NCBI GenBank assembly: GCA_036382775.1
Contig: DASVHD010000035.1
Coordinates: 217,001 to 281,000, forward strand
Reading direction: 5' to 3'
DNA from: a bacterium
Lineage (GTDB): Bacteria; Hydrothermota; Tepidihabitantia; SM23-42; JAOAFX01
Length of the DNA stretch: 64,000 nucleotides
The translations under genes and the position numbers were made by a program. Below the pieces are notes generated by a model. The model was not told the origin of the DNA. It saw only the letters and a program-made list of their open reading frames with translations, and searched no databases. Positions within the stretch are counted from its first letter, which is position 1. Each line of letters opens with the position of its first letter. Below are positions 1 through 64,000 of this stretch, piece after piece.

Positions 1-558
1 CGTCTTGCCGCGGACATTGAGATGAAGGCTGACCGGGGATTCGTTGGGAAACAGGTTCTCACGCACGTAATCGCCGATAATGCACACCATTCGGCGGTGC
101 GTGATATCGTCCTGGGTCAGCGGTCGGCCGGATACTACCGTGTAGTTAAGGACTTCAAAATAATCCTCAGTCGACCCGATGAATTCGATATTGTTAACCT
201 TCTTGTCCTTATAATAAAGCCAGGACACCTGCTGGTTCGCAAAAACCGGCGCCACTTTGCCGACGGAAGGCAGTTTCTTCAGGGCCTCCGCGTCCTCCAT
301 GGTGAGGTCTTTCCTTTTCTGTATTTCCTCGAAATCAGTGTGTCCCATCATGAAACTGTACTTCATCACGTAAATGACGTTAGAACCAAGCGAATTGATG
401 GACGACGCGACCGAACGGTTGAGTCCCTCGATCAGCGACAATATCGCGATCACGGTGGTCACGCCGATAATTATTCCCAGCGTCGTCAGGAAAGAACGCA
501 TGCGGTGGGTCTTGAATGTCTGCAGCGATAAGGCGATGGTCTGCAGGATATCGTTCAT
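1..558 (-). CDS. MacB-like ABC transporter permease, C-terminus cut by window edge
   Basis: Translating the minus strand from 558 gives an open frame of 186 codons that runs off the window. It opens with a short cytoplasmic segment, MNDILQTIALSLQTFKTHRM, and then a hydrophobic helix with LGIIIGVTTVIAIL. This is the first membrane segment and MacB periplasmic core start typical of MacB/FtsX-like permeases of macrolide and lipoprotein exporters. The start ATG overlaps the stop of the upstream ATPase gene as ATGA, so the two are translationally coupled. It would form the inner-membrane channel of the tripartite exporter encoded by the next three genes. The remaining membrane helices lie outside the window. 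Substrate unknown. Confidence 0.85.
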   Translation of the reverse strand, partial: MNDILQTIALSLQTFKTHRMRSFLTTLGIIIGVTTVIAILSLIEGLNRSVASSINSLGSNVIYVMKYSFMMGHTDFEEIQKRKDLTMEDAEALKKLPSVGKVAPVFANQQVSWLYYKDKKVNNIEFIGSTEDYFEVLNYTVVSGRPLTQDDITHRRMVCIIGDYVRENLFPNESPVSLHLNVRGKT

Positions 559-1232
559 GCGATCTTGCCGTCTCTCAAGGTCACGATCTTTTGGGCATGG
601 TTGCCCACCTGAAGGTCGTGCGTGACCAGCACGATCGTGTTGCCTTCTTTCACCAGGCTGTCAAACATGTCCATTATTTCCGAACCGGTACTGGAATCCA
701 GGTTGCCGGTCGGCTCATCGGCAAAGATGATCTTGGGATTGTTGATCAAGGCCCGCGCGATCGCCACCCGCTGGCATTCTCCGCCCGACAGTTCGTTCGG
801 ACGATGCGCCATCCGGTCGGCGAGTCCGACCTTGTCAAGCATTTCCCGGGCTTTTTCAAGACGCTCGCGCCGGCCCGCGCCCGCGTAGATGAGCGGCATG
901 GCGACGTTCTCCAGCGCGCTCAGGCGCGGCAACAGGCTGAAGTTCTGGAACACAAAACCGATGAACCGGTTCCGGATATGCGCCAGTTCGTTATCCGACA
1001 GCTTCGACACGAGTTTGTCGTCGAGGTAGTAGTCACCGGTCGTCGGCGTATCCAGGCAACCCAAGATGTGCACGAGCGTTGATTTCCCGGAGCCGGAAGG
1101 CCCCATGATCGAAAGGTAATCGTTCTGACGGATTTCGAAATCAATGCCATCCAATGCCCTTACCGCGACCTTGCCCCGCCAGTAAGTCTTGTGGACATCT
1201 TGTAGTTTGCAGAGCACTGCGTTAGCGGACAT
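555..1232 (-). CDS. ABC transporter ATP-binding protein (MacB/LolD type)
   Basis: This 225-residue ATPase carries Walker A GPSGSGKST, the Q-loop, signature LSGGE and Walker B IIFADEPTGNLD followed by the H-loop in LVTHD. The ADEPTGNLDS form is characteristic of the LolD/MacB/FtsE class that powers mechanotransmission exporters rather than classic import. It sits 14 bases downstream of the adaptor gene and overlaps the permease gene by 4 bases, so it is in the same operon. It should bind ATP at the cytoplasmic face and drive the permease. The family is clear; the transported substrate (macrolide, lipoprotein, peptide or lipid) cannot be told from sequence. Confidence 0.93.
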   Translation of the reverse strand: MSANAVLCKLQDVHKTYWRGKVAVRALDGIDFEIRQNDYLSIMGPSGSGKSTLVHILGCLDTPTTGDYYLDDKLVSKLSDNELAHIRNRFIGFVFQNFSLLPRLSALENVAMPLIYAGAGRRERLEKAREMLDKVGLADRMAHRPNELSGGECQRVAIARALINNPKIIFADEPTGNLDSSTGSEIMDMFDSLVKEGNTIVLVTHDLQVGNHAQKIVTLRDGKIA

Positions 1233-1246
1233 AAGCCGGCTTTTCG

Positions 1247-2389
1247 TTATGCGTGTTTTCGGACAAACCTGATCGCTGAACGTGTCCTCATCGATTGTTT
1301 TTCCTGCTCTCCGGACGAACGGACCTTGATCGGGTCACCGTCTTTGAGTTTTGACAGAACGCGAAATGGTCCGGTTATGACCGTGTCGCCTTCGGCCAGC
1401 CCTTCCAGGATCTCGGATTCGGTGTCGCTGGAAACACCGATCTTCACTTTTTCCAAATGAGCCTTGCCGCCATGGATGACAAAGGCGGTTTCGCTCAGCG
1501 TATCCTTGATCTTCCTGCTTCCGATCACCTGCACGGGCACAACAAGCACGTCGGTTAGGTGGTGCGTGATGATGCTGGCATTCACGTTCATGCCCGGTCT
1601 CAGGACCGGCGAGAAGTTAGCCATTTCGATCTCAACTTCAAAGTCGGTGGTCTTTTCGGTCGAGAGCTGTGTGGTCAGGGGCATAAGACCGACCCTTACG
1701 ACCTTGCCGTGAAAAGTTGAATCGGGCAGCGCGTCCGGCATGACATCCACTTCCTGCCCGACCGCGACCGACGGCACGTCTGTTTCATCGATCTTCACGA
1801 TCGCCAGCATCTTTGACAGATCGGCGATGGTGGCCAGGACCGTTCCCTGGTAGTTCATCGTTCCCATCACGGCCGTTTCTCCCTCCTCGATGTTTATCTT
1901 CATGATACGCCCCGAAATGGGCGCGTGGATCCTGGTCTTCTGATAGGTGTCCAGGGCTTGCTCGTACTGAGCCTGCGCCGACCCGTAAGCGAGCTGGGTC
2001 TGCTCGTACTCGCCTTTGGAGATCATCTCTTTTTCATACAGGACCTTGATCCGGCTGTAATCCTGGTCGGCTTGTTTACGCCGCGCCTCCGCCAGCTTGA
2101 AATTGGCGGCCGCCTGCACGTCATCAAATTGAATGATCAGGTCCCCCTGCTTGACGTAATCGCCTTCCTTGAAATATAATTTCTTGACCTTGGCGATTAT
2201 TTCAGCCGCGATATCGACCTGGGCTTTTGCCTTCAGCTCGCCGGATGCGGACACTTTTGTAACAACCTCGCCTTTCTTGACGACCGCCACCTCGATCTCC
2301 TTGCCTTTGCTGGCGCCACGCAAGTTCAAAACGACGATCAACGCGATCAGAACCACCGCCCCGACCACGATCAGTAGCTTTTTATTCAT
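1247..2389 (-). CDS. Periplasmic adaptor (membrane fusion protein, MacA/HlyD family)
   Basis: 380 residues. An N-terminal membrane anchor (about residues 4-24) is followed by the split biotinyl/lipoyl-like domain (KAKAQVDIAAEIIAKVKKL, with the second half at HAPISGRIMKI), a coiled-coil hairpin rich in Ala/Gln/Lys between the halves, and beta-barrel and membrane-proximal domains. The hairpin would contact the TolC-like protein while the membrane-proximal part docks on the permease. The C-terminus ends in a basic tail. The gene lies between the TolC-like gene and the ATPase gene, all on the minus strand. It matches the MacA/HlyD class of efflux adaptors. Confidence 0.92.
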   Translation of the reverse strand: MNKKLLIVVGAVVLIALIVVLNLRGASKGKEIEVAVVKKGEVVTKVSASGELKAKAQVDIAAEIIAKVKKLYFKEGDYVKQGDLIIQFDDVQAAANFKLAEARRKQADQDYSRIKVLYEKEMISKGEYEQTQLAYGSAQAQYEQALDTYQKTRIHAPISGRIMKINIEEGETAVMGTMNYQGTVLATIADLSKMLAIVKIDETDVPSVAVGQEVDVMPDALPDSTFHGKVVRVGLMPLTTQLSTEKTTDFEVEIEMANFSPVLRPGMNVNASIITHHLTDVLVVPVQVIGSRKIKDTLSETAFVIHGGKAHLEKVKIGVSSDTESEILEGLAEGDTVITGPFRVLSKLKDGDPIKVRSSGEQEKQSMRTRSAIRFVRKHA

Positions 2390-2437
2390 TAGCTGCTCCT
2401 TATCAAAACCATTATTGCCTGCCCGGCCAAACGTGCA

Positions 2438-3673
2438 TCACCGCTCCTGTTCGCCGATCAGATAGGATAAATTCGCCCTTTGCACGTAATAATCGGTCAA
2501 TGATTGAACATAGGTCACCCGTGCATCGTATCCGCTGGACTCGATCGTCAACAAATCGAGCAGTGACAGCGCGCCCAAAGCATACCGCTCAGCCGCGATC
2601 TTTGCCGCCTCATCCGTAGCTTCATAGCTTTTTTTAGCAAACTGCAGACGGTCGTACGATTCTTGCAGTGAAAAATATGCGGTCCGCAGTGATTTTTTAG
2701 CTTCCATTATCGTCCGGACCCGGGCGTAACTTTTCTGACGCGCATCAGCTCGCGCATTCAGGACCTTGAAGATCAATCCTTTCAGTTCAAAGATCGGCAA
2801 GGCTACGGAAAAACCGTAGTTCGTCGCCGCGCGGTCGCTGAAGTACTCAAAATCGAACTTGAACGAATCGGCATAGAGGGTTTTTGAGTAGAAAAAAGAT
2901 ATTCGCGGCATGAAAGACAGGTATGATGCGTACAGGTTAAGACGGGAGATGCGCTGCACCTGGTCTGCGACCCGGATCGAGTAATTCACCCTTTCCAGCA
3001 GGGCAAGCAGGGAATCGATATCCATGAAAACCACCGAATCGGGTTCGGTTATTGAGTCCACGGGCACGTAAATCCGGTCGGCGCCCAGCAGCGTCTTGAG
3101 CTCTTCCCGGGCAGTAGCTTCCATGGTCTTCGCCCGCGCCTGGTCTTGCAGTGTGCGCAGTCGAAAAACCTCGGCCTGGAGCATTTCCAGCCGGGACGCT
3201 GAACCAAGATCCAGCTTGGTCTTCACCAGGTCATAGTTCTTCTGAGCCCGCTCGATCGCGACCGTCGATGACCGCACGAGTTCCCGTCCGTTTATGAGAT
3301 TGTAATAAGCGGTCTTGATCCGCAGGATCAGTCCGGCAACGTCGGATCGGTGCTGGATCTTACTTCCGGTAAGCTGTCCGCCGGCGACGAAGATCGAGCT
3401 TATGATGTCCAGATCGAATACCGGCAGCGTGGCATTCAGGGCATTGGTGCATTGAGATGTTTCAACATCGTTCAATTCATTGGTCGACATGGTCGTGGTT
3501 GCGGACAGAGTAGGAAGGATGTTAAAAAGACTTTGGTAGAATTGTATCCGCGCTTTTGTCACAGACAACTGCGATTCAAAATAAGCAGGGCTGTTCATAA
3601 ATGCGCGTTCGATGGCATCCTGCATGGTTATCGAATCAACCTGAACCTGGGTCAGCAATATGATCAGTAGCAT
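2438..3673 (-). CDS. TolC-like outer membrane efflux protein
   Basis: 411 residues with a short N-terminal hydrophobic segment and two similar halves rich in long amphipathic helices. Halves begin at about residues 17 (TMQDAIERAFMNSPAYFES) and 220, the arrangement of the OEP/TolC family in which three subunits make a beta-barrel plus periplasmic alpha-tunnel. It is the first gene of the four-gene exporter unit (TolC-like, adaptor, ATPase, permease). No good ribosome site is visible just upstream of the ATG, and the Yip1-family gene ends only 30 bases before it, so it may be co-transcribed with that gene. The protein is shorter than E. coli TolC but normal for the family. Confidence 0.88.
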   Translation of the reverse strand: MLLIILLTQVQVDSITMQDAIERAFMNSPAYFESQLSVTKARIQFYQSLFNILPTLSATTTMSTNELNDVETSQCTNALNATLPVFDLDIISSIFVAGGQLTGSKIQHRSDVAGLILRIKTAYYNLINGRELVRSSTVAIERAQKNYDLVKTKLDLGSASRLEMLQAEVFRLRTLQDQARAKTMEATAREELKTLLGADRIYVPVDSITEPDSVVFMDIDSLLALLERVNYSIRVADQVQRISRLNLYASYLSFMPRISFFYSKTLYADSFKFDFEYFSDRAATNYGFSVALPIFELKGLIFKVLNARADARQKSYARVRTIMEAKKSLRTAYFSLQESYDRLQFAKKSYEATDEAAKIAAERYALGALSLLDLLTIESSGYDARVTYVQSLTDYYVQRANLSYLIGEQER

Positions 3674-3702
3674 ACGGATTTACGTTGAAAAAACTTGTTG
3701 TC

Positions 3703-4371
3703 CTAGGCTGGACGGCCGCCCAGGCCTCCAAGGGCGGCACCGATGAAGATCGATACTAAGAGGATCAGAAATATAAGGATGAACGCGTTTTTCTTCGATA
3801 GATTATTGGTTATACTGATCCCCAGCGCCACCAGGGCCATTTCCCATATGACAAACCCGTCAAAACCGGCAAGTACGCGGTAGGCAAATGAACCTTTGTC
3901 CATACCCGGAACGATCAATGCCAGGGAAGCCGAAACATACAGGGATTTCGTAAGTAAAATAAGGATTATCCTGATGATCGTGCTGGGGATGCGAACCAGC
4001 GCGGCATGGCTCACTACGGAAAAAACCGTTTTGAATGAACTCATTCCGCCGAAAACCGGTATCAGCACGTTGATCAAAAGGCTGAATATCAACAGAATGA
4101 CTACCGTTATAATGACCGCGAACACTCCGCCCAATACCGCCGCGATAGGTCCACCGATAAATTGTTTCGCCTGTTCGATCTGCTCGTCGGACATACCGCG
4201 TTCCCGCATCGCTTCTTCTTGTTGGGTAAGCGCTGTGTCCTTGGTTAAAAAGACAGTAATTACGGCTGAAAGCACAATGACCACTAAAACTATGATCAGG
4301 GGTTTTATCCATTTCGGTTTTTCCTTCAATTTTTCAAAAACTTTTATTGGTGAAAAAAAGATATCTAACAT
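3703..4371 (-). CDS. Yip1-family multi-pass membrane protein
   Basis: 222 residues. It starts MLDIFFSPIKVFEKLKEKP, the signature opening of bacterial Yip1-domain proteins (a SP..VFE.L...P motif before the first helix), followed by about five hydrophobic segments (near residues 25-45, 75-105, 115-140, 145-165, 195-215). Function in bacteria is not established. The start ATG lies 5 bases after a -10 box, predicting a leaderless mRNA. A second, divergent member of the family is at 35179-35772, and both share the same 12-base sequence at their -35 region. Downstream is the TolC-like exporter operon. Confidence 0.8.
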   Translation of the reverse strand: MLDIFFSPIKVFEKLKEKPKWIKPLIIVLVVIVLSAVITVFLTKDTALTQQEEAMRERGMSDEQIEQAKQFIGGPIAAVLGGVFAVIITVVILLIFSLLINVLIPVFGGMSSFKTVFSVVSHAALVRIPSTIIRIILILLTKSLYVSASLALIVPGMDKGSFAYRVLAGFDGFVIWEMALVALGISITNNLSKKNAFILIFLILLVSIFIGAALGGLGGRPA

Positions 4372-4376
4372 TCAGT

Positions 4377-4404
4377 ATTTTAACCAATAATGACCGCGTG
4401 TCAA
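4377..4404 (-). promoter_or_regulatory. Leaderless promoter of the Yip1 gene
   Basis: On the minus strand a -35 TTGACA (4404-4399) and -10 TAAAAT (4382-4377) are separated by 16 bp. Only 5 bases separate the -10 box from the ATG at 4371, so transcription should begin at or next to the start codon. Its -35 box is part of a back-to-back arrangement with the promoter of rfbD. Confidence 0.75.
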
Positions 4405-4409
4405 CCCCG

Positions 4410-4437
4410 TTGACACTGTGATTTTAAGGCATATAAT
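4410..4437 (+). promoter_or_regulatory. Leaderless promoter of rfbD
   Basis: Consensus -35 TTGACA (4410-4415) and consensus -10 TATAAT (4432-4437), spacer 16 bp. The GTG start of rfbD at 4443 follows after 5 bases and no Shine-Dalgarno sequence fits in between. The two divergent -35 boxes form a perfect inverted repeat, GTGTCAAC-CCC-GTTGACAC, at 4398-4416. Confidence 0.8.
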
Positions 4438-4442
4438 AACGC

Positions 4443-5297
4443 GTGAAGGTGTTCATAACCGGAGCCGATGGCGCGCTGGGGCAGGAAATGCAGAACATCC
4501 TAAGGGCCGAAAAAGTTAATTTCCTGCCCACGGACATCAATCAGCTCGACATTACTTATTTTAAGAAAGTCAATGAATCGGTCATGGCTTACCGGCCTGA
4601 CGTCATAATCCATTGTGCCGCAATAAGCGACGTCGACGAGTGCGAAAAAACCAAAGATCTGGCATACCGGATCAATGTTCTGGGCACGCTCGGACTGGCG
4701 ATCATAGCAAACAAGATCGATGCTAAGATCGCATATATAAGTACGAATTTCGTCTTTGACGGTAAAGCCGAACAGGCCTATGGCGAATATGACACGGCGA
4801 ACCCCATAAACGAATACGGCCGGACAAAATATCTGGGGGAACAGTGCGTGCGCGACACCTGTGAAAAATACTTTATTATCCGTACCGCCTGGCTCTTTGG
4901 GTTCAATTCCAAGACGTTCGTTTCCAAATTCCTGCAATCAAAGACAAAGCCCTCGTACCTCGACGTTATTTGCGATCAGACCGGTTCTTTTACATATATC
5001 CCGGACCTTGCACGAACGATCCTGTCGCTGATCGTATCAGACCATTATGGCCTTTATCATATCGTGAACTCAGGGCTAGGTACATGGCTCGATTTCATGC
5101 TCCGGGCCAAAGAACTCATGCGGTTCAACACCGAGATCAGACCTGTAAAAACCGAGGAACTCGACCTTGCCGCGCCGCGTCCGAGGTTTGCCGCGCTGGC
5201 GTCAAAAAATTATGAATTTTTATTCGAAAAAAAATTAAGGGTATGGACCGATGCTTTAGCGGATTTCATAAAGTCAATTCAAGGGCCGGGCAAATAA
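4443..5297 (+). CDS. rfbD: dTDP-4-dehydrorhamnose reductase
   Basis: 284 residues of the extended short-chain dehydrogenase fold. It has the Rossmann motif VFITGADGALGQ at the N-terminus, DVIIHCAAISDVDECE (the RmlD nucleotide-binding/substrate region), and the catalytic Y-x3-K in EYGRTKYLGE. It reduces dTDP-4-dehydro-L-rhamnose to dTDP-L-rhamnose with NAD(P)H, the last step of the pathway. It uses a GTG start placed 5 bases after a consensus -10 box. rfbA follows 70 bases later under its own promoter; rfbC and rfbB complete the pathway. The product would feed cell-surface polysaccharide. Confidence 0.93.
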   Translation: MKVFITGADGALGQEMQNILRAEKVNFLPTDINQLDITYFKKVNESVMAYRPDVIIHCAAISDVDECEKTKDLAYRINVLGTLGLAIIANKIDAKIAYISTNFVFDGKAEQAYGEYDTANPINEYGRTKYLGEQCVRDTCEKYFIIRTAWLFGFNSKTFVSKFLQSKTKPSYLDVICDQTGSFTYIPDLARTILSLIVSDHYGLYHIVNSGLGTWLDFMLRAKELMRFNTEIRPVKTEELDLAAPRPRFAALASKNYEFLFEKKLRVWTDALADFIKSIQGPGK

Positions 5298-5332
5298 TGA
5301 AGGCGGCGCTGTTCTCAGAAAGTCATGAAATA

Positions 5333-5360
5333 TTGACTTTCCTCCAACAATCAATATAAT
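5333..5360 (+). promoter_or_regulatory. Leaderless promoter of rfbA
   Basis: -35 TTGACT (5333-5338) and -10 TATAAT (5355-5360) with a 16 bp spacer. The ATG of rfbA is 7 bases after the -10 box, leaving no room for a ribosome-binding site. Confidence 0.78.
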
Positions 5361-5367
5361 TCACGGT

Positions 5368-6435
5368 ATGAAAGGCCTCATCCTTGCCGGCGGTTTTGGA
5401 ACGCGTCTGCGGCCTTTAACATATACCGGGGCAAAACAGCTTATACCGGTAGCCAACAAACCGATAATCATCTACGGTATTGAAGCCCTGGCCCGGGCCG
5501 GTATCAAGGACATTGGCGTTGTCGTGGGTGAAACTGCCGCCGAAGTACAAGCGGCCCTGGGCAATGGCGATCTTTTCAATATCAGGATCACCTATATCCG
5601 CCAGGAGGCGCCGCTGGGCCTGGCGCACGCCATAAAGATCTCCCAAAAATTTTTAGGCAATGATCCTTTTATCATGTACCTTGGCGATAATCTGCTAAAA
5701 CAGGATCTCGCCGAACTGATCACTAAATTCAACAACATGAAATCTGATGCCTTGATCCTGCTGACCGAGGTGCCTAATCCCCAGCAATTCGGGGTCGCAG
5801 TCATCGACAAAAACGGGAAGGTGATAAAACTCATTGAAAAACCCAAGGAACCGCCTTCAAACTATGCTCTCGTCGGTGTCTATTTGTTCAATACCACCAT
5901 ATATAAGGCGATCGACAATATTAAACCGTCATTGCGCAATGAACTGGAAATAACCGACGCCATCCAGTGGCTTCTGGAGAACAAATACAATGTCGCTTCC
6001 GACATTGTGAAGGGCTGGTGGAAGGACACGGGTAAGCCCGAGGACATTATTGAAGCGAACCTCCTGGTCCTGGAATCGATCGAACCTCTCAACGAGGGTG
6101 TAAGCGTTGATTCGGTCATCAACGGACGCGTCCGTATCGAAAAAGGCGCCCGGATCGAAAAGAGCGTGATCCGGGGACCGGTGATCATAGGCCAGGGAGC
6201 GCGCATTATCAATTCCTTCATCGGTCCTTTTTCATCGATCGGGAATAATGCCATTATCGAAAACTCAGAGATCGAATGCAGCGTGGTCATGGAGGGCGCG
6301 AAGATCAAGGATATCGAAAAAAGGATCGACCGCTCGATCATCGGCAAGAACGTCGAGATCAGCCAGGTGGACCAATCGCCGCGCACCTATAAATTCATAG
6401 TGGGCGATCAGAGCAACATTGAACTGGTGAAGTAA
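5368..6435 (+). CDS. rfbA: Glucose-1-phosphate thymidylyltransferase, long form
   Basis: 355 residues. The N-terminal nucleotidyltransferase domain starts with MKGLILAGGFGTRLRPLTYT, the sugar-nucleotide pyrophosphorylase signature, and contains the metal-binding YLGDNLL motif. A C-terminal extension from about residue 250 shows hexapeptide-like periodicity (repeated I/V at six-residue steps, for example VIIGQGARIINSFIG), which predicts a left-handed beta-helix. The long, helix-bearing version differs from the roughly 290-residue enterobacterial RmlA. It makes dTDP-glucose from dTTP and glucose-1-phosphate, the first step of dTDP-rhamnose synthesis. The start is fixed by the leaderless promoter. 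Confidence 0.93.
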   Translation: MKGLILAGGFGTRLRPLTYTGAKQLIPVANKPIIIYGIEALARAGIKDIGVVVGETAAEVQAALGNGDLFNIRITYIRQEAPLGLAHAIKISQKFLGNDPFIMYLGDNLLKQDLAELITKFNNMKSDALILLTEVPNPQQFGVAVIDKNGKVIKLIEKPKEPPSNYALVGVYLFNTTIYKAIDNIKPSLRNELEITDAIQWLLENKYNVASDIVKGWWKDTGKPEDIIEANLLVLESIEPLNEGVSVDSVINGRVRIEKGARIEKSVIRGPVIIGQGARIINSFIGPFSSIGNNAIIENSEIECSVVMEGAKIKDIEKRIDRSIIGKNVEISQVDQSPRTYKFIVGDQSNIELVK

Positions 6436-6450
6436 AGGAAGGAATAGACG

Positions 6451-7449
6451 ATGGATTTCGCAACCAGGGTGTTTGCCAGGAAGCTCTCAGGTATCTTGTT
6501 TGTTATCGTCGCGACCATATTCCTGCCGGTTTCGCTTATTTCCGGAGAAGATGGAGAAGAGACCGTGAAACCGGTCGACGTATATGTGGGTGTTTATGTT
6601 AACCAGATCTTCGATGTGAGCCTCAAGGATAATAAATTCTCGGTTGATTTTTATGTCTGGTTCCGCTGGATCGGGGACAGCGTAAACCCGGTCGAAAGTT
6701 TTGAGGTAGTCAACGGCCGGATGGATTCAAAAAATGGCGTTTACGAGGATGAAATAAAAGGTTACCAGTATGCCAGCTGCCGGGTCGTCGCCACCATGAC
6801 CAAGTTCTGGGATATTTCAAAATTCCCCCTTGATGATCACATCATGACGATCGAGATCGAGGATAACGAAAACGAGGATTTCAAGCTGACGTACATTCCC
6901 GATACCGGGAATTGCGGCATCAATCCCCAGGTGGAAGTACCGGGCTGGAAGGTATCCACCGCCAGCGCCAGCGTTGTCGGCCATTCTTATCAGACGAACT
7001 ATGGCGATATCTCGCTGCCGAGCAACAATGAATCCGTCTATTCCCGTTTCATATATTCCATCGCGGTGGTGCGGCCAGGCTACGGTTATTTTTTCAAGCT
7101 GTTCTTTGGGGTTTTTATCGCGGCCATGATCGCCTTCTTGACGTTCTTTATAAAACCCACTGACCTTGACCCGCGCTTCGGGCTCGGGGTCGGAGCGATA
7201 TTCGCCGCCGTGGCCAGCGAATACGTGATCGCCTCCGCATTGCCCGATACAAATCTCATAACGATGGCGGACAAGCTGCACATCCTGGCGTTCATTTTCA
7301 TCTTTCTTTCCATCGCCGAATCGGTCCTGTCACTCAGGCTTTTCTCAACCGACCGGGAAGGACTGTCAAAGAACCTGGATAAAACATGCTTCATTGTCTT
7401 CATGGCCGTTTACATAATCCTGAGTTTCTTGTTGATTGTACTGCGGTGA
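6451..7449 (+). CDS. Pentameric ligand-gated ion channel homologue (Cys-loop family, prokaryotic type)
   Basis: 332 residues. A signal peptide (about 1-32) is followed by a beta-rich extracellular domain with the family WFRW motif (70-73) and the loop motif WDISKFPLDDH (120-130), which is the cysteine-less prokaryotic version of the Cys-loop with its conserved F-P-x-D. Four membrane helices follow: M1 about 211-234, pore-lining M2 about 243-264, M3 about 270-297, and M4 about 312-331, with only a short M3-M4 loop as in GLIC and ELIC. This is the family of nicotinic, GABA and bacterial channels. It has an AAAGGAAGG-like ribosome site and sits 15 bases after rfbA, so it should be co-transcribed with rhamnose genes. 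Ligand and ion selectivity are unknown. Confidence 0.88.
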   Translation: MDFATRVFARKLSGILFVIVATIFLPVSLISGEDGEETVKPVDVYVGVYVNQIFDVSLKDNKFSVDFYVWFRWIGDSVNPVESFEVVNGRMDSKNGVYEDEIKGYQYASCRVVATMTKFWDISKFPLDDHIMTIEIEDNENEDFKLTYIPDTGNCGINPQVEVPGWKVSTASASVVGHSYQTNYGDISLPSNNESVYSRFIYSIAVVRPGYGYFFKLFFGVFIAAMIAFLTFFIKPTDLDPRFGLGVGAIFAAVASEYVIASALPDTNLITMADKLHILAFIFIFLSIAESVLSLRLFSTDREGLSKNLDKTCFIVFMAVYIILSFLLIVLR

Positions 7450-7492
7450 TGAGTACACATGAGAAAGGGAATATTATCAGGCAGGTAATAAC

Positions 7493-7963
7493 ATGAAAAA
7501 GAAATCGATCATTGATGGCGTCACGGTTAAAAGCCTGCGCTTGATCCCGGATGAACGGGGACGGCTCATGGAGATCTTGCGCCGTGACGATGAACTGTTC
7601 GAGAAATTCGGCCAGGTCTACATGACGACCGCGTACCCGGGCGTGGTCAAAGCCTGGCACTATCACAAGCTCCAGAACGATAACATGACGGTGGTCAAAG
7701 GCATGGCCAAGATCGTGCTCTACGACAACCGGCCCAAAAGTCCGACCAAGGGCGTGATCAATGAATTTTTCGCAGGCGATGACAATCACGTCCTGATCCA
7801 CATCCCGAAACTCATCTGGCATGGTTTCAAGTGCATCAGCAACAAGGAATGCATCATCGTCAACACGGTCACCGAATGCTATGATTATGAAAAACCCGAT
7901 GAATACCGCAAACACCCTCACGATTCCGACATTCCGTACGACTGGAACAGAAAAGATGGCTAG
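7493..7963 (+). CDS. rfbC: dTDP-4-dehydrorhamnose 3,5-epimerase
   Basis: 156 residues with the cupin-like RmlC fold. It contains DERGRLMEILRRDDELFEKF near the N-terminus (the RmlC opening D-x-RG), YPGVVKAWHYHKLQ around the catalytic histidine, the later PKLIWHGF, and a C-terminal tail with the conserved tyrosine region. It epimerises C3 and C5 of dTDP-4-dehydro-6-deoxy-glucose. It is shorter than the roughly 180-residue E. coli enzyme, within the range of short family members. It lies downstream of the ion-channel gene (43-base gap) and upstream of rfbB. Confidence 0.88.
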   Translation: MKKKSIIDGVTVKSLRLIPDERGRLMEILRRDDELFEKFGQVYMTTAYPGVVKAWHYHKLQNDNMTVVKGMAKIVLYDNRPKSPTKGVINEFFAGDDNHVLIHIPKLIWHGFKCISNKECIIVNTVTECYDYEKPDEYRKHPHDSDIPYDWNRKDG

Positions 7964-8179
7964 ACCATCAATTTCTAAATCCGAATTTCTAATTTCTAAA
8001 CAAATCCAAATTTTTCTAATTCAAAATCCAAAACAAAAAAATCCGTTTTTTGAAAATTTGAATTTTATATTTAGATATTGTTTATGTCTCATGCTGAGTA
8101 TTCGACACGAAGCGGGATTTCGGATTTTGAAATTAGAATTTAATACGGAGACGTCAGGTCGACGAAGGATTACAGCACT
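7964..8179 (+). repeat. AT-rich low-complexity intergenic repeat
   Basis: The stretch 7972-8150 is built of degenerate words such as AATTTCTAA, AAATCCAAA and AATTTGAAT, repeated in both orientations (for example near 7972-8050 and at 8122-8145). No gene is visible. This kind of word-repeat spacer differs from the word used at other loci in this window. A GAAGGATT upstream of 8180 may serve as the rfbB ribosome site. Confidence 0.55.
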
Positions 8180-9202
8180 ATGAAGGTACTGATCACCGGC
8201 GGTTGCGGTTTCATCGGTTCGAATTTCATCAAGTATTTCAACAAAAGGTATCCCCATTATAAGATCCTGAACGTCGACAAGCTGACCTACGCCGGCAATC
8301 TCGAGAACCTGAAAGGGCTGGAGAGGAAAAAAAATTATAAATTCGCCCGGGCCGATATCAGTAACGCTTCGATGATGAGAAAGCTGTTCGACAAGTTCAA
8401 TCCTGACTCGGTCATTAACTTTGCCGCCGAAACCCACGTCGACCGGTCCATCCTGAGCCCGGCGCCATTTATCAAGACGAACGTGATCGGCGTGAGCGTG
8501 CTGCTCAACCTTTCGCTGAAGCACAAGGTAAGGCGTTTCGTCCAGATATCGACCGACGAGGTCTACGGCTCCATCCTCCACGGCCGTTTCCGGGAAGACA
8601 GCCCGCTCGATCCTTCCAGCCCTTACGCGGCGAGCAAAGCTTCTTCGGATGCGCTGGTTATGTCCTATTACAAAACGCACCGCTTACCCGTCATCATCAC
8701 CCGCTCATCGAACAACTACGGACCGTACCAGTTCCCGGAAAAATTGATACCGCTGACCATCATCAACGCGCTGACCAACAAGAAAATCCCTGTCTACGGC
8801 GACGGCATGAATATCCGGGACTGGCTTTTTGTCGAAGACAACTGCAGCGCGATCGATTCGGTCTTTCACTCCGGAGAGATCGGCGAGGTCTATAATATCG
8901 GCGGCGAGAATGAGCTGGAAAATCTGTACGTCGTAAAAATGATCGTCCGCATTCTGGGGAAACCAGACAAGCTCATGACGTTTGTTCAGGACCGGCCCGG
9001 GCATGACTGGCGGTATTCATTGTCTTTGAGCAAAATCCGCCGGCACCTGAGCTGGCATCCCTCGACGTCGTTCGAGAGTGGTCTGAAAAAGACCATTGAG
9101 TGGTACAAGAAGAACACCAGATGGATCAAAAGCGCCCAGACCGGCGAATACCGCAACTTCTACGCGAAATACTATTCGCAGCTCGGGCTCGATACCCGCT
9201 GA
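8180..9202 (+). CDS. rfbB: dTDP-glucose 4,6-dehydratase
   Basis: 340 residues, extended SDR. It has N-terminal VLITGGCGFIGSNFIKYF (NAD-binding G-x2-G-x2-G), NFAAETHVDRSI (the RmlB signature), ISTDEVYGS, then YAASKASSDALV with the catalytic Tyr-x3-Lys, and RSSNNYGPYQFPEK downstream. It converts dTDP-glucose to dTDP-4-dehydro-6-deoxyglucose with bound NAD. It is the last gene of the rhamnose cluster, whose order here (rfbD, rfbA, channel, rfbC, rfbB) differs from the enterobacterial rfbBDAC order. Confidence 0.95.
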   Translation: MKVLITGGCGFIGSNFIKYFNKRYPHYKILNVDKLTYAGNLENLKGLERKKNYKFARADISNASMMRKLFDKFNPDSVINFAAETHVDRSILSPAPFIKTNVIGVSVLLNLSLKHKVRRFVQISTDEVYGSILHGRFREDSPLDPSSPYAASKASSDALVMSYYKTHRLPVIITRSSNNYGPYQFPEKLIPLTIINALTNKKIPVYGDGMNIRDWLFVEDNCSAIDSVFHSGEIGEVYNIGGENELENLYVVKMIVRILGKPDKLMTFVQDRPGHDWRYSLSLSKIRRHLSWHPSTSFESGLKKTIEWYKKNTRWIKSAQTGEYRNFYAKYYSQLGLDTR

Positions 9203-9393
9203 CCCTCTCGCAATTCTTACTGTAATCAATCCGAGGTTACTTTCTGTCCAGCCGATTATTAAGATCATCAGCTGATTCCTGAATGGCTTTATGTATGGCA
9301 GGTCAATTTTCGTTCCATTTTCTAAATAGAATTCTCAGACAATGATAGACGTTGCCCAATGGATGACCGTATACATTATTCTGGAGAGAATCC

Positions 9394-9421
9394 TTGACAC
9401 AAGGATTATCCCAGATAAACT
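9394..9421 (+). promoter_or_regulatory. Promoter with inverted repeat upstream of FmdE-like gene
   Basis: -35 TTGACA (9394-9399) and a weaker -10 TAAACT (9416-9421) with a 16 bp spacer. The -35 box lies inside the perfect inverted repeat TCCTTG-ACA-CAAGGA (9391-9405), a possible operator. A CGGAGG ribosome site precedes the ATG at 9443. Confidence 0.5.
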
Positions 9422-9442
9422 ATCGATGCCCCGGAGGCAAGC

Positions 9443-9862
9443 ATGAAATATAAGAGACCAAAACACCTTACCTACGCACAGACGATCCAATTTCACGGCC
9501 ACGATGGGCCGTTCCTCGCTTTGGGTTACAAGCTCGGGCAGTATCTGGTTGACCGTCTCAACCCAAAAGGCATTATGGATTTGACTATAACCGTCAGAAC
9601 CCGCCTGGAAAAACCTTATACCTGTCTAATCGACGGTCTGCAAAGCTCGACTTTCGCGACCATTGGCAAGGGTAACCTTCGGATCATGGACCGCCCGACC
9701 AAAATAATATCGGTAACCGCGGCCAGGAACACGAAAAAGCTAAAAATCCTGATCAGCAATCAGGCCATGAAGATCTGTCAGACCGGCGGCGATCTAAAGA
9801 AAGCAGCCAGGCTCATCTTCAATACCCCGGACCGGATTCTCTTTACCGTCAAAAAATCGTAA
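9443..9862 (+). CDS. FmdE-domain-like protein
   Basis: 139 residues. The segment FHGHDGPFLALGYKLGQYLV matches the start of the FmdE family (formylmethanofuran dehydrogenase subunit E and relatives), which normally reads HGHxCPG; here the cysteine position is Asp-Gly. The later DGLQSSTFATIGKGNLRI corresponds to the family's DGIQ...T.GKGNL region. FmdE-domain proteins often bind metal, and some are stand-alone proteins of unknown role; the loss of the N-terminal Cys would alter a metal site. Two cysteines remain (in PYTCLIDG and KICQTGG). A methyltransferase gene follows 26 bases later. The function is not known. Confidence 0.7.
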   Translation: MKYKRPKHLTYAQTIQFHGHDGPFLALGYKLGQYLVDRLNPKGIMDLTITVRTRLEKPYTCLIDGLQSSTFATIGKGNLRIMDRPTKIISVTAARNTKKLKILISNQAMKICQTGGDLKKAARLIFNTPDRILFTVKKS

Positions 9863-9888
9863 CCGGAATTTATCCCTATCGATAATAA

Positions 9889-10560
9889 ATGGATGCTTAC
9901 TATTCTGATAAACTGTCGGCAGAAAGGCTCAGACGCTGCTATGAACTCGCGACGCTCCGGGTCCGGCAGTATCTGGAAGCGGAAATCGATTTTGTCCGCC
10001 GGAAAATTCAACTCGGGGATTGGGTTCTTGAACTGGGATGCGGTTACGGACGGATCATTCCGCAGCTTGCCGCCCAGTCCGACCTGATCGTCGGTATTGA
10101 TACGTCCTATTCATCAATAATGCACGGACATAACGTAATAAAGAATACCAATCATTGTCATCTCCTGGTGATGAACGCGCTTCAGCTGGGATTTCCGGAT
10201 CAGACCTTTGACCGGGTTATCTGCATTCAAAATGGCATTTCCGCGTTCCATGTCGATCCCAGGATTCTGATCCGGGAGGCAGTCCGGGTGACCAAACCTG
10301 GGGGTTCAGCCATTTTTTCCAGCTATACCGACGAATTCTGGCCTTTCCGGCTGGAATGGTTTGAACTTCAGGCGAAGGCCGGTCTGGTGGGTGAGATAGA
10401 TTATGATAAAACCAAAAACGGAGTTATCGTCTGTAAGGACGGGTTTACCGCGACGACCGTCCGGCCTGAGGATATTAAGGAATATACGAAAGGGATCAAG
10501 GCGGAAATTCGGATCGAAGTCGTTGATCAATCCAGTGTTTTTTACGAAATAATTCTCTGA
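9889..10560 (+). CDS. SAM-dependent class I methyltransferase
   Basis: 223 residues. Motif I is VLELGCGYGRIIPQLA (G-x-G-x-G SAM-binding loop), followed by the acidic strand end IVGIDTSYSS, motif II VMNALQLGFPDQTFDRVI and motif III VRVTKPGG. This is the Methyltransf_11/25 arrangement. The substrate is not apparent. It is on the same strand as the FmdE-like gene with a 26-base gap and no strong ribosome site, suggesting an operon. After the stop at 10560 the coding signal ends. Confidence 0.8.
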   Translation: MDAYYSDKLSAERLRRCYELATLRVRQYLEAEIDFVRRKIQLGDWVLELGCGYGRIIPQLAAQSDLIVGIDTSYSSIMHGHNVIKNTNHCHLLVMNALQLGFPDQTFDRVICIQNGISAFHVDPRILIREAVRVTKPGGSAIFSSYTDEFWPFRLEWFELQAKAGLVGEIDYDKTKNGVIVCKDGFTATTVRPEDIKEYTKGIKAEIRIEVVDQSSVFYEIIL

Positions 10561-10990
10561 AAAATGAAAAATCGAAAGGTCGGTCCATCAACACGAATAG
10601 TGGCTACCGCAAGTTATCGCACGTTAATACGCTATATAACTTATACATATTACTGGCAGATTTAATAAATGTTGGCTTTTTACAACTGGTCGGCGTTATT
10701 TCATTAGATCTGATGTTTATAATAATGTTAATCTTGCGATAGTCGATCACTGATATGAAAAATGATTATTTAATATAGCCGGGGAATATTTTTCTCAAAT
10801 ATTTCATCATTTTATCTTTATGAATGGTTATGGGGTCAGCCCTCGAAATTAGAAACTATTGTGCTTCGCAGATAGATTGTAGTGATAAAACCAGCAGATT
10901 GCACCGTTTTTTAATAAAATTCCATTAGGTGCAAACGGTACGCAAAAGTCAGCGCCCCGCCTTTGTTCAAACAAAGCATCCGCATCATTG
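10561..10990. other. Gene-free AT-rich stretch
   Basis: I see no credible open reading frame, tRNA or strong hairpin here. The DNA is AT-rich and irregular. It ends at the promoter of the hicBA genes. Confidence 0.5.
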
Positions 10991-11019
10991 TTGACATCTC
11001 GATTACTTTTACATATACT
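10991..11019 (+). promoter_or_regulatory. Promoter of hicBA
   Basis: -35 TTGACA (10991-10996), 17 bp spacer, -10 TATACT (11014-11019). The predicted leader is about 65 bases and ends in an AAGGAGG ribosome site about 9 bases before the hicB ATG. Confidence 0.75.
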
Positions 11020-11090
11020 GATGCATGAAAGTAAAGCATTTTGGAATCTTTCAATGTCTTTGCCGTTAAATCAAGCAAGGAGGATGATTT

Positions 11091-11297
11091 ATGAAATTTA
11101 TTATTACAGTTTTTCGTGACGAAGACGGAATGTTCATAGCTGAGTGCCCATCAATTCCCGGCTGTGTAAGTCAGGGTAAAACTGAAAAAGAAGCCGAAAA
11201 AAACATTCGCGATGCGATCAAGGAGTGCTTAAAGGTGCGGGCGGAAAGAGGAATGCCGCTGACGGTAACTACTCGTAAAGTAGAAGTCCACGTTTAA
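11091..11297 (+). CDS. hicB: HicB-family antitoxin
   Basis: 68 residues. The sequence FIITVFRDEDGMFIAECPSI followed by PGCVSQGKTEKEAEKNIRDA is the classic HicB partial RNase H-like fold (a strand pair, then E-C-P-x-x-P-G-C, then a helix). The short form lacks a C-terminal DNA-binding domain, so autoregulation may depend on the complex or be absent. The stop codon overlaps the hicA start by one base (TAATG). Antitoxin-first order is common in short HicBA pairs. It should bind and neutralise HicA in the cytoplasm. Confidence 0.88.
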   Translation: MKFIITVFRDEDGMFIAECPSIPGCVSQGKTEKEAEKNIRDAIKECLKVRAERGMPLTVTTRKVEVHV

Positions 11298-11521
11298 TGT
11301 CCACAGTACCTATACTGAAACCGCGTGAAGTGGTTAGAACATTTAGAAAATTCGGTTGGGAAGTAGCTCGCCAAAAAGGTAGTCATATTATTATGACAAA
11401 AGAAGGACACGTAGCCACTTTATCAATTCCAAATCACCCCGAAGTTGCTCGTGGCACGCTGCGAAGCTTAATTACCAAGTCAGGAATAACAGTCGAAGAA
11501 TTCTTGGTTGCCTTGGACTAG
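11297..11521 (+). CDS. hicA: HicA-family mRNA interferase toxin
   Basis: 74 residues with the double-stranded-RNA-binding-like HicA/YcfA fold. It has PREVVRTFRKFGWEVARQKG, then the catalytic-histidine motif GSHIIM, a strand pair with IPNHPEV and the final helix GTLRSLITKSGITVEEFL. Family members cleave mRNA when not bound by HicB. It is coupled to hicB by overlapping stop and start codons. The pair sits just upstream of a repeat-rich stretch and a tRNA gene, a common place for mobile accessory modules. Confidence 0.88.
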   Translation: MSTVPILKPREVVRTFRKFGWEVARQKGSHIIMTKEGHVATLSIPNHPEVARGTLRSLITKSGITVEEFLVALD

Positions 11522-11885
11522 CAATACTGCGAAATCGATAAGTCGGACAAATCCCTGAATTTAGGATCAAATCTGGAAATTAGTCCCCATTCTGTTGCGC
11601 CGATAGATTACCCCCTCCCTGCGGGAAGGACGATTAGAATTAATTATTTAATAGGGAGAGGAGTGTGGAAGACGCATACGACAGCGCAACGATTGCAGAA
11701 ATACTGGATTCCCGCTGGAGTTTACCCCGTACCCGATACGGGGCGGGAATGACAACGGAGGGCTCGCAATGACCCCGATTAGACTTTCAGTCTAACGAGG
11801 CAGGCAGAAACAATGGATTCCCGCATGCGCGGGAATGACAATGGTGGGATTGACTTTCCTTCGTTTTCTCGTATAATACAACCGC
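11522..11885. repeat. Intergenic stretch with dispersed palindromic repeats
   Basis: No gene is visible. Two copies of a palindromic repeat of the type GATTCCCGC...GCGGGAATGACAA occur at about 11707-11755 and 11815-11842; the second is compact (ATTCCCGCATGCGCGGGAAT). A CCCCTCCCTGCGGGAAGG hairpin lies near 11612-11630. These resemble short repeats found between genes in many environmental genomes. Similar but distinct families recur at 34.2 kb, 54.2 kb and 55.6 kb. Confidence 0.6.
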
Positions 11886-11958
11886 GGGTCATTAGCTCAG
11901 TTGGCAGAGCATCGGATTTTTAATCCGGTGGCCGCAGGTTCGAATCCTGCATGACCCA
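11886..11958 (+). tRNA. tRNA-Lys (anticodon TTT)
   Basis: A 73-base cloverleaf: acceptor GGGTCAT pairs with ATGACCC, D arm GCTCAGTTGGCAGAGC, anticodon arm TCGGA-TTTTTAA-TCCGG with anticodon TTT at positions 34-36, T arm GCAGG-TTCGAAT-CCTGC and discriminator A. The terminal CCA is not encoded. One T-G wobble closes the anticodon stem. Confidence 0.95.
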
Positions 11959-12191
11959 TTTTAAAGAACGAAGTTATGAGGTTACGGGGTTAAGAGGTTT
12001 TGAAAAAACTTACAAAATCTTTAAAAGCAAGATGTTATGAGGGTATGAAGTTAGGAAAAAGCTTACCAAAATTTATTAAGAAAGTAAGAAGGTATGAAGG
12101 TAAGAGGTTAAAAACAACGATAATAATGAGATTGCCACGGTCGCCACAGCGACCTCGCAATGACAAATAGGGATTAAACGAAGTTAAGAAT
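11959..12191. repeat. Low-complexity word repeat downstream of tRNA-Lys
   Basis: Purine-rich words such as GTTATGAGG, GGTTAAGAGGTT, GGTATGAAG and GGTAAGAGGTT recur at short, irregular distances from about 11972 to 12112. Near 12128-12164 lies a separate unit, GAGATTGCC...GCGACC then CTCGCAATGACA, the reverse of the CATTGCGAGC repeat family found at 34.2 kb. No gene seen. Confidence 0.55.
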
Positions 12192-13640
12192 ATGACGATA
12201 ACAACTATCGCGCTGATCGCGCTTTTCAGCCAGACCCCGAAAACGACAGTCCATTTTTTCTATAGCCCCAGCTGCGGGCACTGCATGGACATTCTGCTGA
12301 GCGACATACCCGAACTTCAATCGAAATATGCCTTCGTATTGAAAAAATACGACATCGATATCCTCGAAAATTTAAAGATACTTGAGAAGATGGAGGAAAG
12401 GATCGCCAATAAGACCGACGACTTGCCGGTCGTCTTTGTCGGAGATTCGGCCTTTTACGGACCGGTCGCGGTCAGAAAAAAATTGGGGTCGACGCTTAAA
12501 ATACTGGCCTTGCACGGCCATGACACGACCGTTATTGACACAGCCGGGGTCGTACACGACACGTCGTATAACCAGGGCGCGGTGATCAACCTGTACTACT
12601 TTTATCAACTGGAATGCCCGGAATGCGACCGCACCGAGAGCCTTCTCAAGGCGCTGGTCAGCCGTTATTCACAGCAGTTGCGCGTGCATAAGTATGATAT
12701 TCGCGACGATTCCTGTAAAACGCTGTATGAAGCCCTCGCGGTCGAGCGTTCAATACCAGACGAAAAACGTCTGCTCGTGCCGGCCGTCTTTATCGGTGGC
12801 CAATATCTGATCAAGGATTTTAACTCGGCGGAACTGGAATCGCTTATCGTTCGTTATAAAAATGGCAGTCCCCGGCTCGACACGCTCGTCACGATCGCCG
12901 GCGCGCACAGCATTATGGATAGATTCTCCCGTTTTTCGTTCCTGGGGATTGCGTTGGCTGGGCTGCTCGACGGAATCAATCCCTGCGCCTTCGCTACGAT
13001 CGTATTCTTTATCAGTTACCTGATCTTTATCGGCCGGCGCCAAAAGGATATCCTGATCATGTCCGCGTCGTTCATTGCCAGTGTTTTTGCCTGCTATTTT
13101 GCCATCGGAATCGGTGCCTATAATTTAATGAAATACCTCGCGCGGTTTTCTGCGATCGCCCGTTCCCTGTTCCTGTTTTTCGGAATTGCCGCCATTATTC
13201 TTGGAATCTTGAGCCTTTATGATTTTTTCGTCGCCCTGAAAAACGACCGCTCAAGGATGATCCTCCAGCTGCCCCTCGCCATCAAGCAGCGCATACATGA
13301 CGGCATAAAAGATAAAACCCGCGCCGGCGGCATAATCGCCGGATCCGCAGCAGCCGGGTTTCTTGTCTCATTTCTGGAATTCGGCTGCACCGGCCAGGTC
13401 TATCTACCAACCATAATGTTCATGATATCGAACGCCCGGACTTCTTTAAAGCCCCTTTGGGCGCTCCTGCTTTACAACTTTGCGTTCATCGTGCCGCTGG
13501 TGGTCATCGCGGCAGCGGCCATTATTTTTTCGACGAAGAACATTGCCCGTCATCTGGAAAAAAGGATCCCCCTGATCAAAATCGCCACGGCCGTCCTGTT
13601 CTTCATTCTGGGTATCGCCCTGCTGCTTTCAATCTCGTAA
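12192..13640 (+). CDS. Two thioredoxin-like domains fused to a DsbD/CcdA-type membrane domain
   Basis: 482 residues. An N-terminal hydrophobic segment is followed by a thioredoxin-like domain with SPSCGHC (Cys28, Cys31), a second one with LECPEC (Cys142, Cys145), and from about residue 248 a six-helix membrane domain with GINPCAFATIVFF (Cys265) and FGCTGQVYLPT, the two cysteine motifs of DsbD/CcdA electron carriers. This suggests that electrons from cytoplasmic thioredoxin cross the membrane and reach the extracytoplasmic thioredoxin-like heads in the same chain. Possible targets are disulfide isomerases or cytochrome maturation; none is encoded nearby. The gene is coupled to the next by TAATG. 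Confidence 0.82.
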   Translation: MTITTIALIALFSQTPKTTVHFFYSPSCGHCMDILLSDIPELQSKYAFVLKKYDIDILENLKILEKMEERIANKTDDLPVVFVGDSAFYGPVAVRKKLGSTLKILALHGHDTTVIDTAGVVHDTSYNQGAVINLYYFYQLECPECDRTESLLKALVSRYSQQLRVHKYDIRDDSCKTLYEALAVERSIPDEKRLLVPAVFIGGQYLIKDFNSAELESLIVRYKNGSPRLDTLVTIAGAHSIMDRFSRFSFLGIALAGLLDGINPCAFATIVFFISYLIFIGRRQKDILIMSASFIASVFACYFAIGIGAYNLMKYLARFSAIARSLFLFFGIAAIILGILSLYDFFVALKNDRSRMILQLPLAIKQRIHDGIKDKTRAGGIIAGSAAAGFLVSFLEFGCTGQVYLPTIMFMISNARTSLKPLWALLLYNFAFIVPLVVIAAAAIIFSTKNIARHLEKRIPLIKIATAVLFFILGIALLLSIS

Positions 13641-14092
13641 TGAAGAAATATCTGACACTCGCGCTCGCACTTATCATCGCCGTCGTACTGATCATCCTCT
13701 TGATGCCGAATGAAAAGAAAAAACTGACCCGCGACATCAGGGCTCTCGAACAGGCGGTAGAGCACAAGAATAAAACTCTGGCATTTAACTACATAAGCGC
13801 TTCTTATGATGACCCGAAAGGTCTGAACTATGACGGCCTGATGCAGATCATTGAGAACATGTTCTCATACTCGTCATCGATCGAGATCAACCTGAGCAAC
13901 CTTAAACCCTCGATCGACTCTACGGGTCCTTCCCGCGTAATTTTTGCATCGTGCAGCCTGGGGTTGCGCGTGTTTGCGGTAGTAGACAGCCAGAAGGTCC
14001 TGCTTTACGGCGGCGTGATCCAGCCTTCCCCGGTCAGGGCTTATTTTAAAAAAATCACCGGTAAATACGAATTATATTCGGCTGAATATTGA
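13640..14092 (+). CDS. Small membrane-anchored protein of unknown function
   Basis: 150 residues. An N-terminal anchor (about 4-25, LTLALALIIAVVLIILLMP) precedes a charged helix (KKLTRDIRALEQAVEHKNK) and a compact alpha/beta domain. The layout recalls NTF2-like proteins that begin 'L...v..A...kD...l..yis..y.D', which is suggestive only. The ATG overlaps the stop of the thioredoxin-DsbD fusion gene as TAATG, so the pair is translated together and both act at the membrane. I do not recognise a specific family. Confidence 0.65.
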   Translation: MKKYLTLALALIIAVVLIILLMPNEKKKLTRDIRALEQAVEHKNKTLAFNYISASYDDPKGLNYDGLMQIIENMFSYSSSIEINLSNLKPSIDSTGPSRVIFASCSLGLRVFAVVDSQKVLLYGGVIQPSPVRAYFKKITGKYELYSAEY

Positions 14093-14159
14093 CCGCGTCG
14101 AGTAAACGAATATAACAATTGTTTAAAATCAATGGTATAGCTGCGCAGCTGAGTATTTA

Positions 14160-15389
14160 TCACTCGGTAATAGACGACCAGTCTGGCGAGCGGGCGACTG
14201 TTTCACGCGTGAGTCGGCGCTGTCTGGTGCCATCCCAGTTCATTGAGAAAAGCTCATATACTCCGCCCCGGTTTGACGAGAATACGATATGCAGACCATT
14301 CGGGGACCACGCCGGTTCCTCATTATTCCGTTCATAGGTCAGTCTTATCGGCAGAAAATCATTGGGATCGGTTACGTAGATCTGCTGGGTATTGTCATCC
14401 TCGCGGGAAACGTACGCGATCAGGTCACCCTTCGGCGACCAGGCCGGCGAGGTATTATAACTTCCATGGAACGTGAGCCGCCGGACATTACTGCCGTACG
14501 CATCCATTATGTAGACTTGAGGATTGCCCGAACGGTCGGACACAAAAGCCAATTCCCGGCTGTTGGGCGAAAATGCCGGTGAGCAGTCGATCGCCTTGTT
14601 ATTGGTCAGACGGCTCAACCCTTTTGTTCCCAGGTCGAGCAGATAGATCTCGGCGTTCCCGTCCTTGGTCAAGGTCAGGGCTATTTTCGCGCCATCGGGC
14701 GACCAGCATGGCGCGAAATTGAGCCCGGCATTGGACGCTATAAGGCTGTTTTTTTTCGACGCCAGATCGTAGATGTACAAGTTCAGGCGGTCTTTGGCGT
14801 AGGATGAATACAATATCCTGGCCGCATCGGGCGCCCAGGCCGGGAACAGGTTGTAGGTGTGATTGTTCGTAACGGCTGAGAAATTGTAACCGTCATAATC
14901 GGCCACGCCGATCTCCTTGCCATTTCCCTTAACATAGGATAATACGATCTTTGTCGAGGCAATGCCCTTCTCGCCGGTCAGTACTTCGATGATCTTGTCG
15001 GATGCCTGATGGGCAGTTGCGCGGACCTCGCCGGTCAACGCAAACGTCATTTCATGGATCGTTTCGTGCGACTCGAAATCGACCAGCGCGATCGTCAATT
15101 GCGGTTCCACGCCTTTTGCCTTGAGCACCACGCCTGATTTTTTTGGCTCGCCCAGCAAGAACGAGGTGTCGGGGTATATGTCGAAATACAGCGAATAATC
15201 CAGATCATCCCGGATGACCATGCCGATGGTGCTCGCTTTTGAGATGAAATCCGGTGATCCGCTCAGGCCGAAGGGTTCAATGACTATGTTGTTCTTGCCA
15301 CCCGCGTAATCTGAAAGCCTTAAGAAAACTTCCTGAGCAAATAATAAGGTGGAAAAAAAGAGACCGAAGAACAGTGCTTTCGCGCTCAC
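14160..15389 (-). CDS. tolB: Tol-Pal system beta-propeller protein TolB
   Basis: 409 residues. A signal peptide (about 1-18, ending FAQ) is followed by an N-terminal alpha/beta domain (about 20-160) and a six-bladed propeller made of PD40 repeats, seen as recurring F/I-x-P-x-W-S/A-P-D-G-x-x-I/L-A motifs (for example APCWSPDGAKIALTL and SPAWSPKGDLIAYVS). TolB is periplasmic and binds Pal. It is the last gene of the minus-strand tol cluster and overlaps the TolA/TonB-like gene by 4 bases (15386-15389). Confidence 0.93.
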   Translation of the reverse strand: MSAKALFFGLFFSTLLFAQEVFLRLSDYAGGKNNIVIEPFGLSGSPDFISKASTIGMVIRDDLDYSLYFDIYPDTSFLLGEPKKSGVVLKAKGVEPQLTIALVDFESHETIHEMTFALTGEVRATAHQASDKIIEVLTGEKGIASTKIVLSYVKGNGKEIGVADYDGYNFSAVTNNHTYNLFPAWAPDAARILYSSYAKDRLNLYIYDLASKKNSLIASNAGLNFAPCWSPDGAKIALTLTKDGNAEIYLLDLGTKGLSRLTNNKAIDCSPAFSPNSRELAFVSDRSGNPQVYIMDAYGSNVRRLTFHGSYNTSPAWSPKGDLIAYVSREDDNTQQIYVTDPNDFLPIRLTYERNNEEPAWSPNGLHIVFSSNRGGVYELFSMNWDGTRQRRLTRETVARSPDWSSITE

Positions 15390-16012
15390 TGGGCGGTCAG
15401 GAACTCAAGATGGACCTTGAGGTAATCATCGGAAAATTCCTTGGGCAAGGGCGGCAGTTTCTTGGTCAGGGTGATCGCCCGCATGGCGGATTCATCATAG
15501 ATGTCGTCACCCGAATCTTCCTCGATCCGCACGTTGGAGATCTTTCCGGTCTTATCGACCTCGAAATACAGGATCGCCTTCATGACCACGTCCTTGCCTT
15601 CAAAAGGATTGTGCCAGTTATCGCCGATCTTGCTCAGCAGGATGTTCAAGTAATATGAATATGTGAACCCCCGGCCGCTGCCCGTGTAGATCTGGGGTTT
15701 GATATCGGGTAACCCGGTCGGCGAGCCTTTTTCACTGCCCTTTTTGGGCATGGCCGGTTTTGCTTCTTCTTTTTTCTTGGGCACGCCCTCTTTTGATGGC
15801 GCTGCTTTTTCTTCCAGTTTCTCGACCGGACTCTTCAGGTCTTCTGCTTTTACATCGTCGGTCTTAAGGATCTTGGGCTGGGGCATGGGCGCCAGGCCGA
15901 CTTTGTAGATCTCGATCTTTTTCACCGGTTTGAAGGTCGTGCGATTGGAGAAAGCGATCGCGGTAAACAAGAGGACATGAATGATCAAAGAAACTAGCAC
16001 GGATTTACTCAT
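15386..16012 (-). CDS. TolA/TonB-like energy transducer
   Basis: 208 residues. One N-terminal membrane helix (about 5-24) is followed by a Pro/Lys/Glu-rich linker (about 45-105) and a C-terminal TonB/TolA-type domain, with IGDNWHNPFEGKDVVMKAIL and later IEEDSGDDIYDESAMRAI. The position between tolR and tolB is that of tolA. Sequence style is closer to the TonB C-terminal domain, so it may play the TolA role with a TonB-like tip. It should couple the TolQR proton motor to outer-membrane partners. Confidence 0.85.
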   Translation of the reverse strand: MSKSVLVSLIIHVLLFTAIAFSNRTTFKPVKKIEIYKVGLAPMPQPKILKTDDVKAEDLKSPVEKLEEKAAPSKEGVPKKKEEAKPAMPKKGSEKGSPTGLPDIKPQIYTGSGRGFTYSYYLNILLSKIGDNWHNPFEGKDVVMKAILYFEVDKTGKISNVRIEEDSGDDIYDESAMRAITLTKKLPPLPKEFSDDYLKVHLEFLTAQ

Positions 16013-16021
16013 GGCCGAAGC

Positions 16022-16456
16022 TCACTTTTCTTCTTGCGGTATTTCCGCCACCAGGCCCAGTTCTTTTACCCCTGCTTTCCGGAGACGCCCGACAACTTCA
16101 ACCACAAAACCGTATCCCACTTCCTTGTCCGCACGAAGGTATACGATGGTGCCCGGCGGTTTTCCTTTCATTGTCTCACTGATCTTCGCTTCAAAATTGT
16201 CCATCGGAATGCGGTCCTGGTCGATAAAAATATCATTGTTCGACTTGATCGTGATGGTAATGCCTTCTTCGTCGCGGGGCAGGGAAGCATCGGACCGGGG
16301 CAGGTTCACGTCGATACCCGGCGTCATCATCGGCGCGGTAATGATGAATATCGTCAGGATCGTCAGCGCGACGTCGACCAGGTTGGTGACGTTGATCTCG
16401 GCGATCAAGCGATGCCGGCTATTCGGTCTCAATGAAACCCCGGCGGAATCGAGCAA
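16022..16456 (-). CDS. tolR: TolR/ExbD-family proton-channel subunit
   Basis: Up to 144 residues. RLIAEINVTNLVDVALTILT is the TolR/ExbD single membrane helix, with the proton-relay Asp in NLVDVALTILTIF, followed by the periplasmic domain (VNLPRSD... VYLRADKEVGYGFVVEVV). The longest frame opens at a TTG within tolQ; other TTG codons at 16432 or 16408 give the usual short cytoplasmic lead, and I cannot decide between them. It forms the motor with TolQ, whose 3' end it overlaps. Confidence 0.9.
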   Translation of the reverse strand: MLDSAGVSLRPNSRHRLIAEINVTNLVDVALTILTIFIITAPMMTPGIDVNLPRSDASLPRDEEGITITIKSNNDIFIDQDRIPMDNFEAKISETMKGKPPGTIVYLRADKEVGYGFVVEVVGRLRKAGVKELGLVAEIPQEEK

Positions 16457-17090
16457 ACATCTCGGTCACGAAATCATCCAGCTGGTTGTCGACTTTATTG
16501 ATCGCGCCGCGCAGATAGTTATGAAAGAACAACGCCGGGATCGCAACCAGCAATCCGTACACCGTCGTGATCAGGGCGTCGGAAATACCGGGTGCTACGA
16601 CCGTGATATGAGCAGAACCGCGCGCCCGCACTTCAAGGAACGCCTCCATGATCCCCCACACCGTGCCCAGCAACCCCAGGAATGGTCCGGCGGTCATGAT
16701 CGTGCTGAGCGATGGCAGCCATGATCCGAGTTTGTCGATCTCGTCATTGCGCGCTTTGGTCATCGTCATCTTTATGTTTTCTGCCAGTTCAAGGATCCTG
16801 GGGTTTGATCCCAGGTTACCGGTTTTTAGATCTTTGTACTCGTCCAAACCTGTTTTCATCACGCGGCCAAAAGGATTATCGTTCAACAAATGCCCGAGAT
16901 TATCATAGTCTTTAATGGCGCGGTGGAAACGGTAAGCCGATAAAAAAGCCTGGCTGCGCTTTCGGTTACCCGCCAGGTCAAAGATCTTCTTTAAAAAAAC
17001 CGCCCAGGACCATACTGAGCATATCACCAGCACCGCCATGATTATCTGCGCAGCCAGTCCGGATTCAAGGAAGACAGAAAATATGTTCAT
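16419..17090 (-). CDS. tolQ: TolQ/ExbB-family proton-channel protein
   Basis: 223 residues. Three membrane helices: about 10-32, 133-155 and 170-195. The conserved MotA/TolQ/ExbB block reads AGPFLGLLGTVWGIMEAF, then GISDALITTVYGLLVAIPA. The C-terminal helix ends in RRGFIETE. It builds the inner-membrane stator with TolR. It is separated from the upstream pal-cpoB pair by about 105 bases of ATTCGT word repeats, and no clear ribosome site precedes its ATG. Confidence 0.93.
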   Translation of the reverse strand: MNIFSVFLESGLAAQIIMAVLVICSVWSWAVFLKKIFDLAGNRKRSQAFLSAYRFHRAIKDYDNLGHLLNDNPFGRVMKTGLDEYKDLKTGNLGSNPRILELAENIKMTMTKARNDEIDKLGSWLPSLSTIMTAGPFLGLLGTVWGIMEAFLEVRARGSAHITVVAPGISDALITTVYGLLVAIPALFFHNYLRGAINKVDNQLDDFVTEMFARFRRGFIETE

Positions 17091-17195
17091 ATGGTCACGA
17101 ATTGTACAAATTCGAGCGAATGGCCCGAATAGGTATTCGTATCACTTGGTATCATTCGTTGCATTCGTATCATATCATTCGTCTCATTCGTAGTC
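17091..17195. repeat. ATTCGT word-repeat spacer inside the tol cluster
   Basis: From about 17118 to 17190 the hexamer ATTCGT or close variants (TATTCGTATCA, CATTCGTTGCATTCGTATCA, CATTCGTCTCATTCGTAG) recurs six or more times at 10-15 base steps. It separates cpoB from tolQ and contains no gene. Confidence 0.65.
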
Positions 17196-17933
17196 TTATT
17201 TAAGCTTGTCCTTCGCCAGGGCAGCTTCCGGCGAATTTGGGAATTCAGCCACGAGTTTTTCAAAGTATGTCCGCGCGGTTTTGGTGTCCTTGGCTTCTTC
17301 GTAGATTATTCCTATTTTATACAGCGCGGTCGGCTTGCGGTTGCTGTCCGGGTATCGCGTGCACAATTCATTGAACTTGTTGACCGCATCCTGCCGCTTG
17401 CCCAGCGCCGCATAGGATTCGCCGATCCAGTACAGAGCGTTATCCGATAGCGGCGAATCCGCCGCGATCTTAAGATACGACTCGAACCCGTTGATCGCGT
17501 CCTGATAGTTTCCTTTCACGTAATTCAAGTACGCCGACTCGTACACCATGCGCGCTTCGGGCGACAGCTGGGACACGTCCTCTGAATCCACCGCCGGCTT
17601 GCGCCCCTTGCCGAACATTTCATTGAACTGCGTCAGCTGCATCTCGGTCTCGCCAAGACGGGTATTGAGCATTTCCAGTTTTTCGCCCAGTTCATCTGAT
17701 TTCGTGTAGTAGTCAGTGCGCAGCTGGGCGATCTCCCTCGACTGCATTCTGATCATACTGTCGGATCTCACCGTGTAGATCTTAAGGCTGTCCAGCTGCC
17801 AGTTGAAATTATTGAACCGCCGCCGGTTAAAACAGCCCGCTGAAACCGCGAAGATGATGATAACACCAAGGGCAGCGGATAACTTTATCCGCTGCCCTGA
17901 TCGCATTCCGTTTCTCATTAGTATTGGCAACAA
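17196..17933 (-). CDS. CpoB/YbgF-like Tol-Pal coordinator, probable lipoprotein
   Basis: 245 residues. An N-terminal hydrophobic stretch ends in a lipobox-like VSAGC (Cys33), followed by a coiled coil (about 45-105) and a C-terminal TPR domain (about 125-245) with YNAL-like repeats including ALYWIGESYAALGKRQDAVN and ALYKIGIIYEEAKDTKTART. This is the CpoB layout (trimerising coil plus TPR). In E. coli CpoB is a soluble periplasmic protein, so the lipobox is a difference. It is 9 bases downstream of pal in the same operon. Confidence 0.85.
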   Translation of the reverse strand: MLPILMRNGMRSGQRIKLSAALGVIIIFAVSAGCFNRRRFNNFNWQLDSLKIYTVRSDSMIRMQSREIAQLRTDYYTKSDELGEKLEMLNTRLGETEMQLTQFNEMFGKGRKPAVDSEDVSQLSPEARMVYESAYLNYVKGNYQDAINGFESYLKIAADSPLSDNALYWIGESYAALGKRQDAVNKFNELCTRYPDSNRKPTALYKIGIIYEEAKDTKTARTYFEKLVAEFPNSPEAALAKDKLK

Positions 17934-17942
17934 TGAATAATA

Positions 17943-18425
17943 CTACTGGACTATGAACTCGCAGCGCCGGTTTTTCTCAAGTACCTTGGGATCGAGCGGT
18001 CTTTCTTCGCCATAACTCAAGGTCGTCATCTGACCGGCCGGGACCCCGAGCATCACGAGATAATCCCGCGCGGCCTTAGCCCTTCTTTCACCCAGGGCCA
18101 TATTGTACTCCGATGTTCCGATCTCGCAGCAATGTCCTTCGACCACGATTTTTACTTCGGGATAGATCTTCAGCATTTCCGCGTTCTGTTTTAGAACTTC
18201 CGCCGCATCCTGCCGGATATCGGACTTGTCAAAATCAAAGAAAATCCTGTTCAATACCAGTGCCGGTCTTTCAGGTTCAACCGGGACCGTCTCTTCAGGG
18301 ACAGGAACGATCGTGACGGTCGTTTCGGGAACGACTTCCGGCGGCTTTACCACCTGTTTCTTCGGACAGCCAAAAAAAGCCACCAGCACGATAATGAATG
18401 GCACGCAATATTTCAAGAACCGCAT
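17943..18425 (-). CDS. pal: Peptidoglycan-associated lipoprotein Pal
   Basis: 160 residues. The signal peptide ends in a lipobox before Cys19 (VAFFGC), followed by a Pro/Val-rich linker and an OmpA-like domain: IFFDFDKSDIRQDAAEVL, then VVEGHCCEIGTSEYNMALGE and RRAKAARDYLVMLG. The Asp and Arg of the peptidoglycan-binding motif are in place; a Cys-Cys replaces the usual T-D/C-D after GH. It anchors the outer membrane to peptidoglycan and binds TolB. First gene of the tol cluster, with a strong promoter and AAGGAGG ribosome site. Confidence 0.92.
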   Translation of the reverse strand: MRFLKYCVPFIIVLVAFFGCPKKQVVKPPEVVPETTVTIVPVPEETVPVEPERPALVLNRIFFDFDKSDIRQDAAEVLKQNAEMLKIYPEVKIVVEGHCCEIGTSEYNMALGERRAKAARDYLVMLGVPAGQMTTLSYGEERPLDPKVLEKNRRCEFIVQ

Positions 18426-18445
18426 TAGGCCTCCTTTTATATCGA

Positions 18446-18473
18446 ATTATATCCATTAATTTCATAGTGTCAA
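18446..18473 (-). promoter_or_regulatory. Promoter of the pal-tol cluster
   Basis: Minus-strand -35 TTGACA (18473-18468) and -10 TATAAT (18451-18446), 16 bp spacer, followed by an AAGGAGG ribosome site before the ATG at 18425. The -35 box overlaps the stop codon of the upstream activase gene, so the tol cluster can be transcribed on its own although the spacing is only 44 bases. Confidence 0.8.
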
Positions 18474-21400
18474 GAGCACGGGATGACGCTATGCGCATGA
18501 TCGCGCGCCTGGTTCACGAATGTTTCCAGGCGCATGGCATCGACCGCGTGATCGATGCCGTCAACCGAGAGAATGAACAACGGCAGGTCCTTGTTCTTTT
18601 CCTTCAAGCGCCGGTATACCGAACTGACGATATTGCCCGGCATGCAGGTAAACGGCATGACATTGACGATCCCGGAGCAGGAATCCTTCATGTATTCCAT
18701 GGTCTTGCCCACGCTTAAAATGGCTTCGCCTTCAAAAGAAGGATGAATGTATTCGCCGCCGAGTTTGAGCAGGCTCGAGATCCGGTGTTCCCTGGGCACG
18801 CTGGCGATTCTGTTCAGACGATCCTGCCGCCATCTCATATACCGGTCAAAAACACACGTGAAAATAGAGCGCCGGTACTGCTTGAACCACCAGCAATTGC
18901 GGATCCGTGTAAAGTTCGTGTAAAAGAACCACTCGCCGATCGACGGCATCGTTACCTCGCATCCCAGTTCTTCCAGCCGTTTGATCAGGTTATTGTTGCT
19001 GAATTTCTGTGAACGAACGTAGATCTCGCCGACAATACCGATCCGGGGCTTGTCCCGGTGATGACATGCTATAGAACCCAGTTGCCGCGCGCCGTGCCGG
19101 ACAATGCCCGTAATACCTTTCCCCTGCTCGATCGCCTGGGAGATCGACCGCAGCGTATTTGCATATATCCGGTCCGTGGCTCCTTTGACGATCTCGTATG
19201 GCCGTATTGTTCTCACCCTTGCTTCCAGCGCGTCGACGGCGCAGATCCCTTCCCACGCGCTGAAAAGGAATTTCAATCCCATCGGTCCCGCGAGATCATC
19301 GAACAGGCTTGGCCCCTGGTTAGGCGCATAGATCGGGATATCGCTGAACCCCAGCTCATCGAGGATTAACCGGTGCAGCCGGTAATACTGCCCAAAACGG
19401 CAGGGGCCCGATCCCTGGGCCATGAAAAACGCCGCCTGGTCACGGTCAAAGTCGGGCGACCGGAGCTTTTTGATCATGTCGCCCGCGGTTATGATGGCAG
19501 GCAGGCATTCGCGCCCCGATGTAAACTGCCGGCCGATCATCACCGACGTCTCGTCGGGCGGGGGCAGGACCTGCGATCGAATACCGGCATGGTTCATGGC
19601 GCCGGCCAGCATGAGGACATGGTCGCACATATCGGGCAGGAATAAGGTGCGGGTACTTTTTATCTCACTGAGTGCCCGGATCTTTCGCGGCACGGTCCTC
19701 CGCCTGGCGCCTTTGATGCTGTCATGAAAAGCTTCAAGCCTGGTTATGAGTCCGGCGTCGCCTGAGTGCTCGTCGATCTCGATCATCAGTAACGGCTTTT
19801 CATGGATCTTCTCCTTGAAATACCGTGTGATGAAAGAATCGGGACCACACGAGAAATTCGACACATAGACGGGAAATAGCCGTTCGTCGCGGCTGATCGT
19901 CTCGGCCGCGGCAAGAAGACGTTGCCCGTAATGCCAATACATGTTGACGAAATCATCTCCAAGCGCCGAATAATCGAGGGGTATAAAATCGACCGGCACC
20001 GGTATTACGTCCAGTTCCCGGATCTTCTTCGGCAGATCAAGGTTCAAGCCGAGGTCATATCCGTTATACGGTCTCGAGCAAACGACAAAGGCCAGATCTG
20101 TGAGTTCTTTAAGCGCCTGCCGACCGACAGCTTGCATCTTTGATTGGATCGCGGCCTGGTGCTTGAACCCCTCGGCGAGCGCGCGATCGATATCTTTCCG
20201 TGACCTGCCGACCCTGGTGCCGAAGTCATACAGAACACGGCAGAAGCCTTCCTTGCCACGGTCGAAATAAAGATACGGAGAATGGATCTCGATGTTTTCT
20301 GAAAACGCCGCCCGCGCCAGGTACGGCAGTGTCTGGACATAGGGGCATACGAAGCTTCGGTCGAACTTACCGCTGTTGGGGGGCATGGTTATCACGCTCG
20401 GGATAAAGAATTGCCGGATGCCGCTCTCGTAGAGTGCTTGGATATGACCGTACGCGACCTTTACTGGAAAGCATGTATCGGTCGCCGATATCTCGGTGCC
20501 CATTTCAATGATTTTCTTGTTCGTCGGCCCCGATAGCACCGGATCAAACCCCAGCATGCTCAGGAACCGGTAAAAGAAGGGGAATAATTCATAAAAAATA
20601 AGCGCTCTGGGGATCCCGATCTTTATGCCGGTCTGCGGCTGGGTCGCGAAAAATATTTCATTTCGAAGTTTAAACAGATCGGGATGATCGGCACGGGGCT
20701 TGATTTCTTTCCGCTCATAGCGCTCGCACCGGCCGCCGTAAAAAATGGGCCGTTCACCATCCATGTTGATCCGGTTAACCTCGCAATCGTTGCTGCACTG
20801 ATGGCACACGAAGGACGTCGAACGGTAAGGTCTATTGATCAGGTTGAACCCCTTGAACCGCGTTCGATTGATCCCGCTGTCGCGCGCTAGCAGGGCGATA
20901 CCGATCGCGCCGGTCACATCGTGGTTGATGGGCACGACTACCGGTTTATGGAGCGTTTCCTCGAAAGCCGAAACTACCGCCTTGTTCGCCGCGACGCCGC
21001 CCTGGAAAAAAATCTTCCTGCCGATCTTTTTGTTGCCGACTACGCGGTTGAGGTAATTGAAAACGACCGAGTAGCCAAGCCCGGCCAGGAGATTTTTATG
21101 TTCATCGGAATCACGCTGGTGATGCACGACCTCCGAGCCGATGAATACTGTGCACCGCTCGCCCAGGTTCATTGGCGAATTCGCTTCGAGCGCCAGGTCC
21201 CCAAACTCTTCAAGTTTAACGCCCAGCGCCAGTGCCTGTTCTTCCAGGAACGAACCGGTTCCGGCCGCGCAAACCTTGTTCATTTCGAAATCCACGATCG
21301 TCTTGCGTTCGATACTGATGTACTTGGAATCCTGACCGCCGATCTCAAAAACAGTGTCCACGTCCGGGTCACACTCGACCGCCGCCCGGGCCTGCGCTGA

Positions 21401-22543
21401 GATCTCGTTCTTGATGATATCGGCACCCACCAGGTTACCAATAAGATACCGGCCGGAACCGGTCGTGCCAACGCCGACGATGTCGATCATCTGTCCGTAA
21501 CGCTCGCCGAGCTCCTTGAGCCCTTCCAGGACAACCTCGATCGGCCGCCCTTTAGTCCATAAATATTGGCGCGCCAGCACCGTACCCTCGTCATCAATGA
21601 GGACCAAATTGGTCGAGATGGACCCCACGTCGATCCCGAGAAAGGTTTTTGTTCTTGTTCTCGGCGCCCGGGCATAACGTTCCGGCCGCCATTTTTTGCG
21701 GCCATTGAGCGCAGGGAGGCGCGAAATCGTTTTGGGCTGCTGCAGCCACCGCTCAAACTCGCGCAACCCCTTGTATTCCGCGGCGAGCCCGCGCTTGCGC
21801 GAGGACAAAACCGCACCGATGGCGCCCATCGTATTGAACTGATGGGGGATCACCATCTGTTCGTCTTTGATACCAAGAACGGTCCTGAACGCTCTTACCA
21901 CTCCCTGGTTGGCGGCGACGCCGCCGATGAACGCCACCGGAGTATCAAGATTCCGACCCCGCGCGATGACGCTCTTGAATGTCCGGGCCAGCGACAGGCA
22001 GAGCCCCGCGACCAGGTCCTCAGGCGGGGTCCCGATCTGCTGCAGATGTATCATATCGCTCTTTGCGAACACGGAGCACCGGCCGGCGATGCGCGCCGGA
22101 TTCTTTGACCGCATTGCGACGGCCCCCAGTTCCTCGATCGGGTAACACAAACGCTGCGCTTGCTGATCAAGGAATATCCCGGCACCAGCCGCGCATATCG
22201 TGTTGGATGAAAAATCCTTGATCCGACCATCAACGCTGATCAGCTTCGAATCCTCGCCGCCGATCTCGATTATCGATCTTATGCCGGGATGGAAATGCAG
22301 GACACCGGATACCGAAGCTTCCACCTCGTTGACGCGCACCGCGCCCAACATCGCACTGAGCATGGAAGGACATTCACCGGTGATCGCCAGGTGTTCGATC
22401 GCATTCGCTTTTCTTAAAACCTCGAGCAGCAGGTCGAACGGACTACCGTGATGTTTTATGTACTCGGTCCGGACCAGCGAGCCATCATTGAACTCGGCTA
22501 GTTTAAGGCTTACTGATCCGATATCAATACCGTAAAATCGCAT
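18470..22543 (-). CDS. Fused double acyl-CoA dehydratase activase (BadF/HgdC-type) with DUF2229-type C-terminal region
   Basis: 1357 residues. Two tandem ASKHA-fold activase domains: the first at about 1-250 with GIDIGSVSLKL, Cys117 in TICAAGAG, Cys156 in GRCSVF and GGVAANQG; the second at about 300-555 with GIDVGSISTNLVL, Cys425 in VCAAGTG, Cys464 in GERCTVF and GGVAANKA. In HgdC-type activases two such cysteines per subunit hold an inter-subunit [4Fe-4S] cluster, so here the cluster could be intramolecular. A Cys cluster (580, 583, 587, 606) precedes a long dehydratase-like region (DUF2229/COG3580 type) with IGIPRALIFYE and SGRECLPA. Such giant proteins exist in anaerobes; their substrate is unknown. 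Coupled to the upstream barrel gene by TAATG. Confidence 0.88.
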   Translation of the reverse strand: MRFYGIDIGSVSLKLAEFNDGSLVRTEYIKHHGSPFDLLLEVLRKANAIEHLAITGECPSMLSAMLGAVRVNEVEASVSGVLHFHPGIRSIIEIGGEDSKLISVDGRIKDFSSNTICAAGAGIFLDQQAQRLCYPIEELGAVAMRSKNPARIAGRCSVFAKSDMIHLQQIGTPPEDLVAGLCLSLARTFKSVIARGRNLDTPVAFIGGVAANQGVVRAFRTVLGIKDEQMVIPHQFNTMGAIGAVLSSRKRGLAAEYKGLREFERWLQQPKTISRLPALNGRKKWRPERYARAPRTRTKTFLGIDVGSISTNLVLIDDEGTVLARQYLWTKGRPIEVVLEGLKELGERYGQMIDIVGVGTTGSGRYLIGNLVGADIIKNEISAQARAAVECDPDVDTVFEIGGQDSKYISIERKTIVDFEMNKVCAAGTGSFLEEQALALGVKLEEFGDLALEANSPMNLGERCTVFIGSEVVHHQRDSDEHKNLLAGLGYSVVFNYLNRVVGNKKIGRKIFFQGGVAANKAVVSAFEETLHKPVVVPINHDVTGAIGIALLARDSGINRTRFKGFNLINRPYRSTSFVCHQCSNDCEVNRINMDGERPIFYGGRCERYERKEIKPRADHPDLFKLRNEIFFATQPQTGIKIGIPRALIFYELFPFFYRFLSMLGFDPVLSGPTNKKIIEMGTEISATDTCFPVKVAYGHIQALYESGIRQFFIPSVITMPPNSGKFDRSFVCPYVQTLPYLARAAFSENIEIHSPYLYFDRGKEGFCRVLYDFGTRVGRSRKDIDRALAEGFKHQAAIQSKMQAVGRQALKELTDLAFVVCSRPYNGYDLGLNLDLPKKIRELDVIPVPVDFIPLDYSALGDDFVNMYWHYGQRLLAAAETISRDERLFPVYVSNFSCGPDSFITRYFKEKIHEKPLLMIEIDEHSGDAGLITRLEAFHDSIKGARRRTVPRKIRALSEIKSTRTLFLPDMCDHVLMLAGAMNHAGIRSQVLPPPDETSVMIGRQFTSGRECLPAIITAGDMIKKLRSPDFDRDQAAFFMAQGSGPCRFGQYYRLHRLILDELGFSDIPIYAPNQGPSLFDDLAGPMGLKFLFSAWEGICAVDALEARVRTIRPYEIVKGATDRIYANTLRSISQAIEQGKGITGIVRHGARQLGSIACHHRDKPRIGIVGEIYVRSQKFSNNNLIKRLEELGCEVTMPSIGEWFFYTNFTRIRNCWWFKQYRRSIFTCVFDRYMRWRQDRLNRIASVPREHRISSLLKLGGEYIHPSFEGEAILSVGKTMEYMKDSCSGIVNVMPFTCMPGNIVSSVYRRLKEKNKDLPLFILSVDGIDHAVDAMRLETFVNQARDHAHSVIPCS

Positions 22544-23145
22544 TAGGGGGCGTAATACATCCCGACCTGCAGGTGTATGTCATATACCGACTCCGTAACA
22601 TTGGGCGTATCTTCACTGTCGGCGGTCAGGTTGAAATTGAAACTGAATTCCGGCACGATCTTAACTTTTGAAAGTTTGATATCCGTGCCCAGGATCAAAC
22701 CTGTGTATGCATCGTTTTCCAGATCACTAATATCGGACTGTGCCTCGCCGATATATCCCGTGCCGTCAAGCTGGAAATTTCCGGCAATACTGAATCCAAA
22801 ATAGGGTGTAACGACTGGAATCATACCTGCCTTAAAAACGATATTGACCGGTAACCACAGGTTAATATACCGAACGCCGACCGGTACGTTAAGAACCGTA
22901 GTCGCGTATTCACTCGTCCTGAACGCCGGCGCGAATTCAAATCCCAGCACTCTGGCCAGATCCATGCCGAACGCGAATCCAGCCTGAAAACCGGCACCGC
23001 TTAGATTATTGCCACTGTTACCGGGATCAAAATTGCCGTAATTAAAGCCTATTTTTAAACCGGCATACGACTTTACCGGCGACATACCCTGGCCCCACGC
23101 CAGGATACTGGTGGTCGTAATCAATACCAGCATCATGCGTTTCAT
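22543..23145 (-). CDS. Outer-membrane beta-barrel protein
   Basis: 200 residues. A cleavable signal peptide (about 1-20, ending AWGQG) is followed by alternating hydrophobic/polar strands with Gly and aromatics (KSYAGLKIGFNYGNFDPGNS, GAGFQAGFAFGMDLAR, YFGFSIAGNFQ), ending in the strand VYDIHLQVGMYYAP. This fits the OmpX/PorT-like eight-strand barrel class. It is the first gene of a unit with the giant activase, an unexpected partner for a cytoplasmic Fe-S enzyme. A GGAGG ribosome site and promoter are present. Confidence 0.75.
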   Translation of the reverse strand: MKRMMLVLITTTSILAWGQGMSPVKSYAGLKIGFNYGNFDPGNSGNNLSGAGFQAGFAFGMDLARVLGFEFAPAFRTSEYATTVLNVPVGVRYINLWLPVNIVFKAGMIPVVTPYFGFSIAGNFQLDGTGYIGEAQSDISDLENDAYTGLILGTDIKLSKVKIVPEFSFNFNLTADSEDTPNVTESVYDIHLQVGMYYAP

Positions 23146-23166
23146 AATACCTCCATGACAATTTAA

Positions 23167-23195
23167 ATTATACCCTTAAAATACGGCGAAGTCAA
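23167..23195 (-). promoter_or_regulatory. Promoter of the barrel-activase unit
   Basis: Minus-strand -35 TTGACT (23195-23190) and -10 TATAAT (23172-23167), spacer 17 bp; ATGGAGG ribosome site before the ATG at 23145. Confidence 0.75.
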
Positions 23196-23208
23196 CAACT
23201 GCCGACAA

Positions 23209-23236
23209 TTGACTTGTGCTTATTTATCATTATTAT
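23209..23236 (+). promoter_or_regulatory. Leaderless promoter of the VTT-family gene
   Basis: -35 TTGACT (23209-23214) and -10 TATTAT (23231-23236), spacer 16 bp. The in-frame GTG at 23245 is 8 bases after the -10 box, which makes it the likely start; an in-frame TTG further upstream lies inside the -35 box and cannot be transcribed from this promoter. Confidence 0.65.
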
Positions 23237-23244
23237 TTGACCTT

Positions 23245-23946
23245 GTGCAGCAGCGCGCTTTTAAAAAAATAATCGGCATAGCCGGTATTTCCCTGTTCAC
23301 AGCATTTGTCATCACCATGACCGTGCTCATCTTGCAGCGGTACGGTTCGATCCTCGCAGATCCCGGTGAGATCAGGAAAGCAGCGCTGGGTTACGGCATA
23401 TGGAGCTTCGCTTTCTTCATCTTCTGCAACATCCTGCAGATCATATTTGCGCCCATACCGGGACATTTCATCAATATTTCCGCGGGCATCGTTTTTGGTA
23501 CGGTCCGCGGGATCGTAATATCATGGATCGGCATGGCCGCGGGCGGCTCCCTGGTCATGTTGCTGGCCCGGTACGCCGGCAAAAAAATCCTGTATTACAT
23601 ACTGGATGAAAAAGCGTTCCGGTTCGAAAATAAAATATCCAAAAAAGGGCTGCCATTCCTGCTTTTGCTGGCGGTTTTTCCAAATCCCATCGGCGACGGG
23701 CTCTTCTACCTGGCGGGTATCACCGCCATTCCGCTGCGCATCATAATGCCTTTGATCTTTCTGGGACGCATCCCCGGCATCATATTGTCAGTGGTCATCG
23801 GCGATAAATTCTACGGCGCGTTCGCGCGGCAATGGATCGTGGGTGTCATCGGGATCCTGTGCGTCATTATCCTTTACTTCCTTGCCGGCAAACGCATTGA
23901 AAAAATGTTTGAGGGGATCTGGAACCGCTACCTGCCGTGGCCGTAG
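23245..23946 (+). CDS. VTT/SNARE-associated (TVP38/TMEM64, DedA-like) membrane protein
   Basis: 233 residues from the GTG start chosen by the promoter. The VTT core reads PGHFINISAGIVFGTVRGIV, then GMAAGGSLVMLLARYAGKKI, LLAVFPNPIGDGLFYLAGIT and FLGRIPGIILSVVIG. These are the re-entrant helix motifs (F/PG, G-x-x-x-G, P-N-x-x-G-D) of the DedA/TVP38 superfamily, implicated in lipid flipping and membrane homeostasis. Six or so membrane segments. It stands alone between two minus-strand units. Confidence 0.82.
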   Translation: MQQRAFKKIIGIAGISLFTAFVITMTVLILQRYGSILADPGEIRKAALGYGIWSFAFFIFCNILQIIFAPIPGHFINISAGIVFGTVRGIVISWIGMAAGGSLVMLLARYAGKKILYYILDEKAFRFENKISKKGLPFLLLLAVFPNPIGDGLFYLAGITAIPLRIIMPLIFLGRIPGIILSVVIGDKFYGAFARQWIVGVIGILCVIILYFLAGKRIEKMFEGIWNRYLPWP

Positions 23947-23970
23947 CCCGCGGTTCAGGGGGCACCGGTT

Positions 23971-24333
23971 TTATGGCGTGATCTTCTGCTGCAGTTCCTT
24001 GATCAATTCGATCGCTTCCGCGAATTTGTTCTCGTCAATAGCCACGGAGATCCGGGCTTTGTACTCGATCTTAGCACCCTGATTGGCCGTTGTTCCCAGG
24101 CTGTCGATATCGAATTCATGCATGCCTTCGGTCCTGAATTCGCGCTTGACTCCTTTTTCCTTGGGCTCTGCGGCTTTCACCTCGGAACCGGCCGCCTTGT
24201 CCGGCGTCAGCTGCGTGACCTCAACGTCCGTTGACTTGGTGACCGCTTTTTCTTTTTCATCCTTTTTCTTGATGATCGTATCGAACACAGACTCCGATTT
24301 TTTTTCCTTTTTGAGCATGTTAATGATATCCAT
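23971..24333 (-). CDS. Small charged protein of unknown function
   Basis: 120 residues. The N-terminal half is highly charged and probably disordered (Lys/Glu/Ala-rich, about 8-65). The C-terminal half has EFDIDSLGTT and a helical end, AIELIKELQQKITP, which could be a docking helix. No known family. It is the last gene of the minus-strand TPR operon, 12 bases downstream of the coiled-coil/TPR gene, so it probably works with it. Confidence 0.6.
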   Translation of the reverse strand: MDIINMLKKEKKSESVFDTIIKKKDEKEKAVTKSTDVEVTQLTPDKAAGSEVKAAEPKEKGVKREFRTEGMHEFDIDSLGTTANQGAKIEYKARISVAIDENKFAEAIELIKELQQKITP

Positions 24334-24345
24334 AACGCCTCACAA

Positions 24346-26670
24346 TCATCCAACCTTGCCTTCGCGGTACATGGCGACGGCTTCCTGCGCTTCCCGGTTG
24401 CCGGGATCGATCTGCAGCGCCCGGTCAAAAGCTTTCATCGCGTCGTCGTATTTTTCCATTTCCACGAAGGCCTTGCCAAGATGCACGTAAGCAAGCGCGT
24501 AATTGACGTTCCGTTTGATCGCGTCCTCGAAAGCGGCAACGGCATCATCCAGTTTTTTCATCTTCAGATACAGCACGCCCAGGTTATTATATATCTCGGA
24601 CATGTTCGGTTCCATTTTCAGCGCTTCCCAGAACGCTTTTTTCGCCTCATCCTGACGGGCAAGTTCGGTCAGGACCAATCCCTTGATATTTAGATACTCG
24701 GCGGTCCTTTCAATTTCCAGCGCCTTGTCGACCTCATGCAGCGCCAGTTCGTATTTGCCCCGGTAGAAATAGAGGGTCGAGCGATCGAAATGATCGATCC
24801 CTTCTCTTCTCTTTTGCATCGATTTCTCGTCCCCATAACGCGCGTCTTCCCGGTCAAAGTAGTCCTTAATGTTCTTCAATATGTCCCTGGTAAAATCAGA
24901 CACTTGCGTCTGCCGCTCGAAGGACTCCTTGAAATCTCGCTGGACTTCATTGGTCATCTTATCCAGACGGCTGTTAAGCTCGCTGAATTTATCGGCCAGC
25001 CGCGCGATATCGCGGAAAGTCGTTTCGTATTGCTTTTCCAGCGCTCCGATCTCGTTCTTCATTGCCGAGACCAGGTCCTTTACCGAATCCTGCATGCCCT
25101 CACCGACCTGATCCACGCCTTTGCGCATCCCTTCGGCAAGGCCGGCGATCTTGCTCAAGGATTCGAGGTAATTGCGGTTAAGATTGCTCATCATGCTGCT
25201 CATCTCCGCGAGACTGGTCCGCGATTCGCCGAAAAGTTCCTCGAGTTTTATCACGCCGTTCTTCATGTCGGCGATGGGCTCGATCACGTCGCTTCTAGCG
25301 CCCGCCAACTCGTTCTTGAATACTTGTCCGAATTCATCGAGTTTGAAGTTGATGCCATCGCCGATCTTCTCCACGCCCTGCCGCATGGTCTCGGCCAGCC
25401 CGGCGATTTTGCCGAGGGACTCGATATACGAATGGTTCATGGTTCCCAGCGCTTCATGGATGTTCTTCAAATTGGTTTCGATCTGACCGAACTGGCTGTC
25501 AAACCCGCCCAATCCTTTCTGCAGGTCGCTCAGCGTAAGTTTTATATCGGTATTGAAAGTTCCCGTGAGGGACGTGATCATCTCCAGGTATTTTGTGATC
25601 TCCTGTTTTAAATCGCTCGTCGCCGCGCCGTTTTCCTTTTTCATGCTCTCCACGCTGTCTTTGATGCCGGCGAGCAGGGACAGGGCGCCGGTCTTGATCT
25701 CGCTCAACCCGGCCAGGCCCTCGGACTTCACGCCGCTAAGCTCGGTCTTGAGGACATCGCTGATCGCGTCCAGCTTCTGCATCAGGTCCTGGACCTTGCT
25801 TTCCTGGAATCTCGCATTGTCAGCGAACACCTTGCCCAGTTCATCGAACTTGAAGGCGATGCTGCCCATGACGTTCATGCCCTCGGCCTTTATTCCCGAG
25901 ATCTCGTTCTTGACAAGTTCGCTCAGGCTGCTTGACTGGGCAAGCAGCGCGTCCAGGAGTTCAACCTTCTTGTAGAGGTCCTGCGCGACCGCCAGCGATT
26001 TGCCGATGGTGGTGTTTATGGTCTCCATGCTGGTCTGGCTCGTCGCCATCAGTTTTTCCACGTCGTTCTTCAGCACTTCGGCCTTGTTCAGCATGTCCTG
26101 GTCCAGCTTATCGAGATATCTGTTCTGTTCACCGAACAGGTTCTTTATGTCGCCCGCGAACGAGGTTTGCGCCTGCGACATCTGCTGCACGGAATCATGG
26201 AGGGCAGCGACGGTAGATTTAAGGTTGTTCCCGTTGTTTTCGATCGCATCCCTCAGCAGACCGATACTCGTGTTCATGGCGGTGCCGCTTTCCTTGAACA
26301 CGTTAAGCATTGAATTATCCATCTCGAAAAGCCGGTCAAAGCCGAGTGCGATCACTTCATTCTGTTTCTTCAGGATATCGAAGCGTCCAAGCATGGCATC
26401 CTGCATTGTCTGCACGGTCGATGAAATAACGATCCCGGTCGCTTCCGCCCGCTGGAACATTTCCTCGCGCAGTTCCTTGATCCCGTTCTTGAAATCCTCG
26501 ATCAGGATACCGGTTTTCATGTTCGAAGATAGCATTGAGCACAATTTGATCGCGCTGTCGTATACCATGCATTCGTTCTTTATGCAGTTCTGGATCTCAA
26601 TGTCCTCGCCGATCTTTTTGCCGTCTTTATCGAAGACATCTTTTCTCTTCACCAGGAATGGACACTTCAT
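24346..26670 (-). CDS. Soluble coiled-coil protein with N-terminal Cys motif and C-terminal TPR repeats
   Basis: 774 residues, no membrane helix. The N-terminus has four cysteines (3, 29, 34, 44: CPF, NCIKNEC and LC), a pattern suggesting a metal or Fe-S site. Residues about 60-610 are almost entirely amphipathic helix, resembling the signalling coil of chemoreceptors, with an internal duplication (ESLGKIAGLAETMRQGVEKI and ESLSKIAGLAEGMRKGVDQV). Residues about 635-770 hold three to four TPR units (YNNLGVLYLKMKKLDDAVAA, YVHLGKAFVEMEKYDDAMKA). The start overlaps the stop of the giant TPR gene by one base. I do not know a described family with this layout. Confidence 0.72.
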   Translation of the reverse strand: MKCPFLVKRKDVFDKDGKKIGEDIEIQNCIKNECMVYDSAIKLCSMLSSNMKTGILIEDFKNGIKELREEMFQRAEATGIVISSTVQTMQDAMLGRFDILKKQNEVIALGFDRLFEMDNSMLNVFKESGTAMNTSIGLLRDAIENNGNNLKSTVAALHDSVQQMSQAQTSFAGDIKNLFGEQNRYLDKLDQDMLNKAEVLKNDVEKLMATSQTSMETINTTIGKSLAVAQDLYKKVELLDALLAQSSSLSELVKNEISGIKAEGMNVMGSIAFKFDELGKVFADNARFQESKVQDLMQKLDAISDVLKTELSGVKSEGLAGLSEIKTGALSLLAGIKDSVESMKKENGAATSDLKQEITKYLEMITSLTGTFNTDIKLTLSDLQKGLGGFDSQFGQIETNLKNIHEALGTMNHSYIESLGKIAGLAETMRQGVEKIGDGINFKLDEFGQVFKNELAGARSDVIEPIADMKNGVIKLEELFGESRTSLAEMSSMMSNLNRNYLESLSKIAGLAEGMRKGVDQVGEGMQDSVKDLVSAMKNEIGALEKQYETTFRDIARLADKFSELNSRLDKMTNEVQRDFKESFERQTQVSDFTRDILKNIKDYFDREDARYGDEKSMQKRREGIDHFDRSTLYFYRGKYELALHEVDKALEIERTAEYLNIKGLVLTELARQDEAKKAFWEALKMEPNMSEIYNNLGVLYLKMKKLDDAVAAFEDAIKRNVNYALAYVHLGKAFVEMEKYDDAMKAFDRALQIDPGNREAQEAVAMYREGKVG

Positions 26671-29600
26671 CAGATCCTCCCTTCAATGTAATACCGGCCT
26701 TTGAATACCATCCGTGCCTGTGCCAACTTTTCCAGCTTACTGATTCGTTCCGCCAGACCGATCGCGTCGCATTGCCGGAGCACCGAGGCAGCGGCCTCGT
26801 ATGAACCAAGCGCTTCGTAGACATCCGCGTACACCGGCGCGGTTTCCGCATCCACGACCAGGTTCCGCAGGGTTTCGAACGCATCCATGGGTCGGTTCAT
26901 CTTCAGGTAAACTTTCGCCCCCAGGATCGTACGCAGCTTCGCGGCCCGGCTGCTGGTCGGCGTGAATTGTAATTCTTTTTCCGCCGCTGATACATTATCG
27001 ATGAGCAGGTATAGATTCGCCCGGCTGAGCCGGTCATCGTCGCCGATCCCGGTGATCGTCTTTACTTTTCCCTCGATATAATCGTAATGGGTCTTCTTGA
27101 TCATCCGGTAGATCGCCTTGCGGTCCTTGGTTTTAGTCAAAACCTCGTTGTAGATCCCGATCGCGCGTTTGATGTCTCCCATGTCAAAACAGAACTGCGC
27201 GAGCCGCAGCTGCAACTCCTCGTACCTTTCAGGTTTAAGCGCGAGGGCGCGCTTTACGTTCTCGATCGCCTTGTCATACTCGTGCTGGAATGCCGAGATC
27301 TTGCTCAGCAGCAGATAAGCGTCGATCAGGCTGCTGTTCTTGACGAGCATTTCCCGCAACTGTTTGGCGATCGCGTCGCTGGAAGCCGGGTCGTGCAGGA
27401 AGAGCTTTTCAAAAAGCGCGGTCGCGGTCTGAAGATCACCGGTGTCCTTGTAAACGACCGCCGTATAGAAATGGATCTCCGTGCTCTGCTCATGGAACGG
27501 CATCAACAATTCGACCACCTTGATCGTTTCCGACGGCGCCAGCGAGATAATTTTTTTGGCGACTTCAATGGCCTTGGCATAGTTCTGTTCATTAAGGAAG
27601 ACCTTGACCAGGAGGTAGTACGAGGGAAGATGGGTTGGGTTCTTTTTCAAGATATCAAAAATAAATGGTTTTATCCCGCTTTCCTGCGGGGACAGGTTAT
27701 ATATTTCCTCGACCAGCGTCAGGGCGTCTTCATAGTTGTTGTATCCAGAATAGATCTCGGCCAGGCCCTTGCGGGATTCCAGGTCTTTAGGATCCTCGGT
27801 GCAGATCTGCTTGAGTTCCGTGATGGACGGTTCGCGAAACTCCTTGTTCTGCGCCTGAGCGCTAATAAATAGCTGCACGGCAGAATTATTGATACCGGCG
27901 AGATGGTATACCCGCGCGAGCGAATACTGAAGGATCGGTGAAGTTTCGGAAGTGAGCAGCTTTTCAAAGATCGGGATCACGCGCTTGACCAGGGTGGTGT
28001 CGAGCTCGCAGGCCTGCAGGAGATGTTTTATCGCCTCTTCATTCCGTTTGAGCGCGATCTCGACTGAGCCCATGGCAAAAATTATTTTCGGATTGGCGAT
28101 CGCCTTGGATGCCAGGGACTTTAATTCGTCAAGCACATACTCGGCGCGTGCCGGAACGATCCGGGCCGTCAACAGGTATTCCTCGACCGCCTCTTCGGTG
28201 CGTCGCGCCCGGGCGAGCGCCCGGCCGCGGGCGAAATGCGCCGGCACATTGCTCTTGTCGATCTCCAGTATCTTGTTGAGATACCGGATCACATCCTCGG
28301 CATAGTTCTCAGCACCCTCCAGCGACAGCATCAGCGGTCTGACCCCGTCGGTCAGATTCCCGCTCTCCACCAGCGCCTGTCCCAGTTTAAGGTTGAAATA
28401 CTGCGTCTCCTGTCCGAACACCTCGGTCCCCTTTTTTGCCTCATCGATCACGCGGTCCCATAATTTGCGGTTGAAATAGGTGTCGATCAGCAGCACGCGC
28501 ACTTCGCGGTCCTTGGGATAGGTCTTGAGCGTGTCATAAAACTCGTCGATGATCTCGAAAAACGCTTTGGGATCGATCGCCTGCGCGGTCTTGAAGAATT
28601 CCGTAGCGACCTCCACTTCGCCGTCCTTCATGAAGATCCTCGCAGCGGCAAGCAGCAGCTGGACCGCTTTCGGTCTTTCTTTGACCACCTCCAGGAGCGC
28701 CCTTTTGGCCATATCTTTTTTATCCTCCTGGGCCAGGCAGATCTCGAAGCTTTTAACCGATCTATCGAACTCCCCGCGGAAGGCATATGCCCGCGCCAGC
28801 GCCAGTTCGTAAATAAAAGGCTCATCCTTTTTATGGCGTTCATACAGGGGAATGATCTCCTCTGACAACGCCGGCTTTTTATTGATGATCACGTCAAGCG
28901 CCGGCAGCAGTGCCAGGATCTTGTCCGGCTGCTTGAGCAGGGGTCTTATCATTTTCATCGCCTGCTCTTCTTTGCCCAGGGTCGCCAGGTTTTTCGCGTA
29001 CAGGTTCAAATACACCGGGTCATCGGGTGATCGCTTCACCGCTTCCCGCAGGATCTTCTCGACATATTCAGATTGCCCGTCATCCATCAGCGATTCCACC
29101 ACGACCAGCGCATAGTCCCGCTCCCCCTTGCCGCTGTAACACAGCCCGAGCAGGTATTGCGCGCGCGGATTGCTCAGCTCCTTTTCCAATATCAGGTTCA
29201 GGTTAAGGATATACTCGTCGAGCAGCCCTGGATCCTTGTTGTAAGCGTTCTCGACGACATCAATGGCAGAGTCGGTCGCGTCCAGCTTTAGATAGTAATT
29301 CACCAGTCCGGCAATGACCTGCGGATTATTGGGTTCGACCGCGAACGCCTTCTTGTAGCGTTCCAAAACCTCTGCGAACTGGGCTGGATCGATCTCAAGG
29401 ATCTTTTCCAGCTCGCCGATCGCCAGGGAGACCCGGTGGCCTTCAAGATACGTATCGCTCAGGCCATAGTGTACTTTCAAATTTTTGGGACTGATCCGTT
29501 CCAGTTCGCGCAATGCCTTGACCACGTCATCCGTTCTTGAGGGATCTTTTTTCAACTGGCTCTTGAGCCGTTCGATCGACGCGTCAAGATCCCCTTTTTT

Positions 29601-30395
29601 GATATAGAGATCGGTCAGGAACTGCTGGAATGAGGCGACCAGGTCCTTGGGCGGGCGGGCCTGCGCGAACGTTTCGATCAACGGGTCGACGACATCGGGG
29701 AATTTTTCCAGGATGCGGTGCGCGAGATTGACCAGCTCCTCGTATTCATGGGCGCCGGCCAGGATCTTCAGCTGAAGAAGCGCGGCATGCTGATCGTTGA
29801 AGTATTCCCGGGCAATGACCCGTACCCAGGCGACCAGCTGTTTACTGAAGGCCGGCACCCCGGTGATGGGCTCAAGCTCGGCGGCCGCCTCCTTGCCGCT
29901 GTGCAGGAAAAATTTTATCGATCCCAGAATCAGGATGTGCTCGAAGTCCTTCTTGGTCAGGACTTTTTTCTCCGCGATCATCTGATTCAACTTATCGTAA
30001 CGTCCCATGAGCAGCTTGATCTCGCGTTCATTGAACGCGCGCAACACCTTACTGACATCATCGTATTCCTGCCGGTTGATATGAAGCTGAAGTAGAAAAT
30101 CGCCGATATCGATCGAGGTTCGCCGGTAGAACAGGTCCGACGCCGCGGCAACGAGCTCGTCCGAACGCGACGGTGCGACCGCCTGCACCGAACGGAGCAG
30201 TTCGGCGGCACGCGTTCGGTTTTCCGCATCATAATGCAGTTTGGCAAGCTCGATGTAGAGATCAAATGATTCTTCGCCCTCGGTCAGATTTTCTTCAAGG
30301 ATCTTGATCGCCGCGTCGGTCCTTCCTTCCCGCATATATTCGCGGGCGCGTTGCAGCGCTTTGTTCGCGTCTTTTCCGGCAAAAATATCGAACAC
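26670..30395 (-). CDS. Giant all-TPR protein
   Basis: 1241 residues, GTG start with AAGGA just upstream. Almost the entire chain is made of helical hairpins of TPR or TPR-like type, with alanines and aromatics at TPR positions (for example ALQRAREYMREGRTDAAIKI, NLYAKNLATLGKEEQAMKMI and AYLLLSKISAFQHEYDKAIE). No signal peptide, catalytic domain or membrane helix is seen, so it is probably a cytoplasmic scaffold. It lies between a cyclic-nucleotide-binding protein and a coiled-coil/TPR protein in one operon, suggesting a signalling or assembly complex. Confidence 0.8.
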   Translation of the reverse strand: MFDIFAGKDANKALQRAREYMREGRTDAAIKILEENLTEGEESFDLYIELAKLHYDAENRTRAAELLRSVQAVAPSRSDELVAAASDLFYRRTSIDIGDFLLQLHINRQEYDDVSKVLRAFNEREIKLLMGRYDKLNQMIAEKKVLTKKDFEHILILGSIKFFLHSGKEAAAELEPITGVPAFSKQLVAWVRVIAREYFNDQHAALLQLKILAGAHEYEELVNLAHRILEKFPDVVDPLIETFAQARPPKDLVASFQQFLTDLYIKKGDLDASIERLKSQLKKDPSRTDDVVKALRELERISPKNLKVHYGLSDTYLEGHRVSLAIGELEKILEIDPAQFAEVLERYKKAFAVEPNNPQVIAGLVNYYLKLDATDSAIDVVENAYNKDPGLLDEYILNLNLILEKELSNPRAQYLLGLCYSGKGERDYALVVVESLMDDGQSEYVEKILREAVKRSPDDPVYLNLYAKNLATLGKEEQAMKMIRPLLKQPDKILALLPALDVIINKKPALSEEIIPLYERHKKDEPFIYELALARAYAFRGEFDRSVKSFEICLAQEDKKDMAKRALLEVVKERPKAVQLLLAAARIFMKDGEVEVATEFFKTAQAIDPKAFFEIIDEFYDTLKTYPKDREVRVLLIDTYFNRKLWDRVIDEAKKGTEVFGQETQYFNLKLGQALVESGNLTDGVRPLMLSLEGAENYAEDVIRYLNKILEIDKSNVPAHFARGRALARARRTEEAVEEYLLTARIVPARAEYVLDELKSLASKAIANPKIIFAMGSVEIALKRNEEAIKHLLQACELDTTLVKRVIPIFEKLLTSETSPILQYSLARVYHLAGINNSAVQLFISAQAQNKEFREPSITELKQICTEDPKDLESRKGLAEIYSGYNNYEDALTLVEEIYNLSPQESGIKPFIFDILKKNPTHLPSYYLLVKVFLNEQNYAKAIEVAKKIISLAPSETIKVVELLMPFHEQSTEIHFYTAVVYKDTGDLQTATALFEKLFLHDPASSDAIAKQLREMLVKNSSLIDAYLLLSKISAFQHEYDKAIENVKRALALKPERYEELQLRLAQFCFDMGDIKRAIGIYNEVLTKTKDRKAIYRMIKKTHYDYIEGKVKTITGIGDDDRLSRANLYLLIDNVSAAEKELQFTPTSSRAAKLRTILGAKVYLKMNRPMDAFETLRNLVVDAETAPVYADVYEALGSYEAAASVLRQCDAIGLAERISKLEKLAQARMVFKGRYYIEGRI

Positions 30396-30471
30396 CGTGA
30401 TCTATCCTTATTGCATGATTTAATGATCAGGCGGGCAGAAGTGTCTTAACCTGGTTCCCTTCTCCTGAATT

Positions 30472-30936
30472 TTAGAACGTTTTGGCAATTGACAAGATGC
30501 TTTTCAATTGCTCATCCGTTTTCCTCAACCGAGCTGACAGCGTCTTGGTGAAGACCCAGAGCAATTTGTACGCAATGCCCGTTTCCTGGGCCAGCAACCT
30601 TCGGAAATCATCCTTGCCGATCGACAGCACGATCGTATCGTCGTTGGCAATGGCGGACGCGGAACGCGGAGCATCGTCGATCAAAGCCATCTCCCCGAAA
30701 TACTCGCCTTCCCTCAAAACCGTCAATGCTTCTTCACCGACGCCCGGCACGATCGTGGAGATGCGGATGCTCCCGGATACGATGAGAAAAAAAGCATCGC
30801 CGCTGTCGCCTTCCTTGAAGATGATCTCGTTTTTCTTAAGCCGCCGTTCTTTGGAGATCGAAATGAGGATGTCCATCTCGCTTGGAGTCAGCTCGCGGAA
30901 CAAGTAAACCTGACTAAGCGCTTCCTTCTCTCTCAT
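30472..30936 (-). CDS. Cyclic-nucleotide-binding domain protein without output domain
   Basis: 154 residues. A Crp-like beta-roll with the phosphate-binding cassette FGEMALIDDAPRSA, which contains the Glu and Arg that contact cyclic nucleotides, preceded by FKEGDSGDAFFLIVSGSI. No helix-turn-helix follows; the C-terminus is a helix (LLWVFTKTLSARLRKTDEQL). The start was placed at 30936 because this ATG overlaps the LysM gene stop as ATGA; a GTG at 30960 is the alternative. It may sense cAMP, cGMP or a cyclic dinucleotide and pass the signal to the TPR proteins downstream. Confidence 0.85.
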   Translation of the reverse strand: MREKEALSQVYLFRELTPSEMDILISISKERRLKKNEIIFKEGDSGDAFFLIVSGSIRISTIVPGVGEEALTVLREGEYFGEMALIDDAPRSASAIANDDTIVLSIGKDDFRRLLAQETGIAYKLLWVFTKTLSARLRKTDEQLKSILSIAKTF

Positions 30937-31946
30937 CGCGACTCCATGGTCAGCCGGCACCTCTCTCCGCGTTTTATCTTGAGCACATCCAGTTCGTTCA
31001 ACAAAAGGCCGATCGACGCCTTCTCGAACACGCTCACGATCTGGATCTTTCCGATCGTATAATCGGGCTGTTTCTTGCCGCCGACGTTCCGCTCCTGGTA
31101 TAGATCGAACATATCACCGACCGCCACCTCGGCTTCTTCCCCCTGGTCGATATAGACCAGCACGTGCGGCGGTGTTATTTCGGAAAAAGCCTTTACCGCC
31201 ACCACATAGGCATCAAGTTCCTTCGTGGTCGCGACTAAAGTGACATTTTGCGGCGCCAGCAAGGGCTCATAGGGGGTGACAAAATCGCCGTTCTTTATGA
31301 TATCGTACGAAGCTACCGTCTTGCAGCGGGAGCCTTCTTCTCCAACCTCAGCGACCTCGACCTTTCCCAGAACGATGATCTCTTTGCCAAGATATTCGCC
31401 CGTTTTGGGACTTGACAGGCCGGCGCCATAGCGGTAAACCGTAAGCATATCGCCTGCCTTAACGTCTGCTGCGCGGTCAATATATATTTTGTCAAAGGTA
31501 ACAATGATCTTGTCGCCTTGCGGTTCAGTGCCGACGATCTTGCCCCAGTACGGCAAGTCCTCTCTGATAATAAGCCCGGCGCGGTGGATCATGGGTTCGC
31601 TCCAGATCCGCTGTTCGGCCTCCACGACCGATATCACCTCGGCCGCGGGCTTGGTGACGGTGGGCGGCATAGCCACGGAAACGTATTCCTCGGTCGGCGC
31701 CATGGCCGGGACCACGGAAACGCTTTCTTCCGGCGAGGGCGGGATCACGAAGACCTGATCCGGGTAGATCCAATGGGGATCCTCGATCTTCGTCAGATTG
31801 GCGCGCCATATATAGGGCCATAAAAACGGATTCTGATAATAGAACCCAGCAATGTCCCAGAGCGTATCATCTGGTTTTACCGTGTGGGTTGTTTCCTGAG
31901 CGACGCTCAAGAACACTAAGAACAGAATAAGAATCAGCCTTTTCAT
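30933..31946 (-). CDS. Secreted LysM-domain protein
   Basis: 337 residues. A signal peptide (about 1-17) is followed by an N-terminal LysM motif, HTVKPDDTLWDIAGFYYQNP then PYIWRANLTKIEDPHWIYPD, a linker, and a beta-rich C-terminal half (about 120-330) with a repeated pattern D-x-x-x-V-Y (AGDMLTVYRYG, VGDMFDLYQERN). The LysM should bind peptidoglycan. The layout (LysM plus beta-rich tail) recurs in uncharacterised envelope proteins. A strong AAAGGAGG ribosome site precedes the ATG. It is 31 bases downstream of alr and overlaps the next gene by 4 bases. Confidence 0.82.
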   Translation of the reverse strand: MKRLILILFLVFLSVAQETTHTVKPDDTLWDIAGFYYQNPFLWPYIWRANLTKIEDPHWIYPDQVFVIPPSPEESVSVVPAMAPTEEYVSVAMPPTVTKPAAEVISVVEAEQRIWSEPMIHRAGLIIREDLPYWGKIVGTEPQGDKIIVTFDKIYIDRAADVKAGDMLTVYRYGAGLSSPKTGEYLGKEIIVLGKVEVAEVGEEGSRCKTVASYDIIKNGDFVTPYEPLLAPQNVTLVATTKELDAYVVAVKAFSEITPPHVLVYIDQGEEAEVAVGDMFDLYQERNVGGKKQPDYTIGKIQIVSVFEKASIGLLLNELDVLKIKRGERCRLTMESR

Positions 31947-31977
31947 TTTACCTCCTTTAATGAAACATCTGGTTCTA

Positions 31978-33144
31978 TTACTGATTTCTCCATCTTCCCA
32001 AAAGATTTCTTATGCTTACGATCCTGCTCCGGTACTTATATAAACGAGCCACCCTGGGCCCGATGCCGGAGGTAAGCTCATAAACAATGGTTCGACATTT
32101 TGCCGCACATTCCTCGGCCGAGATCTCAACACCGCTGTCCTGACCGATCAGCGTGACGACATCGCCAATACGGACCTCGGGGACCCGGGAAACATCCACC
32201 ATCATAAGGTCCATGCAGATGGCGCCCACGATCGGCGCCTTCTGCCCCTGATAAAGCACCGCGCCCGTGTTTGACAGCATCCGCGGATACCCGTCGCCAT
32301 ACCCCACGCTCAGCGTGGCGATCGTGCTCTTCTTTTTGGTCCGGTACGTATGACCGTAGCTGATCGGTGTCCGGGCCGGAACAGTATGGATGTTGACGAT
32401 CCTTGATTTCAATGCCATTACCGGCCGGAAATCATCGTTCAGCGTGTGGGATGACGGTTTCAGGCCGTAAAGCGAAAGACCGGGCCGCACCAGGTTGAAA
32501 TGCGACCGTGCATATCTGAAGATACCGGCTGAGTTCGCGATGTGATAAAAGTCGATCTTTTGACCCTGCCGGCTGATTTTTTTCATGAGTTCAGTAAAAT
32601 CCTCGATCTGTTTTTTAGAAAACGCACCATCGCCATCGGCCAGCGGAAAATGCGAAAAGATGCCCTCGATCCTGATCAAGGGTGATCTCCCAAAACGCAG
32701 CAGCGCGTCCTCGGCGTCACGATATGGCAGACCCGTTCTCGTCATGCCCGTATCGATCTCAACATGCACGGTCAGCGGTCTTTTCAAACGCATTAATTTG
32801 TCATTCAGTTTCTTAAAGAAGTTGAGTTCCGAGATCGTAGGCATCAGCCGGTATTCAATCGCGGTATCGATCTGGTTGTACAGGATCGGGCTTAGGATCA
32901 GGATCTTCGAAGTAATGCCGGCTTCCCTTAGTTCCACCCCTTCCTCGATACTGGCGACGCCGAACATTTCGATCCCCTGCGCTTCAAGCGTCTTTGCCAC
33001 TTCCACGGCACCGTGTCCGTAAGCATCGGCTTTGATCGCCGCCATTACTTGAGCATTTTTCGCTGCTTTTCTGATGATATTGTAATTATGGATGAGCCGG
33101 TCAAGATAGATCTCAGCCCATACTCTACCTTCCACACTTTTCAT
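31978..33144 (-). CDS. alr: Alanine racemase
   Basis: 388 residues. MAAIKADAYGHGAVEVAKTL carries the PLP lysine (A-x-K-A-D-A-Y-G-H-G). TGMTRTGLP, FYHIANSAGI, SLYGLKP, and the C-terminal SVGYGDGYPRMLSN with the second catalytic tyrosine complete the fold-III racemase. It interconverts L- and D-alanine for peptidoglycan. The ATG at 33144 (rather than an in-frame GTG at 33162) is chosen because it lies 7 bases after the -10 box and gives the family-typical lead VEGRVWAEIYLDRLIHN. First gene of the alr-LysM-CNBD-TPR operon. Confidence 0.94.
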   Translation of the reverse strand: MKSVEGRVWAEIYLDRLIHNYNIIRKAAKNAQVMAAIKADAYGHGAVEVAKTLEAQGIEMFGVASIEEGVELREAGITSKILILSPILYNQIDTAIEYRLMPTISELNFFKKLNDKLMRLKRPLTVHVEIDTGMTRTGLPYRDAEDALLRFGRSPLIRIEGIFSHFPLADGDGAFSKKQIEDFTELMKKISRQGQKIDFYHIANSAGIFRYARSHFNLVRPGLSLYGLKPSSHTLNDDFRPVMALKSRIVNIHTVPARTPISYGHTYRTKKKSTIATLSVGYGDGYPRMLSNTGAVLYQGQKAPIVGAICMDLMMVDVSRVPEVRIGDVVTLIGQDSGVEISAEECAAKCRTIVYELTSGIGPRVARLYKYRSRIVSIRNLLGRWRNQ

Positions 33145-33151
33145 TAAAATA

Positions 33152-33179
33152 ATAATATACACTATTGAAAAAAAATCAA
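33152..33179 (-). promoter_or_regulatory. Leaderless promoter of alr
   Basis: Minus-strand -35 TTGATT (33179-33174), 16 bp spacer, -10 TATTAT (33157-33152), then 7 bases to the ATG at 33144. No ribosome site. It is divergent from the carbamate kinase promoter. Confidence 0.65.
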
Positions 33180-33199
33180 GAGGCAGATTTTGGAAAAGC

Positions 33200-33226
33200 T
33201 TGACATATCGGTCATATTTATATAAT
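33200..33226 (+). promoter_or_regulatory. Promoter of carbamate kinase, nearly leaderless
   Basis: -35 TTGACA (33200-33205), -10 TATAAT (33221-33226, 15 bp spacer) or the overlapping TAATAT (33223-33228, 17 bp spacer). The ATG at 33237 is 10 or 8 bases from the box, leaving at most a few leader bases and no ribosome site. Confidence 0.65.
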
Positions 33227-33236
33227 ATAGTATTAT

Positions 33237-34178
33237 ATGGGGATAAAAAAAGCGGTCATCGCCCTGGGCGGAAATGCCATTTCGTCAACGGGCAAGGAAG
33301 ATATTCACGAGCAGTTCGCCAATACCCGCAAGAGCCTTGAGGGAATAGTTGAACTCATACAGTCAGATTACCACTGCGCGATCACCCATGGCAACGGTCC
33401 GCAGGTCGGTAACGCCCTGCTCCGGGTTGAACGGACAGCCAGGGAGATCCCGGCTCTACCCCTGGGCGTGATCGTCGCCGATACCGAGGGTGGCATGGGT
33501 TACATGATCGAGCAGAGCCTTCAGAACAAGCTCCATAAACTGGGCATTGACCGCAACGTCGCGACCATTATCACCCAGGTCATTGTTGATCCCAATGACC
33601 CGTCGATCGCCAATCCCACCAAGTTCATCGGCCCTTTCTATACCGGGGAACAGGCTGAAATGCTGGCGGTTACATTCGAATGGGTGCTCAAAGACGATTC
33701 GGGCCGGGGCTACAGGAGGGTCGTGCCTTCGCCCGTACCCTTGAGCATCATAAACCGCAAAATCATCCAGCAATTGGTAGACCAGGGGGTTGTTGTCATC
33801 GCTGCCGGCGGCGGCGGCATCCCGGTCTATATCGAGAGCGACGGGACCTATGAGGGCATCGACGCGGTCATTGACAAGGACCGGGCTTCAGCCGTACTGG
33901 CGCATGATATCCGAGCCCAAACCCTGATGATCCTGACTAATGTCGAGAATGTATTCATGAATTTTAAGAAAGCCGGCCAGAAAAAGCTGACCGGGGCCAC
34001 TCTCTCCGAGATCAAACAATACCATGCTGAGGGACAATTCCCAGCCGGCAGCATGGGGCCGAAGATCGAAGCAGCCATTAATTTTTTAGAGGGCGGCGGC
34101 GAAGAGGTGATCATCACGTCGATGGGAAGATCCGCGGCCGCCCTTAAGGGCACGGCCGGGACCAGGATAGTCCGTTAA
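33237..34178 (+). CDS. arcC: Carbamate kinase
   Basis: 313 residues, amino-acid kinase fold. It has KKAVIALGGNAI at the N-terminus, ITHGNGPQVGNALLR, the VVIAAGGGGIPV block, and VIDKDRASAVLAHDI near the nucleotide site. It catalyses ATP + carbamate (NH3 + CO2) to ADP + carbamoyl phosphate, usually run in the ATP-making direction in arginine or purine catabolism. No arginine deiminase or ornithine carbamoyltransferase is nearby in this window. It is a single-gene unit; repeats follow it. Confidence 0.94.
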   Translation: MGIKKAVIALGGNAISSTGKEDIHEQFANTRKSLEGIVELIQSDYHCAITHGNGPQVGNALLRVERTAREIPALPLGVIVADTEGGMGYMIEQSLQNKLHKLGIDRNVATIITQVIVDPNDPSIANPTKFIGPFYTGEQAEMLAVTFEWVLKDDSGRGYRRVVPSPVPLSIINRKIIQQLVDQGVVVIAAGGGGIPVYIESDGTYEGIDAVIDKDRASAVLAHDIRAQTLMILTNVENVFMNFKKAGQKKLTGATLSEIKQYHAEGQFPAGSMGPKIEAAINFLEGGGEEVIITSMGRSAAALKGTAGTRIVR

Positions 34179-34550
34179 GAATACTTGTATCATCCCTTCC
34201 TGCTCATTGCGAGCATTTTTTGTGCGCAACCTTACACCCCCTCCTTTTTCCTCCCCTCTCGCGGGGGAGGGTAAGGGTGGGGGGAAACCGGAGTCCCGAG
34301 GAACGAGGGGAAACAATCCCAGTCCTTGTGTCATTGCGAGCGATCTAGGTGCGCAACCTTAACAATTATGATAAAAAAATGGCTGGAGTCCCGAGGAACG
34401 AGGGGAAGCAATTCCAGTTTTATCTTTCGGTCATGAGATTGCTTCGTCTCCCGCTTTTTTATTGTTTAAAAGACTAAGGATGCGGGATTCCTTGCATTGA
34501 CATAAAAACGTCAGAAGTTATAACTTAACCTCGCCCTTGCAGCTGCCGCC
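34179..34550. repeat. Nested dispersed-repeat cluster
   Basis: Gene-free. Two tandem copies of one unit occur: CATTGCGAGC at 34205-34214 and 34332-34341, GTGCGCAACCTTA at about 34223 and 34350, and an identical 21-base block at 34290-34310 and 34385-34405 followed by GAAACAAT or GAAGCAAT. In the first copy, a different palindromic element (about 34234-34285, CCTCCCCTCTCG then CGGGGGAGGGTAAGG) interrupts the unit. GAGATTGCTTCGTCTCC at about 34436 is a reverse fragment. Confidence 0.7.
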
Positions 34551-35024
34551 TCAGGTTGAACCGGCGAAAACATTTTCATTGACCTCAGCCCAGACATACC
34601 AGTTGGGCTGGACATATACCCAGTAACCTGGCGTCAGGTTCTCATGTCCGGCATATGAATAACATTCGGCAAAGCCATAGTCATATATCTGGCCGTAAGA
34701 TCCAGCATCACCGGGCACGCTGAACACATGCAAAAGCACACGGTATTTGTCTTTCACGTACGCCCTTGTGTCAACATCGTTCTCGGCCGACAGTTTTTCC
34801 CATACGTACCAGTTTGGATACACATAGACCCAGAAGCCGGGCTTGAGACCGGTCTCGGTTCCGTAGGAGTCTCCTGCCCAGTACCCCCACTCGCAGTAAG
34901 CACCGTAACTGGCTTTATCTTCGGGCATGCTGATGGTGTAAAGCAGGTTGACATATTTGCCGTTCACGCTGCCGGCATTGTTTAAAGAAATGCTCATCAT
35001 CAAGACCGCAATAAGTGGTTGCAT
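34551..35024 (-). CDS. Secreted twin-repeat protein of unknown function
   Basis: 157 residues. A signal peptide-like start (1-18) precedes two tandem repeats of about 60 residues (about 23-82 and 93-151). Each ends in the near-identical block KPGFWVYVYPNWYVWEKLSA or TPGYWVYVQPNWYVWAEVNE and is rich in Tyr, Trp and Gly. The pattern is beta-rich; no family is recognised. A GGAGG ribosome site lies just before the ATG. Genes on both sides are separated from it by repeats or a terminator, so it is probably a single-gene unit. Confidence 0.72.
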   Translation of the reverse strand: MQPLIAVLMMSISLNNAGSVNGKYVNLLYTISMPEDKASYGAYCEWGYWAGDSYGTETGLKPGFWVYVYPNWYVWEKLSAENDVDTRAYVKDKYRVLLHVFSVPGDAGSYGQIYDYGFAECYSYAGHENLTPGYWVYVQPNWYVWAEVNENVFAGST

Positions 35025-35099
35025 GTTACCTCCTGGTATATGATATTACATGTCAGCACGAGAAATATTCCATGGGGTAAGCCTGATCACAACAAAAAA

Positions 35100-35124
35100 A
35101 CGCAGAGGAAAAAATCCTCTGCGT
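35100..35124 (-). terminator. Rho-independent terminator of the second Yip1 gene
   Basis: Perfect 10 bp stem ACGCAGAGGA/TCCTCTGCGT with a 5-base loop. On the minus strand it is followed by a run of seven T, as expected for a terminator ending transcription from 35772. Confidence 0.8.
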
Positions 35125-35178
35125 CTAATTTTCTCCGCTTTCTTTGCGGTCTGCTGCTTTCTCTACGCCCTCTGCGTC

Positions 35179-35772
35179 CTAAAAGATCGGCCTCCAGGTC
35201 GCAGCCAGAACCGCGCCGGCAATGGCGCCGATGACAAAGTACAGCACGATCATGACAATGATAATGACCACGAAATATCCGATCAGTTTATCTTTTGGCG
35301 TCTCCATCATGATGGGTAGACCCAGATACAGCAGATACAATCCGTATAGCGAACACAGGAAAACCAATATGCCAAGCGCCGGTATGATCTGAAGAACACC
35401 CGCCAGCATTCCGGGTGTCGCTGAGTAGACCGCGACCTTCAGTGCATTGATCGAACTCGGTTTGGAACCAAAGGCGGGCGCCAGCGCGTTGATGATAATG
35501 CCTTGGACAAATAGCGAGACCAGGTATAAAATGTAGTATACCACTGCCCATACGATCGCATAGGTGATAGGAATCCTAAAGACCCCGGATATCGGACCAA
35601 AACCGTACCGCTGGCCGATGATGGCCAATCCGAGTAATCCAAACACTGGTGCGATCAGCGCCAGGGGTATCGCGTAACCCGTAAAGACCTGCATGGTATT
35701 CGTGGTCTCGGTCTTGATCTTATCCCATTCGGTCTTGGGGCTGAACAAAATATTTTTAATCCGTTCGATCAT
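35179..35772 (-). CDS. Yip1-family multi-pass membrane protein (second copy)
   Basis: 197 residues. It opens MIERIKNILFSPKTEWDKIK, the Yip1-type lead (SP...W..I), then has five membrane segments (about 28-52, 68-95, 110-140, 145-160, 165-190). It shares family, but little close identity, with the protein at 3703-4371. Role unknown; related proteins are widespread in bacteria with little functional data. Strong AAAGGAGG ribosome site. The gene ends shortly before the 35100 terminator. Confidence 0.8.
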   Translation of the reverse strand: MIERIKNILFSPKTEWDKIKTETTNTMQVFTGYAIPLALIAPVFGLLGLAIIGQRYGFGPISGVFRIPITYAIVWAVVYYILYLVSLFVQGIIINALAPAFGSKPSSINALKVAVYSATPGMLAGVLQIIPALGILVFLCSLYGLYLLYLGLPIMMETPKDKLIGYFVVIIIVMIVLYFVIGAIAGAVLAATWRPIF

Positions 35773-35797
35773 ATCGCTCCTCCTTTAATGTGCTATT

Positions 35798-35825
35798 ATT
35801 ATAATGAAATTCCATTCCAAGTCAA
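35798..35825 (-). promoter_or_regulatory. Promoter of the second Yip1 gene
   Basis: Minus-strand -35 TTGACT (35825-35820), 16 bp spacer, -10 TATAAT (35803-35798), then a leader with AAAGGAGG. The -35 is embedded in AACGGGGTTGAC, the same 12 bases found at the promoter of the first Yip1 gene. Confidence 0.75.
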
Positions 35826-35937
35826 CCCCGTTATAGAACTTCGTCCTCTGACAAGGGCACTGCGCGACGTTGGCTTTATACTACCGCCGTTCTTAAATGC
35901 ATTCAACCGACCTTGTCGGTGGTTTTCTCTAACGGGG

Positions 35938-36687
35938 TCAAGGTTCATCGTCCAGATCTTTAAAGTATTTTGCGTTCACATCATAAACCCATTTATCTTT
36001 TGCCTGCTCGTTGCGTGCCAGCGCCAGCCTCTGCGCGTTGGAGATCGAACCGACATAAAAACGGTTGAACAAAAAGGAGAAGATCAGGCTGGCGTCGACA
36101 TACCGCTTGTCATGGAACGCATCATACATCAGATAGGCGGCACCGACCGTGAACGTGAAATCCATGATGCCGCGCTTTACATTGCCCGCGTAGACCTGTC
36201 CGAGCCCGGGTACTACGAACGAGAGCAGCGTCGCTTTCATGACCGATTTTTTAGGGCTTGAAATATACCGCTCGACCTCGCCCGCCAGGGCGGTATCGCC
36301 ATGAACGGCGAATAGATCGCGGGCCTCGGCATATCTTTCATCCAGCAGCATGGTATATCCCAGCAGCCGGTGTTCGGCGGTCGGTGACAGGAGATCGGCC
36401 GCCGTGTAATAGTAGCCCTGTTTTATGTAACATTTGGCGATCGACACCCGAACATCACTGTCGAGTTGGGGAAAATCCCGGCACAAGTTCTCGAGTTCTT
36501 CCAGGCACGCCTGATTGCCGCTCTTGACCAGGGATACGGCATAGGGCAGGCGATTTTTTATATCGCCGCGCATTTGGGGGTAAAAAAAGAGCTCGCGCTT
36601 GTACTCGACCGCAGCGACGTCGTAGCATTTATGCGCATACAGCGAATCGGCGAGGAAGAGCTGCGAAAGAATAAAAAAGACCACCAT
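35938..36687 (-). CDS. Membrane protein with N-terminal helical repeats and C-terminal double-helix domain
   Basis: 249 residues. A signal-like N-terminus (about 1-15) precedes TPR-like helices (about 18-150; DSLYAHKCYDVAAVEYKREL). A C-terminal part with VVPGLGQVYAGNVKRGIMDF and two membrane helices resembles the DUF5683/TM2-like class. The following helices end in RLALARNEQ. The paralogous gene at 36818-37561 has the same order of parts (SLVPGAGHFYSGRVSDGIYA). The ATG lies directly against the edge of an inverted-repeat element. Function unknown. Confidence 0.7.
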   Translation of the reverse strand: MVVFFILSQLFLADSLYAHKCYDVAAVEYKRELFFYPQMRGDIKNRLPYAVSLVKSGNQACLEELENLCRDFPQLDSDVRVSIAKCYIKQGYYYTAADLLSPTAEHRLLGYTMLLDERYAEARDLFAVHGDTALAGEVERYISSPKKSVMKATLLSFVVPGLGQVYAGNVKRGIMDFTFTVGAAYLMYDAFHDKRYVDASLIFSFLFNRFYVGSISNAQRLALARNEQAKDKWVYDVNAKYFKDLDDEP

Positions 36688-36798
36688 GGGGTCAAATCTT
36701 TACATTATACATTACAATTAACAGAATAAGTGAAATATCCATACTATTGGGACGAGGCGCCTGCACGTGAAATATGTATAATGTCAAGATTTGACCCC
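36688..36798. repeat. 111-bp element with 22-bp terminal inverted repeats
   Basis: Left end 36688-36709 (GGGGTCAAATCTTTACATTA and 2 more bases) and right end 36777-36798 are inverted copies matching at 21 of 22 positions. The interior (67 bp) has no coding capacity. The left end directly abuts the start codon of the gene at 35938-36687, so the element supplies its upstream region, including a TATAAT on the minus strand. It looks like a miniature inverted-repeat element or a REP-type unit. Confidence 0.7.
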
Positions 36799-36817
36799 GG
36801 TGTCAGGACAAGCAATA

Positions 36818-37561
36818 TCATTTTACCGTTTCTTTTATCTTTTCCAAATATGTCAGGTTCTGGTAGAAATTGTAGTTCCTCGCCGCGTTGATCCCGCCGT
36901 AGATGTTGCCCGCGTAGAAAAGGATCGCCGCGCCCAGACAAAAACCGAACTTTATATTTTCGTCCCGGTTGTAATAATAACAGCTCAACGCGGAAGCGGT
37001 GCCGACGATGACCAGCGCGTAAATGCCGTCGCTGACCCGTCCCGAATAGAAATGACCGGCACCGGGAACCAGCGACAGGAATCCACCCAGCATCGGGTTC
37101 TTGTACCGCGGCACGGGACCTGGGAGGTCAATGTACTCGCTAGCCTTTTGAAAATCGAATTCCTCGGCGTACCCCAAGCCCATGAGCTTGCGCGCCCGGT
37201 CAATATATGGCAGATCTATCTTTACTAAATATAACCGCGACGAATCATAACTCCCTGCCAGATAATATATCAACCCTTTTGTGTACTGCTTTCGCGGGCC
37301 GCTTTGATAATACCCGGTTTCCTCCAGGGCCTCGTCGAACCTTTTTAAATTTGTCAAACACTCGATGACGCGGTCGGCGATATATTCAGGCTGCGAATCG
37401 CCCAGGAACTGGCACCTTTTATATTCACCCAGCGCGGTCTGGTAATCTTTCTGTTCGAACATGTGATCGGCAAACTTCAGTACATTCCCGGGTTCGAACA
37501 TGTTGACACCGATGGTCATGCTGTCGGTCTGCGTTTGTATGAAAAAAATTATCGCGATCAA
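36818..37561 (-). CDS. Paralogous TPR-like membrane protein
   Basis: 247 residues from a TTG start at 37561; a later ATG 14 codons in is possible. The N-terminal part is TPR-like (FADHMFEQKDYQTALGEYKR). A C-terminal region with SLVPGAGHFYSGRVSDGIYA and two membrane helices follows, the same order as in the gene at 35938-36687. The N-terminal segment IAIIFFIQTQ is a weak signal or anchor. It follows the YidD-like gene directly (3-base gap), so it belongs to the PASTA-rpe-ffh-yidD unit, hinting at an envelope assembly role. Function unknown. Confidence 0.68.
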   Translation of the reverse strand: MIAIIFFIQTQTDSMTIGVNMFEPGNVLKFADHMFEQKDYQTALGEYKRCQFLGDSQPEYIADRVIECLTNLKRFDEALEETGYYQSGPRKQYTKGLIYYLAGSYDSSRLYLVKIDLPYIDRARKLMGLGYAEEFDFQKASEYIDLPGPVPRYKNPMLGGFLSLVPGAGHFYSGRVSDGIYALVIVGTASALSCYYYNRDENIKFGFCLGAAILFYAGNIYGGINAARNYNFYQNLTYLEKIKETVK

Positions 37562-37564
37562 ATC

Positions 37565-37948
37565 CTAATCCTCCGCTCCGGCAGAATCCTCGTATTCGTA
37601 TCGATGCCATTCGATCTTGCCGAAGATGTAGTTCTGTTCCACCGGGTCGCACATCTTGTTATTCTTGATACCGCGGTAATACCGGCTATAGTAATTGACC
37701 GCGCCGGGCTGGCATCTCATCAACCGGTCAGCGGTCATGAGCGACCCCCAGAAAAAACCGTACTTCGAAAAAGCCTCCTGTGAGTAGTGGGAGCAGGACG
37801 GATCGAAATTGCAGACATCGCCCTGGGCTCCGGAAAGCGTCTTCTGATAGACCGTGATCGCGGTACGAAACACGATCTTAACGGGGTTTGTTTCATACGG
37901 TGGCTGCGTTGGCTGAGCCAACAGGCAGATCATACACAACATGTTCAT
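37565..37948 (-). CDS. YidD-like membrane protein insertion factor
   Basis: 127 residues. The YidD (DUF37) core is present: VYQKTLSGAQGDVCNFDPSC then SHYSQEAFSKYGFFWGSLMT and DRLMRCQPG, with the three conserved cysteines of the C-x-F-x-P-S-C-S-x-Y...R-C-x-P motif. The N-terminus is a signal-like helix, unlike the short amphipathic start of E. coli YidD. YidD assists YidC-dependent insertion of membrane proteins. It lies 12 bases downstream of ffh, another membrane-targeting gene; this pairing supports the call. Confidence 0.8.
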   Translation of the reverse strand: MNMLCMICLLAQPTQPPYETNPVKIVFRTAITVYQKTLSGAQGDVCNFDPSCSHYSQEAFSKYGFFWGSLMTADRLMRCQPGAVNYYSRYYRGIKNNKMCDPVEQNYIFGKIEWHRYEYEDSAGAED

Positions 37949-37960
37949 GATTATAATCCT

Positions 37961-39271
37961 TTATTGGTTCCCAGGCAAATTGAACGGCATCTTCTGCTTT
38001 TTCTTTCCCAAACTCATCTTCTTCAAAAGATCGCGCGCGTAGAAGAACTGTTTGAGCAACTGGTTCACGTCGGCCATGGTCGTGCCGCTCCCGGCCGCGA
38101 CCCTCTTTTTCCGCGCACCGTCAAGGATATCCGGCCGCTGCCGCTCCTGGGCCGTCATCGAATTGATGATCGCTTCGATCCGCTTGAACTCGTTCTCATC
38201 CAGGTCCGCACTCTTCGCACCGGGGATCATCGCCGCGAGCTGCGACAAGGGGCCGAGTTTCTTCACCGCCTTGAGCTGGCCCATGAAATCTTCAAGGTTC
38301 AGATCGCCCTTTGCGATCTTCTTCTGCATCTTTTCCTGATCGATCTCCCGCTCTATCGTTTTTACCTTCTCCACGAGGCTCCCGATGTCGCCCATCCCCA
38401 GTATCCGCTGAGCGATCCGGTCCGGTCGGAATTCCTCCAGACCCTCGAGGTATTCGCTCGTGCCAATATAATAGATCGGCACTTTGCTGGCGCTGGTTAT
38501 TGAAAGCGCTGCCCCGCCTTTGGCGTCGCCATCCATTTTAGTCAGGATCGCGCCATCCAGACCGACTTTTTCGTTGAACGTCTTTGCCTGGTTTACGGCG
38601 TCCTGGCCCGACATGCCGTCCGCGACGAGCAGGCGGTAGGTTGGAGCGATGGTCCGGTTTATCTCCCTCAACTCGTCGATAAGCCCGTCATCGATATGCA
38701 ACCGGCCCGCGGTATCTATGACCATCAGGTTATGACCGTGTTCCCGCGCGTATGCCCGGCCTTGCGTCACCGTGATCACCGCGTCATCGCCCTGGAGCGG
38801 AAAAAATGACAGACCGGCCCGCTCAGCCAGCTGTCGGAGTTGATCAACGGCGGCCGGCCGCTTGGCGTCCGCCGGCACGAGCAGCGGTTTTTTCATCCGA
38901 AACTTATACGCCAGTTTAGCCGCGGTCGTGGTCTTCCCGACCCCCTGCAATCCCAGCAGGTTGATAATCGTCAGACCGTCGCTGGCGAACTCAAGATCAT
39001 GAACGCTTGAACCGAGCAGCGCGGTCAGCTCTTCGAAAACCGCCTTGATAATGAGATCGCCGGGACTCAGGCTTTTGGAGAGTTCAAGGTTTTGGGCTTT
39101 GACCGCAAGGCGGTCGATGAAATCCTTCACCACCGCGTAGTTAACGTCGGCCTCAAGCAGTGTGATCCGCATGTCGCGCAGGATCGCGTCCACCTCGGTC
39201 TTGGTGATGCGGCCGTAGCCCCGGACTTTTCGCTGAATGATCTGGAAACGGTCGATCAGTCCGTCGAACAT
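37961..39271 (-). CDS. ffh: Signal recognition particle protein Ffh
   Basis: 436 residues. N domain (about 1-90), G domain with GLQGVGKTTTAAKLA (P-loop), VPADAKRPAAVDQLRQLAE, DTAGRL (G3), TKMDGDAKGGAALS (G4) and GxGD-like GMGDIGSLVE, followed by the Met-rich M domain (QKKIAKGDLNLEDFMGQLKA) that binds SRP RNA. It directs ribosomes making membrane proteins to FtsY. The start ATG lies inside the 3' end of rpe (16-base overlap), so the genes are coupled. Confidence 0.96.
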   Translation of the reverse strand: MFDGLIDRFQIIQRKVRGYGRITKTEVDAILRDMRITLLEADVNYAVVKDFIDRLAVKAQNLELSKSLSPGDLIIKAVFEELTALLGSSVHDLEFASDGLTIINLLGLQGVGKTTTAAKLAYKFRMKKPLLVPADAKRPAAVDQLRQLAERAGLSFFPLQGDDAVITVTQGRAYAREHGHNLMVIDTAGRLHIDDGLIDELREINRTIAPTYRLLVADGMSGQDAVNQAKTFNEKVGLDGAILTKMDGDAKGGAALSITSASKVPIYYIGTSEYLEGLEEFRPDRIAQRILGMGDIGSLVEKVKTIEREIDQEKMQKKIAKGDLNLEDFMGQLKAVKKLGPLSQLAAMIPGAKSADLDENEFKRIEAIINSMTAQERQRPDILDGARKKRVAAGSGTTMADVNQLLKQFFYARDLLKKMSLGKKKQKMPFNLPGNQ

Positions 39272-39906
39272 TGCAGCCGGGCAATCGCCCGCGTGTAATT
39301 GCCGGTCTTAAAAACGCCGGCGCCGGATACGATGATATCCGCGCCGGCGGATTTGAGCCGGCATGCATTTTCAGCGTAGATCCCGCCGTCAACTTCGATC
39401 AGGTACTTTTCATGATGCCGCTTCAGGTAGGCGCGCGCCTGCTCGATCTTTTTCAGCATCGGCGTGATGAATTTCTGTCCATAGAATCCGGGATGCACGC
39501 TCATGATGAGGATAAAATCCAAGTTCGACAGGTAAGGGATCACCGGTTCGAACGGCGTACCCGGCGATATCGCAAGCCCGGCTTTTTTGCCGCTCGATCT
39601 TATGGAACGGATACAGTAACGGGGTTTCCTGGTCGCTTCAAGGTGGAATGAAACAAGGTCGGCGCCGGCTTCAATGAACTGCTTCAGGTAACGCTCCGGT
39701 TTGGTGATCATGAGATGGACGTCCAGTTTCAACGTGGTCATCCGGTCGATCGCGTCGACGATCATCGGCCCAAAAGTGATATTGGGCACAAAGACGCCGT
39801 CCATCACGTCGAGATGCAGATAATGGGGCCGGGCTTTTTCCACGGCGCGGATCTCACTGTGCAGCTTTGTAAAATCGGCCGCGATTATGGAAGGGGCTAC
39901 CTTCAC
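39256..39906 (-). CDS. rpe: Ribulose-phosphate 3-epimerase
   Basis: 216 residues, TIM barrel. APSIIAADFTKL, HLDVMDGVFVPNITFG (metal-binding His and Asp), DVHLMITKPERYL, SVHPGFYGQKFI and EVDGGI mark all conserved parts. It interconverts ribulose-5-phosphate and xylulose-5-phosphate. It overlaps the upstream PASTA gene by 4 bases (ATGA) and the downstream ffh gene by 16. PASTA genes next to rpe recall the prkC-rsgA-rpe cluster of Firmicutes. Confidence 0.95.
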   Translation of the reverse strand: MKVAPSIIAADFTKLHSEIRAVEKARPHYLHLDVMDGVFVPNITFGPMIVDAIDRMTTLKLDVHLMITKPERYLKQFIEAGADLVSFHLEATRKPRYCIRSIRSSGKKAGLAISPGTPFEPVIPYLSNLDFILIMSVHPGFYGQKFITPMLKKIEQARAYLKRHHEKYLIEVDGGIYAENACRLKSAGADIIVSGAGVFKTGNYTRAIARLQCSTD

Positions 39907-40607
39907 TTGATGATCATCAGACTTACTGTATCTCCCGCATGCACAACTTTGTCGGCCTGCGGATCCTGGACCATTACGTTCCCCTTGGTCCCGCTGCCCT
40001 CCACTTCGGCAATGCTGCCCAGGACCAGGCCTATGCGTTTGAGCTCATCCTTGGCTTGTTCCAGCTTTATGCCGATGAGATTAGGCATTTTCAGGATGAT
40101 CCCTTTGCTGATGATAATTTTGACCAGATCGCCTTTCTTCACTTCGCTGTCGAACTCCGGGATCGTCCTGATAATCCCGCCGGCCGGCACCGAATCCGAC
40201 ACAACGGAATCGACCGATTCGATCTGTAAGCCGAGGTTCTGGAGGATGAGCTTGCCCTTGTCAAAACCTGTGCCGAAGAGATATGGCATCGTCACGGTCT
40301 CCACCCCCAGGCTGATGGACAGATTTATGATCCGGCTCCGCTTGACCTTGGTGTCCGGAAGCGGCTCCTGAATGATCACTTTGCCCTCGTCAATTATCTG
40401 ATCGTACCGCCGCTCTTTCACGACACCCTGCAGGCCTTTGGTTTTCAGAACATGGATCGCCGAATCCAGGGGCAGGCTGCAGACATTCGGCACCGAAACT
40501 TCCTGACCCATCCGGACTATGGCCGGCATGATGATGAAATTGGCAAGGACGATCCCGATGACGAAGAACAGGAGCACGAAAATGGCGTAAACCAGGAATC
40601 TTCTCAT
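39903..40607 (-). CDS. PASTA-domain membrane protein (no kinase domain)
   Basis: 234 residues. One N-terminal membrane helix (about 5-28) is followed by three PASTA repeats (about 30-100, 100-165, 170-234), visible as VSVPNVCSLPLDSAIHVLKT, VTMPYLFGTGFDKGKLILQN and LKMPNLIGIKLEQAKDELKR. PASTA domains bind peptidoglycan fragments in Ser/Thr kinases and penicillin-binding proteins. Here no kinase or transpeptidase domain is attached. It overlaps the preceding PASTA gene by ATGA. Confidence 0.88.
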   Translation of the reverse strand: MRRFLVYAIFVLLFFVIGIVLANFIIMPAIVRMGQEVSVPNVCSLPLDSAIHVLKTKGLQGVVKERRYDQIIDEGKVIIQEPLPDTKVKRSRIINLSISLGVETVTMPYLFGTGFDKGKLILQNLGLQIESVDSVVSDSVPAGGIIRTIPEFDSEVKKGDLVKIIISKGIILKMPNLIGIKLEQAKDELKRIGLVLGSIAEVEGSGTKGNVMVQDPQADKVVHAGDTVSLMIIK

Positions 40608-41332
40608 TCCAGCACGGTCGCGACCACAAGGTTGATCTTGCTGCCTTTTTTCAGCTTGGTGCCGGCGCTCGGCGACTGGCTTATGATAATACCCACGTTG
40701 ATCTCGGTGCTGACCTCGTATGAAACAGAACCGACCTCGAAGCCGCCTTCCTCGATCAGCCGTTTGGCAGTAGACAGCGCGCGCCCGACCAGGCGCGGCA
40801 CGTCACCGAGCTGCGCCCCGCTGCTGAGCACGATCGTGATCATATCGTCCTTCCTGATGCGCGAACCTGCGGGCGGCACGGTCGAGACGATCTTGTCCTT
40901 CTCCACGCTTGAGTTCTCCTCGGTCCTGACCTCGCCGATCTTCAAGTTCAACTGCGATAGACGCGCCGTCGCTTCGCTCAATCCCATACCCTTGAGATCG
41001 GGAAGAAAGCTGGCGCTCGTCCCTTTCGAAATGAACACCGTGATCGTTGATTTGCTGCGCACGGTGGATCCCGGCAGAGGCGTCTGTCGAAAAATTATGT
41101 TTTCGCCGTACTTGTCGTTATCTTCCTCGCCGCCCACCATCAGCAGCAGACTTTTCGATTCAAGGATCACGCGCGCCTGCTCGGTCGTTGAACCGACTAC
41201 GTTCGGGATTTCAACCTCACCGCCCGATCTTGTCATCGGCACGACGAAAAAGAAAACAAGACAGACAATAACTGATGTGAACAGGGAAACCAGGAGCGAT
41301 ATCAAAAAAACTTTAGCCGTATTGTAATACAT
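40604..41332 (-). CDS. PASTA-domain membrane protein (no kinase domain)
   Basis: 242 residues from the ATG at 41332, which has a GGAG ribosome site; a longer in-frame start upstream lacks one. One membrane helix (about 7-33, VFLISLLVSLFTSVIVCLVF) precedes three PASTA repeats starting at VEIPNVVGSTTEQARVILES, FLPDLKGMGLSEATARLSQL and GDVPRLVGRALSTAKRLIEE. It is the first gene of the PASTA-PASTA-rpe-ffh-yidD unit. The two PASTA proteins could form a pair sensing cell-wall state. Confidence 0.88.
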   Translation of the reverse strand: MYYNTAKVFLISLLVSLFTSVIVCLVFFFVVPMTRSGGEVEIPNVVGSTTEQARVILESKSLLLMVGGEEDNDKYGENIIFRQTPLPGSTVRSKSTITVFISKGTSASFLPDLKGMGLSEATARLSQLNLKIGEVRTEENSSVEKDKIVSTVPPAGSRIRKDDMITIVLSSGAQLGDVPRLVGRALSTAKRLIEEGGFEVGSVSYEVSTEINVGIIISQSPSAGTKLKKGSKINLVVATVLE

Positions 41333-41445
41333 ATTTCTCCTTTCATTCAAAAAGATGATCACAGCGATAAACACATAGATACCGGAGATAACAGAAATCG
41401 CTGTAATCTATCCTTTCAATCTCTGTCATCATTTCACGCAGTGAA

Positions 41446-41534
41446 CGGAGAGGGCGGGATTTGAACCCGCGTTCCACCTCTCGGCGGAAACACGATTTCC
41501 AGTCGTGCTCCTTGGGCCGCTCGGACACCTCTCC
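41446..41534 (-). tRNA. tRNA-Ser (anticodon GGA)
   Basis: An 89-base type II tRNA read on the minus strand: acceptor GGAGAGG pairs with CCTCTCC, the anticodon loop CTGGAAA carries GGA, a long variable arm (TTTCCGCCGAGAGGTGGAA) is present as expected for tRNA-Ser, and the T arm contains GGTTCAAATCC. Discriminator is G; CCA is not encoded. It lies 38 bases downstream of tatA. Confidence 0.95.
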
Positions 41535-41572
41535 AATTGGCTGATAGCAGCTGAACATAAAAGAATTATCGA

Positions 41573-41764
41573 TTATTTTTCTTTATTTTCGTCTTCTTTT
41601 TTTTGCTTGTCCTTATCTTCAGGCGCCTCGATCTCATTCAGGCCTTTCTTGAATTCCTTGACGCCGCGGCCAAGGCTTCGGGCCAGATCAGGGATTTTCC
41701 GCGCACCAAAAAGGATCAGCACAATAATGAGTATCAGTAATATCTCTTGCCAGCCAAAATTCAT
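41573..41764 (-). CDS. tatA: Twin-arginine translocase subunit TatA
   Basis: 63 residues. It has [25 protein letters not shown], i.e. the TatA membrane helix followed by the F-G-x-x-K-(I/L)-P hinge and the amphipathic helix [17 protein letters not shown], then an acidic/basic tail. It multimerises to form the protein-conducting site for folded Tat substrates. TatC is not in the window. TTGGAGG ribosome site before the ATG. Confidence 0.93.
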
Positions 41765-41796
41765 TGGACCTCCAATACTTTTCGATATTATAAATA

Positions 41797-41824
41797 AGTA
41801 TATTAAATTTCAAGAAATTGTCAA
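41797..41824 (-). promoter_or_regulatory. Promoter of tatA (tRNA-Ser possibly co-transcribed)
   Basis: Minus-strand -35 TTGACA (41824-41819), 16 bp spacer, -10 TATACT (41802-41797). A second overlapping -10-like TATAAT lies nearer the gene. Confidence 0.65.
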
Positions 41825-41912
41825 GACGGCCCCCGATACTGCTTATGGCATATCGCTTATTGCACATATCAGGAACATAAATTTTAGAAGAAAAAGACAT
41901 TATTTTTTACTA

Positions 41913-41941
41913 TTGACAATCCCCATAGATATGGTTATAAT
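41913..41941 (+). promoter_or_regulatory. Promoter of the large membrane protein gene
   Basis: -35 TTGACA (41913-41918), 17 bp spacer, -10 TATAAT (41936-41941). An AAAGGAGG ribosome site at 41952-41959 precedes the GTG start at 41964, so this one is leadered; this decides the start against longer upstream frames that would begin before the promoter. Confidence 0.85.
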
Positions 41942-41963
41942 AGCTTTAAGTAAAGGAGGAAAA

Positions 41964-43202
41964 GTGACCAATTTGCACTTTAATTTCAAGGATGTTTTCA
42001 GAGCCGGCAGACTTGGTTTTAGCGCCAAGAAGATGTGGGTTGTTTTCGTCGGTCTGCTCGTTGCGTTTATTGGGTATGATATTTTGACGTATATCGCATA
42101 CATGGTTAGTGGGTCGGATATCGGTTCGGTCTGGGATGCCTTCCGTCTCGTGCCCATGTACCCGGCTGATTTCCCTTGGCCCTGGTTCGCCTGGATCATC
42201 TACGCGGTCGGCGTTCTGTGGTGGATATGTGTCAACCTCATCACCGGTACGGCCGTATCAAAAATAACCTATGAGCAGCTGAAAGGCGACGAATTCTATG
42301 AAATAAGGGAAGCCGTTAAATTCGCCATGAAAAACGGCAAGTCCGCGATCGCCGCTCCTTTTGTCCTGATCCTGTTCATCATTTCACTCCTTGTCATGGG
42401 CTTGATCCTCGCCCTGATAACGCGGATACCGTATTTCGGACAGCTATTTCTAACCGTCATGGCGATCCCGGCATTTTTTGTCAGCATCTTCATATTGTAT
42501 CTCCTGGTCGTTACCGTGGTATCGTTGACGATCGGTCCCTCGATCGTCGGCGCAACGGGTAACGACACGTTCGATACGCTCTTCGAGTCATTCTCCGTGA
42601 TCAATGACCAGCCTTGGCGGTACCTTGTCTATGAATTTCTCTTAAAACTGGTCATCGTCCTTGGTGTCGGGATCCTGGGATTCTTCGCTGCCAAAGCTGT
42701 CTTCCTCGGCAATAATATCATCGGCTTGATCGTGCCGGCCGATAAACTTGAAAATATCATGGCCAATGCTGCCTACTATGTCAAACTGGCAATACCGCCA
42801 ATATACCCTGAATGGGTACAGGTAAATATCGTGAAATACATCGAGATGATCGGCATGCCCAACCTGCTCTTTCCTCCTGAATACATGGCATCCTATGAAT
42901 CCTGGACGGGCGCGATCTCTTCGTTCGTACTGGGCATAATTTACTATCTGATCGTCCTTGGGGTCGCGTCGCTGAGCTGCGCGATCTATTGGGCGGGCAA
43001 TACCGTGATCTTCACCGTGCTCGTCAGGAAGAAGGATGACAAGAACCTGCTTGAGATCAAGGAAGAGATCTTTGAGGAAAAGAAAGACGAAAAGCAGGAA
43101 GAGAAACCGGCTGAAGAGAAAAAAATAAAACGTCCGCGTAAGAAAGAGGAAGAAAGCGAAAAGCCAGCGGACGCGCCGCCGGAAGAAAAGAAGGACGCCT
43201 AA
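41964..43202 (+). CDS. Large multi-pass membrane protein of unknown function
   Basis: 412 residues from the GTG start. About six membrane segments (for example MWVVFVGLLVAFIGYDILTY, VLILFIISLLVMGLILALIT and VIVLGVGILGFFAAKAVFLG). The C-terminal 55 residues are a Lys/Glu-rich disordered tail (EEKKDEKQEEKPAEEKK). No known family is recognised, though the long hydrophobic core recalls DUF4013-like or glycerophosphodiester-associated membrane proteins; this is a guess. A strong terminator-like hairpin follows. Next gene is era. Confidence 0.65.
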   Translation: MTNLHFNFKDVFRAGRLGFSAKKMWVVFVGLLVAFIGYDILTYIAYMVSGSDIGSVWDAFRLVPMYPADFPWPWFAWIIYAVGVLWWICVNLITGTAVSKITYEQLKGDEFYEIREAVKFAMKNGKSAIAAPFVLILFIISLLVMGLILALITRIPYFGQLFLTVMAIPAFFVSIFILYLLVVTVVSLTIGPSIVGATGNDTFDTLFESFSVINDQPWRYLVYEFLLKLVIVLGVGILGFFAAKAVFLGNNIIGLIVPADKLENIMANAAYYVKLAIPPIYPEWVQVNIVKYIEMIGMPNLLFPPEYMASYESWTGAISSFVLGIIYYLIVLGVASLSCAIYWAGNTVIFTVLVRKKDDKNLLEIKEEIFEEKKDEKQEEKPAEEKKIKRPRKKEEESEKPADAPPEEKKDA

Positions 43203-43223
43203 GGTTTTGAAATCACTTTATTC

Positions 43224-43258
43224 CACGGCGGCCGGCTTCACATCAGCCGGCCGCCGTG
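43224..43258 (+). terminator. Strong GC-rich terminator hairpin
   Basis: A perfect 14 bp stem (43224-43237 with 43245-43258; CACGGCGGCCGGCT and its complement) and a 7-base loop, followed by ATTTTCG. It separates the membrane protein gene from era, whose ATG is only 20 bases further on. Confidence 0.75.
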
Positions 43259-43277
43259 ATTTTCGCCGCATTGCCAC

Positions 43278-44144
43278 ATGAAAGCCGGTTATATCGCCCT
43301 GGTCGGTGAACCCAATGTCGGCAAATCGACCTTGTTCAACTATCTTCTCAAGAACAAACTCTCCGCCGTAAGCCCCAAGCCACAGACCACGCGGAACCGC
43401 ATCCTTGGGATCCTGGTGCGTGAGCAATGCCAGCTGTGTTTTTTCGACACGCCCGGCATTATCACGCCTGATTATCCACTGCAGGAAAATATGATCCACC
43501 AGCTGCAGCAGGCAATCCAGGACGCGGACATTGTTGTCTGGATCACCGATCCCTGGTTTAGATCTGTCCGTTTCCCGGAGAACCTGGCCAAAGTCGCTCG
43601 CACCAAGCCATTCATTGCGGTTGTCAATAAAATCGACCTTGCTGACGAACCCCGGGTAAAGCGCGCTCTTTCGGAGATCGCGTCATCCGGTATCAGCGAT
43701 GCGATTGCATTGTCGGCGTTGACAGGCACCGGAGTTGAGGGGCTCTTGTCAAAACTCTGCGACTTGCTGCCGGAAAATCCATTCTTGTATCCGGAGGATG
43801 ATATCTCGGACAGCCCGGTGCGGTTTTTTGTGGCTGAGATCATCCGGGAAAAAATATTCCAGAAATTCAAGGAAGAAATTCCCTATTCGACCTGCGTCCA
43901 GATCGAGGAATACAAGGAGCATGAAGAGGGAAAAGACCTGATCCGGGCCGTGATCTACGTGGAGCGCGAATCACAGAAAGGCATTCTTATCGGTAAAAAG
44001 GGAATTGCCCTCAAGCGGATCGGCGAAGCCGCTCGCAAGGATATCGAGGTCCTTATCGACCACCCGGTCTATTTGGAACTCTGGGTCAAGGTCAAGGAAC
44101 AATGGCGCAAGGATAAGAAATTTTTGAAGGAAATAGGATACTAA
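43278..44144 (+). CDS. era: GTPase Era
   Basis: 288 residues. G1 GEPNVGKST, G2 region PQTTRNR, G3 DTPG, G4 NKID, and G5 SAL in the N-terminal GTPase half; the C-terminal KH domain has SQKGILIGKKGIALKRIGEA (G-x-x-G loop in GKKG). Era binds 16S rRNA 3' end and helps 30S maturation. There is no clear Shine-Dalgarno just upstream, and the terminator hairpin lies 20 bases before the start, so how it is expressed is unclear. Confidence 0.96.
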   Translation: MKAGYIALVGEPNVGKSTLFNYLLKNKLSAVSPKPQTTRNRILGILVREQCQLCFFDTPGIITPDYPLQENMIHQLQQAIQDADIVVWITDPWFRSVRFPENLAKVARTKPFIAVVNKIDLADEPRVKRALSEIASSGISDAIALSALTGTGVEGLLSKLCDLLPENPFLYPEDDISDSPVRFFVAEIIREKIFQKFKEEIPYSTCVQIEEYKEHEEGKDLIRAVIYVERESQKGILIGKKGIALKRIGEAARKDIEVLIDHPVYLELWVKVKEQWRKDKKFLKEIGY

Positions 44145-44242
44145 CCATCTCCCCTACTTCCCCCTTGAAGGCAACGTGGAAAAAATTATAATAACTGGCG
44201 TCCCTAGGGAAGGGAGGAATAAGGTGGGAGTTAGGAGGATTT

Positions 44243-44725
44243 ATGGACATTAAAAAGATCAAGATCGATACGCCACCTGGTGCGAATGTCATCTGCGGAC
44301 AAAGCCATTTCATCAAGACCGCGGAAGACCTTTTTGAGGCGCTGGTGAACTCGGTACCGACGATCGCCTTCGGGCTGGCTTTCAACGAGGCCTCGGGTCC
44401 GTGCCTTGTCCGTTATGAAGGCAATGATGACGAACTTACTGCGCTGGCGTCAAAATATGCCCGGGCGATCGGCGCCGGTCATTTTTTCATCATCTTTATA
44501 AAAAACGCTTTCCCCATCAATGTTCTTGACCGGATAAAAGCGTGCCCGGAAGTGCTTGCGGTCTTTTGTGCGACCGCGAACCCGGTCGAGGTGCTTCTGG
44601 TCGATGATGAAATGGGCAAAGGCGTGGTCGGCGTTATTGACGGCTCCGCCGTAGTAGGTATAGAGGATAACGCGGCTCGCAAGGAACGTTATGGATTCTT
44701 GCGGAAAATAAAATACAAACTATAG
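44243..44725 (+). CDS. Adenosine-specific kinase (PAE2307/DUF355 family)
   Basis: 160 residues. ICGQSHFIKTAEDLFEALVN, TIAFGLAFNEASGPCLVRYE and FCATANPVEVLLVDDEMGKG match the COG1839 family almost throughout, with the terminal RKIKYKL. The family is described from archaea and thermophilic bacteria as adenosine-binding/kinase. It has a TTAGGAGG ribosome site and its own small unit after era. A degenerate C/G-rich inverted repeat (about 44150-44235) lies between it and era. Confidence 0.85.
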   Translation: MDIKKIKIDTPPGANVICGQSHFIKTAEDLFEALVNSVPTIAFGLAFNEASGPCLVRYEGNDDELTALASKYARAIGAGHFFIIFIKNAFPINVLDRIKACPEVLAVFCATANPVEVLLVDDEMGKGVVGVIDGSAVVGIEDNAARKERYGFLRKIKYKL

Positions 44726-44749
44726 TTATCACCCGCCTTCAAGGGGCGG

Positions 44750-46078
44750 CTATTCCATGATATTTTTCCTGCTCAGGAGTTCAAACTCGCTGACCGCGGT
44801 TTTTTCCTTGCCGCTCAGCAGATCAGTATCCCGCGCGACCACAATATAGTTCCCGGCAGGCAGGTCCATGGGATGATACTTTGCGGGCAGGTAGGCGATA
44901 TCGCCCTCCCCTGATTCATCCTGGATAAGGACATCCAGAATCTCCCTTTTCATGCGCTCCTTGCTGTAGATCTCATAAGTGGTCCGCAACTGATGCCGGC
45001 CACCACTGGTCTGCAGGTTATACAGTTCGTGGTAGAAATAAAAAGGGACGTTGACCTCGGTCGCGGCCTGGGTCATGGGGATGACCCGGCCTACGGGTTT
45101 GCTGAACCGCTCGTCGGTAAATGACTCATCGATGAGACGCGCGGCGATAAGATCGCTGATCTCCTTCGCATCGGCGGCATACTCAAGGAGATCGACCGTG
45201 AATTCTTCTCTACCGACCAGCTTATTTTTCAGGTCTGCCAGTTCCAGAGTGATCCGGTATACTTTAGGTTCAAGCCAAAAATTCGATTGGTCACAGAAAA
45301 TGCCGGAATCCCCGTTCTGCGGGTACACGATCTTCTCTTTCTCGCTGATCAGGCTGTCCAGATCGTTGAACACCTTGATCATCCGGCAGAATTTAAGCCC
45401 GGTCGTGTCCTTTACCGGCACGTTGATGTACAGTTCCAACCGCGTCAGGTTCATTTTTTGCCGGAACCGACCGATCGCCGCGCTATAATCAAGTACCCCC
45501 ACGGAATCGAACGACGCCGGCACGGGGATCGTGTCCTCTTTCAGATAGGGCAATTTCACAGCATCGCCGAACTCGCTTTTGACCAGGATCTTGTATGCCC
45601 GGGCGATGCGGATGAAATCAAACTCCAGCCCCGCGCTCCGGTAGGACCAGATCTCAGCGGGCCGCACAACTTCTTTGGCCGTTATCATTATCAACTTCTG
45701 CGGGGATATTTCCTGGCGCCGGGACGGCGGGCCGTATTTCACGTACGTCGACAAACGCTCATCGCTAAGGGGCGCGTTCGCGCCGAACGTTCGAAACGCG
45801 TACATGGTGCGTTCTTCAAAATCCATCCTTGCGCTGTCCTTGTCGCGCCAATAGCTATCATACAGAAAACGTCGGTCCGCGGCCGAAGGGGTGTTGAGGT
45901 ATTCCATGGCGAATGTTGTATCGATCGAGCGTAAACCCAGGAACACCGAGCGTTCTTGCTCAAGCAGGCGGTAATACCGTGCGCCGAGGATATTCGATGC
46001 GCAAGCCGCCATTACCAGCATCGCCAGAAGACAGTATCGAACTAATTTCCTTCCATCTTTCATGTTTTTTATGATCAT
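44750..46078 (-). CDS. GWxTD-domain protein (second of pair)
   Basis: 442 residues. An N-terminal membrane segment (about 14-30, YCLLAMLVMAACASNILGA) is followed by the family start 'sv..R.f..DSYWRDKD' (FLYDSYWRDKDSARMDFEER) and a region YVKYGPPSRRQEISP that corresponds to the GWxTD core with its Y-G-P-P. A beta-rich C-terminal half follows. GWxTD proteins are predicted secreted or membrane proteins of unknown function in FCB-group bacteria. It lies 12 bases downstream of a second GWxTD gene. Confidence 0.75.
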   Translation of the reverse strand: MIIKNMKDGRKLVRYCLLAMLVMAACASNILGARYYRLLEQERSVFLGLRSIDTTFAMEYLNTPSAADRRFLYDSYWRDKDSARMDFEERTMYAFRTFGANAPLSDERLSTYVKYGPPSRRQEISPQKLIMITAKEVVRPAEIWSYRSAGLEFDFIRIARAYKILVKSEFGDAVKLPYLKEDTIPVPASFDSVGVLDYSAAIGRFRQKMNLTRLELYINVPVKDTTGLKFCRMIKVFNDLDSLISEKEKIVYPQNGDSGIFCDQSNFWLEPKVYRITLELADLKNKLVGREEFTVDLLEYAADAKEISDLIAARLIDESFTDERFSKPVGRVIPMTQAATEVNVPFYFYHELYNLQTSGGRHQLRTTYEIYSKERMKREILDVLIQDESGEGDIAYLPAKYHPMDLPAGNYIVVARDTDLLSGKEKTAVSEFELLSRKNIME

Positions 46079-46090
46079 GACCGCGCCTTT

Positions 46091-47287
46091 CTATTCTTCG
46101 TTCCCGGGCCCGGGGAAATCCCGGAGAAAATCGTCTTCAACATTGACATTACCCCTCATATCATAATCGCCGTCGCCGTCGCTGTCAACAAAGAGAATGC
46201 TCAAACCGCGCGTGTGGTAGTGCCACACCTGGGACGGATCACCGGTCGCTTCCATCGGTCGATATTCAATTTCATCCGGAGGACCATTGAGGATATAATA
46301 CTTGCCAAGGTGCGTCCGGCGGCCGATGATATTGGAGGTGGAAAATTGCGCGTCGGCTTCCATAAGCCGTTCTTCGAACTGTTTGTAATCGTGCCGCGAC
46401 CAGAATTTGTCTAAATATTTCTTTTTTACCGACAGGTCAAGATCGCAAAACTGCCGATACTCGTCGGCCGATAAAAAAACGTCGATCTCAAAAGCGTAAG
46501 TCATAGCGTCAAGATCAATGCTCAATGCCCTTTCTTTGACATCCAGGGAATGGCTCTTCGTGACCATCTTGTTCAGCACCGGCTCATAGATCGCCACGTG
46601 GACCTTGTATGGCCCCGGTCGTATGTCACCCACTGCGATAAAGGCAGTATCGATCTGGCGAAAATCGTACTTCAGCCGTTTTTCATCACGGGAAAAGACG
46701 ATCGCACCCGCGGTGTCGACGATGATATATCGAACCGTGAAATAAAGGCTGTCCGGGATCAATCCATATGCTTCGGTATATACCATCATGGTGTCACGCG
46801 GCGCGAATTCAGGAGCCAGCAGCGGGGTCAACTCGACCCCTTCACGGGCGAAATGCAAGATGGCTTGCACCTTTTCTGAAAGGATCAGATCGCTGCACGT
46901 GAACGCGACCGTGTCCGAAAAGATCTCAAGCTCGCCATTTTTCTCGGCATGATCGCCGGAAGCGTCGATATCCAGTTGATACCGGTACTGGCCGGCGCCG
47001 AGAAAAACCGGGATAAAATCTATCAGGTAATCGCTTTTTCGGGTTGGATCAACGGTTGCGCTTTTCATGCCTTCATGAACCGCCGAATCTGCGCTGCTCT
47101 TGGAATGAACGACCAGTCGGTAATGGTATTTTTTAGTTACGTTCGGCCGGGCGCTCTCCAGTTCCTCAAAGGAAAAAATATCAGCGGCCGGCAGCGTATA
47201 CCAGATCTCTGAATATCCCTGGTCAAAGCGGTACGCCTCGCAGTTCAAGCTAAGTGCTGGTAAGACATAAAGGATCAGTATGCCCAT
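46091..47287 (-). CDS. GWxTD-domain protein (first of pair)
   Basis: 398 residues from the ATG at 47287 (an in-frame ATG three codons earlier lies almost on the -10 box). A signal peptide (about 1-15) is followed by a beta-rich region and the GWxTD core: KKKYLDKFWSRHDYKQFEER, then GRRTHLGKYYILNGPPDEIE and PSQVWHYHTRGLSILFVD. The W and G-P-P motifs are clear; the glycine of GWxTD is replaced by G-R-R. The two proteins probably act as partners at the envelope. Confidence 0.8.
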   Translation of the reverse strand: MGILILYVLPALSLNCEAYRFDQGYSEIWYTLPAADIFSFEELESARPNVTKKYHYRLVVHSKSSADSAVHEGMKSATVDPTRKSDYLIDFIPVFLGAGQYRYQLDIDASGDHAEKNGELEIFSDTVAFTCSDLILSEKVQAILHFAREGVELTPLLAPEFAPRDTMMVYTEAYGLIPDSLYFTVRYIIVDTAGAIVFSRDEKRLKYDFRQIDTAFIAVGDIRPGPYKVHVAIYEPVLNKMVTKSHSLDVKERALSIDLDAMTYAFEIDVFLSADEYRQFCDLDLSVKKKYLDKFWSRHDYKQFEERLMEADAQFSTSNIIGRRTHLGKYYILNGPPDEIEYRPMEATGDPSQVWHYHTRGLSILFVDSDGDGDYDMRGNVNVEDDFLRDFPGPGNEE

Positions 47288-47298
47288 CGCGTTCATTT

Positions 47299-47326
47299 AT
47301 TATAATGACCATGCCCATGAAGTCAA
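47299..47326 (-). promoter_or_regulatory. Promoter of the GWxTD pair, nearly leaderless
   Basis: Minus-strand -35 TTGACT (47326-47321), 16 bp spacer, -10 TATAAT (47304-47299). The first in-frame ATG (47296) is 2 bases from the -10 and could not be transcribed in full; the ATG at 47287 is 11 bases away, giving a leader of a few bases at most. Confidence 0.7.
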
Positions 47327-47341
47327 GCCAAACGGGATTCA

Positions 47342-47369
47342 TTGACAGGATGGACGATCTGATTAGAAT
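47342..47369 (+). promoter_or_regulatory. Promoter of the flavin-fold protein gene
   Basis: -35 TTGACA (47342-47347), 16 bp spacer, -10 TAGAAT (47364-47369), then an ACGGGAGG ribosome site before the ATG at 47391. Confidence 0.7.
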
Positions 47370-47390
47370 GCATTATGCACGGGAGGACAA

Positions 47391-47879
47391 ATGGCGGTTA
47401 AAAAGTATCACCTGCGTTGGCAGGAAAAAGCTATTACCAAAAAAAGTGAACTCTTTAAAATAATCCGGCAGCAAAAACACATGACCTTTGCCATGTGTAA
47501 GGACAACGAACCTTACCTGGTCACGGTCAACCACGGTTTTGACCGAAGAAAAAACTGCCTTTACTTTCACTGCGCGACCAAAGGTAAAAAAATGGATTTT
47601 TTGAAAGCTCATCCAGTGGTTTGGTGCCAGGTGCTGGCAGACAGCGGCTATATCAACGGGCGGTGCACGCACAAATACCGGTCTGTGCAATTTAACGGAA
47701 AAGTCAAATTTTTAAGATCAAAAAAGGATAAACTTGACGCGCTTAATGTCATGCTTGACCATCTTGAAAAAAATCCCAAACGCATGAAAAGATCGCTTGA
47801 GCAGGCAAACCTGGATAAAGTAGCGATCGGCTGTATCAAGATCGGACAAATGACGGGCAAAAAATACAAACCCGACTAG
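47391..47879 (+). CDS. Pyridoxamine 5'-phosphate oxidase-fold (flavin-binding) protein
   Basis: 162 residues, split beta-barrel family: FKIIRQQKHMTFAMCKDNEP, YLVTVNHGFDRRKNCLYFHC and ATKGKKMDFLKAHP match the PNPOx-like/nitroimidazole-resistance (NimA-like) group, with the VQFNGKVKFL strand later. These proteins bind FMN and reduce small molecules; the true substrate is unknown. Single-gene unit with its own promoter and a strong ribosome site. Confidence 0.82.
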   Translation: MAVKKYHLRWQEKAITKKSELFKIIRQQKHMTFAMCKDNEPYLVTVNHGFDRRKNCLYFHCATKGKKMDFLKAHPVVWCQVLADSGYINGRCTHKYRSVQFNGKVKFLRSKKDKLDALNVMLDHLEKNPKRMKRSLEQANLDKVAIGCIKIGQMTGKKYKPD

Positions 47880-48101
47880 CTGATCCAATTATTTATCACC
47901 GTGTTGACTTGTTCGTCCCTTTTCTCATCGTAGAAGTAAATGAAAAAAACGGGATAATCGATCTTCTATCACTGCGTTGAAGTATACGTCCCGTTTCTCA
48001 TTGTGGAATTTTATTGAAAAACGGGGCGCTGACTTGTGCGTGCCGTTTGTACATTAAAGACTTTTATCAAAAAACGGCGAAATCGAGTATGAACCAAAGG
48101 T
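47880..48101. repeat. Three tandem degenerate hairpin units
   Basis: Units start near 47901, 47975 and 48028. Each has a (C)CC-TTT block, 20-25 AT-rich bases and a complementary AAA-CGG(G) block: CCCTTTT (47917-47923) with AAAACGGG; CGTCCCGTTT (47987-47996) with AAACGGGGCG (48019-48028, one wobble); GCCGTTT (48042-48048) with AAACGGC (48072-48078). They lie between the convergent 3' ends of the flavin-fold gene and the cupin gene, so they may act as terminators. No gene seen. Confidence 0.6.
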
Positions 48102-48108
48102 TCATACT
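48086..48108 (-). terminator. Hairpin at the end of the cupin gene
   Basis: Perfect 10 bp stem AGTATGAACC/GGTTCATACT with loop AAA. It overlaps the cupin stop codon; on the minus strand a TTTTTT run follows after about 12 bases. Confidence 0.55.
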
Positions 48109-48443
48109 GGTATAACGCAGATGAATCGGAACGGCTTATCTGAAGCGTTCACAAAGCCGTGCTGATCGCCGGTCAGGACCAGCAGCGCATCACCAGCGCG
48201 GACCACCTGGTCCGCGCCGGTTGACTTGAGAATAGCCTCGCCTTCGACGATAAACATCTCGTGTTCGGTATCGGCGTGGCTATGTAGCGGGATCTCGCCG
48301 CCGGGCGCGATCGTAAATATTCGCATTGCGCAGTGCGGAGCCCCGTCCTTCTTGGTTATCAGCCATTGCAGGACCACAGCCTTTGTGCCCTTCATGGCCG
48401 GGGTCTCTTTTGGGATCTCTGATAAATGCTTGATTACCATCAC
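48102..48443 (-). CDS. Small cupin-domain protein
   Basis: 113 residues, single cupin barrel. The metal-binding motifs are IPLHSHADTEHEMFIVEGEA (H-x-H-x(3-4)-E) and GDALLVLTGDQHGFVNASD (with the second His). Likely a mononuclear metal enzyme or binding protein; no specific substrate. The start ATG overlaps the stop of the alpha-2-macroglobulin gene (48440-48443), which makes it the second gene of that operon. Confidence 0.85.
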   Translation of the reverse strand: MMVIKHLSEIPKETPAMKGTKAVVLQWLITKKDGAPHCAMRIFTIAPGGEIPLHSHADTEHEMFIVEGEAILKSTGADQVVRAGDALLVLTGDQHGFVNASDKPFRFICVIPV

Positions 48444-51400
48444 AGCCCTACTTCCATCAGGAACGGCTCGGCGATCGCCTCATCCTGGGTATTGTAGTAT
48501 TCATAGACCCGCGATGACATTACCTGGGCCTTGATCGGGTATTTTGCCTTGATGCTGTAAGACAGCGCCACGGGTTTGACAGAATCGATCTCTTCCAAGT
48601 AGATTATGATCTGCCGCGATGTTAGACTGTACTTCTGGATCTCTTTGCCGACATGCTCGTCAAGGGTCGGCGTCTCGACCGAGAATCCAGGCGGCAGCCC
48701 AAGATCGATCATGACCATTTGCGCCTTACCCGGCTTGTTCAGCTTGATCTTTACATCGACGTTGACCATGTCATTGATCATGAGTTTGGTGCGGTCGTAC
48801 TTGACGTCGATCGCGAACATCGGGATCGGAGGCCTGGGCAGGTTTTTCCACGGGATATAATAGGAGCTCGCGATCTCGTAAAGGAAGCTTCCCTCACCCT
48901 TGACCGTGATCTCGACCGAGTTATCGCTGCCCGCCTTGGCCAGGTAACCGGTCAGATCGACCTGCTGCATGACATCGGCGTTAGTCTTGTCAACGCTCAG
49001 TTCGTCGACCTGCTTACCGTTCGCCTTCACGATGATCCTGGCATTGATATCCTCGGACGCGCCGCCCATCGCTGCGATCAACGTGCGCAAGCAGATGATC
49101 GTGCCCTGGGTAGTGTACCACATGCCGTTGGCGTCTTTGGACCGGATGATGTAGGTCAGGACCTTGTTCACCGTATCGCTGAATTTTCCGGACTTCACCA
49201 GCGCATAAGCGGCAAGCCCGGTCGCCTCGATATCCGCGCCGTTGCCCCGGCTGAAAGTCACTGACGGGATCTCCGACTCCCACCAGACCACGTCCTTTTC
49301 CTGTTTGGCTTTTTCAATGAGCTTTTTGCAGACCTCGACCGTCCGCTCAGACTTGGGCTCGGCTGCGACAAAAGCATTGGCGACCAAGGCCAGCACATAC
49401 GGATCCTTGGCGGACGCGAGGTTCTTGTACAGATAATCGAGCCCGCGCGATACTTCGTTCCCCTTGTCGCCGATCTCGCCGAGAGCCCAGCAGATATATG
49501 CGGTCGGCATCAGCTCGCTGTGCTGGATCCTGCCCCATGATTCCTCGTGCAGGTATGATGGATCAGGAGCCCAGGAACCGTTCTTGTCCTGTTGATCTTT
49601 CAGCCATTGAGCGGTCCGCTGGATCACGCGCTCGTCGGTCTCGTAAACCTTCGACATATCGTGGAACTCCATGACGCCATACGCGGTCAGGATCTTGTTG
49701 GCCGGCGCGTCGCCGAACCACGAGAAACCGCCGCCGCTCACCTCGAACGAAAGCAGCCGTTGATAGCCGACGCTTATATACTGTTCGGCCGTCATTTCGG
49801 TCTCGGGTTTAATCTGCTCGGTCTGACGCAGGTAGTTCAGGATCAAGATATTGGGGTAGGTCACGGACGATGTTTGCTCAAAGCACCCGTACGGCATGCC
49901 CAGCATCTTGTCCAGTCCTTCGACAACCTGGGAGTAGATGCCCGGGTAGATCCTGAGATAGAGCTTGTTGGCTTCCGCTATCGCGTTGTCTGGAAATGCC
50001 ACGGTCTTTGCCACCGCGCCTTCGAGCCGGTCTGATATGATCGCGTCGAACCTCTTGCCGTCGGGCAGGACCTCGATGCTGCGCTTGATCGCGTCCGACT
50101 TCGCCTCGCCGTACGCCTTCACGGTCAGAGCATTGACGCCCAGCTTTTTAACCCGGATCGGGAAATAGACCACGCTCACTTCGTCCTTATTTAGCGTCTT
50201 TGATATCTCGCTCTTTTCCAGGATATCGAACCAATCACCGGTCTCCAGTTCGACCTTGATGGTCTGCTTCTTGGGCAAATAATTGTAGAGCGCGACCGGT
50301 ATCGATATTTCATCGCCCTGGGTCAACGCGACCGGCAGGTCGATGTCGGCGAAAAATTCCTGGAAAACCTTGATCTGGGACAGAAGCGAACCGAGCTCGC
50401 CATTCTGGCTGGAACCAAAAGCGGTCAGGCGCCACGTCGTTATCGCATCCGGCATGGTTACCGGTAGGGTCGCCTTTCCGGCGTAGTCGGTTATCAACGC
50501 CGGTTCGAATATGAAAGTCTCGGGAAAATACTCACGCACCCGCGGCTCGCCCGGACCGCCCTTATCCTTGTCGCGGCTGCGGTCATCCATCGTCGCGCTC
50601 TTTGCCATTGCTCGCTTTTCCATGCGCGGCGGCGCTCCGGCTGCCGCCATGGGCATTGCCATCTCAGCCTCGTCGAACATGATGTCACCGCGTCCTCCGC
50701 CCCAGCCCCATTCGGTTATATCGTCGGCATTGTCGAACGCGCCGTCAGGACCCGCGCACGCGAGCGTAAAATAAGAGAAGTATTCGTTGCCCTCTGGTAT
50801 GGTGACGCGGTACTTGCGCATCCATGGATCATAAAGGTCTTTTCCCTTGAGCATTCCCTCTTCGATCAGAACGGCTATGCCGTCTTCGGTTTTGGGATAT
50901 TGATTGTGCTTTTCGTAATATTTATTGATCGCTCCATATATGTTATCCCGCGCCTGGTAGAGCCGGTTGTAGAACGCGGAATAGACCTTTTCGTTCACTT
51001 CCAAAGGGGTCGTGTAGTTGACCGGGAAAGGTTCCTTCGGCACCAGGGTCGAGAACATCACGTTCTCGGCGCGCGGTTCGATCGGTCCCTTTTTAACGAT
51101 GTTTGCCGGTTCAAAACCGTGGATCTCGTAGCGCGGCTCCATGATTTCTTTTTCAAGCATGAAATATACTTTTTCCAGGCCCGGCTGCAGTTCAGACACC
51201 GCGAATACCGCTTCGTCGACGATCGCCACGCACAATGCCGCGATCCTGGGTTTTCCCGCCCGGTCGGTTACCGTGAACAGAATGTTACCGTCCTCGCCGG
51301 GCAGGTACTCGTTCTTATCGGGTTTGACATTGATCACAAGATCGTTCGCCGGGTGCACGAAGCAGAACCGCGTATCGCGGATAATATCGCTGCCTGGCGT

Positions 51401-53182
51401 GACGATGTACGCGTGCAGCCAGATCGAACCGCTCAGGTCAGAGCCCAGGTAAAGCTTGTGCGTACCTTTACCAGCACTGATCGCGACCGACTTGGTCAGC
51501 ACGGTCTGGTTGTCTTTGATAATATCAAGGTACACGCGGCCGGCTTTCTTGGTTGTGAAGAACTGCAGGTCTATTGATTCGCCGACCTTGAAGATGCCGC
51601 GTGCCATGCGCATGATGATCTGATCGCGGTCGACATCGAGCGAGAACTCCTTTTTCAAACTTGCGGATTCGCCCTTACTGTCGGTCACACGCACGTCGAG
51701 TTTGACCTGGTTGTTCTTGGGCGTGCATAAGAATTCGGCGATCCCGAACTCATCGGTCTTGGCCGGGACCATCTTCGCGCCATCGATCTCCATTTCCACC
51801 TGCGCCGTGCACGGCGAGCCGTCCGGATAATTGGCCAGGACGTAAAGCCGGTTCTCAAGGCCGGGCTTAAGCGCACCGCCCTCAGGCACGACCGATATGG
51901 TTATGATGTCCTGGACGACCTTTTTGGTCAAGCTGACTTTTTCGCTGTGGTTCGCTTTGTCGATGACCTCGATATCCAGCCGGACAAAGGCATCGCCTTT
52001 TTCCAGTGGTTCGCCCACGAAATACCCGGGCAGTTTGTACTCAAAATGGTACAGGCCGCTCGTCGCAGTCGCTCCTTCGATGACACTCTCTTCGTTAAAT
52101 CCGACATCGAACCTGTAAACCGAAATTTTTACCTTGCCCTCGGCAACCGGCTTGCCGAAGAAGTACTGCACGTCGACGTCGCCGGTCATCTTTTCGCCGG
52201 GGAGGTAGAATTCTTTGTCCGTCTTGAGCGAGATCTTGAACTTGGGCAGGACGTATTTCTCGACCTTGACCGTTTTTTCTATTTTCTCGCCGTCCACGAT
52301 AGAGCGGATCGTGTAGTTGCCGAAATTCACCTCGTCGGCAAGCAGGAACTGCACGTAGCCTACGCCGAATTCATCGGTCTTGTTTGTTTTCTTGAACACC
52401 TTGTTGCCCTTGCTGTCTTCCACTTCGAAAACCAGTTCTTTTTCTTTCACCGCGGAAAGCTCGGGTTTATGCAGGGACAGGGTCCTGATATGTACGGTTT
52501 GGCCGGGCTGGTATATGGGTTTATCCGTCACCAGATAGGTCATGTTGCCGGTCAGAACCTTGATGCTGGTGTTGAAAGTATCGCGACCGACATCAGAAGT
52601 CACGTCGAAATAAACCGAAGCCTGTTCCACGTTGTCGGGGATGTCAAATACCGTGTTGCACGTGCCGGAATTATCGGTCACGCCGTCGAACACGTCCTTT
52701 TTAATTTCATTGTCGCCGCTTGAAGCCTCGATCATAACCCTGATCCTGGCGCTGCTGATCGGCTCGTTGCTGCGCTGGTTCTTCACGATGATCCGGAAAT
52801 TCGCCGGCGTCCCCTTGATGAACTCGTTCTGGCCGAGGATCTTGACGATCATCCGGTCCTGGAGTTGGAATAATGAATAGACCGTGACGTCTCTTTTAAA
52901 GGTGACGCGTACCCTCAGCAGATCAAGATCTTCGACGCTCTCTTTCATTGTCACGGTGATGGGCAGGCTATAGTTTTCTTTTTTCACATACACAAACTTG
53001 GAAGCCGTACCCACGACGCTGTCCTGGGGATCGATAAGCTCAACCTTGCGCTTGCCGAGCTCACCCTGGTACTCGCCCAGGGGGATATTCAGACGCATTT
53101 CATTATCGGTCTTGGACATGGCAATGCCCACGACCAAAACCATGATCCCGATAATAAAGGTTGCTGATAAAAATTTAGCCAT
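48440..53182 (-). CDS. Alpha-2-macroglobulin family protein with a pseudopilin-like insert
   Basis: 1580 residues. A signal peptide (about 1-22) without lipobox Cys is followed by several macroglobulin beta domains, including TYLVTDKPIYQPGQTVHIRT (MG2). About residues 735-820 resemble the GspG C-terminal domain: YPKTEDGIAVLIEEGML (from Tyr762), then DPW (785-787), AGPDGAFDNADDITEW. A Met/Ala/Asp-rich linker follows. REYFPETFIFEPALITD at about 884 begins the post-bait region. The thioester motif PYGCFEQTSS (Cys1100, Gln1103) is intact. A2M proteins trap proteases cutting the bait region. No PbpC partner is present, unlike the common E. coli type. The cupin gene overlaps the 3' end. SD AAGGAGG. 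Confidence 0.93.
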   Translation of the reverse strand: MAKFLSATFIIGIMVLVVGIAMSKTDNEMRLNIPLGEYQGELGKRKVELIDPQDSVVGTASKFVYVKKENYSLPITVTMKESVEDLDLLRVRVTFKRDVTVYSLFQLQDRMIVKILGQNEFIKGTPANFRIIVKNQRSNEPISSARIRVMIEASSGDNEIKKDVFDGVTDNSGTCNTVFDIPDNVEQASVYFDVTSDVGRDTFNTSIKVLTGNMTYLVTDKPIYQPGQTVHIRTLSLHKPELSAVKEKELVFEVEDSKGNKVFKKTNKTDEFGVGYVQFLLADEVNFGNYTIRSIVDGEKIEKTVKVEKYVLPKFKISLKTDKEFYLPGEKMTGDVDVQYFFGKPVAEGKVKISVYRFDVGFNEESVIEGATATSGLYHFEYKLPGYFVGEPLEKGDAFVRLDIEVIDKANHSEKVSLTKKVVQDIITISVVPEGGALKPGLENRLYVLANYPDGSPCTAQVEMEIDGAKMVPAKTDEFGIAEFLCTPKNNQVKLDVRVTDSKGESASLKKEFSLDVDRDQIIMRMARGIFKVGESIDLQFFTTKKAGRVYLDIIKDNQTVLTKSVAISAGKGTHKLYLGSDLSGSIWLHAYIVTPGSDIIRDTRFCFVHPANDLVINVKPDKNEYLPGEDGNILFTVTDRAGKPRIAALCVAIVDEAVFAVSELQPGLEKVYFMLEKEIMEPRYEIHGFEPANIVKKGPIEPRAENVMFSTLVPKEPFPVNYTTPLEVNEKVYSAFYNRLYQARDNIYGAINKYYEKHNQYPKTEDGIAVLIEEGMLKGKDLYDPWMRKYRVTIPEGNEYFSYFTLACAGPDGAFDNADDITEWGWGGGRGDIMFDEAEMAMPMAAAGAPPRMEKRAMAKSATMDDRSRDKDKGGPGEPRVREYFPETFIFEPALITDYAGKATLPVTMPDAITTWRLTAFGSSQNGELGSLLSQIKVFQEFFADIDLPVALTQGDEISIPVALYNYLPKKQTIKVELETGDWFDILEKSEISKTLNKDEVSVVYFPIRVKKLGVNALTVKAYGEAKSDAIKRSIEVLPDGKRFDAIISDRLEGAVAKTVAFPDNAIAEANKLYLRIYPGIYSQVVEGLDKMLGMPYGCFEQTSSVTYPNILILNYLRQTEQIKPETEMTAEQYISVGYQRLLSFEVSGGGFSWFGDAPANKILTAYGVMEFHDMSKVYETDERVIQRTAQWLKDQQDKNGSWAPDPSYLHEESWGRIQHSELMPTAYICWALGEIGDKGNEVSRGLDYLYKNLASAKDPYVLALVANAFVAAEPKSERTVEVCKKLIEKAKQEKDVVWWESEIPSVTFSRGNGADIEATGLAAYALVKSGKFSDTVNKVLTYIIRSKDANGMWYTTQGTIICLRTLIAAMGGASEDINARIIVKANGKQVDELSVDKTNADVMQQVDLTGYLAKAGSDNSVEITVKGEGSFLYEIASSYYIPWKNLPRPPIPMFAIDVKYDRTKLMINDMVNVDVKIKLNKPGKAQMVMIDLGLPPGFSVETPTLDEHVGKEIQKYSLTSRQIIIYLEEIDSVKPVALSYSIKAKYPIKAQVMSSRVYEYYNTQDEAIAEPFLMEVGL

Positions 53183-53387
53183 GACTCCTCCTTATGTTTG
53201 TTATTGCATGATTTTTTGCGTATTTTTGACGTTTTGTCATATATTTTTGCTCATTTTATATCTGATAATACAAACTCGGTCTGTAAATATTCCCAATGCA
53301 TGGAATTTGATATATTTTACGATCAAATCCAACTTAGTATTATAAATAACCTGATCTCAAAGTCAACATGCCGGATCGGTCCGGCGC

Positions 53388-53415
53388 TTGACAGACACTG
53401 CTTGCCATGTAAAAT
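53388..53415 (+). promoter_or_regulatory. Leaderless promoter of the YafK gene
   Basis: -35 TTGACA (53388-53393), 16 bp spacer, -10 TAAAAT (53410-53415). The ATG at 53423 follows after 7 bases. Confidence 0.72.
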
Positions 53416-53422
53416 AGCCTCA

Positions 53423-54193
53423 ATGAGATTATTAAATAAACAACAGACGGCCGTCACGGTCACTGGTATCTTGATCATCCTGGTGGCTGTTCTTAATGGA
53501 CAAGCTTCGTTCAAAAACCAACAAAACCAGTATTCGCGCGTACATGATACGCGGGAACGGTGCGAGCCGCTGATACGACAACTTTTTGACAGCATAAACA
53601 TTGATTATCCGCCGTATCGCATCCTTATCCGCGGCTTCAAACAGGAGCAGGTCCTTGAACTCTGGGCGCAGAACGATTCATCATCATTGTTTACACACAT
53701 AAAGACCTACCCTTTCACCGGCTTTTCCGGCGTTTTGGGTCCTAAAAGAAAACAGGGCGACCTGCAAATCCCTGAGGGGTTTTACCAGATCATAAATTTC
53801 AACCCCTGGTCAGAGTTCCATTTATCTTTGCGGCTCAATTATCCCAATCGCTCGGACAGCATCCTGGGCGAGCGCGGCAACCTGGGCGGACGGATCCTGA
53901 TCCATGGCATGTCCTGCACCATCGGCTGCATCCCGATCGGCAATGAAGCGATCGAGGAACTTTATATCATCGGCGTGGACACAAGATCTGCCGGTCAAAA
54001 ACGGATACCCGTTTATCTTTTCCCGGCAGTCATGGACAGCTCAGGCATGGCCGGTCTGACCGAGTACGCGTCCACAGACACGACCCTGATGGATTTCTGG
54101 GATAATTTAAAACAGGGTTATGATGTTTTTAAAAAATATCACCGTTTATTAAAATTTCATGTAGACCGAAACGGCCAATATATTTTTGATTGA
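53423..54193 (+). CDS. L,D-transpeptidase of the YafK (YkuD) type
   Basis: 256 residues. Signal anchor at about 8-25, then RILIRGFKQEQVLELWAQND and the YafK core: DLQIPEGFYQIINFNP, LSLRLNYPNRSDSILG and the catalytic IHGMSCTIGCIPIG, where HG...S.GC holds the catalytic His and Cys. YafK-type enzymes hydrolyse or form links between murein and envelope proteins such as Lpp. The start is fixed by the leaderless promoter. It stands between the A2M operon and a methyltransferase gene. Confidence 0.88.
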   Translation: MRLLNKQQTAVTVTGILIILVAVLNGQASFKNQQNQYSRVHDTRERCEPLIRQLFDSINIDYPPYRILIRGFKQEQVLELWAQNDSSSLFTHIKTYPFTGFSGVLGPKRKQGDLQIPEGFYQIINFNPWSEFHLSLRLNYPNRSDSILGERGNLGGRILIHGMSCTIGCIPIGNEAIEELYIIGVDTRSAGQKRIPVYLFPAVMDSSGMAGLTEYASTDTTLMDFWDNLKQGYDVFKKYHRLLKFHVDRNGQYIFD

Positions 54194-54333
54194 ACAAATA
54201 TTTGTTTTCTTCACCGGACGGATTTTTCACCATAATTAAATCATAATCCCCCTTCTTCCCCCTTTAGTAAAGGGGGATTAAGAGGAGGATTTGCATATCA
54301 AATCGCTTGCGCATATAATTATTTCTAACTGAT
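54194..54333. repeat. Palindromic dispersed repeat
   Basis: At about 54246-54283, AATCCCCCTT is followed by CTTCCCCCTTTAGTAAAGG then GGGATTAAGAGG. This contains the palindrome CCCCCTTTAGTAAAGGGGG, a repeat type widespread in environmental genomes. A fragment similar in style is found near 44150-44235. No gene. Confidence 0.6.
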
Positions 54334-55119
54334 CTACTTTTTCCTGACCTTTCTAAACACCATATTGATCCCGCTGTCTTGTTTTGGCGGCTGGAGCGTG
54401 GATAACAGGTCATAAGCTTCAACGAATTCCATCCCGGCTTTCTCAGCCATATCAACGATCTCATTCGCGCCATAGATCCGCAGGCGCAACGCGAGTTTAT
54501 CGACGTGTCTCAAATTTTTACCAGTTTTCTTATAGAATGTCCAGGTTTCGTCATTGTAAGAGTGGGGCCGGTCGAATTTACCATTATGGAGAATGACATA
54601 GTCGCCGATATCATCATAAATGCAGCTGCAATAAATATTCAGCAGCCTTTCGCGGGACATTGTATTGAGCACCAGAAAAAGACCTTTCGGCTTGAGCAGG
54701 CGCGCGACCTTCTTGAAGATCCGCTCGTCGGTTTTCCTGTCATAATAACCGATCGCGGTAAAAATGCTGATCACCACGTCGAACTTGCCTTTGACGTGCT
54801 TATCAAGTGAGCGGATATCGCCGCATAAGTAATCAATATTCTTAATTTTTAGTTTCTTCGCTTTTATCCGCGCGTCTTCGATATACAGCGGGCTGATATC
54901 GATCCCGGTCACTTTGAATCCCTTTTTTGCCAGACCCGTGCAGATCCGGCCGTTGCCGCAGGCGATCTCCAGTATTTGGCTGCCCTTGCGGATACGGTTT
55001 TTTCTCAGGATACGAACGATCCCGCGTACTGCCAATGGCGCATGTTTCCAGGCCTGGTCCATGACATACAGCCAGAGCCTGCCGTCCTTTACGAAAAACC
55101 TTTCTGTCCAGTGAGCCAT
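54334..55119 (-). CDS. SAM-dependent class I methyltransferase
   Basis: 261 residues. ILEIACGNGRICTGLAKKG (motif I, G-x-G-x-C variant), VTGIDISPLYIEDA (acidic residue after strand 2), DVVISIFTAIGYYDR and RLLKPKGLFLVLNT (motif post III). Family Methyltransf_11/25-like; substrate unknown. A ribosome site TGGAGG lies 6 bases before the ATG and a consensus promoter precedes it. Single-gene unit. Confidence 0.85.
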   Translation of the reverse strand: MAHWTERFFVKDGRLWLYVMDQAWKHAPLAVRGIVRILRKNRIRKGSQILEIACGNGRICTGLAKKGFKVTGIDISPLYIEDARIKAKKLKIKNIDYLCGDIRSLDKHVKGKFDVVISIFTAIGYYDRKTDERIFKKVARLLKPKGLFLVLNTMSRERLLNIYCSCIYDDIGDYVILHNGKFDRPHSYNDETWTFYKKTGKNLRHVDKLALRLRIYGANEIVDMAEKAGMEFVEAYDLLSTLQPPKQDSGINMVFRKVRKK

Positions 55120-55155
55120 GTTTTCCTCCAGTCACAAAGATCTTGATCTGTGTTC

Positions 55156-55183
55156 ATTATATATAACTGCCGCAGTCGGTCAA
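55156..55183 (-). promoter_or_regulatory. Promoter of the methyltransferase gene
   Basis: Minus-strand -35 TTGACC (55183-55178), 16 bp spacer, -10 TATAAT (55161-55156), then a leader with GGAGG. Confidence 0.75.
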
Positions 55184-55329
55184 GATTTGACTTGACTGGC
55201 TAATTTTTGTGCATACTGTCCTATTTTCTTCTCATTCGCTTTATTCGACTGTTTTTTCATTCGCAATATCAAGTCTTTTTTTAATGGAATCAGGCACGAA
55301 ATTTGCTGTATATAGAGATAGGAGATGAC

Positions 55330-55608
55330 ATGGTTACATTCTTAGAAAACTTAGAAAAGCAGGAACCCGAAGTCTGTGAATACATAGACCATGATGAAAA
55401 TATCATCACGATCGAGATCGTTCTGCCGGGCGTACGAAGGGAGAACATCACTTTAAAAGTGACGATGAGTTCCCTGGTTGTTTCCGCATCATCCAGCACT
55501 ATAAAGTACGCGAAATACCTCTTTTTTAAACATCCGGTCGTGCCGGAACGCGGAAGAGCATTCTATGAACACGGGCTCCTGCGGGTTAAGATTCCGTTGC
55601 GGGCGTAA
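55330..55608 (+). CDS. Small heat-shock protein (Hsp20/alpha-crystallin-like)
   Basis: 92 residues from the ATG at 55330, which has a GGAG ribosome site; an upstream in-frame start is less likely. IDHDENIITIEIVLPGVRRE and NITLKVTMSSLVVSASSS form the beta-sandwich start (the L-P-G-V-x-R-E-x-I motif). It ends in GRAFYEHGLLRVKIPLRA, the family A-x-x-x-x-G-x-L/V-x-I/V-x-I/V-P. It is shorter than most Hsp20 proteins, lacking long N- and C-terminal arms. A holdase role is the default inference. Confidence 0.75.
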   Translation: MVTFLENLEKQEPEVCEYIDHDENIITIEIVLPGVRRENITLKVTMSSLVVSASSSTIKYAKYLFFKHPVVPERGRAFYEHGLLRVKIPLRA

Positions 55609-55644
55609 TCGTTGATTATTTCACCTTCCCGTTAATCCCCGCTC

Positions 55645-55682
55645 TTTCATCCTGAGCGGAGCGAAGGATCTCATCAGTTTAT
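55645..55682. repeat. Dispersed palindromic repeat fragment
   Basis: CATCCTGAGCGGAGCGAAGG followed by ATCTCATCAG matches a short repeat found between genes in many environmental bacteria. It lies between the Hsp20 gene and the end of the Res gene. Confidence 0.5.
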
Positions 55683-55687
55683 GATAA

Positions 55688-58420
55688 TCAAGGACCTGCT
55701 GTCTTATGATAGGTATAGGTCGCAGCCAACCCTTGCATTGATTTGTTTTCTGCGATTGCATCGTGCGGAATGAGCAAATAAGACCATGGTTTTCCGCCAT
55801 GTTTCTGCGCATGGGCGGTTGCGTGAACGCACCATGCCGCGGCGGCTTTGGCTTTGACCAACACTTCTGCATCGTTCATCTCATTCGCGGCCTTCACTTC
55901 ACATACGAACTTCGCCGTCTTGGTCTCGACCACGAAGTCCGGTTCGTAAGATGCTTCGCCGGCGTAGTGAATCGGGAGGTCACCCCTGGCGGGCTTGAAC
56001 CACTTAAGCACTTCCTTGTCATTTTCCAGGACAACCGCGAAACGACGCTCGGAGTCCGAATCGAACTTCTGGATCCGGTACAGGCACTTGCCGAATCCGG
56101 CAAACAGCATCTTCCGGATGTCTTGCTTATCGGAAACCGGCGCGCGGTAGTTCCGCTCGGTTTCCCCGGCAGGGACCAAGTAGTTGTTGGGCCGGAGCGT
56201 CGTGAAGCCCCTGCTCACGTGTGCCTCATAATCCGCCGCCTTCTCCTCGTAGTGGTCCTGCATCTGGCCGTGGACTAGATTGACCAGCGTCTGCTGGTGA
56301 TACTGCAGAACGTTGAGCACTTCTGCCTCGTTCTTGAGGTACGACCGGAGATGTGCGACGACCTGCCTCCCCAGTCCATAAAGCAACGCCGAATGATCGT
56401 CGTAACAGATATCATTGAAATCCATAAGGCCCCGCACAAGGTAGTCTTCGAGGTTTTCCTCGGGCACGATGCCGGTGCCACTCAAGAGGCGGTGCTGTTC
56501 CCTTCGGTGCAATTCCTGGATGAGAATCTCGTTGTCCACCGGCTCAGGTCGCACTGCCGCGAGGTCGAGTTGGAATTCCCGGTATCGCCGCGTCACACCG
56601 CCGACTGGCTGAACCGTGATGCGGGGAATATCAATCGAAAACTCGGTCCACATCGTGATGGTCTTGGCCACGACATCATCCATGTTAACCGGCTCGACGA
56701 TCCCCTCCAGTTCCTTCTGTACCGAGGTGATCATTTCTTTCACCTTCTCGGTTATCTGCTTCATGATCTCCGGCTTGGTTAGGTCGGCAGAGACTGGCAG
56801 GTGTTCAAACCCCTGATGGATCACATCCTGAGTGATCTTTGCCGCCTCCCGTTCTCGCGTGGTCACAAAACTCGATGGCCTTTCCCTCGCCACCAATGCC
56901 TGACCGCTGTTGGCTGACGGCTCATAGCTGATCACTGAAGGTTGAATCCGATTCACTGTCTCCGGCTCGACCACCATGACTCTGGGCCTCTCATCGCCGA
57001 TATAAACAACTTTCATACCACCCCGGATGATCGAATCAGGGCTGTTGGCATAATCCACGATCTCCTGGAACTTGTCGTGCGAGACAATAGTCAGGCGGTC
57101 AACCACCGCCACTCCGGTGCGCTTCCCATAAGGCAGACGTAAACCACGTCCGATTGATTGTTCCACCAACGTCTTCGAGTTGGCAGCGCGGAGTGGAACA
57201 ATGGTATAGAGGTTGGTGACGTCCCAACCTTCCTTGAGCATATTCACGTGGATGACGATTTCGGTCACGTTGTCCGGCTTCTCCACATTAATGAGCCTCT
57301 CGATGGTCTCATCCCTCTCCTCGCCGCTCTGCATGGAATGAACCTGGATGACTTTCCCCTTGTATCGCCCCTCGAAGAAAGCCTCGTCCTCGATGATCTT
57401 CATGAGCGCATCGGCATGCCCGGTATCACGCGCAATAACAAGCATGAACGGCTTCACCGCTGACCTTCCGCTTTCGCGGGCATAAACCTCCAGTTCGGCT
57501 TTCGTGTTCTCGTGAATCCTGACTCCATCCTCGAGTTTCAATCGCTCTAAGCCGACATCATCGTAGTTCTTCGCCTCGAAGTTCTCGCGTGTTGCCACCG
57601 CGGGTTCCTTGACGAACCCATCCGTCATAGCGTTAGAGAGCGGGTAAGCGTAGATAACATTCCGGAACGGCTGGGTCCCACCACCGCGTTCCACATGCGG
57701 TGTAGCCGTAAGTTCCAAACCAAGGATAGGTTTTAACTCGCTGATGGCTTTCATACCCGCCGATGCCCGATAACGGTGGGACTCATCCATGAGCAACACC
57801 AGATCATCAAGCTTCGCGAGGAAGTCGAAATAACTCTGGCCAATACACTCCTGAAGCCGTCGGAAACGCGGAATACTGCTCTTGGCCGCTCCCTTTGGCG
57901 TTTCTGTACTGGTAATTTTCGATACATTGAATATGTTAACATGTACCCTTTCGTCCGTGCCGAAGAGTGTTTTTACCCGAAGCCCGCGGCCGCTCTCGAA
58001 GTTGTCACCGGTGATGATCTCCGGCGGTTCCACGGCGAAATCGGCGATGCCTTGGAACACATACTTGGGCGTGTTGGGCGTGAAGTCGGTGACAAGCTTG
58101 TTATAGATGGTCAGGTTCGGGGCAAGCACGAAAAAATGCCGAATGCTCTCGGCTTTGAAGAGATACGCGATGAATGCACCCATCAGTCTGGTCTTACCCA
58201 CACCAGTCGCTAATGCAAAGCAAAGCGAAGGGAAATCCCGCTCGAAGTCGGTTACCGTCGGGAATTCGACCTGGATCACCTTGACCGCTTCGGTAACATC
58301 GGCGTTTTTCTCCAGGGGAATGAGATCGCAGACCCTAGCGAGAATCTCCAGGGACTCGCGCTGAGGCGCACGCAGGCTGAGCCGGTTAGCAATTGTGTTG
58401 ACATGCGGGTTTATTATGAT
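55688..58420 (-). CDS. Type III restriction endonuclease Res subunit (DEAD/SNF2-like helicase + nuclease)
   Basis: About 910 residues. Helicase motifs: Walker A ATGVGKT at about 70 (LCFALATGVGKTRLMGA), DEAD-type MDESH at about 210, LTATPH; C-terminal PD-(D/E)xK nuclease YEPDFVVETK...VCEVKAANEM (about 827-845). Start: the conserved lead NTIANRLSLRAPQRESLEIL lies upstream of the first GTG (58279), so translation must begin earlier. No ATG or GTG is available in that frame after the upstream stop; ATC (58420) or ATA (58417), following GGAAGGGG, are candidates, so the start is a non-AUG codon or needs another mechanism. It overlaps the DUF1016 gene stop. An in-frame repeat occurs at 56898-56923. 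Confidence 0.85.
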   Translation of the reverse strand: MIINPHVNTIANRLSLRAPQRESLEILARVCDLIPLEKNADVTEAVKVIQVEFPTVTDFERDFPSLCFALATGVGKTRLMGAFIAYLFKAESIRHFFVLAPNLTIYNKLVTDFTPNTPKYVFQGIADFAVEPPEIITGDNFESGRGLRVKTLFGTDERVHVNIFNVSKITSTETPKGAAKSSIPRFRRLQECIGQSYFDFLAKLDDLVLLMDESHRYRASAGMKAISELKPILGLELTATPHVERGGGTQPFRNVIYAYPLSNAMTDGFVKEPAVATRENFEAKNYDDVGLERLKLEDGVRIHENTKAELEVYARESGRSAVKPFMLVIARDTGHADALMKIIEDEAFFEGRYKGKVIQVHSMQSGEERDETIERLINVEKPDNVTEIVIHVNMLKEGWDVTNLYTIVPLRAANSKTLVEQSIGRGLRLPYGKRTGVAVVDRLTIVSHDKFQEIVDYANSPDSIIRGGMKVVYIGDERPRVMVVEPETVNRIQPSVISYEPSANSGQALVARERPSSFVTTREREAAKITQDVIHQGFEHLPVSADLTKPEIMKQITEKVKEMITSVQKELEGIVEPVNMDDVVAKTITMWTEFSIDIPRITVQPVGGVTRRYREFQLDLAAVRPEPVDNEILIQELHRREQHRLLSGTGIVPEENLEDYLVRGLMDFNDICYDDHSALLYGLGRQVVAHLRSYLKNEAEVLNVLQYHQQTLVNLVHGQMQDHYEEKAADYEAHVSRGFTTLRPNNYLVPAGETERNYRAPVSDKQDIRKMLFAGFGKCLYRIQKFDSDSERRFAVVLENDKEVLKWFKPARGDLPIHYAGEASYEPDFVVETKTAKFVCEVKAANEMNDAEVLVKAKAAAAWCVHATAHAQKHGGKPWSYLLIPHDAIAENKSMQGLAATYTYHKTAGP
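56898..56923 (-). repeat. In-frame repeat insert in the Res gene
   Basis: 26 bases encoding EPSANSGQA within the Res protein. It matches at 22 of 26 positions a repeat encoding EPSAISGQA in the neighbouring mod gene (59671-59696). See the mod entry. Confidence 0.6.
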
Positions 58421-59583
58421 ACCCCTTCCTTCTTCGTCGGGGCGGCGAGCGCCCTCACTTCACGCCGCAGTTCGGCCCGTAGCTCCGCCTCGCTGGGCAG
58501 ATGGAGCTTGTAGCGGCTGGCGAATATCGTCTTCCTCTGATCCTTGCCGAGGGTGTAGCGCACGACCGTGTCGTTCTTATCGGCGCAAAGAATCAATCCC
58601 AAAGTCGGGTTATCGCCAGCGGTCCGGCGTTCACGATCGTAGTAGTTCACGTACAGTTGGAGTTGTCCTAAATCCTGATGGGTAAGCTTGCCGGTCTTGA
58701 GATCGATGATCACATAGCATTTCAAGACTGTGTGGTAGAAGACCAGGTCGATGTAGAAGTGATCGCCGTCAAGCGTGAGTCGCTCCTGCCGTGTCACAAA
58801 AGCGAAGCCCTTCCCCAATTCCAGCAGGAAGGATTTCAAATCATCGATCAAAGCCTGTTCAAGATCGGTTTCAACCAACTTCGGAGATTCTGGCAGGCCA
58901 AGGAATTCCATTACCACCGGATCCTTGAATACATCAATAGGTTTCTGCACTTCTTGACCCTTCATGGAAAGACGCATCAGACCTTTCTTGTCCCGGCTCA
59001 GAGCAAGCCGTTCATAGAGCAGGCTGTTGATCTGCCGTTCCAGTTCCCGCGCCGCCCAGTTGTTCTTGATCGCCTCGATCTCGTAAAACGAACGAGCCTC
59101 CGCCTTATCCACTCGCAAGAGCGTACGGTAATGGGTCCAGGATATATTCGGATGAAGGCGGCCGGGTTTCCAAGGCCTACGTCCTATCGCATCGAATTTG
59201 TCACGCAGTGCGTGGGATTTTCCAGTCCTGCCGGATACAGAACCATCCGCCAATTCCCCACGCACTGCGTGGGGAATTGACCCCATCAACTCCGGATAGG
59301 TTAAATAGAAGTCACGAAAGTGCTCAAGGTTATTAACGGAATATCCTTTTCCAAACTCGACCGTAATTCGCGCGGACAATTCAGTTAAGAGCTTCTGTCC
59401 ATAACCAGCTCTGGCTTTTCCCTTTTGCTCCTCCTCCACAATCTCGCGTCCGATCAACCAGTTCGCGATGACCTGGGTCGTATTCACCGAACGGGCGACG
59501 CGGCTCCTGGCCGATTCCAGAATCCGCCGGATGCGATCATACATTCTTGATGTTGTCTTCATCTTGTCCATCCTGCGCTTCAC
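58414..59583 (-). CDS. DUF1016 (YhcG-type) PD-(D/E)xK nuclease
   Basis: 389 residues. N-terminal DUF1016_N helical domain (about 12-150: ARSRVARSVNTTQVIANWLI, YGQKLLTELSARITVEFG), NISWTHYRTLLRVDKAEARS as the hallmark motif, FLGLPES, and the C-terminal PDDEXK region RLTLDGDHFYIDLVFYHTVL, then KCYVIIDLKTGKLTH. YhcG-type proteins occur in defence islands. The start is GTG at 59583, overlapping the mod stop as GTGA; ATG at 59571 is an alternative. About residues 90-140 contain two copies of a palindromic repeat encoded in frame (HAVRGEL and HALRDKF), expanding the loop before the conserved WTHY motif. Confidence 0.88.
   Translation of the reverse strand: MKRRMDKMKTTSRMYDRIRRILESARSRVARSVNTTQVIANWLIGREIVEEEQKGKARAGYGQKLLTELSARITVEFGKGYSVNNLEHFRDFYLTYPELMGSIPHAVRGELADGSVSGRTGKSHALRDKFDAIGRRPWKPGRLHPNISWTHYRTLLRVDKAEARSFYEIEAIKNNWAARELERQINSLLYERLALSRDKKGLMRLSMKGQEVQKPIDVFKDPVVMEFLGLPESPKLVETDLEQALIDDLKSFLLELGKGFAFVTRQERLTLDGDHFYIDLVFYHTVLKCYVIIDLKTGKLTHQDLGQLQLYVNYYDRERRTAGDNPTLGLILCADKNDTVVRYTLGKDQRKTIFASRYKLHLPSEAELRAELRREVRALAAPTKKEGVS
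59251..59279. repeat. Palindromic repeat inside the DUF1016 gene
   Basis: A perfect palindrome with 14 bp arms (59251-59264 and 59266-59279; CAATTCCCCACGCA) and a single central base. A partial second copy (CACGCAGTGCGTGGG, 59202-59216) lies 40 bases away. Both are in frame, encoding HAVRGEL and HALRDKF. Confidence 0.75.
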
Positions 59584-61466
59584 GGTTTTTTCTCTTCATG
59601 CGGCAGGTCAAAAAGTGATGCCTCAACTTGGGCGCGACGCTCGGCCCTGGACCTCTCCTTCCCTTCTGCGGCCTGACCGCTGATTGCAGATGGCTCATCG
59701 TTCTTCAGCGGCAGGTTCTCGATCTCTAAGCTGTAGTCGTCTCTGCCCCATTCGCAGCGGTTGAGGACCGCTTTCGGGATTTTCTTTACTGTCAAATTGG
59801 GAAACTCATCGAGGTTCTTCACCCGGAACGCACCGCACATGATGAGCAAACTCCGGCCCTCACCGACCTCATCCGAAAGCTTCTGCAACTGCTCCCGAGT
59901 CAAGGTCTGCGTGGTCACATAGATAAAGTCGGTCTCGGTGGAGTGCCCGTGCTGCCAGTAAGCGGTGTCGCTTGGGGCGTAGATGAAGCCTTCCAGCTTG
60001 CATATGGCTTCGGCCAGCATGGACGGGTTGTACTGCTTGCTAATGATCCAGTTGCCAAATTCATCTTTTTCCAGGAGGGACGGCGCAAGGCGGTAGTAGC
60101 GAAATCCGCCGCCGCCTTTCCAGCCCACGGCCTCGGTGATACCGCCCTTGTCCTCGCCGTCAATCACTTTCTTCAGGCGCGGGATGATGTGGGTATGACA
60201 ATGCTCGCCCAGCTCAACCATGATCCAGCGGCGCCCCATCTTGTGCGCCACCGCGCCGGTCGTGCCGGAACCGGCGAACGAGTCGAGAACCCAGTCGCCG
60301 GAAGTCGTGGCTAACTCCAAAACAAGACTTATCAGGGCCTCTGGCTTCTTGCCATGTGGAAATCTTACGCCCCCTTCTTTTGTAAGATTATTCAATGGGA
60401 AACCACTCCAATACGTCCCCAGTTTTTCTTTCTTGATCAATCTGTCGCCACGCCTTTCGGCACTATCTTTGAGCCAAATCACACGACGGATTGTTGGGCT
60501 AATGTAATAATGTTGGACAAGCTTGCCCCTGTCTCGACCTGAACGCGGGACATAGGAGGCAATGAGGATCTCGTCGTTAGACAGACTCGAGAACTCCTCC
60601 ATGATACGAGTCCTTATGCTCGTTTGAGCATTCGTGTCGGAGAAGATATGCTCGAAGTACTCACTGTAAACGGCTTCTCTGTCTAGTCGCCCATCAGACT
60701 CCTTTATCAAACCGTTTACAGTAGTTCGCTTGAGGTTCTTGTATTTTCGTACTTTTATCGGTTCCCCAGCTGCGTCGAATATCGTGCGATCCTCAACAAA
60801 TTCTCCTTCGCTCAACAAAATGCTTGTATATTTCCAACTCTTTTCCTGTTCTTCCATTTCAGCGATGAGCGCAAACAAGTCCACCTCGTCATACACATCG
60901 TTAAAGCTCTCAAATCCTTGTTCGGATGCAATATCATTCACATATACAAGAATGTATTCCACATTCTTCTTGAGTTTTTTGTCTTCACCGCCACCGCTTG
61001 CACCTGCAGCAAGTTTCATTTGGACGGTAACTTGATTCAGAAAGTTCGGGCGTCCGAACACTTCATCAAGAAGCACTTTGCCGTATGCCATCTCATCATC
61101 GTTTAGTTGGCAAAAGAGAACTCCATCTGGAGTCAATAGCTTTCGCAGAATGACGAACCGCTCTCGCATGAGTGAAAGCCATATTGAATGCTCAAGGCCA
61201 TCGTCATAGTTCTCCACCGCTTGACTGGTGTTGTAGGGCGGGTCGATGTAAATGCACTTGATCTTCCCCGTGAACTCCTGTTCCAGCGCTTTGAGTGCGA
61301 GGAGGTTGTCGCCGAAGATCAGCCGGTTGTCAAAGATGTCACCCTTGCCTGTGCGAAACGGCGCATGGTGCGACTTGGCCGTGTCCTCGACGAGGATTCG
61401 CGGCTCCAGTTTCGGGCGGTTTTCCTTCCCAATCCAGGTCAACTCTAGTTTGGTTTTAGCCATCAT
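59580..61466 (-). CDS. Type III DNA adenine methyltransferase Mod
   Basis: 628 residues, beta-class order: motif IV DPPYNT (75-80) precedes SAM motif I FAGSGTTGAVA (about 393). Between them lies a large target-recognition region. It methylates adenine on one strand at an asymmetric site and provides the specificity for Res. Repeat: 59671-59696 encodes EPSAISGQA near the C-terminus (residues about 590-598), matching the Res repeat. The DUF1016 gene overlaps its stop codon; res follows DUF1016. No strong ribosome site before the ATG at 61466 (second ATG at 61463). Confidence 0.92.
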   Translation of the reverse strand: MMAKTKLELTWIGKENRPKLEPRILVEDTAKSHHAPFRTGKGDIFDNRLIFGDNLLALKALEQEFTGKIKCIYIDPPYNTSQAVENYDDGLEHSIWLSLMRERFVILRKLLTPDGVLFCQLNDDEMAYGKVLLDEVFGRPNFLNQVTVQMKLAAGASGGGEDKKLKKNVEYILVYVNDIASEQGFESFNDVYDEVDLFALIAEMEEQEKSWKYTSILLSEGEFVEDRTIFDAAGEPIKVRKYKNLKRTTVNGLIKESDGRLDREAVYSEYFEHIFSDTNAQTSIRTRIMEEFSSLSNDEILIASYVPRSGRDRGKLVQHYYISPTIRRVIWLKDSAERRGDRLIKKEKLGTYWSGFPLNNLTKEGGVRFPHGKKPEALISLVLELATTSGDWVLDSFAGSGTTGAVAHKMGRRWIMVELGEHCHTHIIPRLKKVIDGEDKGGITEAVGWKGGGGFRYYRLAPSLLEKDEFGNWIISKQYNPSMLAEAICKLEGFIYAPSDTAYWQHGHSTETDFIYVTTQTLTREQLQKLSDEVGEGRSLLIMCGAFRVKNLDEFPNLTVKKIPKAVLNRCEWGRDDYSLEIENLPLKNDEPSAISGQAAEGKERSRAERRAQVEASLFDLPHEEKKP

Positions 61467-61523
61467 TTACCATATTTCATTCTAAATGGTCGGTCCCCTA
61501 CTTATGGGTGGGCTCTTGAACTG

Positions 61524-63434
61524 TCATTCTACATCTTCATCAAGTTTGCTACCATTATTCTTATTTTCCCATGCGTTATACAACGTTTCATAGCGCTGTC
61601 CGTCCTCATTGTCGGACGGGTCGCTGCTTATCTTACCAAGGAGGATGTTAAGGACTTCTCGAACGCTGGAGCCTATCTTATTGTCACTGGTTACTGCAAT
61701 CCATGCATGATATGGTTTGTCTTTCCGTGGCAGCTTCATACCGTGATGTTGCTCGAAACCAGGGCAGCTGCAGCGGTGGACAATTTTGCAGCCATTGACC
61801 CGCCCCTCGCCTACAGCCTTGGCTATCGCCGCGTTTACTGAGTAAGCGGGATTGTCCTTTAGTCCATCGCTGCATTTTCGTCGGTCAGTGTCGTGAAGAA
61901 CAGCGAAATCCATTTTGAAATGCACCAACATTTTGATTAGTGTGGGTATGGTTGCTTTCCCGCGGGCGCGAAGCAACAATGGTCGACTATCCAGAGGGTA
62001 TTGCGTTGTTTCGCGCCGCATCATCTCTTCAAACGCAGCAAATTCGGTATCTCCCTCTACGATCACAACCATGCAACCGAAGAACATCTCGGCAACGGTG
62101 GTGTCGAAAATCAGAAGTCGCTTAAGATTGTCCTTTTCCTCAGGCGAGAACGCGAGTGTGTCGGCGCGATAGACATTTGGAGCAAGGCGTATTTCTGGGC
62201 GATGTAAGCGAACAATCGTTGTATGATCCTTTAGTGGATCGACAAATGCCGGGTGGTGTGTACTCAGCATCACTTGCCAACCATCATCGTCCGCGAGTGA
62301 GTAAAGATGTTCCTTCGCGGCACGCACTGCGCTTGGGTGAAGTGCTGTCTCAGGTTCCTCTATCAAGAGCATGTATCCAGGCAAGAAAGAATCAGCCGTT
62401 GATGTACTTCTACTCGCTGATTCCTTTAAAGACGCACATTCATTATTGAGTGACTCTATCTCGCTTTTGCATCTGTCTATCGCATCTTGCTTCTTAAGTG
62501 TGGGAAGTTTTTTATTAAGCTCCGCTAGATCTTTTTCCTTCTTCTTGAGTGTTGCTTCAGTCTTCCTGCGCTCTTCAGCAATACGGTTCAGGGCGGATCG
62601 AACCTGTAGCATCAACCAGAAGAGAGCGCGTTTCGATCCGGTGCCTTGTTGATCCCAGCGAGTGCGTCCATGTGGCTCTGATACATCAATCCGCGAAGCC
62701 GCGCGAAGATACTCGTCGGGCTTAAATGCAATATCTCCAAGCGAAACAGTAAGCTTTATTTCTGCGGCACTGAAGATATTTCGGTAGGATTTGTTGATTT
62801 GGGATTCGATGGCTTCGATATCTTTTCGAAATTCCTCTACAGGTTTCTCGGCCTCAGCCTTAAGCGCAAGTAGATTCTTGCGCAACATCGAATCTTCTTC
62901 TCCCATAAGCCCCTTGAGCTTGTTAGCCACGGGTTCAAGTACGAGCGTCAGCAGCTTCTTGTGTTCTTCTTCAGGATCTTCCAGCGCACCAATACGGAAT
63001 GGCTTTGGCAGGCGGCTATTGAAAACATTATCCAGCCCCGATGCCTTACCATCCGCAGCATATTCATTAGCAGATGGGTTCCAAGTTGTACGGACTGGTT
63101 TCCCTCCGGCAGGAGACCATTCCCACTTGGATCTGACCAATAAAAGATCCTCAACCTTTTCTTTCCAATCCTCCCCGACGTTACCAGCGCCTTGCGGAAT
63201 GTGCACCCATAGTTCAATGCTCGCTGGCTGCTCACCGGCACCTGAATTAATGTCTTCCCTCTTCAATTCGAGTTGGTTTACCGCTGCCTCGTACGCCCGC
63301 AGGACTGTTGATTTACCCGTGTTATTTGCACCAACCAGACAGACTATCTTATCGAGTTCTACAGTCAATCCGTCATTCCCTACGCACCCGAAGTTCTTGA
63401 TAGTCATCCGTATAAGCTTGGATCGATCACTCAT
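61524..63434 (-). CDS. OLD-family AAA ATPase with TOPRIM nuclease domain
   Basis: 636 residues from the ATG at 63434, which has a GGAGG ribosome site and an 8-base overlap with the upstream gene. ABC-type ATPase: Walker A GANNTGKST (35-43), a long coiled-coil insert (about 290-345), signature and Walker B MLLIEEPETALHPSAV (about 352), and STHHPAFVD. TOPRIM: VIVEGDTEFAAFEEM (about 457) and the later DTDRRKC. This is the OLD/GajA-like layout of anti-phage nucleases. It precedes mod by about 57 bases in the defence operon. Confidence 0.88.
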   Translation of the reverse strand: MSDRSKLIRMTIKNFGCVGNDGLTVELDKIVCLVGANNTGKSTVLRAYEAAVNQLELKREDINSGAGEQPASIELWVHIPQGAGNVGEDWKEKVEDLLLVRSKWEWSPAGGKPVRTTWNPSANEYAADGKASGLDNVFNSRLPKPFRIGALEDPEEEHKKLLTLVLEPVANKLKGLMGEEDSMLRKNLLALKAEAEKPVEEFRKDIEAIESQINKSYRNIFSAAEIKLTVSLGDIAFKPDEYLRAASRIDVSEPHGRTRWDQQGTGSKRALFWLMLQVRSALNRIAEERRKTEATLKKKEKDLAELNKKLPTLKKQDAIDRCKSEIESLNNECASLKESASRSTSTADSFLPGYMLLIEEPETALHPSAVRAAKEHLYSLADDDGWQVMLSTHHPAFVDPLKDHTTIVRLHRPEIRLAPNVYRADTLAFSPEEKDNLKRLLIFDTTVAEMFFGCMVVIVEGDTEFAAFEEMMRRETTQYPLDSRPLLLRARGKATIPTLIKMLVHFKMDFAVLHDTDRRKCSDGLKDNPAYSVNAAIAKAVGEGRVNGCKIVHRCSCPGFEQHHGMKLPRKDKPYHAWIAVTSDNKIGSSVREVLNILLGKISSDPSDNEDGQRYETLYNAWENKNNGSKLDEDVE

Positions 63435-64000
63435 CTTTCTCCTCCGCATCACTGTGATCTTCAAGCGCTTTCATGTCAAGCCCCTCGATTTCCTGCAGCG
63501 ACTTGCCGGCAATACCCTGCATGTCGCCGTACATTCCGACTGTAGACTGCATGACGCGCTCGATCTGTTCCTCGCGCTTTGCCCACTGTTTCGTGATGGC
63601 TTTCTTCTCCCTGTCGAGATCCTCCTTCATTGTAGAGAACGCTTCGACAATTGCCATGATGCGCTGGCGAAACCGCGGGCCGGTTAGATACTGATAGATC
63701 ATCTCCATCTTGGTCTGCTGACCCTCAGTAGCCTGACGGGCTGACGCCACTTCAATCAATGTGTGGCGAAGCATTACGGCAATCGGAAGTGCACCCCTTG
63801 GGTGAGTTACCCACACGTCGTCGATCAAATCGAAAGTCTCAACGCTCTTTGGAAGTACTTGACTGACAATTATAGCGATTTCGGCTTTCGCTTCCCGCTG
63901 GTCTTCACGGAGCTTGACAAGCCAGCCATCTGACCAATTCTTGGTTCTTTTGCATTCCCATAAAATCGTACCACAGATCTTACCGTACGGTCCTATTACT
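63427..64000 (-). CDS. DUF2130 protein, N-terminus cut by window edge
   Basis: Open frame of 190 codons to the window edge; coding continues past 64000. Seen on the minus strand: ILWECKRTKNWSDGWLVKLR (likely E-x-K nuclease-like core), IAIIVSQVLPKSVETFDLID, GALPIAVMLRHTLIEV, MIYQYLTGPRFRQRIMAIVE and VMQSTVGMYGDMQGIAGKSL. This is the DUF2130 C-terminal half (the MYG.M.GIAG motif). DUF2130 proteins are often next to restriction systems. It overlaps the OLD-type gene by 8 bases, so it is the first visible gene of the defence operon. Confidence 0.85.
   Translation of the reverse strand, partial: VIGPYGKICGTILWECKRTKNWSDGWLVKLREDQREAKAEIAIIVSQVLPKSVETFDLIDDVWVTHPRGALPIAVMLRHTLIEVASARQATEGQQTKMEMIYQYLTGPRFRQRIMAIVEAFSTMKEDLDREKKAITKQWAKREEQIERVMQSTVGMYGDMQGIAGKSLQEIEGLDMKALEDHSDAEEKDE

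Follow-up and report, generated by a model that had tools for sequence, protein, structure and literature searches.

Why does a gene resembling that of a neurotransmitter receptor lie within a rhamnose gene cluster of a bacterium? The question has two parts, namely whether the product is a pentameric ligand-gated ion channel (pLGIC) at all, and whether it takes part in the synthesis of dTDP-rhamnose. Bacterial pLGICs serve as structural models for neurotransmitter receptors. According to PMC4795631, none of the microbial pLGICs had been studied in vivo as of 2016.

The window that we analyzed is a stretch of 64,000 nucleotides of bacterial DNA, and the features discussed here are listed in Table 1. 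The host lineage is called WOR-3 (Caldifarciminota) in our comparisons. The first-pass annotation had placed the channel between rfbA and rfbC, on the same strand and 15 bases after rfbA, and this placement was exact. That is, the ORF has precisely the bounds given in Table 1 and starts with ATG; 15 bp separate it from the rmlA stop codon, and 43 bp lie between it and the start of the rmlC-like gene. The gene called rfbC encodes an RmlC-like cupin, of which the TIGR01221 score (39.7 bits) is well under the cut-off of 155.75. The cupin gene is present in the rml operon of relatives too.

Table 1. Positions of the features of the window, and of two fusion genes found in another genome (last two lines)
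Feature	Coordinates	Strand	Basis or source
Promoter-like site TTGACA-16-TATAAT, 12/12; -10 ends 5 bp before rmlD	4410..4437	+	consensus match only
rmlD, dTDP-4-dehydrorhamnose reductase	4443..5297	+	TIGR01214 256 bits, cut-off 224
Promoter-like site TTGACT-16-TATAAT, 11/12; -10 ends 7 bp before rmlA	5333..5360	+	consensus match only
rmlA (long type), glucose-1-phosphate thymidylyltransferase	5368..6435	+	TIGR01208 492 bits, cut-off 320
AGGAAGG, Shine-Dalgarno-like, 8 bp 5' of the channel ATG	6436..6442	+	read from sequence
pLGIC subunit, 332 aa	6451..7449	+	profile, PDB, model and fold searches
DFYVWFRW, residues 66-73, strand beta2, loop D region of the ligand face	6646..6669	+	alignment
FPLD Pro-loop, Cys-loop equivalent, residues 125-128	6823..6834	+	P126 and D128 in 33/33
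Helix M1, residues 212-233; G220 replaces the kink proline	7084..7149	+	model, alignment
Helix M2, residues 239-261, pore lining: D-2', P-1', R0', G2', G6', F9'	7165..7233	+	model, alignment
Helix M3, residues 272-299	7264..7347	+	AlphaFold model
Helix M4, residues 303-330	7357..7440	+	AlphaFold model
rmlC-like cupin, dTDP-sugar 3,5-epimerase family	7493..7963	+	PF00908 E 5.8e-14; syntenic in relatives
rmlB, dTDP-glucose 4,6-dehydratase	8180..9202	+	TIGR01181 462 bits, cut-off 365
Peripla_BP_6 + pLGIC-type ligand-binding domain + MscS + cNMP-binding, 1168 aa	L131:3633-7136	+	genome G387
Peripla_BP_6 + pLGIC-type ligand-binding domain + MscS, 971 aa	L135:3666-6578	+	genome G387

The product had been described as a full-length prokaryotic pLGIC, and an HMM search with two Pfam models had been proposed as the check. 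The outcome of this check was divided. The Pfam models gave E 4.2e-4 (20.3 bits) for Neur_chan_LBD and E 0.92 (10.2 bits) for Neur_chan_memb, both under the curated cut-offs of 26 and 28.1, respectively, and the NCBIfam models LGIC_1 (E 4.1e-11) and TIGR00860 (E 5.8e-8) stayed far under their family cut-offs. Among 33 members of the family, 20 matched Neur_chan_LBD and 12 matched Neur_chan_memb at E <= 0.01. When the Pfam ligand-binding-domain model was run on the genome of the window, the channel gene was missed, and the control also gave no match. The profile, PDB and fold searches, however, were decisive. A phmmer search of PDB with the channel itself matched the bacterial channels 6fl9 (E 3.2e-10) and 4yeu (E 1.5e-9). 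The profile built from the 33 members matched ELIC at E 5.4e-33, spanning positions 20-316 of 319, and GLIC at E about 1e-28 over almost the full length; the best PDB chain was a chimaeric one (E 3.9e-36).

The AlphaFold model of the channel (pLDDT 90.8) consists of a beta-sandwich followed by four transmembrane helices, in agreement with the four membrane helices annotated earlier. The top Foldseek matches of this model were GLIC and GABA-type receptors (E about 7e-21). All 50 of the matches listed by VIA-align were pLGICs, with Z values of 24.4-25.2 and rmsd of 2.2-2.6 over 274-282 residues. The conserved residues point in the same direction. The FPLD stretch, previously read as a Cys-loop equivalent, is a Pro-loop of the form [F/Y]PxD, in which the Pro and Asp are kept in 33/33 members of the family and in 42/42 aligned sequences. 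The pre-M1 residue R208 is found in 40/42 of these sequences, R242 at M2 0' in 41/42, and P265 of the M2-M3 loop in 42/42. No cysteine pair brackets the Pro-loop around residues 115-138, so that the eukaryotic-type Cys-loop is absent. The sequence makes a signal peptide plausible. Judged from sequence and model, the protein is a genuine member of the pLGIC (Pro-loop receptor) superfamily, for which assembly into a pentamer and ligand-gated conduction are predicted.

The closest known systems are ELIC and GLIC. Like them, the channel has a full-length ligand-binding domain and four helices, a Pro-loop without cysteines and, in the model, a short M3-M4 link; the fold is close to that of GLIC (Z about 24.5), but the identity to GLIC is only about 16-18%. 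The channel differs from both in that the DFYxW strand stands in place of their sequences, and in that its clade lacks the M1 proline and carries G6' and F9'. Compared with animal channels, the model shares the fold of GABA-A beta3 (Z 25.2), and the start of M2 has an R-x-G-L-G stretch similar to that of GlyR. In contrast to the animal Cys-loop channels, it has no Cys-loop cysteines. Its pre-M2 sequence D-P-R is neither the cation nor the anion motif of animal channels as these are given in PMC4795631.

To describe the subfamily, we aligned 42 sequences including that of the window, 26 of which form the clade of the window (WOR-3, Myxococcota, Azospirillum and others). The position of the M1 kink proline is occupied by T, G or A in 26/26 of this clade and by P in 16/16 of the outer group. 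In PMC4795631 this proline is listed for 77% of the superfamily and G at the same position for 5%, and the position is therefore a variable and not a defining one. In the pore, G6' and F9' are present in 26/26 members of the clade and G2' in 23/26; the prime numbers follow an alignment to the GlyR M2 of 4x5t together with the customary scheme, which we presume to apply here. The apparent invariance of DFYVWFRW was set aside, because the motif had been the search seed and the count was biased. Counted without this bias, DFYxW is found in 18 of 32 aligned rows (30 loci, one other phylum), with the last positions varying, and in the other 14 rows, many of them from longer proteins, it is missing or unaligned. 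From the alignment and the alternation of strand residues, this strand probably lies on the ligand face. As far as sequences can tell, the channel belongs to a widespread subfamily characterized by the DFYxW ligand-face motif and an unusual pore.

The gene itself is intact and maintained. When it is set against the two WOR-3 orthologues, substitutions are seen at 62-63% of third codon positions but at only 18% of second positions. Since third positions differ far more than second positions, the gene is under purifying selection. Its GC content is 0.495 and its GC3 is 0.652, and its codon usage lies inside the range of 13 neighbouring genes. This composition shows that the gene was not acquired very recently from a host of different composition. 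It is present in one copy in its own genome, where the sole other match has E 0.3.

A consensus scan for sigma-70 sites gave the strongest promoter-like sites directly before rmlD and rmlA. The one before rmlA is the last site listed on the + strand upstream of the channel, and none is listed on this strand between 5361 and 7856. Because the genes are closely packed and no promoter-like site lies between them, the channel is probably co-transcribed in an rmlA-channel-rmlC transcript. In the whole window, 56 sites matched at least 10 of 12 positions, as compared with a mean of 19.3 in 20 mononucleotide shuffles. Further near-consensus sites were seen at 4404-4377 (-) and starting at 33200 (+), 47326 (-) and 37978 (-), and the -10 elements of such sites end 1-10 bp before ORF starts, a spacing that suggests leaderless mRNAs in the window. 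A tRNA gene lies at 11886-11958 (+; Rfam 76.4 bits), and a promoter-like site starts at 11850.

We then consider whether the channel belongs to the rhamnose pathway. The synteny set comprised 22 rmlA loci from 20 relatives of the order, the genus of the window being represented by one genome; 6 of 27 genomes had no rmlA match at the threshold, and an rmlA-like locus of G019 (L081, 50% identity) was left out. In 21 of the 22 loci rmlA is followed directly by the rmlC-like gene, the match edges overlapping by 1 bp at one extreme and lying 68 bp apart at the other, and in the remaining one (L089) rmlA leads straight to rmlB. In the window the distance between rmlA and rmlC is 1057 bp. The channel was found in none of the 22 loci from these 20 genomes. 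Thus, the channel is not a conserved component of the dTDP-rhamnose operon, and by this comparison it has been cleanly inserted into an rmlDACB operon that the relatives conserve.

The orthologues in WOR-3 lie beside unrelated genes. In G001 the channel lies between YbjN-like and trypsin-like genes, which are upstream, and the gene of a BNR-repeat protein, and in G024 its neighbours are an unassigned gene, a WG-repeat protein and a PNPOx-like gene. The best match of the trypsin-like neighbour in two genomes of the same genus was 43%, as against 100% to itself. As this neighbour has no close counterpart in the genus, the G001 copy also lies in an accessory region. A tblastn search (E 1e-6) of the available flanks detected no rmlA, rmlB, rmlC or rmlD homologue near the channel at any of 53 channel loci, among which are one fragment (L042), a WOR-3 locus counted twice (L004 = L046), short contigs and sensor-domain-only matches; the positive control of this search lay within WOR-3 only, and several loci end at contig ends. 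A search for conserved neighbours over 41 channel loci and the window gave no partner common across lineages. The broadest neighbour cluster (13 loci; its longest member an ABC-type protein of 586 aa in L039) was taken as a common unrelated family.

Two options had been raised by the first-pass annotation: that the channel links the state of the envelope polysaccharide to ion flux, or that it is a passenger, with absence from the cluster in close relatives named as counter-evidence. That absence is what we found, so that the proposed link is left unsupported and the passenger option gains support. Our literature search returned nothing combining ligand-gated ion channels with dTDP-rhamnose, and nothing on WOR-3 with ligand-gated channels. 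On the genomic context or in vivo role of such channels, the papers listed gave background but otherwise nothing to the point.

We therefore think it very probable that the gene encodes a periplasm-facing homopentameric pLGIC that was inserted into an older rmlDACB operon, where its position sets its expression, and that it has no catalytic or obligatory role in rhamnose synthesis. The following mechanism can be considered. Since the genome has a single copy of the gene, the channel would be a homopentamer; it would sit in the inner membrane and project its ligand-binding domain into the periplasm. A small periplasmic solute may bind between subunits, in a pocket that would include the strand residues Y68-x-W70-x-R72. 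The signal would be passed from the FPLD Pro-loop and the pre-M1 R208 to the M2-M3 loop (P265), and the pore would open at a gate around F251 (9'). GLIC has an acidic residue at -2'. The acidic ring formed by D240 at -2' tips the prediction somewhat towards cation rather than anion permeation here, with the reservation, stated in PMC4795631, that charge near M2 is an unreliable predictor of selectivity in prokaryotic pLGICs. In the lineage of the window, the gene would have been inserted between rmlA and rmlC with the operon left intact. Transcription from the rmlA promoter would now run on into it, so that its expression is set by where it lies, and it would have no catalytic or obligatory role in dTDP-rhamnose synthesis.

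In the best surviving alternative, functional coupling, the channel would respond to an envelope component that contains rhamnose, or to precursors of it, by changing ion flux, and this would be the reason for its capture into the operon. The tight gaps (15 and 43 bp), the Shine-Dalgarno-like sequence, the common codon usage and the presumed co-transcription are all in keeping with it, and the native codon usage is also consistent with long co-residence, time enough for a functional link to have evolved. We consider it improbable, however, because the channel is missing from the operon of the 20 relatives, its orthologues lie elsewhere and the 53 channel loci show no rml genes. In addition, the ligand-binding domain is predicted to face the periplasm, on the other side of the membrane from the Rml enzymes and their nucleotide sugars, which are cytoplasmic.

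The distribution of the channel is patchy, in keeping with an insertion: within the phylum it is present in 3 of 147 genomes, and in a wider set in 11 of 390. No relative was found in the viral contigs searched. Ten plasmid records contain relatives; these are mainly Azospirillum megaplasmids and most of the records are unannotated. On the B510 plasmid the channel gene is part of a run that includes substrate-binding-protein genes and alanine racemase, and one Streptomyces plasmid record has a channel among hypothetical genes. A sporadic distribution suggesting mobility is likewise described for the prokaryotic ART-LGICs of sensor operons by Tasneem et al. (2004, PMC549065), as are proposed chemoreception of small solutes and the argument from single copies to homopentamers. 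The partners named there (PBP, Cache and MCP-N) are not found with the channel of the window, which lies instead in a sugar-nucleotide operon.

In the tree, the three WOR-3 channels form one clade (98/99), as would be expected if the channel had stood in the operon of a WOR-3 ancestor and been lost or moved in other lineages. Such an ancestral position would need a loss in all 20 sampled relatives together with restoration of a clean rmlA-rmlC junction, and the copy of the window joins that of another WOR-3 family (99/92) rather than that of its own, a grouping of which the alternative is not firmly rejected (p-AU 0.054). We thus regard an ancestral position as very unlikely. The same values favour, but do not establish, horizontal transfer between WOR-3 families, and we do not claim such a transfer. 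Apart from this, the channel of a MAG titled Klebsiella pneumoniae (L029) groups tightly with those of Myxococcota (100/99), and its Klebsiella label is therefore doubtful. Least credible of all is a metagenomic misassembly joining the channel segment into the operon, since, even though this is a draft genome of 51 contigs and the only one of its genus in the comparison, the contig is 355 kb long and reaches the segment after about 223 kb, the syntenic operon continues on both flanks, the join coincides exactly with the space between a stop and a start codon, and the composition is like that of the neighbours.

Relatives of the channel have other contexts. In 13/13 Azospirillum-type loci (L007-L015 and L018-L021; one labelled Roseomonas), the channel follows TssM-TssA-Hcp-UPF0114 on the same strand, as in the type VI secretion neighbourhood upstream of the channel at L019:1380-7913. 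These loci represent one lineage and hence are not 13 independent events. The literature search yielded nothing that joins a ligand-gated ion channel with type VI secretion and Azospirillum. A second channel-like gene stands beside the first at L006:6865-7995, L016:99-1109 and L040:9087-10049, and such tandem genes may possibly form heteropentamers. A Cache protein is encoded upstream of the channel in L026 and L027, and L043 has an N-terminal NMT1-type binding protein. The tandem, Cache, NMT1 and type VI secretion contexts fit the chemoreceptor proposal of PMC549065; they are not common to the window. In two related Myxococcales loci, a DUF4337 membrane protein adjoins the channel (L005:8976-9692 and L006:6064-6777, both on the - strand).

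The sensor domain is also found on another type of pore. Two paralogues of G387, both open frames, carry a pLGIC-type ligand-binding domain in front of MscS (Table 1), with the strand motifs DFNIWFRY in L131 and DMRIWFRY in L135. The FPxD motif is absent from both, as would be expected of a sensor that has no pLGIC pore to act on. In a profile-profile comparison the middle domain matched the channel family with a probability of 98.8 (E 8e-17, 176 columns), and the match covers the ligand-binding domain and ends at the start of M1. Neither phmmer nor a two-sequence profile matched the MscS-fused sensor domain to PDB, and the support for the relation consists of the profile-profile comparison and the A1 profile. 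Two genomes of the phylum of G387 were searched, and G387 was the positive one. Separately, the gene at L130:4797-5867 (+) encodes a sensor domain that contains ADYYLWFRWEGD; the membrane segments after this domain are unrecognised as a pLGIC pore, and the protein has no FPxD and no Pfam match.

In conclusion, the position in a sugar operon looked like a functional clue and the comparison with relatives says otherwise, so that a false lead is spared. Of lasting use is the subfamily itself, which is widespread, has an unusual pore (no M1 proline, G6', F9') and conserves a strand of the ligand face. Better clues are offered by the contexts of its relatives, that is, the type VI secretion and UPF0114 neighbours, the PBP and Cache partners, and the MscS-fused sensor domain. 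The last of these is the more novel finding. We tentatively speculate, as a possibility with the odds against it, that the DFYxW periplasmic sensor is a portable module used on at least two unrelated pores, those of pLGICs and of MscS, and that the copy in the window was captured under an envelope-sugar promoter and is co-expressed from it. If so, sensing by the channel would be expressed together with the synthesis of the envelope.

What the first reader, a model, noticed from the sequence alone, without database searches (positions are those of the whole stretch)
48440..53182. Alpha-2-macroglobulin with a GspG-like domain at the bait region
About residues 735-820 contain, in order, N-x-YPKTEDGI, DPW, YFSYF and AGPDG.....DDITEW, the hallmarks of the C-terminal domain of the type II secretion major pseudopilin GspG. 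In A2M proteins this position, before the thioester domain, is where the protease bait lies. The bait may have been replaced or extended by a pseudopilin-like module plus a Met/Ala/Asp-rich linker, which would change which proteases or partners trigger it. The thioester CFEQ is intact and no lipobox or PbpC partner is present.
Basis: partly seen in the sequence, partly recalled or inferred. Interest (0 to 1): 0.78.

Follow-up and report, generated by a model that had tools for sequence, protein, structure and literature searches.

The report
Pseudopilin domain inside bacterial macroglobulin bait
A bacterial relative of our blood protein alpha-2-macroglobulin, which traps proteases, carries a calcium-binding secretion-pilus (GspG-type) domain next to its protease-sensing bait, and the same arrangement occurs in a whole clade of such proteins across several bacterial phyla, apparently undescribed.

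Summary
The 1580-aa ORF at 48440-53182 (-) is a complete alpha-2-macroglobulin (A2M) with thioester CFEQ. Residues ~726-826 hold a GspG-like domain: Pfam T2SSG is over its cut-off, the only significant solved-structure matches are GspG, and a confident AlphaFold model matches GspG first.

It is not a local oddity. All same-order orthologues that cover the site have it. So does nearly every sampled member of an A2M clade about 35-50% identical over its length, in several phyla (Armatimonadota, Hydrogenedentota, Planctomycetota, Poribacteria, Acidobacteriota, Myxococcota and others). Other A2Ms, including the genome's second one, lack it.

'Bait replaced' is wrong in one respect. The likely bait is still there, as a hypervariable, disordered Ala/Gly/Met-rich linker (827-879) between the GspG domain and a strictly conserved alpha'NT plug (R883, F886, matching human R732, F735). 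The GspG domain sits between LNK and bait, the slot that complement C3 fills with its anaphylatoxin domain. Its calcium loop and core are conserved; its helix is not.

Best reading: a protease trap whose bait is mounted on a calcium-stabilised pseudopilin fold. The domain's exact role is inferred. New variant of a known family.

The parts
48440..53182 (-). A2M gene (P0001, 1580 aa), domain order MG2-MG3-MG4-BRD-[LNK-GspG-linker-plug]-MG7-TED-RBD
53114..53182 (-). residues 1-23, hydrophobic N-terminal signal sequence, no lipobox cysteine
   Evidence: sequence; no signal-peptide predictor was run
52238..52255 (-). MG2-MG3 linker YVLPKF (residues 310-315), homologous to the human A2M channel segment around F224-V225-L226
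   Evidence: near-invariant in the diverse set; channel role from PMC9352918
51200..51598 (-). Pfam A2M_BRD (residues 529-661)
50978..51190 (-). LNK-like segment (residues 665-735), LQPGLEKVYFMLEKEIMEPRYEIHG..., highly conserved
50705..51007 (-). GspG-like (T2SSG) domain, residues ~726-826: alpha1-C-like helix, DPW, small beta sheet, calcium loop
50720..50752 (-). putative Ca2+ loop GPDGAFDNADD (residues 811-821), PERCAL/GspG type
   Evidence: D813 54/55, D820 53/55, D821 52/55 in the diverse set; Ca2+ binding of this motif from PMC3396595
50546..50704 (-). hypervariable Ala/Gly/Met-rich linker (residues 827-879), predicted disordered; proposed bait region
50516..50545 (-). alpha'NT plug PRVREYFPET (residues 880-889); R883 and F886 align with human A2M R732 and F735
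50246..50518 (-). MG7 / Pfam A2M (residues 889-979)
49079..49933 (-). thioester domain (residues 1084-1368)
49874..49885 (-). thioester motif CFEQ (residues 1100-1103); CFEQ in all 51 intact homologues that cover it
48470..48727 (-). receptor-binding domain (residues 1486-1571)

Best explanation
This is a secreted A2M-type protease trap of the CD109/A2ML1-like class. [quoted passage not shown] The exported protein folds with its alpha'NT segment (PRVREYFPET) threaded through the MG2-MG3-LNK channel. The Ala/Gly/Met-rich linker just before this plug is the bait. The GspG domain, held rigid by Ca2+, is the N-terminal mount of the bait: it projects and bounds the bait, and after a cut it stays attached to the N-terminal half. 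A protease that cuts the linker frees the plug, the channel collapses, and the CFEQ thioester is exposed and captures the protease covalently. Shown here: domain identity, position, conservation pattern, intact thioester and plug. Inferred: Ca2+ binding in this protein, bait cleavage, and the mounting or Ca2+-stabilising role of the GspG domain.
For: Complete A2M domain set and thioester (CFEQ in 51 homologues). GspG identity by Pfam (40 of 51 homologous segments match T2SSG), PDB profile search and fold (model pLDDT 79, 88-97 over most of the helix and core; three GspG chains rank first, then type IV pilins). Plug residues matching human R732 and F735 are 53/53 invariant and the channel segment YVLPKF is near-invariant. 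The linker after the domain has 22% pairwise identity and varies in length, against 64% for the plug and 60% for MG7; it is enriched in A, G and M, predicted disordered (residues 827-887, pLDDT <50), and holds hydrophobic, small and acidic residues in 51/51 and K/R in 50/51 homologues, as a broad-spectrum bait should. Within the GspG domain the Ca2+ loop and core (D785, W787, G811, D813, D820, D821) are nearly invariant while the helix is only 21% identical, which fits a role of the fold rather than a conserved binding face. The clade holds together in a tree, with the GspG-less A2Ms outside it.
Against: No biochemistry on any member was found or could be done. The structure model of the wider region (residues 500-985) has low overall confidence (pTM 0.35), so how the domain packs on the body is unknown. 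The conserved Ca2+ loop could be inherited fold stability without any regulatory role. One family member (L026/L095) has lost the Ca2+ loop but keeps plug and linker, so Ca2+ is not essential everywhere.
Confidence: 0.55

Rival explanations
1. The GspG-like domain is a binding or targeting module. It docks the A2M onto type IV or type II pilus machinery, a cell-surface partner or a class of proteases, so that the bait is presented where needed.
For: GspG domains polymerise and contact secretion partners (established knowledge). The own genome has type II/IV-type ATPases and a secretin. The site accepts other modules: a dockerin-like one in L092 and a CarboxypepD_reg domain in L100.
Against: Apart from the Ca2+ loop and fold core, the domain is poorly conserved (helix 21% identity). 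The N-terminal hydrophobic alpha1-N needed for pilus assembly is absent. The own genome has no other T2SSG match at E <= 1 and no neighbour is conserved across phyla.
Confidence: 0.25
2. Complement-like release: the GspG domain is freed or unmasked on cleavage and signals or binds elsewhere, as C3a does.
For: Same slot as the anaphylatoxin domain of C3, just N-terminal to the alpha'NT segment (slot described in PMC9352918).
Against: In complement the domain is cut at its N-terminus by furin before activation. Here no conserved basic processing site precedes the domain (alignment), so a single cut in the linker leaves it attached.
Confidence: 0.1
3. A chance match or local artefact: the motifs are ordinary A2M sequence, or a recent fusion in one assembly.
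For: Single-sequence scores are modest (Pfam 22.6 bits; NCBIfam GspG below its cut-off).
Against: The same domain at the same place in 40 of 51 homologues by Pfam, PDB profile E 4e-11 to GspG only, fold match, and presence in a whole order.
Confidence: 0.01

Closest known systems
Human CD109 / alpha-2-macroglobulin / A2ML1
   Same: Same domain order, plug (VRKYFPETW against VREYFPETF), channel segment and thioester domain; MG7-TED E 1e-52 to CD109 and 5e-47 to A2M.
   Different: CFEQ thioester in this clade; a folded GspG-like domain of ~100 aa between LNK and bait; bacterial.
Complement C3/C4/C5 (anaphylatoxin domain)
   Same: A folded domain of similar size inserted in the same slot, directly before alpha'NT.
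   Different: Unrelated fold (anaphylatoxin is all-helical, established knowledge); no conserved N-terminal processing site; a disordered bait is retained.
E. coli / Salmonella A2M (YfhM, ECAM type)
   Same: Bacterial A2M with thioester, TED and MG domains.
   Different: Lipoprotein genetically coupled to PbpC (established knowledge), no GspG domain, only weakly similar (E 3e-6 over MG7-TED). The own genome carries a separate A2M with CLEQ.
GspG / PulG major pseudopilin of the type II secretion system
   Same: Globular domain with DPWG motif and Ca2+ loop G-P-D-G-x-x-[GN]-[TN]-x-D-D; profile and fold matches.
   Different: No prepilin leader or hydrophobic alpha1-N; embedded in the middle of a 1580-aa protein.

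Membership tests
Alpha-2-macroglobulin family (TEP superfamily) | MG2, MG3, BRD, A2M/MG7, TED and RBD domains in order | tested here: met
   Pfam, all over cut-off; same core order in six homologues from other phyla
Alpha-2-macroglobulin family (TEP superfamily) | Thioester CxEQ | tested here: met
   CFEQ at 1100-1103, in all 51 intact homologues covering it
Alpha-2-macroglobulin family (TEP superfamily) | alpha'NT plug and MG2-MG3 channel residues (human R732, F735, F224-L226) | tested here: met
Alpha-2-macroglobulin family (TEP superfamily) | Variable, protease-accessible bait before the plug | tested here: inconclusive
   Hypervariable, predicted disordered linker; actual cleavage not testable here
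Alpha-2-macroglobulin family (TEP superfamily) | Protease-triggered conformational change and trapping | not testable with these tools
   needs protein
GspG/T2SSG globular domain | Sequence profile match over the curated cut-off | tested here: met
GspG/T2SSG globular domain | Pseudopilin fold | tested here: met
   Top three fold hits are GspG chains, prob 0.98-1.00, TM 0.52-0.58, E only 0.01-0.05
GspG/T2SSG globular domain | Ca2+-coordinating aspartates | tested here: met
   D813, D820, D821 conserved; metal binding itself not tested
Type II secretion major pseudopilin (functional GspG) | Prepilin leader and hydrophobic alpha1-N for membrane insertion and assembly | tested here: not met
   Domain is internal; NCBIfam GspG 15 bits against an 88.85 cut-off; so not a pseudopilin
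ECAM / YfhM-PbpC type bacterial A2M | Lipobox, adjacent PbpC | tested here: not met
   No cysteine in the signal sequence; no PbpC identified among the neighbours scanned
Complement C3-type | Anaphylatoxin domain with N-terminal furin-type site | tested here: not met
   The domain is GspG-like; no conserved basic site before it

The most novel reading that the evidence does not exclude
Several bacterial phyla carry a CD109-like, complement-like protein in which a pseudopilin domain occupies the anaphylatoxin slot and works as an active effector: a Ca2+-gated docking or signalling module unmasked by proteolysis. Bacteria and animals would then have independently placed a folded domain in the trigger site of the same molecular trap.
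Probability: 0.15. Interest if true: 0.85.

Novelty: new variant of a known kind. Interest (0 to 1): 0.62.

Why it matters
Bacterial A2Ms are known mainly from the E. coli/Salmonella lipoprotein type. This clade looks much more like human CD109 and A2M, is widespread in uncultivated phyla, and is marked by a domain that no paper found here reports in A2Ms. It offers a natural experiment on what the trigger site tolerates, a direct parallel to the anaphylatoxin domain of complement, and a possible Ca2+ control on a protease trap. It also shows that a GspG match in a genome need not mean a type II secretion system.

Tried and rejected
Chance match: rejected by family-wide profile and fold evidence. 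Lineage-specific insertion: rejected, since the domain is in several phyla. Only the isolated PERCAL Ca2+ loop (PMC3396595, known from peroxidases) rather than a GspG domain: rejected, because helix, YP and DPWG segments align with GspG as well. A conserved neighbour giving a partner: none found across phyla. Literature on A2M with a T2SSG/pilin domain: none found in the held library; only open-licence papers are held, and public domain-architecture listings could not be consulted. Structure of residues 500-985: overall confidence too low to place the domain on the A2M body. A tree with metazoan sequences was not built; the closeness to CD109 rests on E-values only.

Full report
What is there. 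The ORF at 48440-53182 on the minus strand encodes 1580 residues with a signal sequence, no lipobox cysteine and the full A2M domain set: MG2 215-299, MG3 309-362, MG4 (weak), BRD 529-661, A2M/MG7 889-979, TED 1084-1368, RBD 1486-1571. Pfam T2SSG matches residues 747-825 over its curated cut-off (E 5.8e-7 on the piece alone). phmmer of the piece finds GspG structures first. An AlphaFold model of 716-836 from 22 orthologues is confident over the helix and core (pLDDT 88-97) but not at its ends. Foldseek ranks three GspG chains first (TM 0.52-0.58, E 0.01-0.05), followed by type IV pilins.

How widespread. All same-order orthologues that cover the site carry the domain. A scan of 84,980 species genomes, seeded on the LNK (PRYEIHG) and plug (FFPETF) peptides and so not on the domain itself, returned 72 loci. 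By record titles they come from WOR-3/Stahlbacteria, Cloacimonadota, Armatimonadota (Chthonomonas, Zipacnadia, Hebobacteria), Hydrogenedentota, Planctomycetota, Poribacteria, UBP4, Acidobacteriota, Omnitrophota, Myxococcota and others; titles of metagenome bins can be wrong. In 55 aligned proteins D785 and G811 are invariant, W787 and D813 are 54/55, D820 53/55, D821 52/55. Of 51 segments, 40 match T2SSG by Pfam, and their profile hits only GspG entries significantly in the PDB (3g20 E 4.2e-11). A profile search of 147 genomes of the phylum found strong matches (E < 1e-15) only in frames of 820-1667 aa, the A2Ms. In the window's own genome PF08334 has this single match.

Outside the clade. More distant A2Ms of the same class (L028, L030, L031) go from a short LNK to a plug without the domain. 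The genome's second A2M and others with CLEQ/CVEQ thioesters lack the GPDG motif. A tree of MG7-TED puts the GspG-bearing proteins on one side of a well-supported branch. Long branches and a midpoint root mean this shows clustering, not a dated single gain. L026/L095 has a decayed copy without the Ca2+ loop. The thioester is CFEQ in all 51 intact clade members that cover it.

Where the domain sits. The segment after it, 827-879, is hypervariable (22% pairwise identity, length varying), rich in Ala, Gly and Met and predicted disordered. It is followed by PRVREYFPET, which aligns with human A2M VRKYFPETW. R883 and F886, matching human R732 and F735, are 53/53 invariant, and the MG2-MG3 channel segment YVLPKF is near-invariant. 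In human A2M the alpha'NT segment threads through the MG2-MG3-LNK channel, and its retraction after bait cleavage triggers the conformational change; in complement a folded anaphylatoxin domain occupies the same slot (PMC9352918). The GspG domain is therefore inserted between LNK and bait, and the trigger machinery looks intact.

Calcium. The loop GPDGxxxTxDD is the motif shown to coordinate Ca2+ in GspG (3g20: D117, D125 side chains) and to bind Ca2+ as a peptide (PMC3396595). PulG crystallised without calcium misfolded at this end (PMC6692295). Loop and core are the conserved parts of the inserted domain; its helix is only 21% identical. This suggests selection on a Ca2+-stabilised fold more than on one binding surface. 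Ca2+ binding by this protein is inferred.

Mechanism. Best reading: an A2M protease trap with the bait mounted on the GspG domain. Cleavage in the linker frees the plug and exposes the thioester; the GspG domain stays on the N-terminal fragment, because no conserved processing site precedes it. Rivals: a docking module, which the poor conservation outside loop and core speaks against, and a released C3a-like fragment, which the missing N-terminal site speaks against. The slot accepts further modules: a dockerin-like one in L092 (sub-threshold) and a CarboxypepD_reg domain in L100.

Relation to animal A2Ms. MG7-TED of this protein matches human CD109 at 1e-52 and A2M at 5e-47 but E. coli YfhM only at 3e-6. 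The GspG-less L028 matches both types about equally (1e-20). A proper phylogeny was not made.

Novelty. No paper in the held library joins macroglobulin with T2SSG or a pilin domain. Automatic domain listings may already show the combination. Verdict: a genuine, conserved architectural variant of A2M, not a new system; the role of the domain is open but testable.

Noticed in passing
L092, A2M ORF residues ~975-1050 (locus 3848-8944 +): Armatimonadetes homologue with a dockerin type I-like module in the bait slot after the GspG domain (PF00404 E 6e-4, just below cut-off).
   Followed up: partly
L100, A2M ORF in the bait slot: Blastocatellia homologue with a CarboxypepD_reg domain inserted in the same slot (E 4e-18).
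   Followed up: partly
L026/L095 (G040:C144): Homologue with a degenerate GspG-like domain: helix and DPYG kept, GPDG and DD lost.
   Followed up: partly
G000:C19:8258-9088 (L133): The genome has a second A2M of the E. coli-like type (thioester CLEQ, ORF >1800 aa) without the GspG domain.
   Followed up: partly
window 53198-54193 +: Divergent neighbour upstream of the A2M with a sub-threshold YkuD L,D-transpeptidase match (20.6 against 23.4 bits).
   Followed up: no
window 44750-47296 -: Two adjacent secreted-looking proteins, one with a weak GWxTD-domain match.
   Followed up: no
window 55688-58279 -: Type III restriction enzyme Res-like helicase with an endonuclease domain; it contains a SANSGQAL stretch whose DNA occurs once in the window.
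   Followed up: partly
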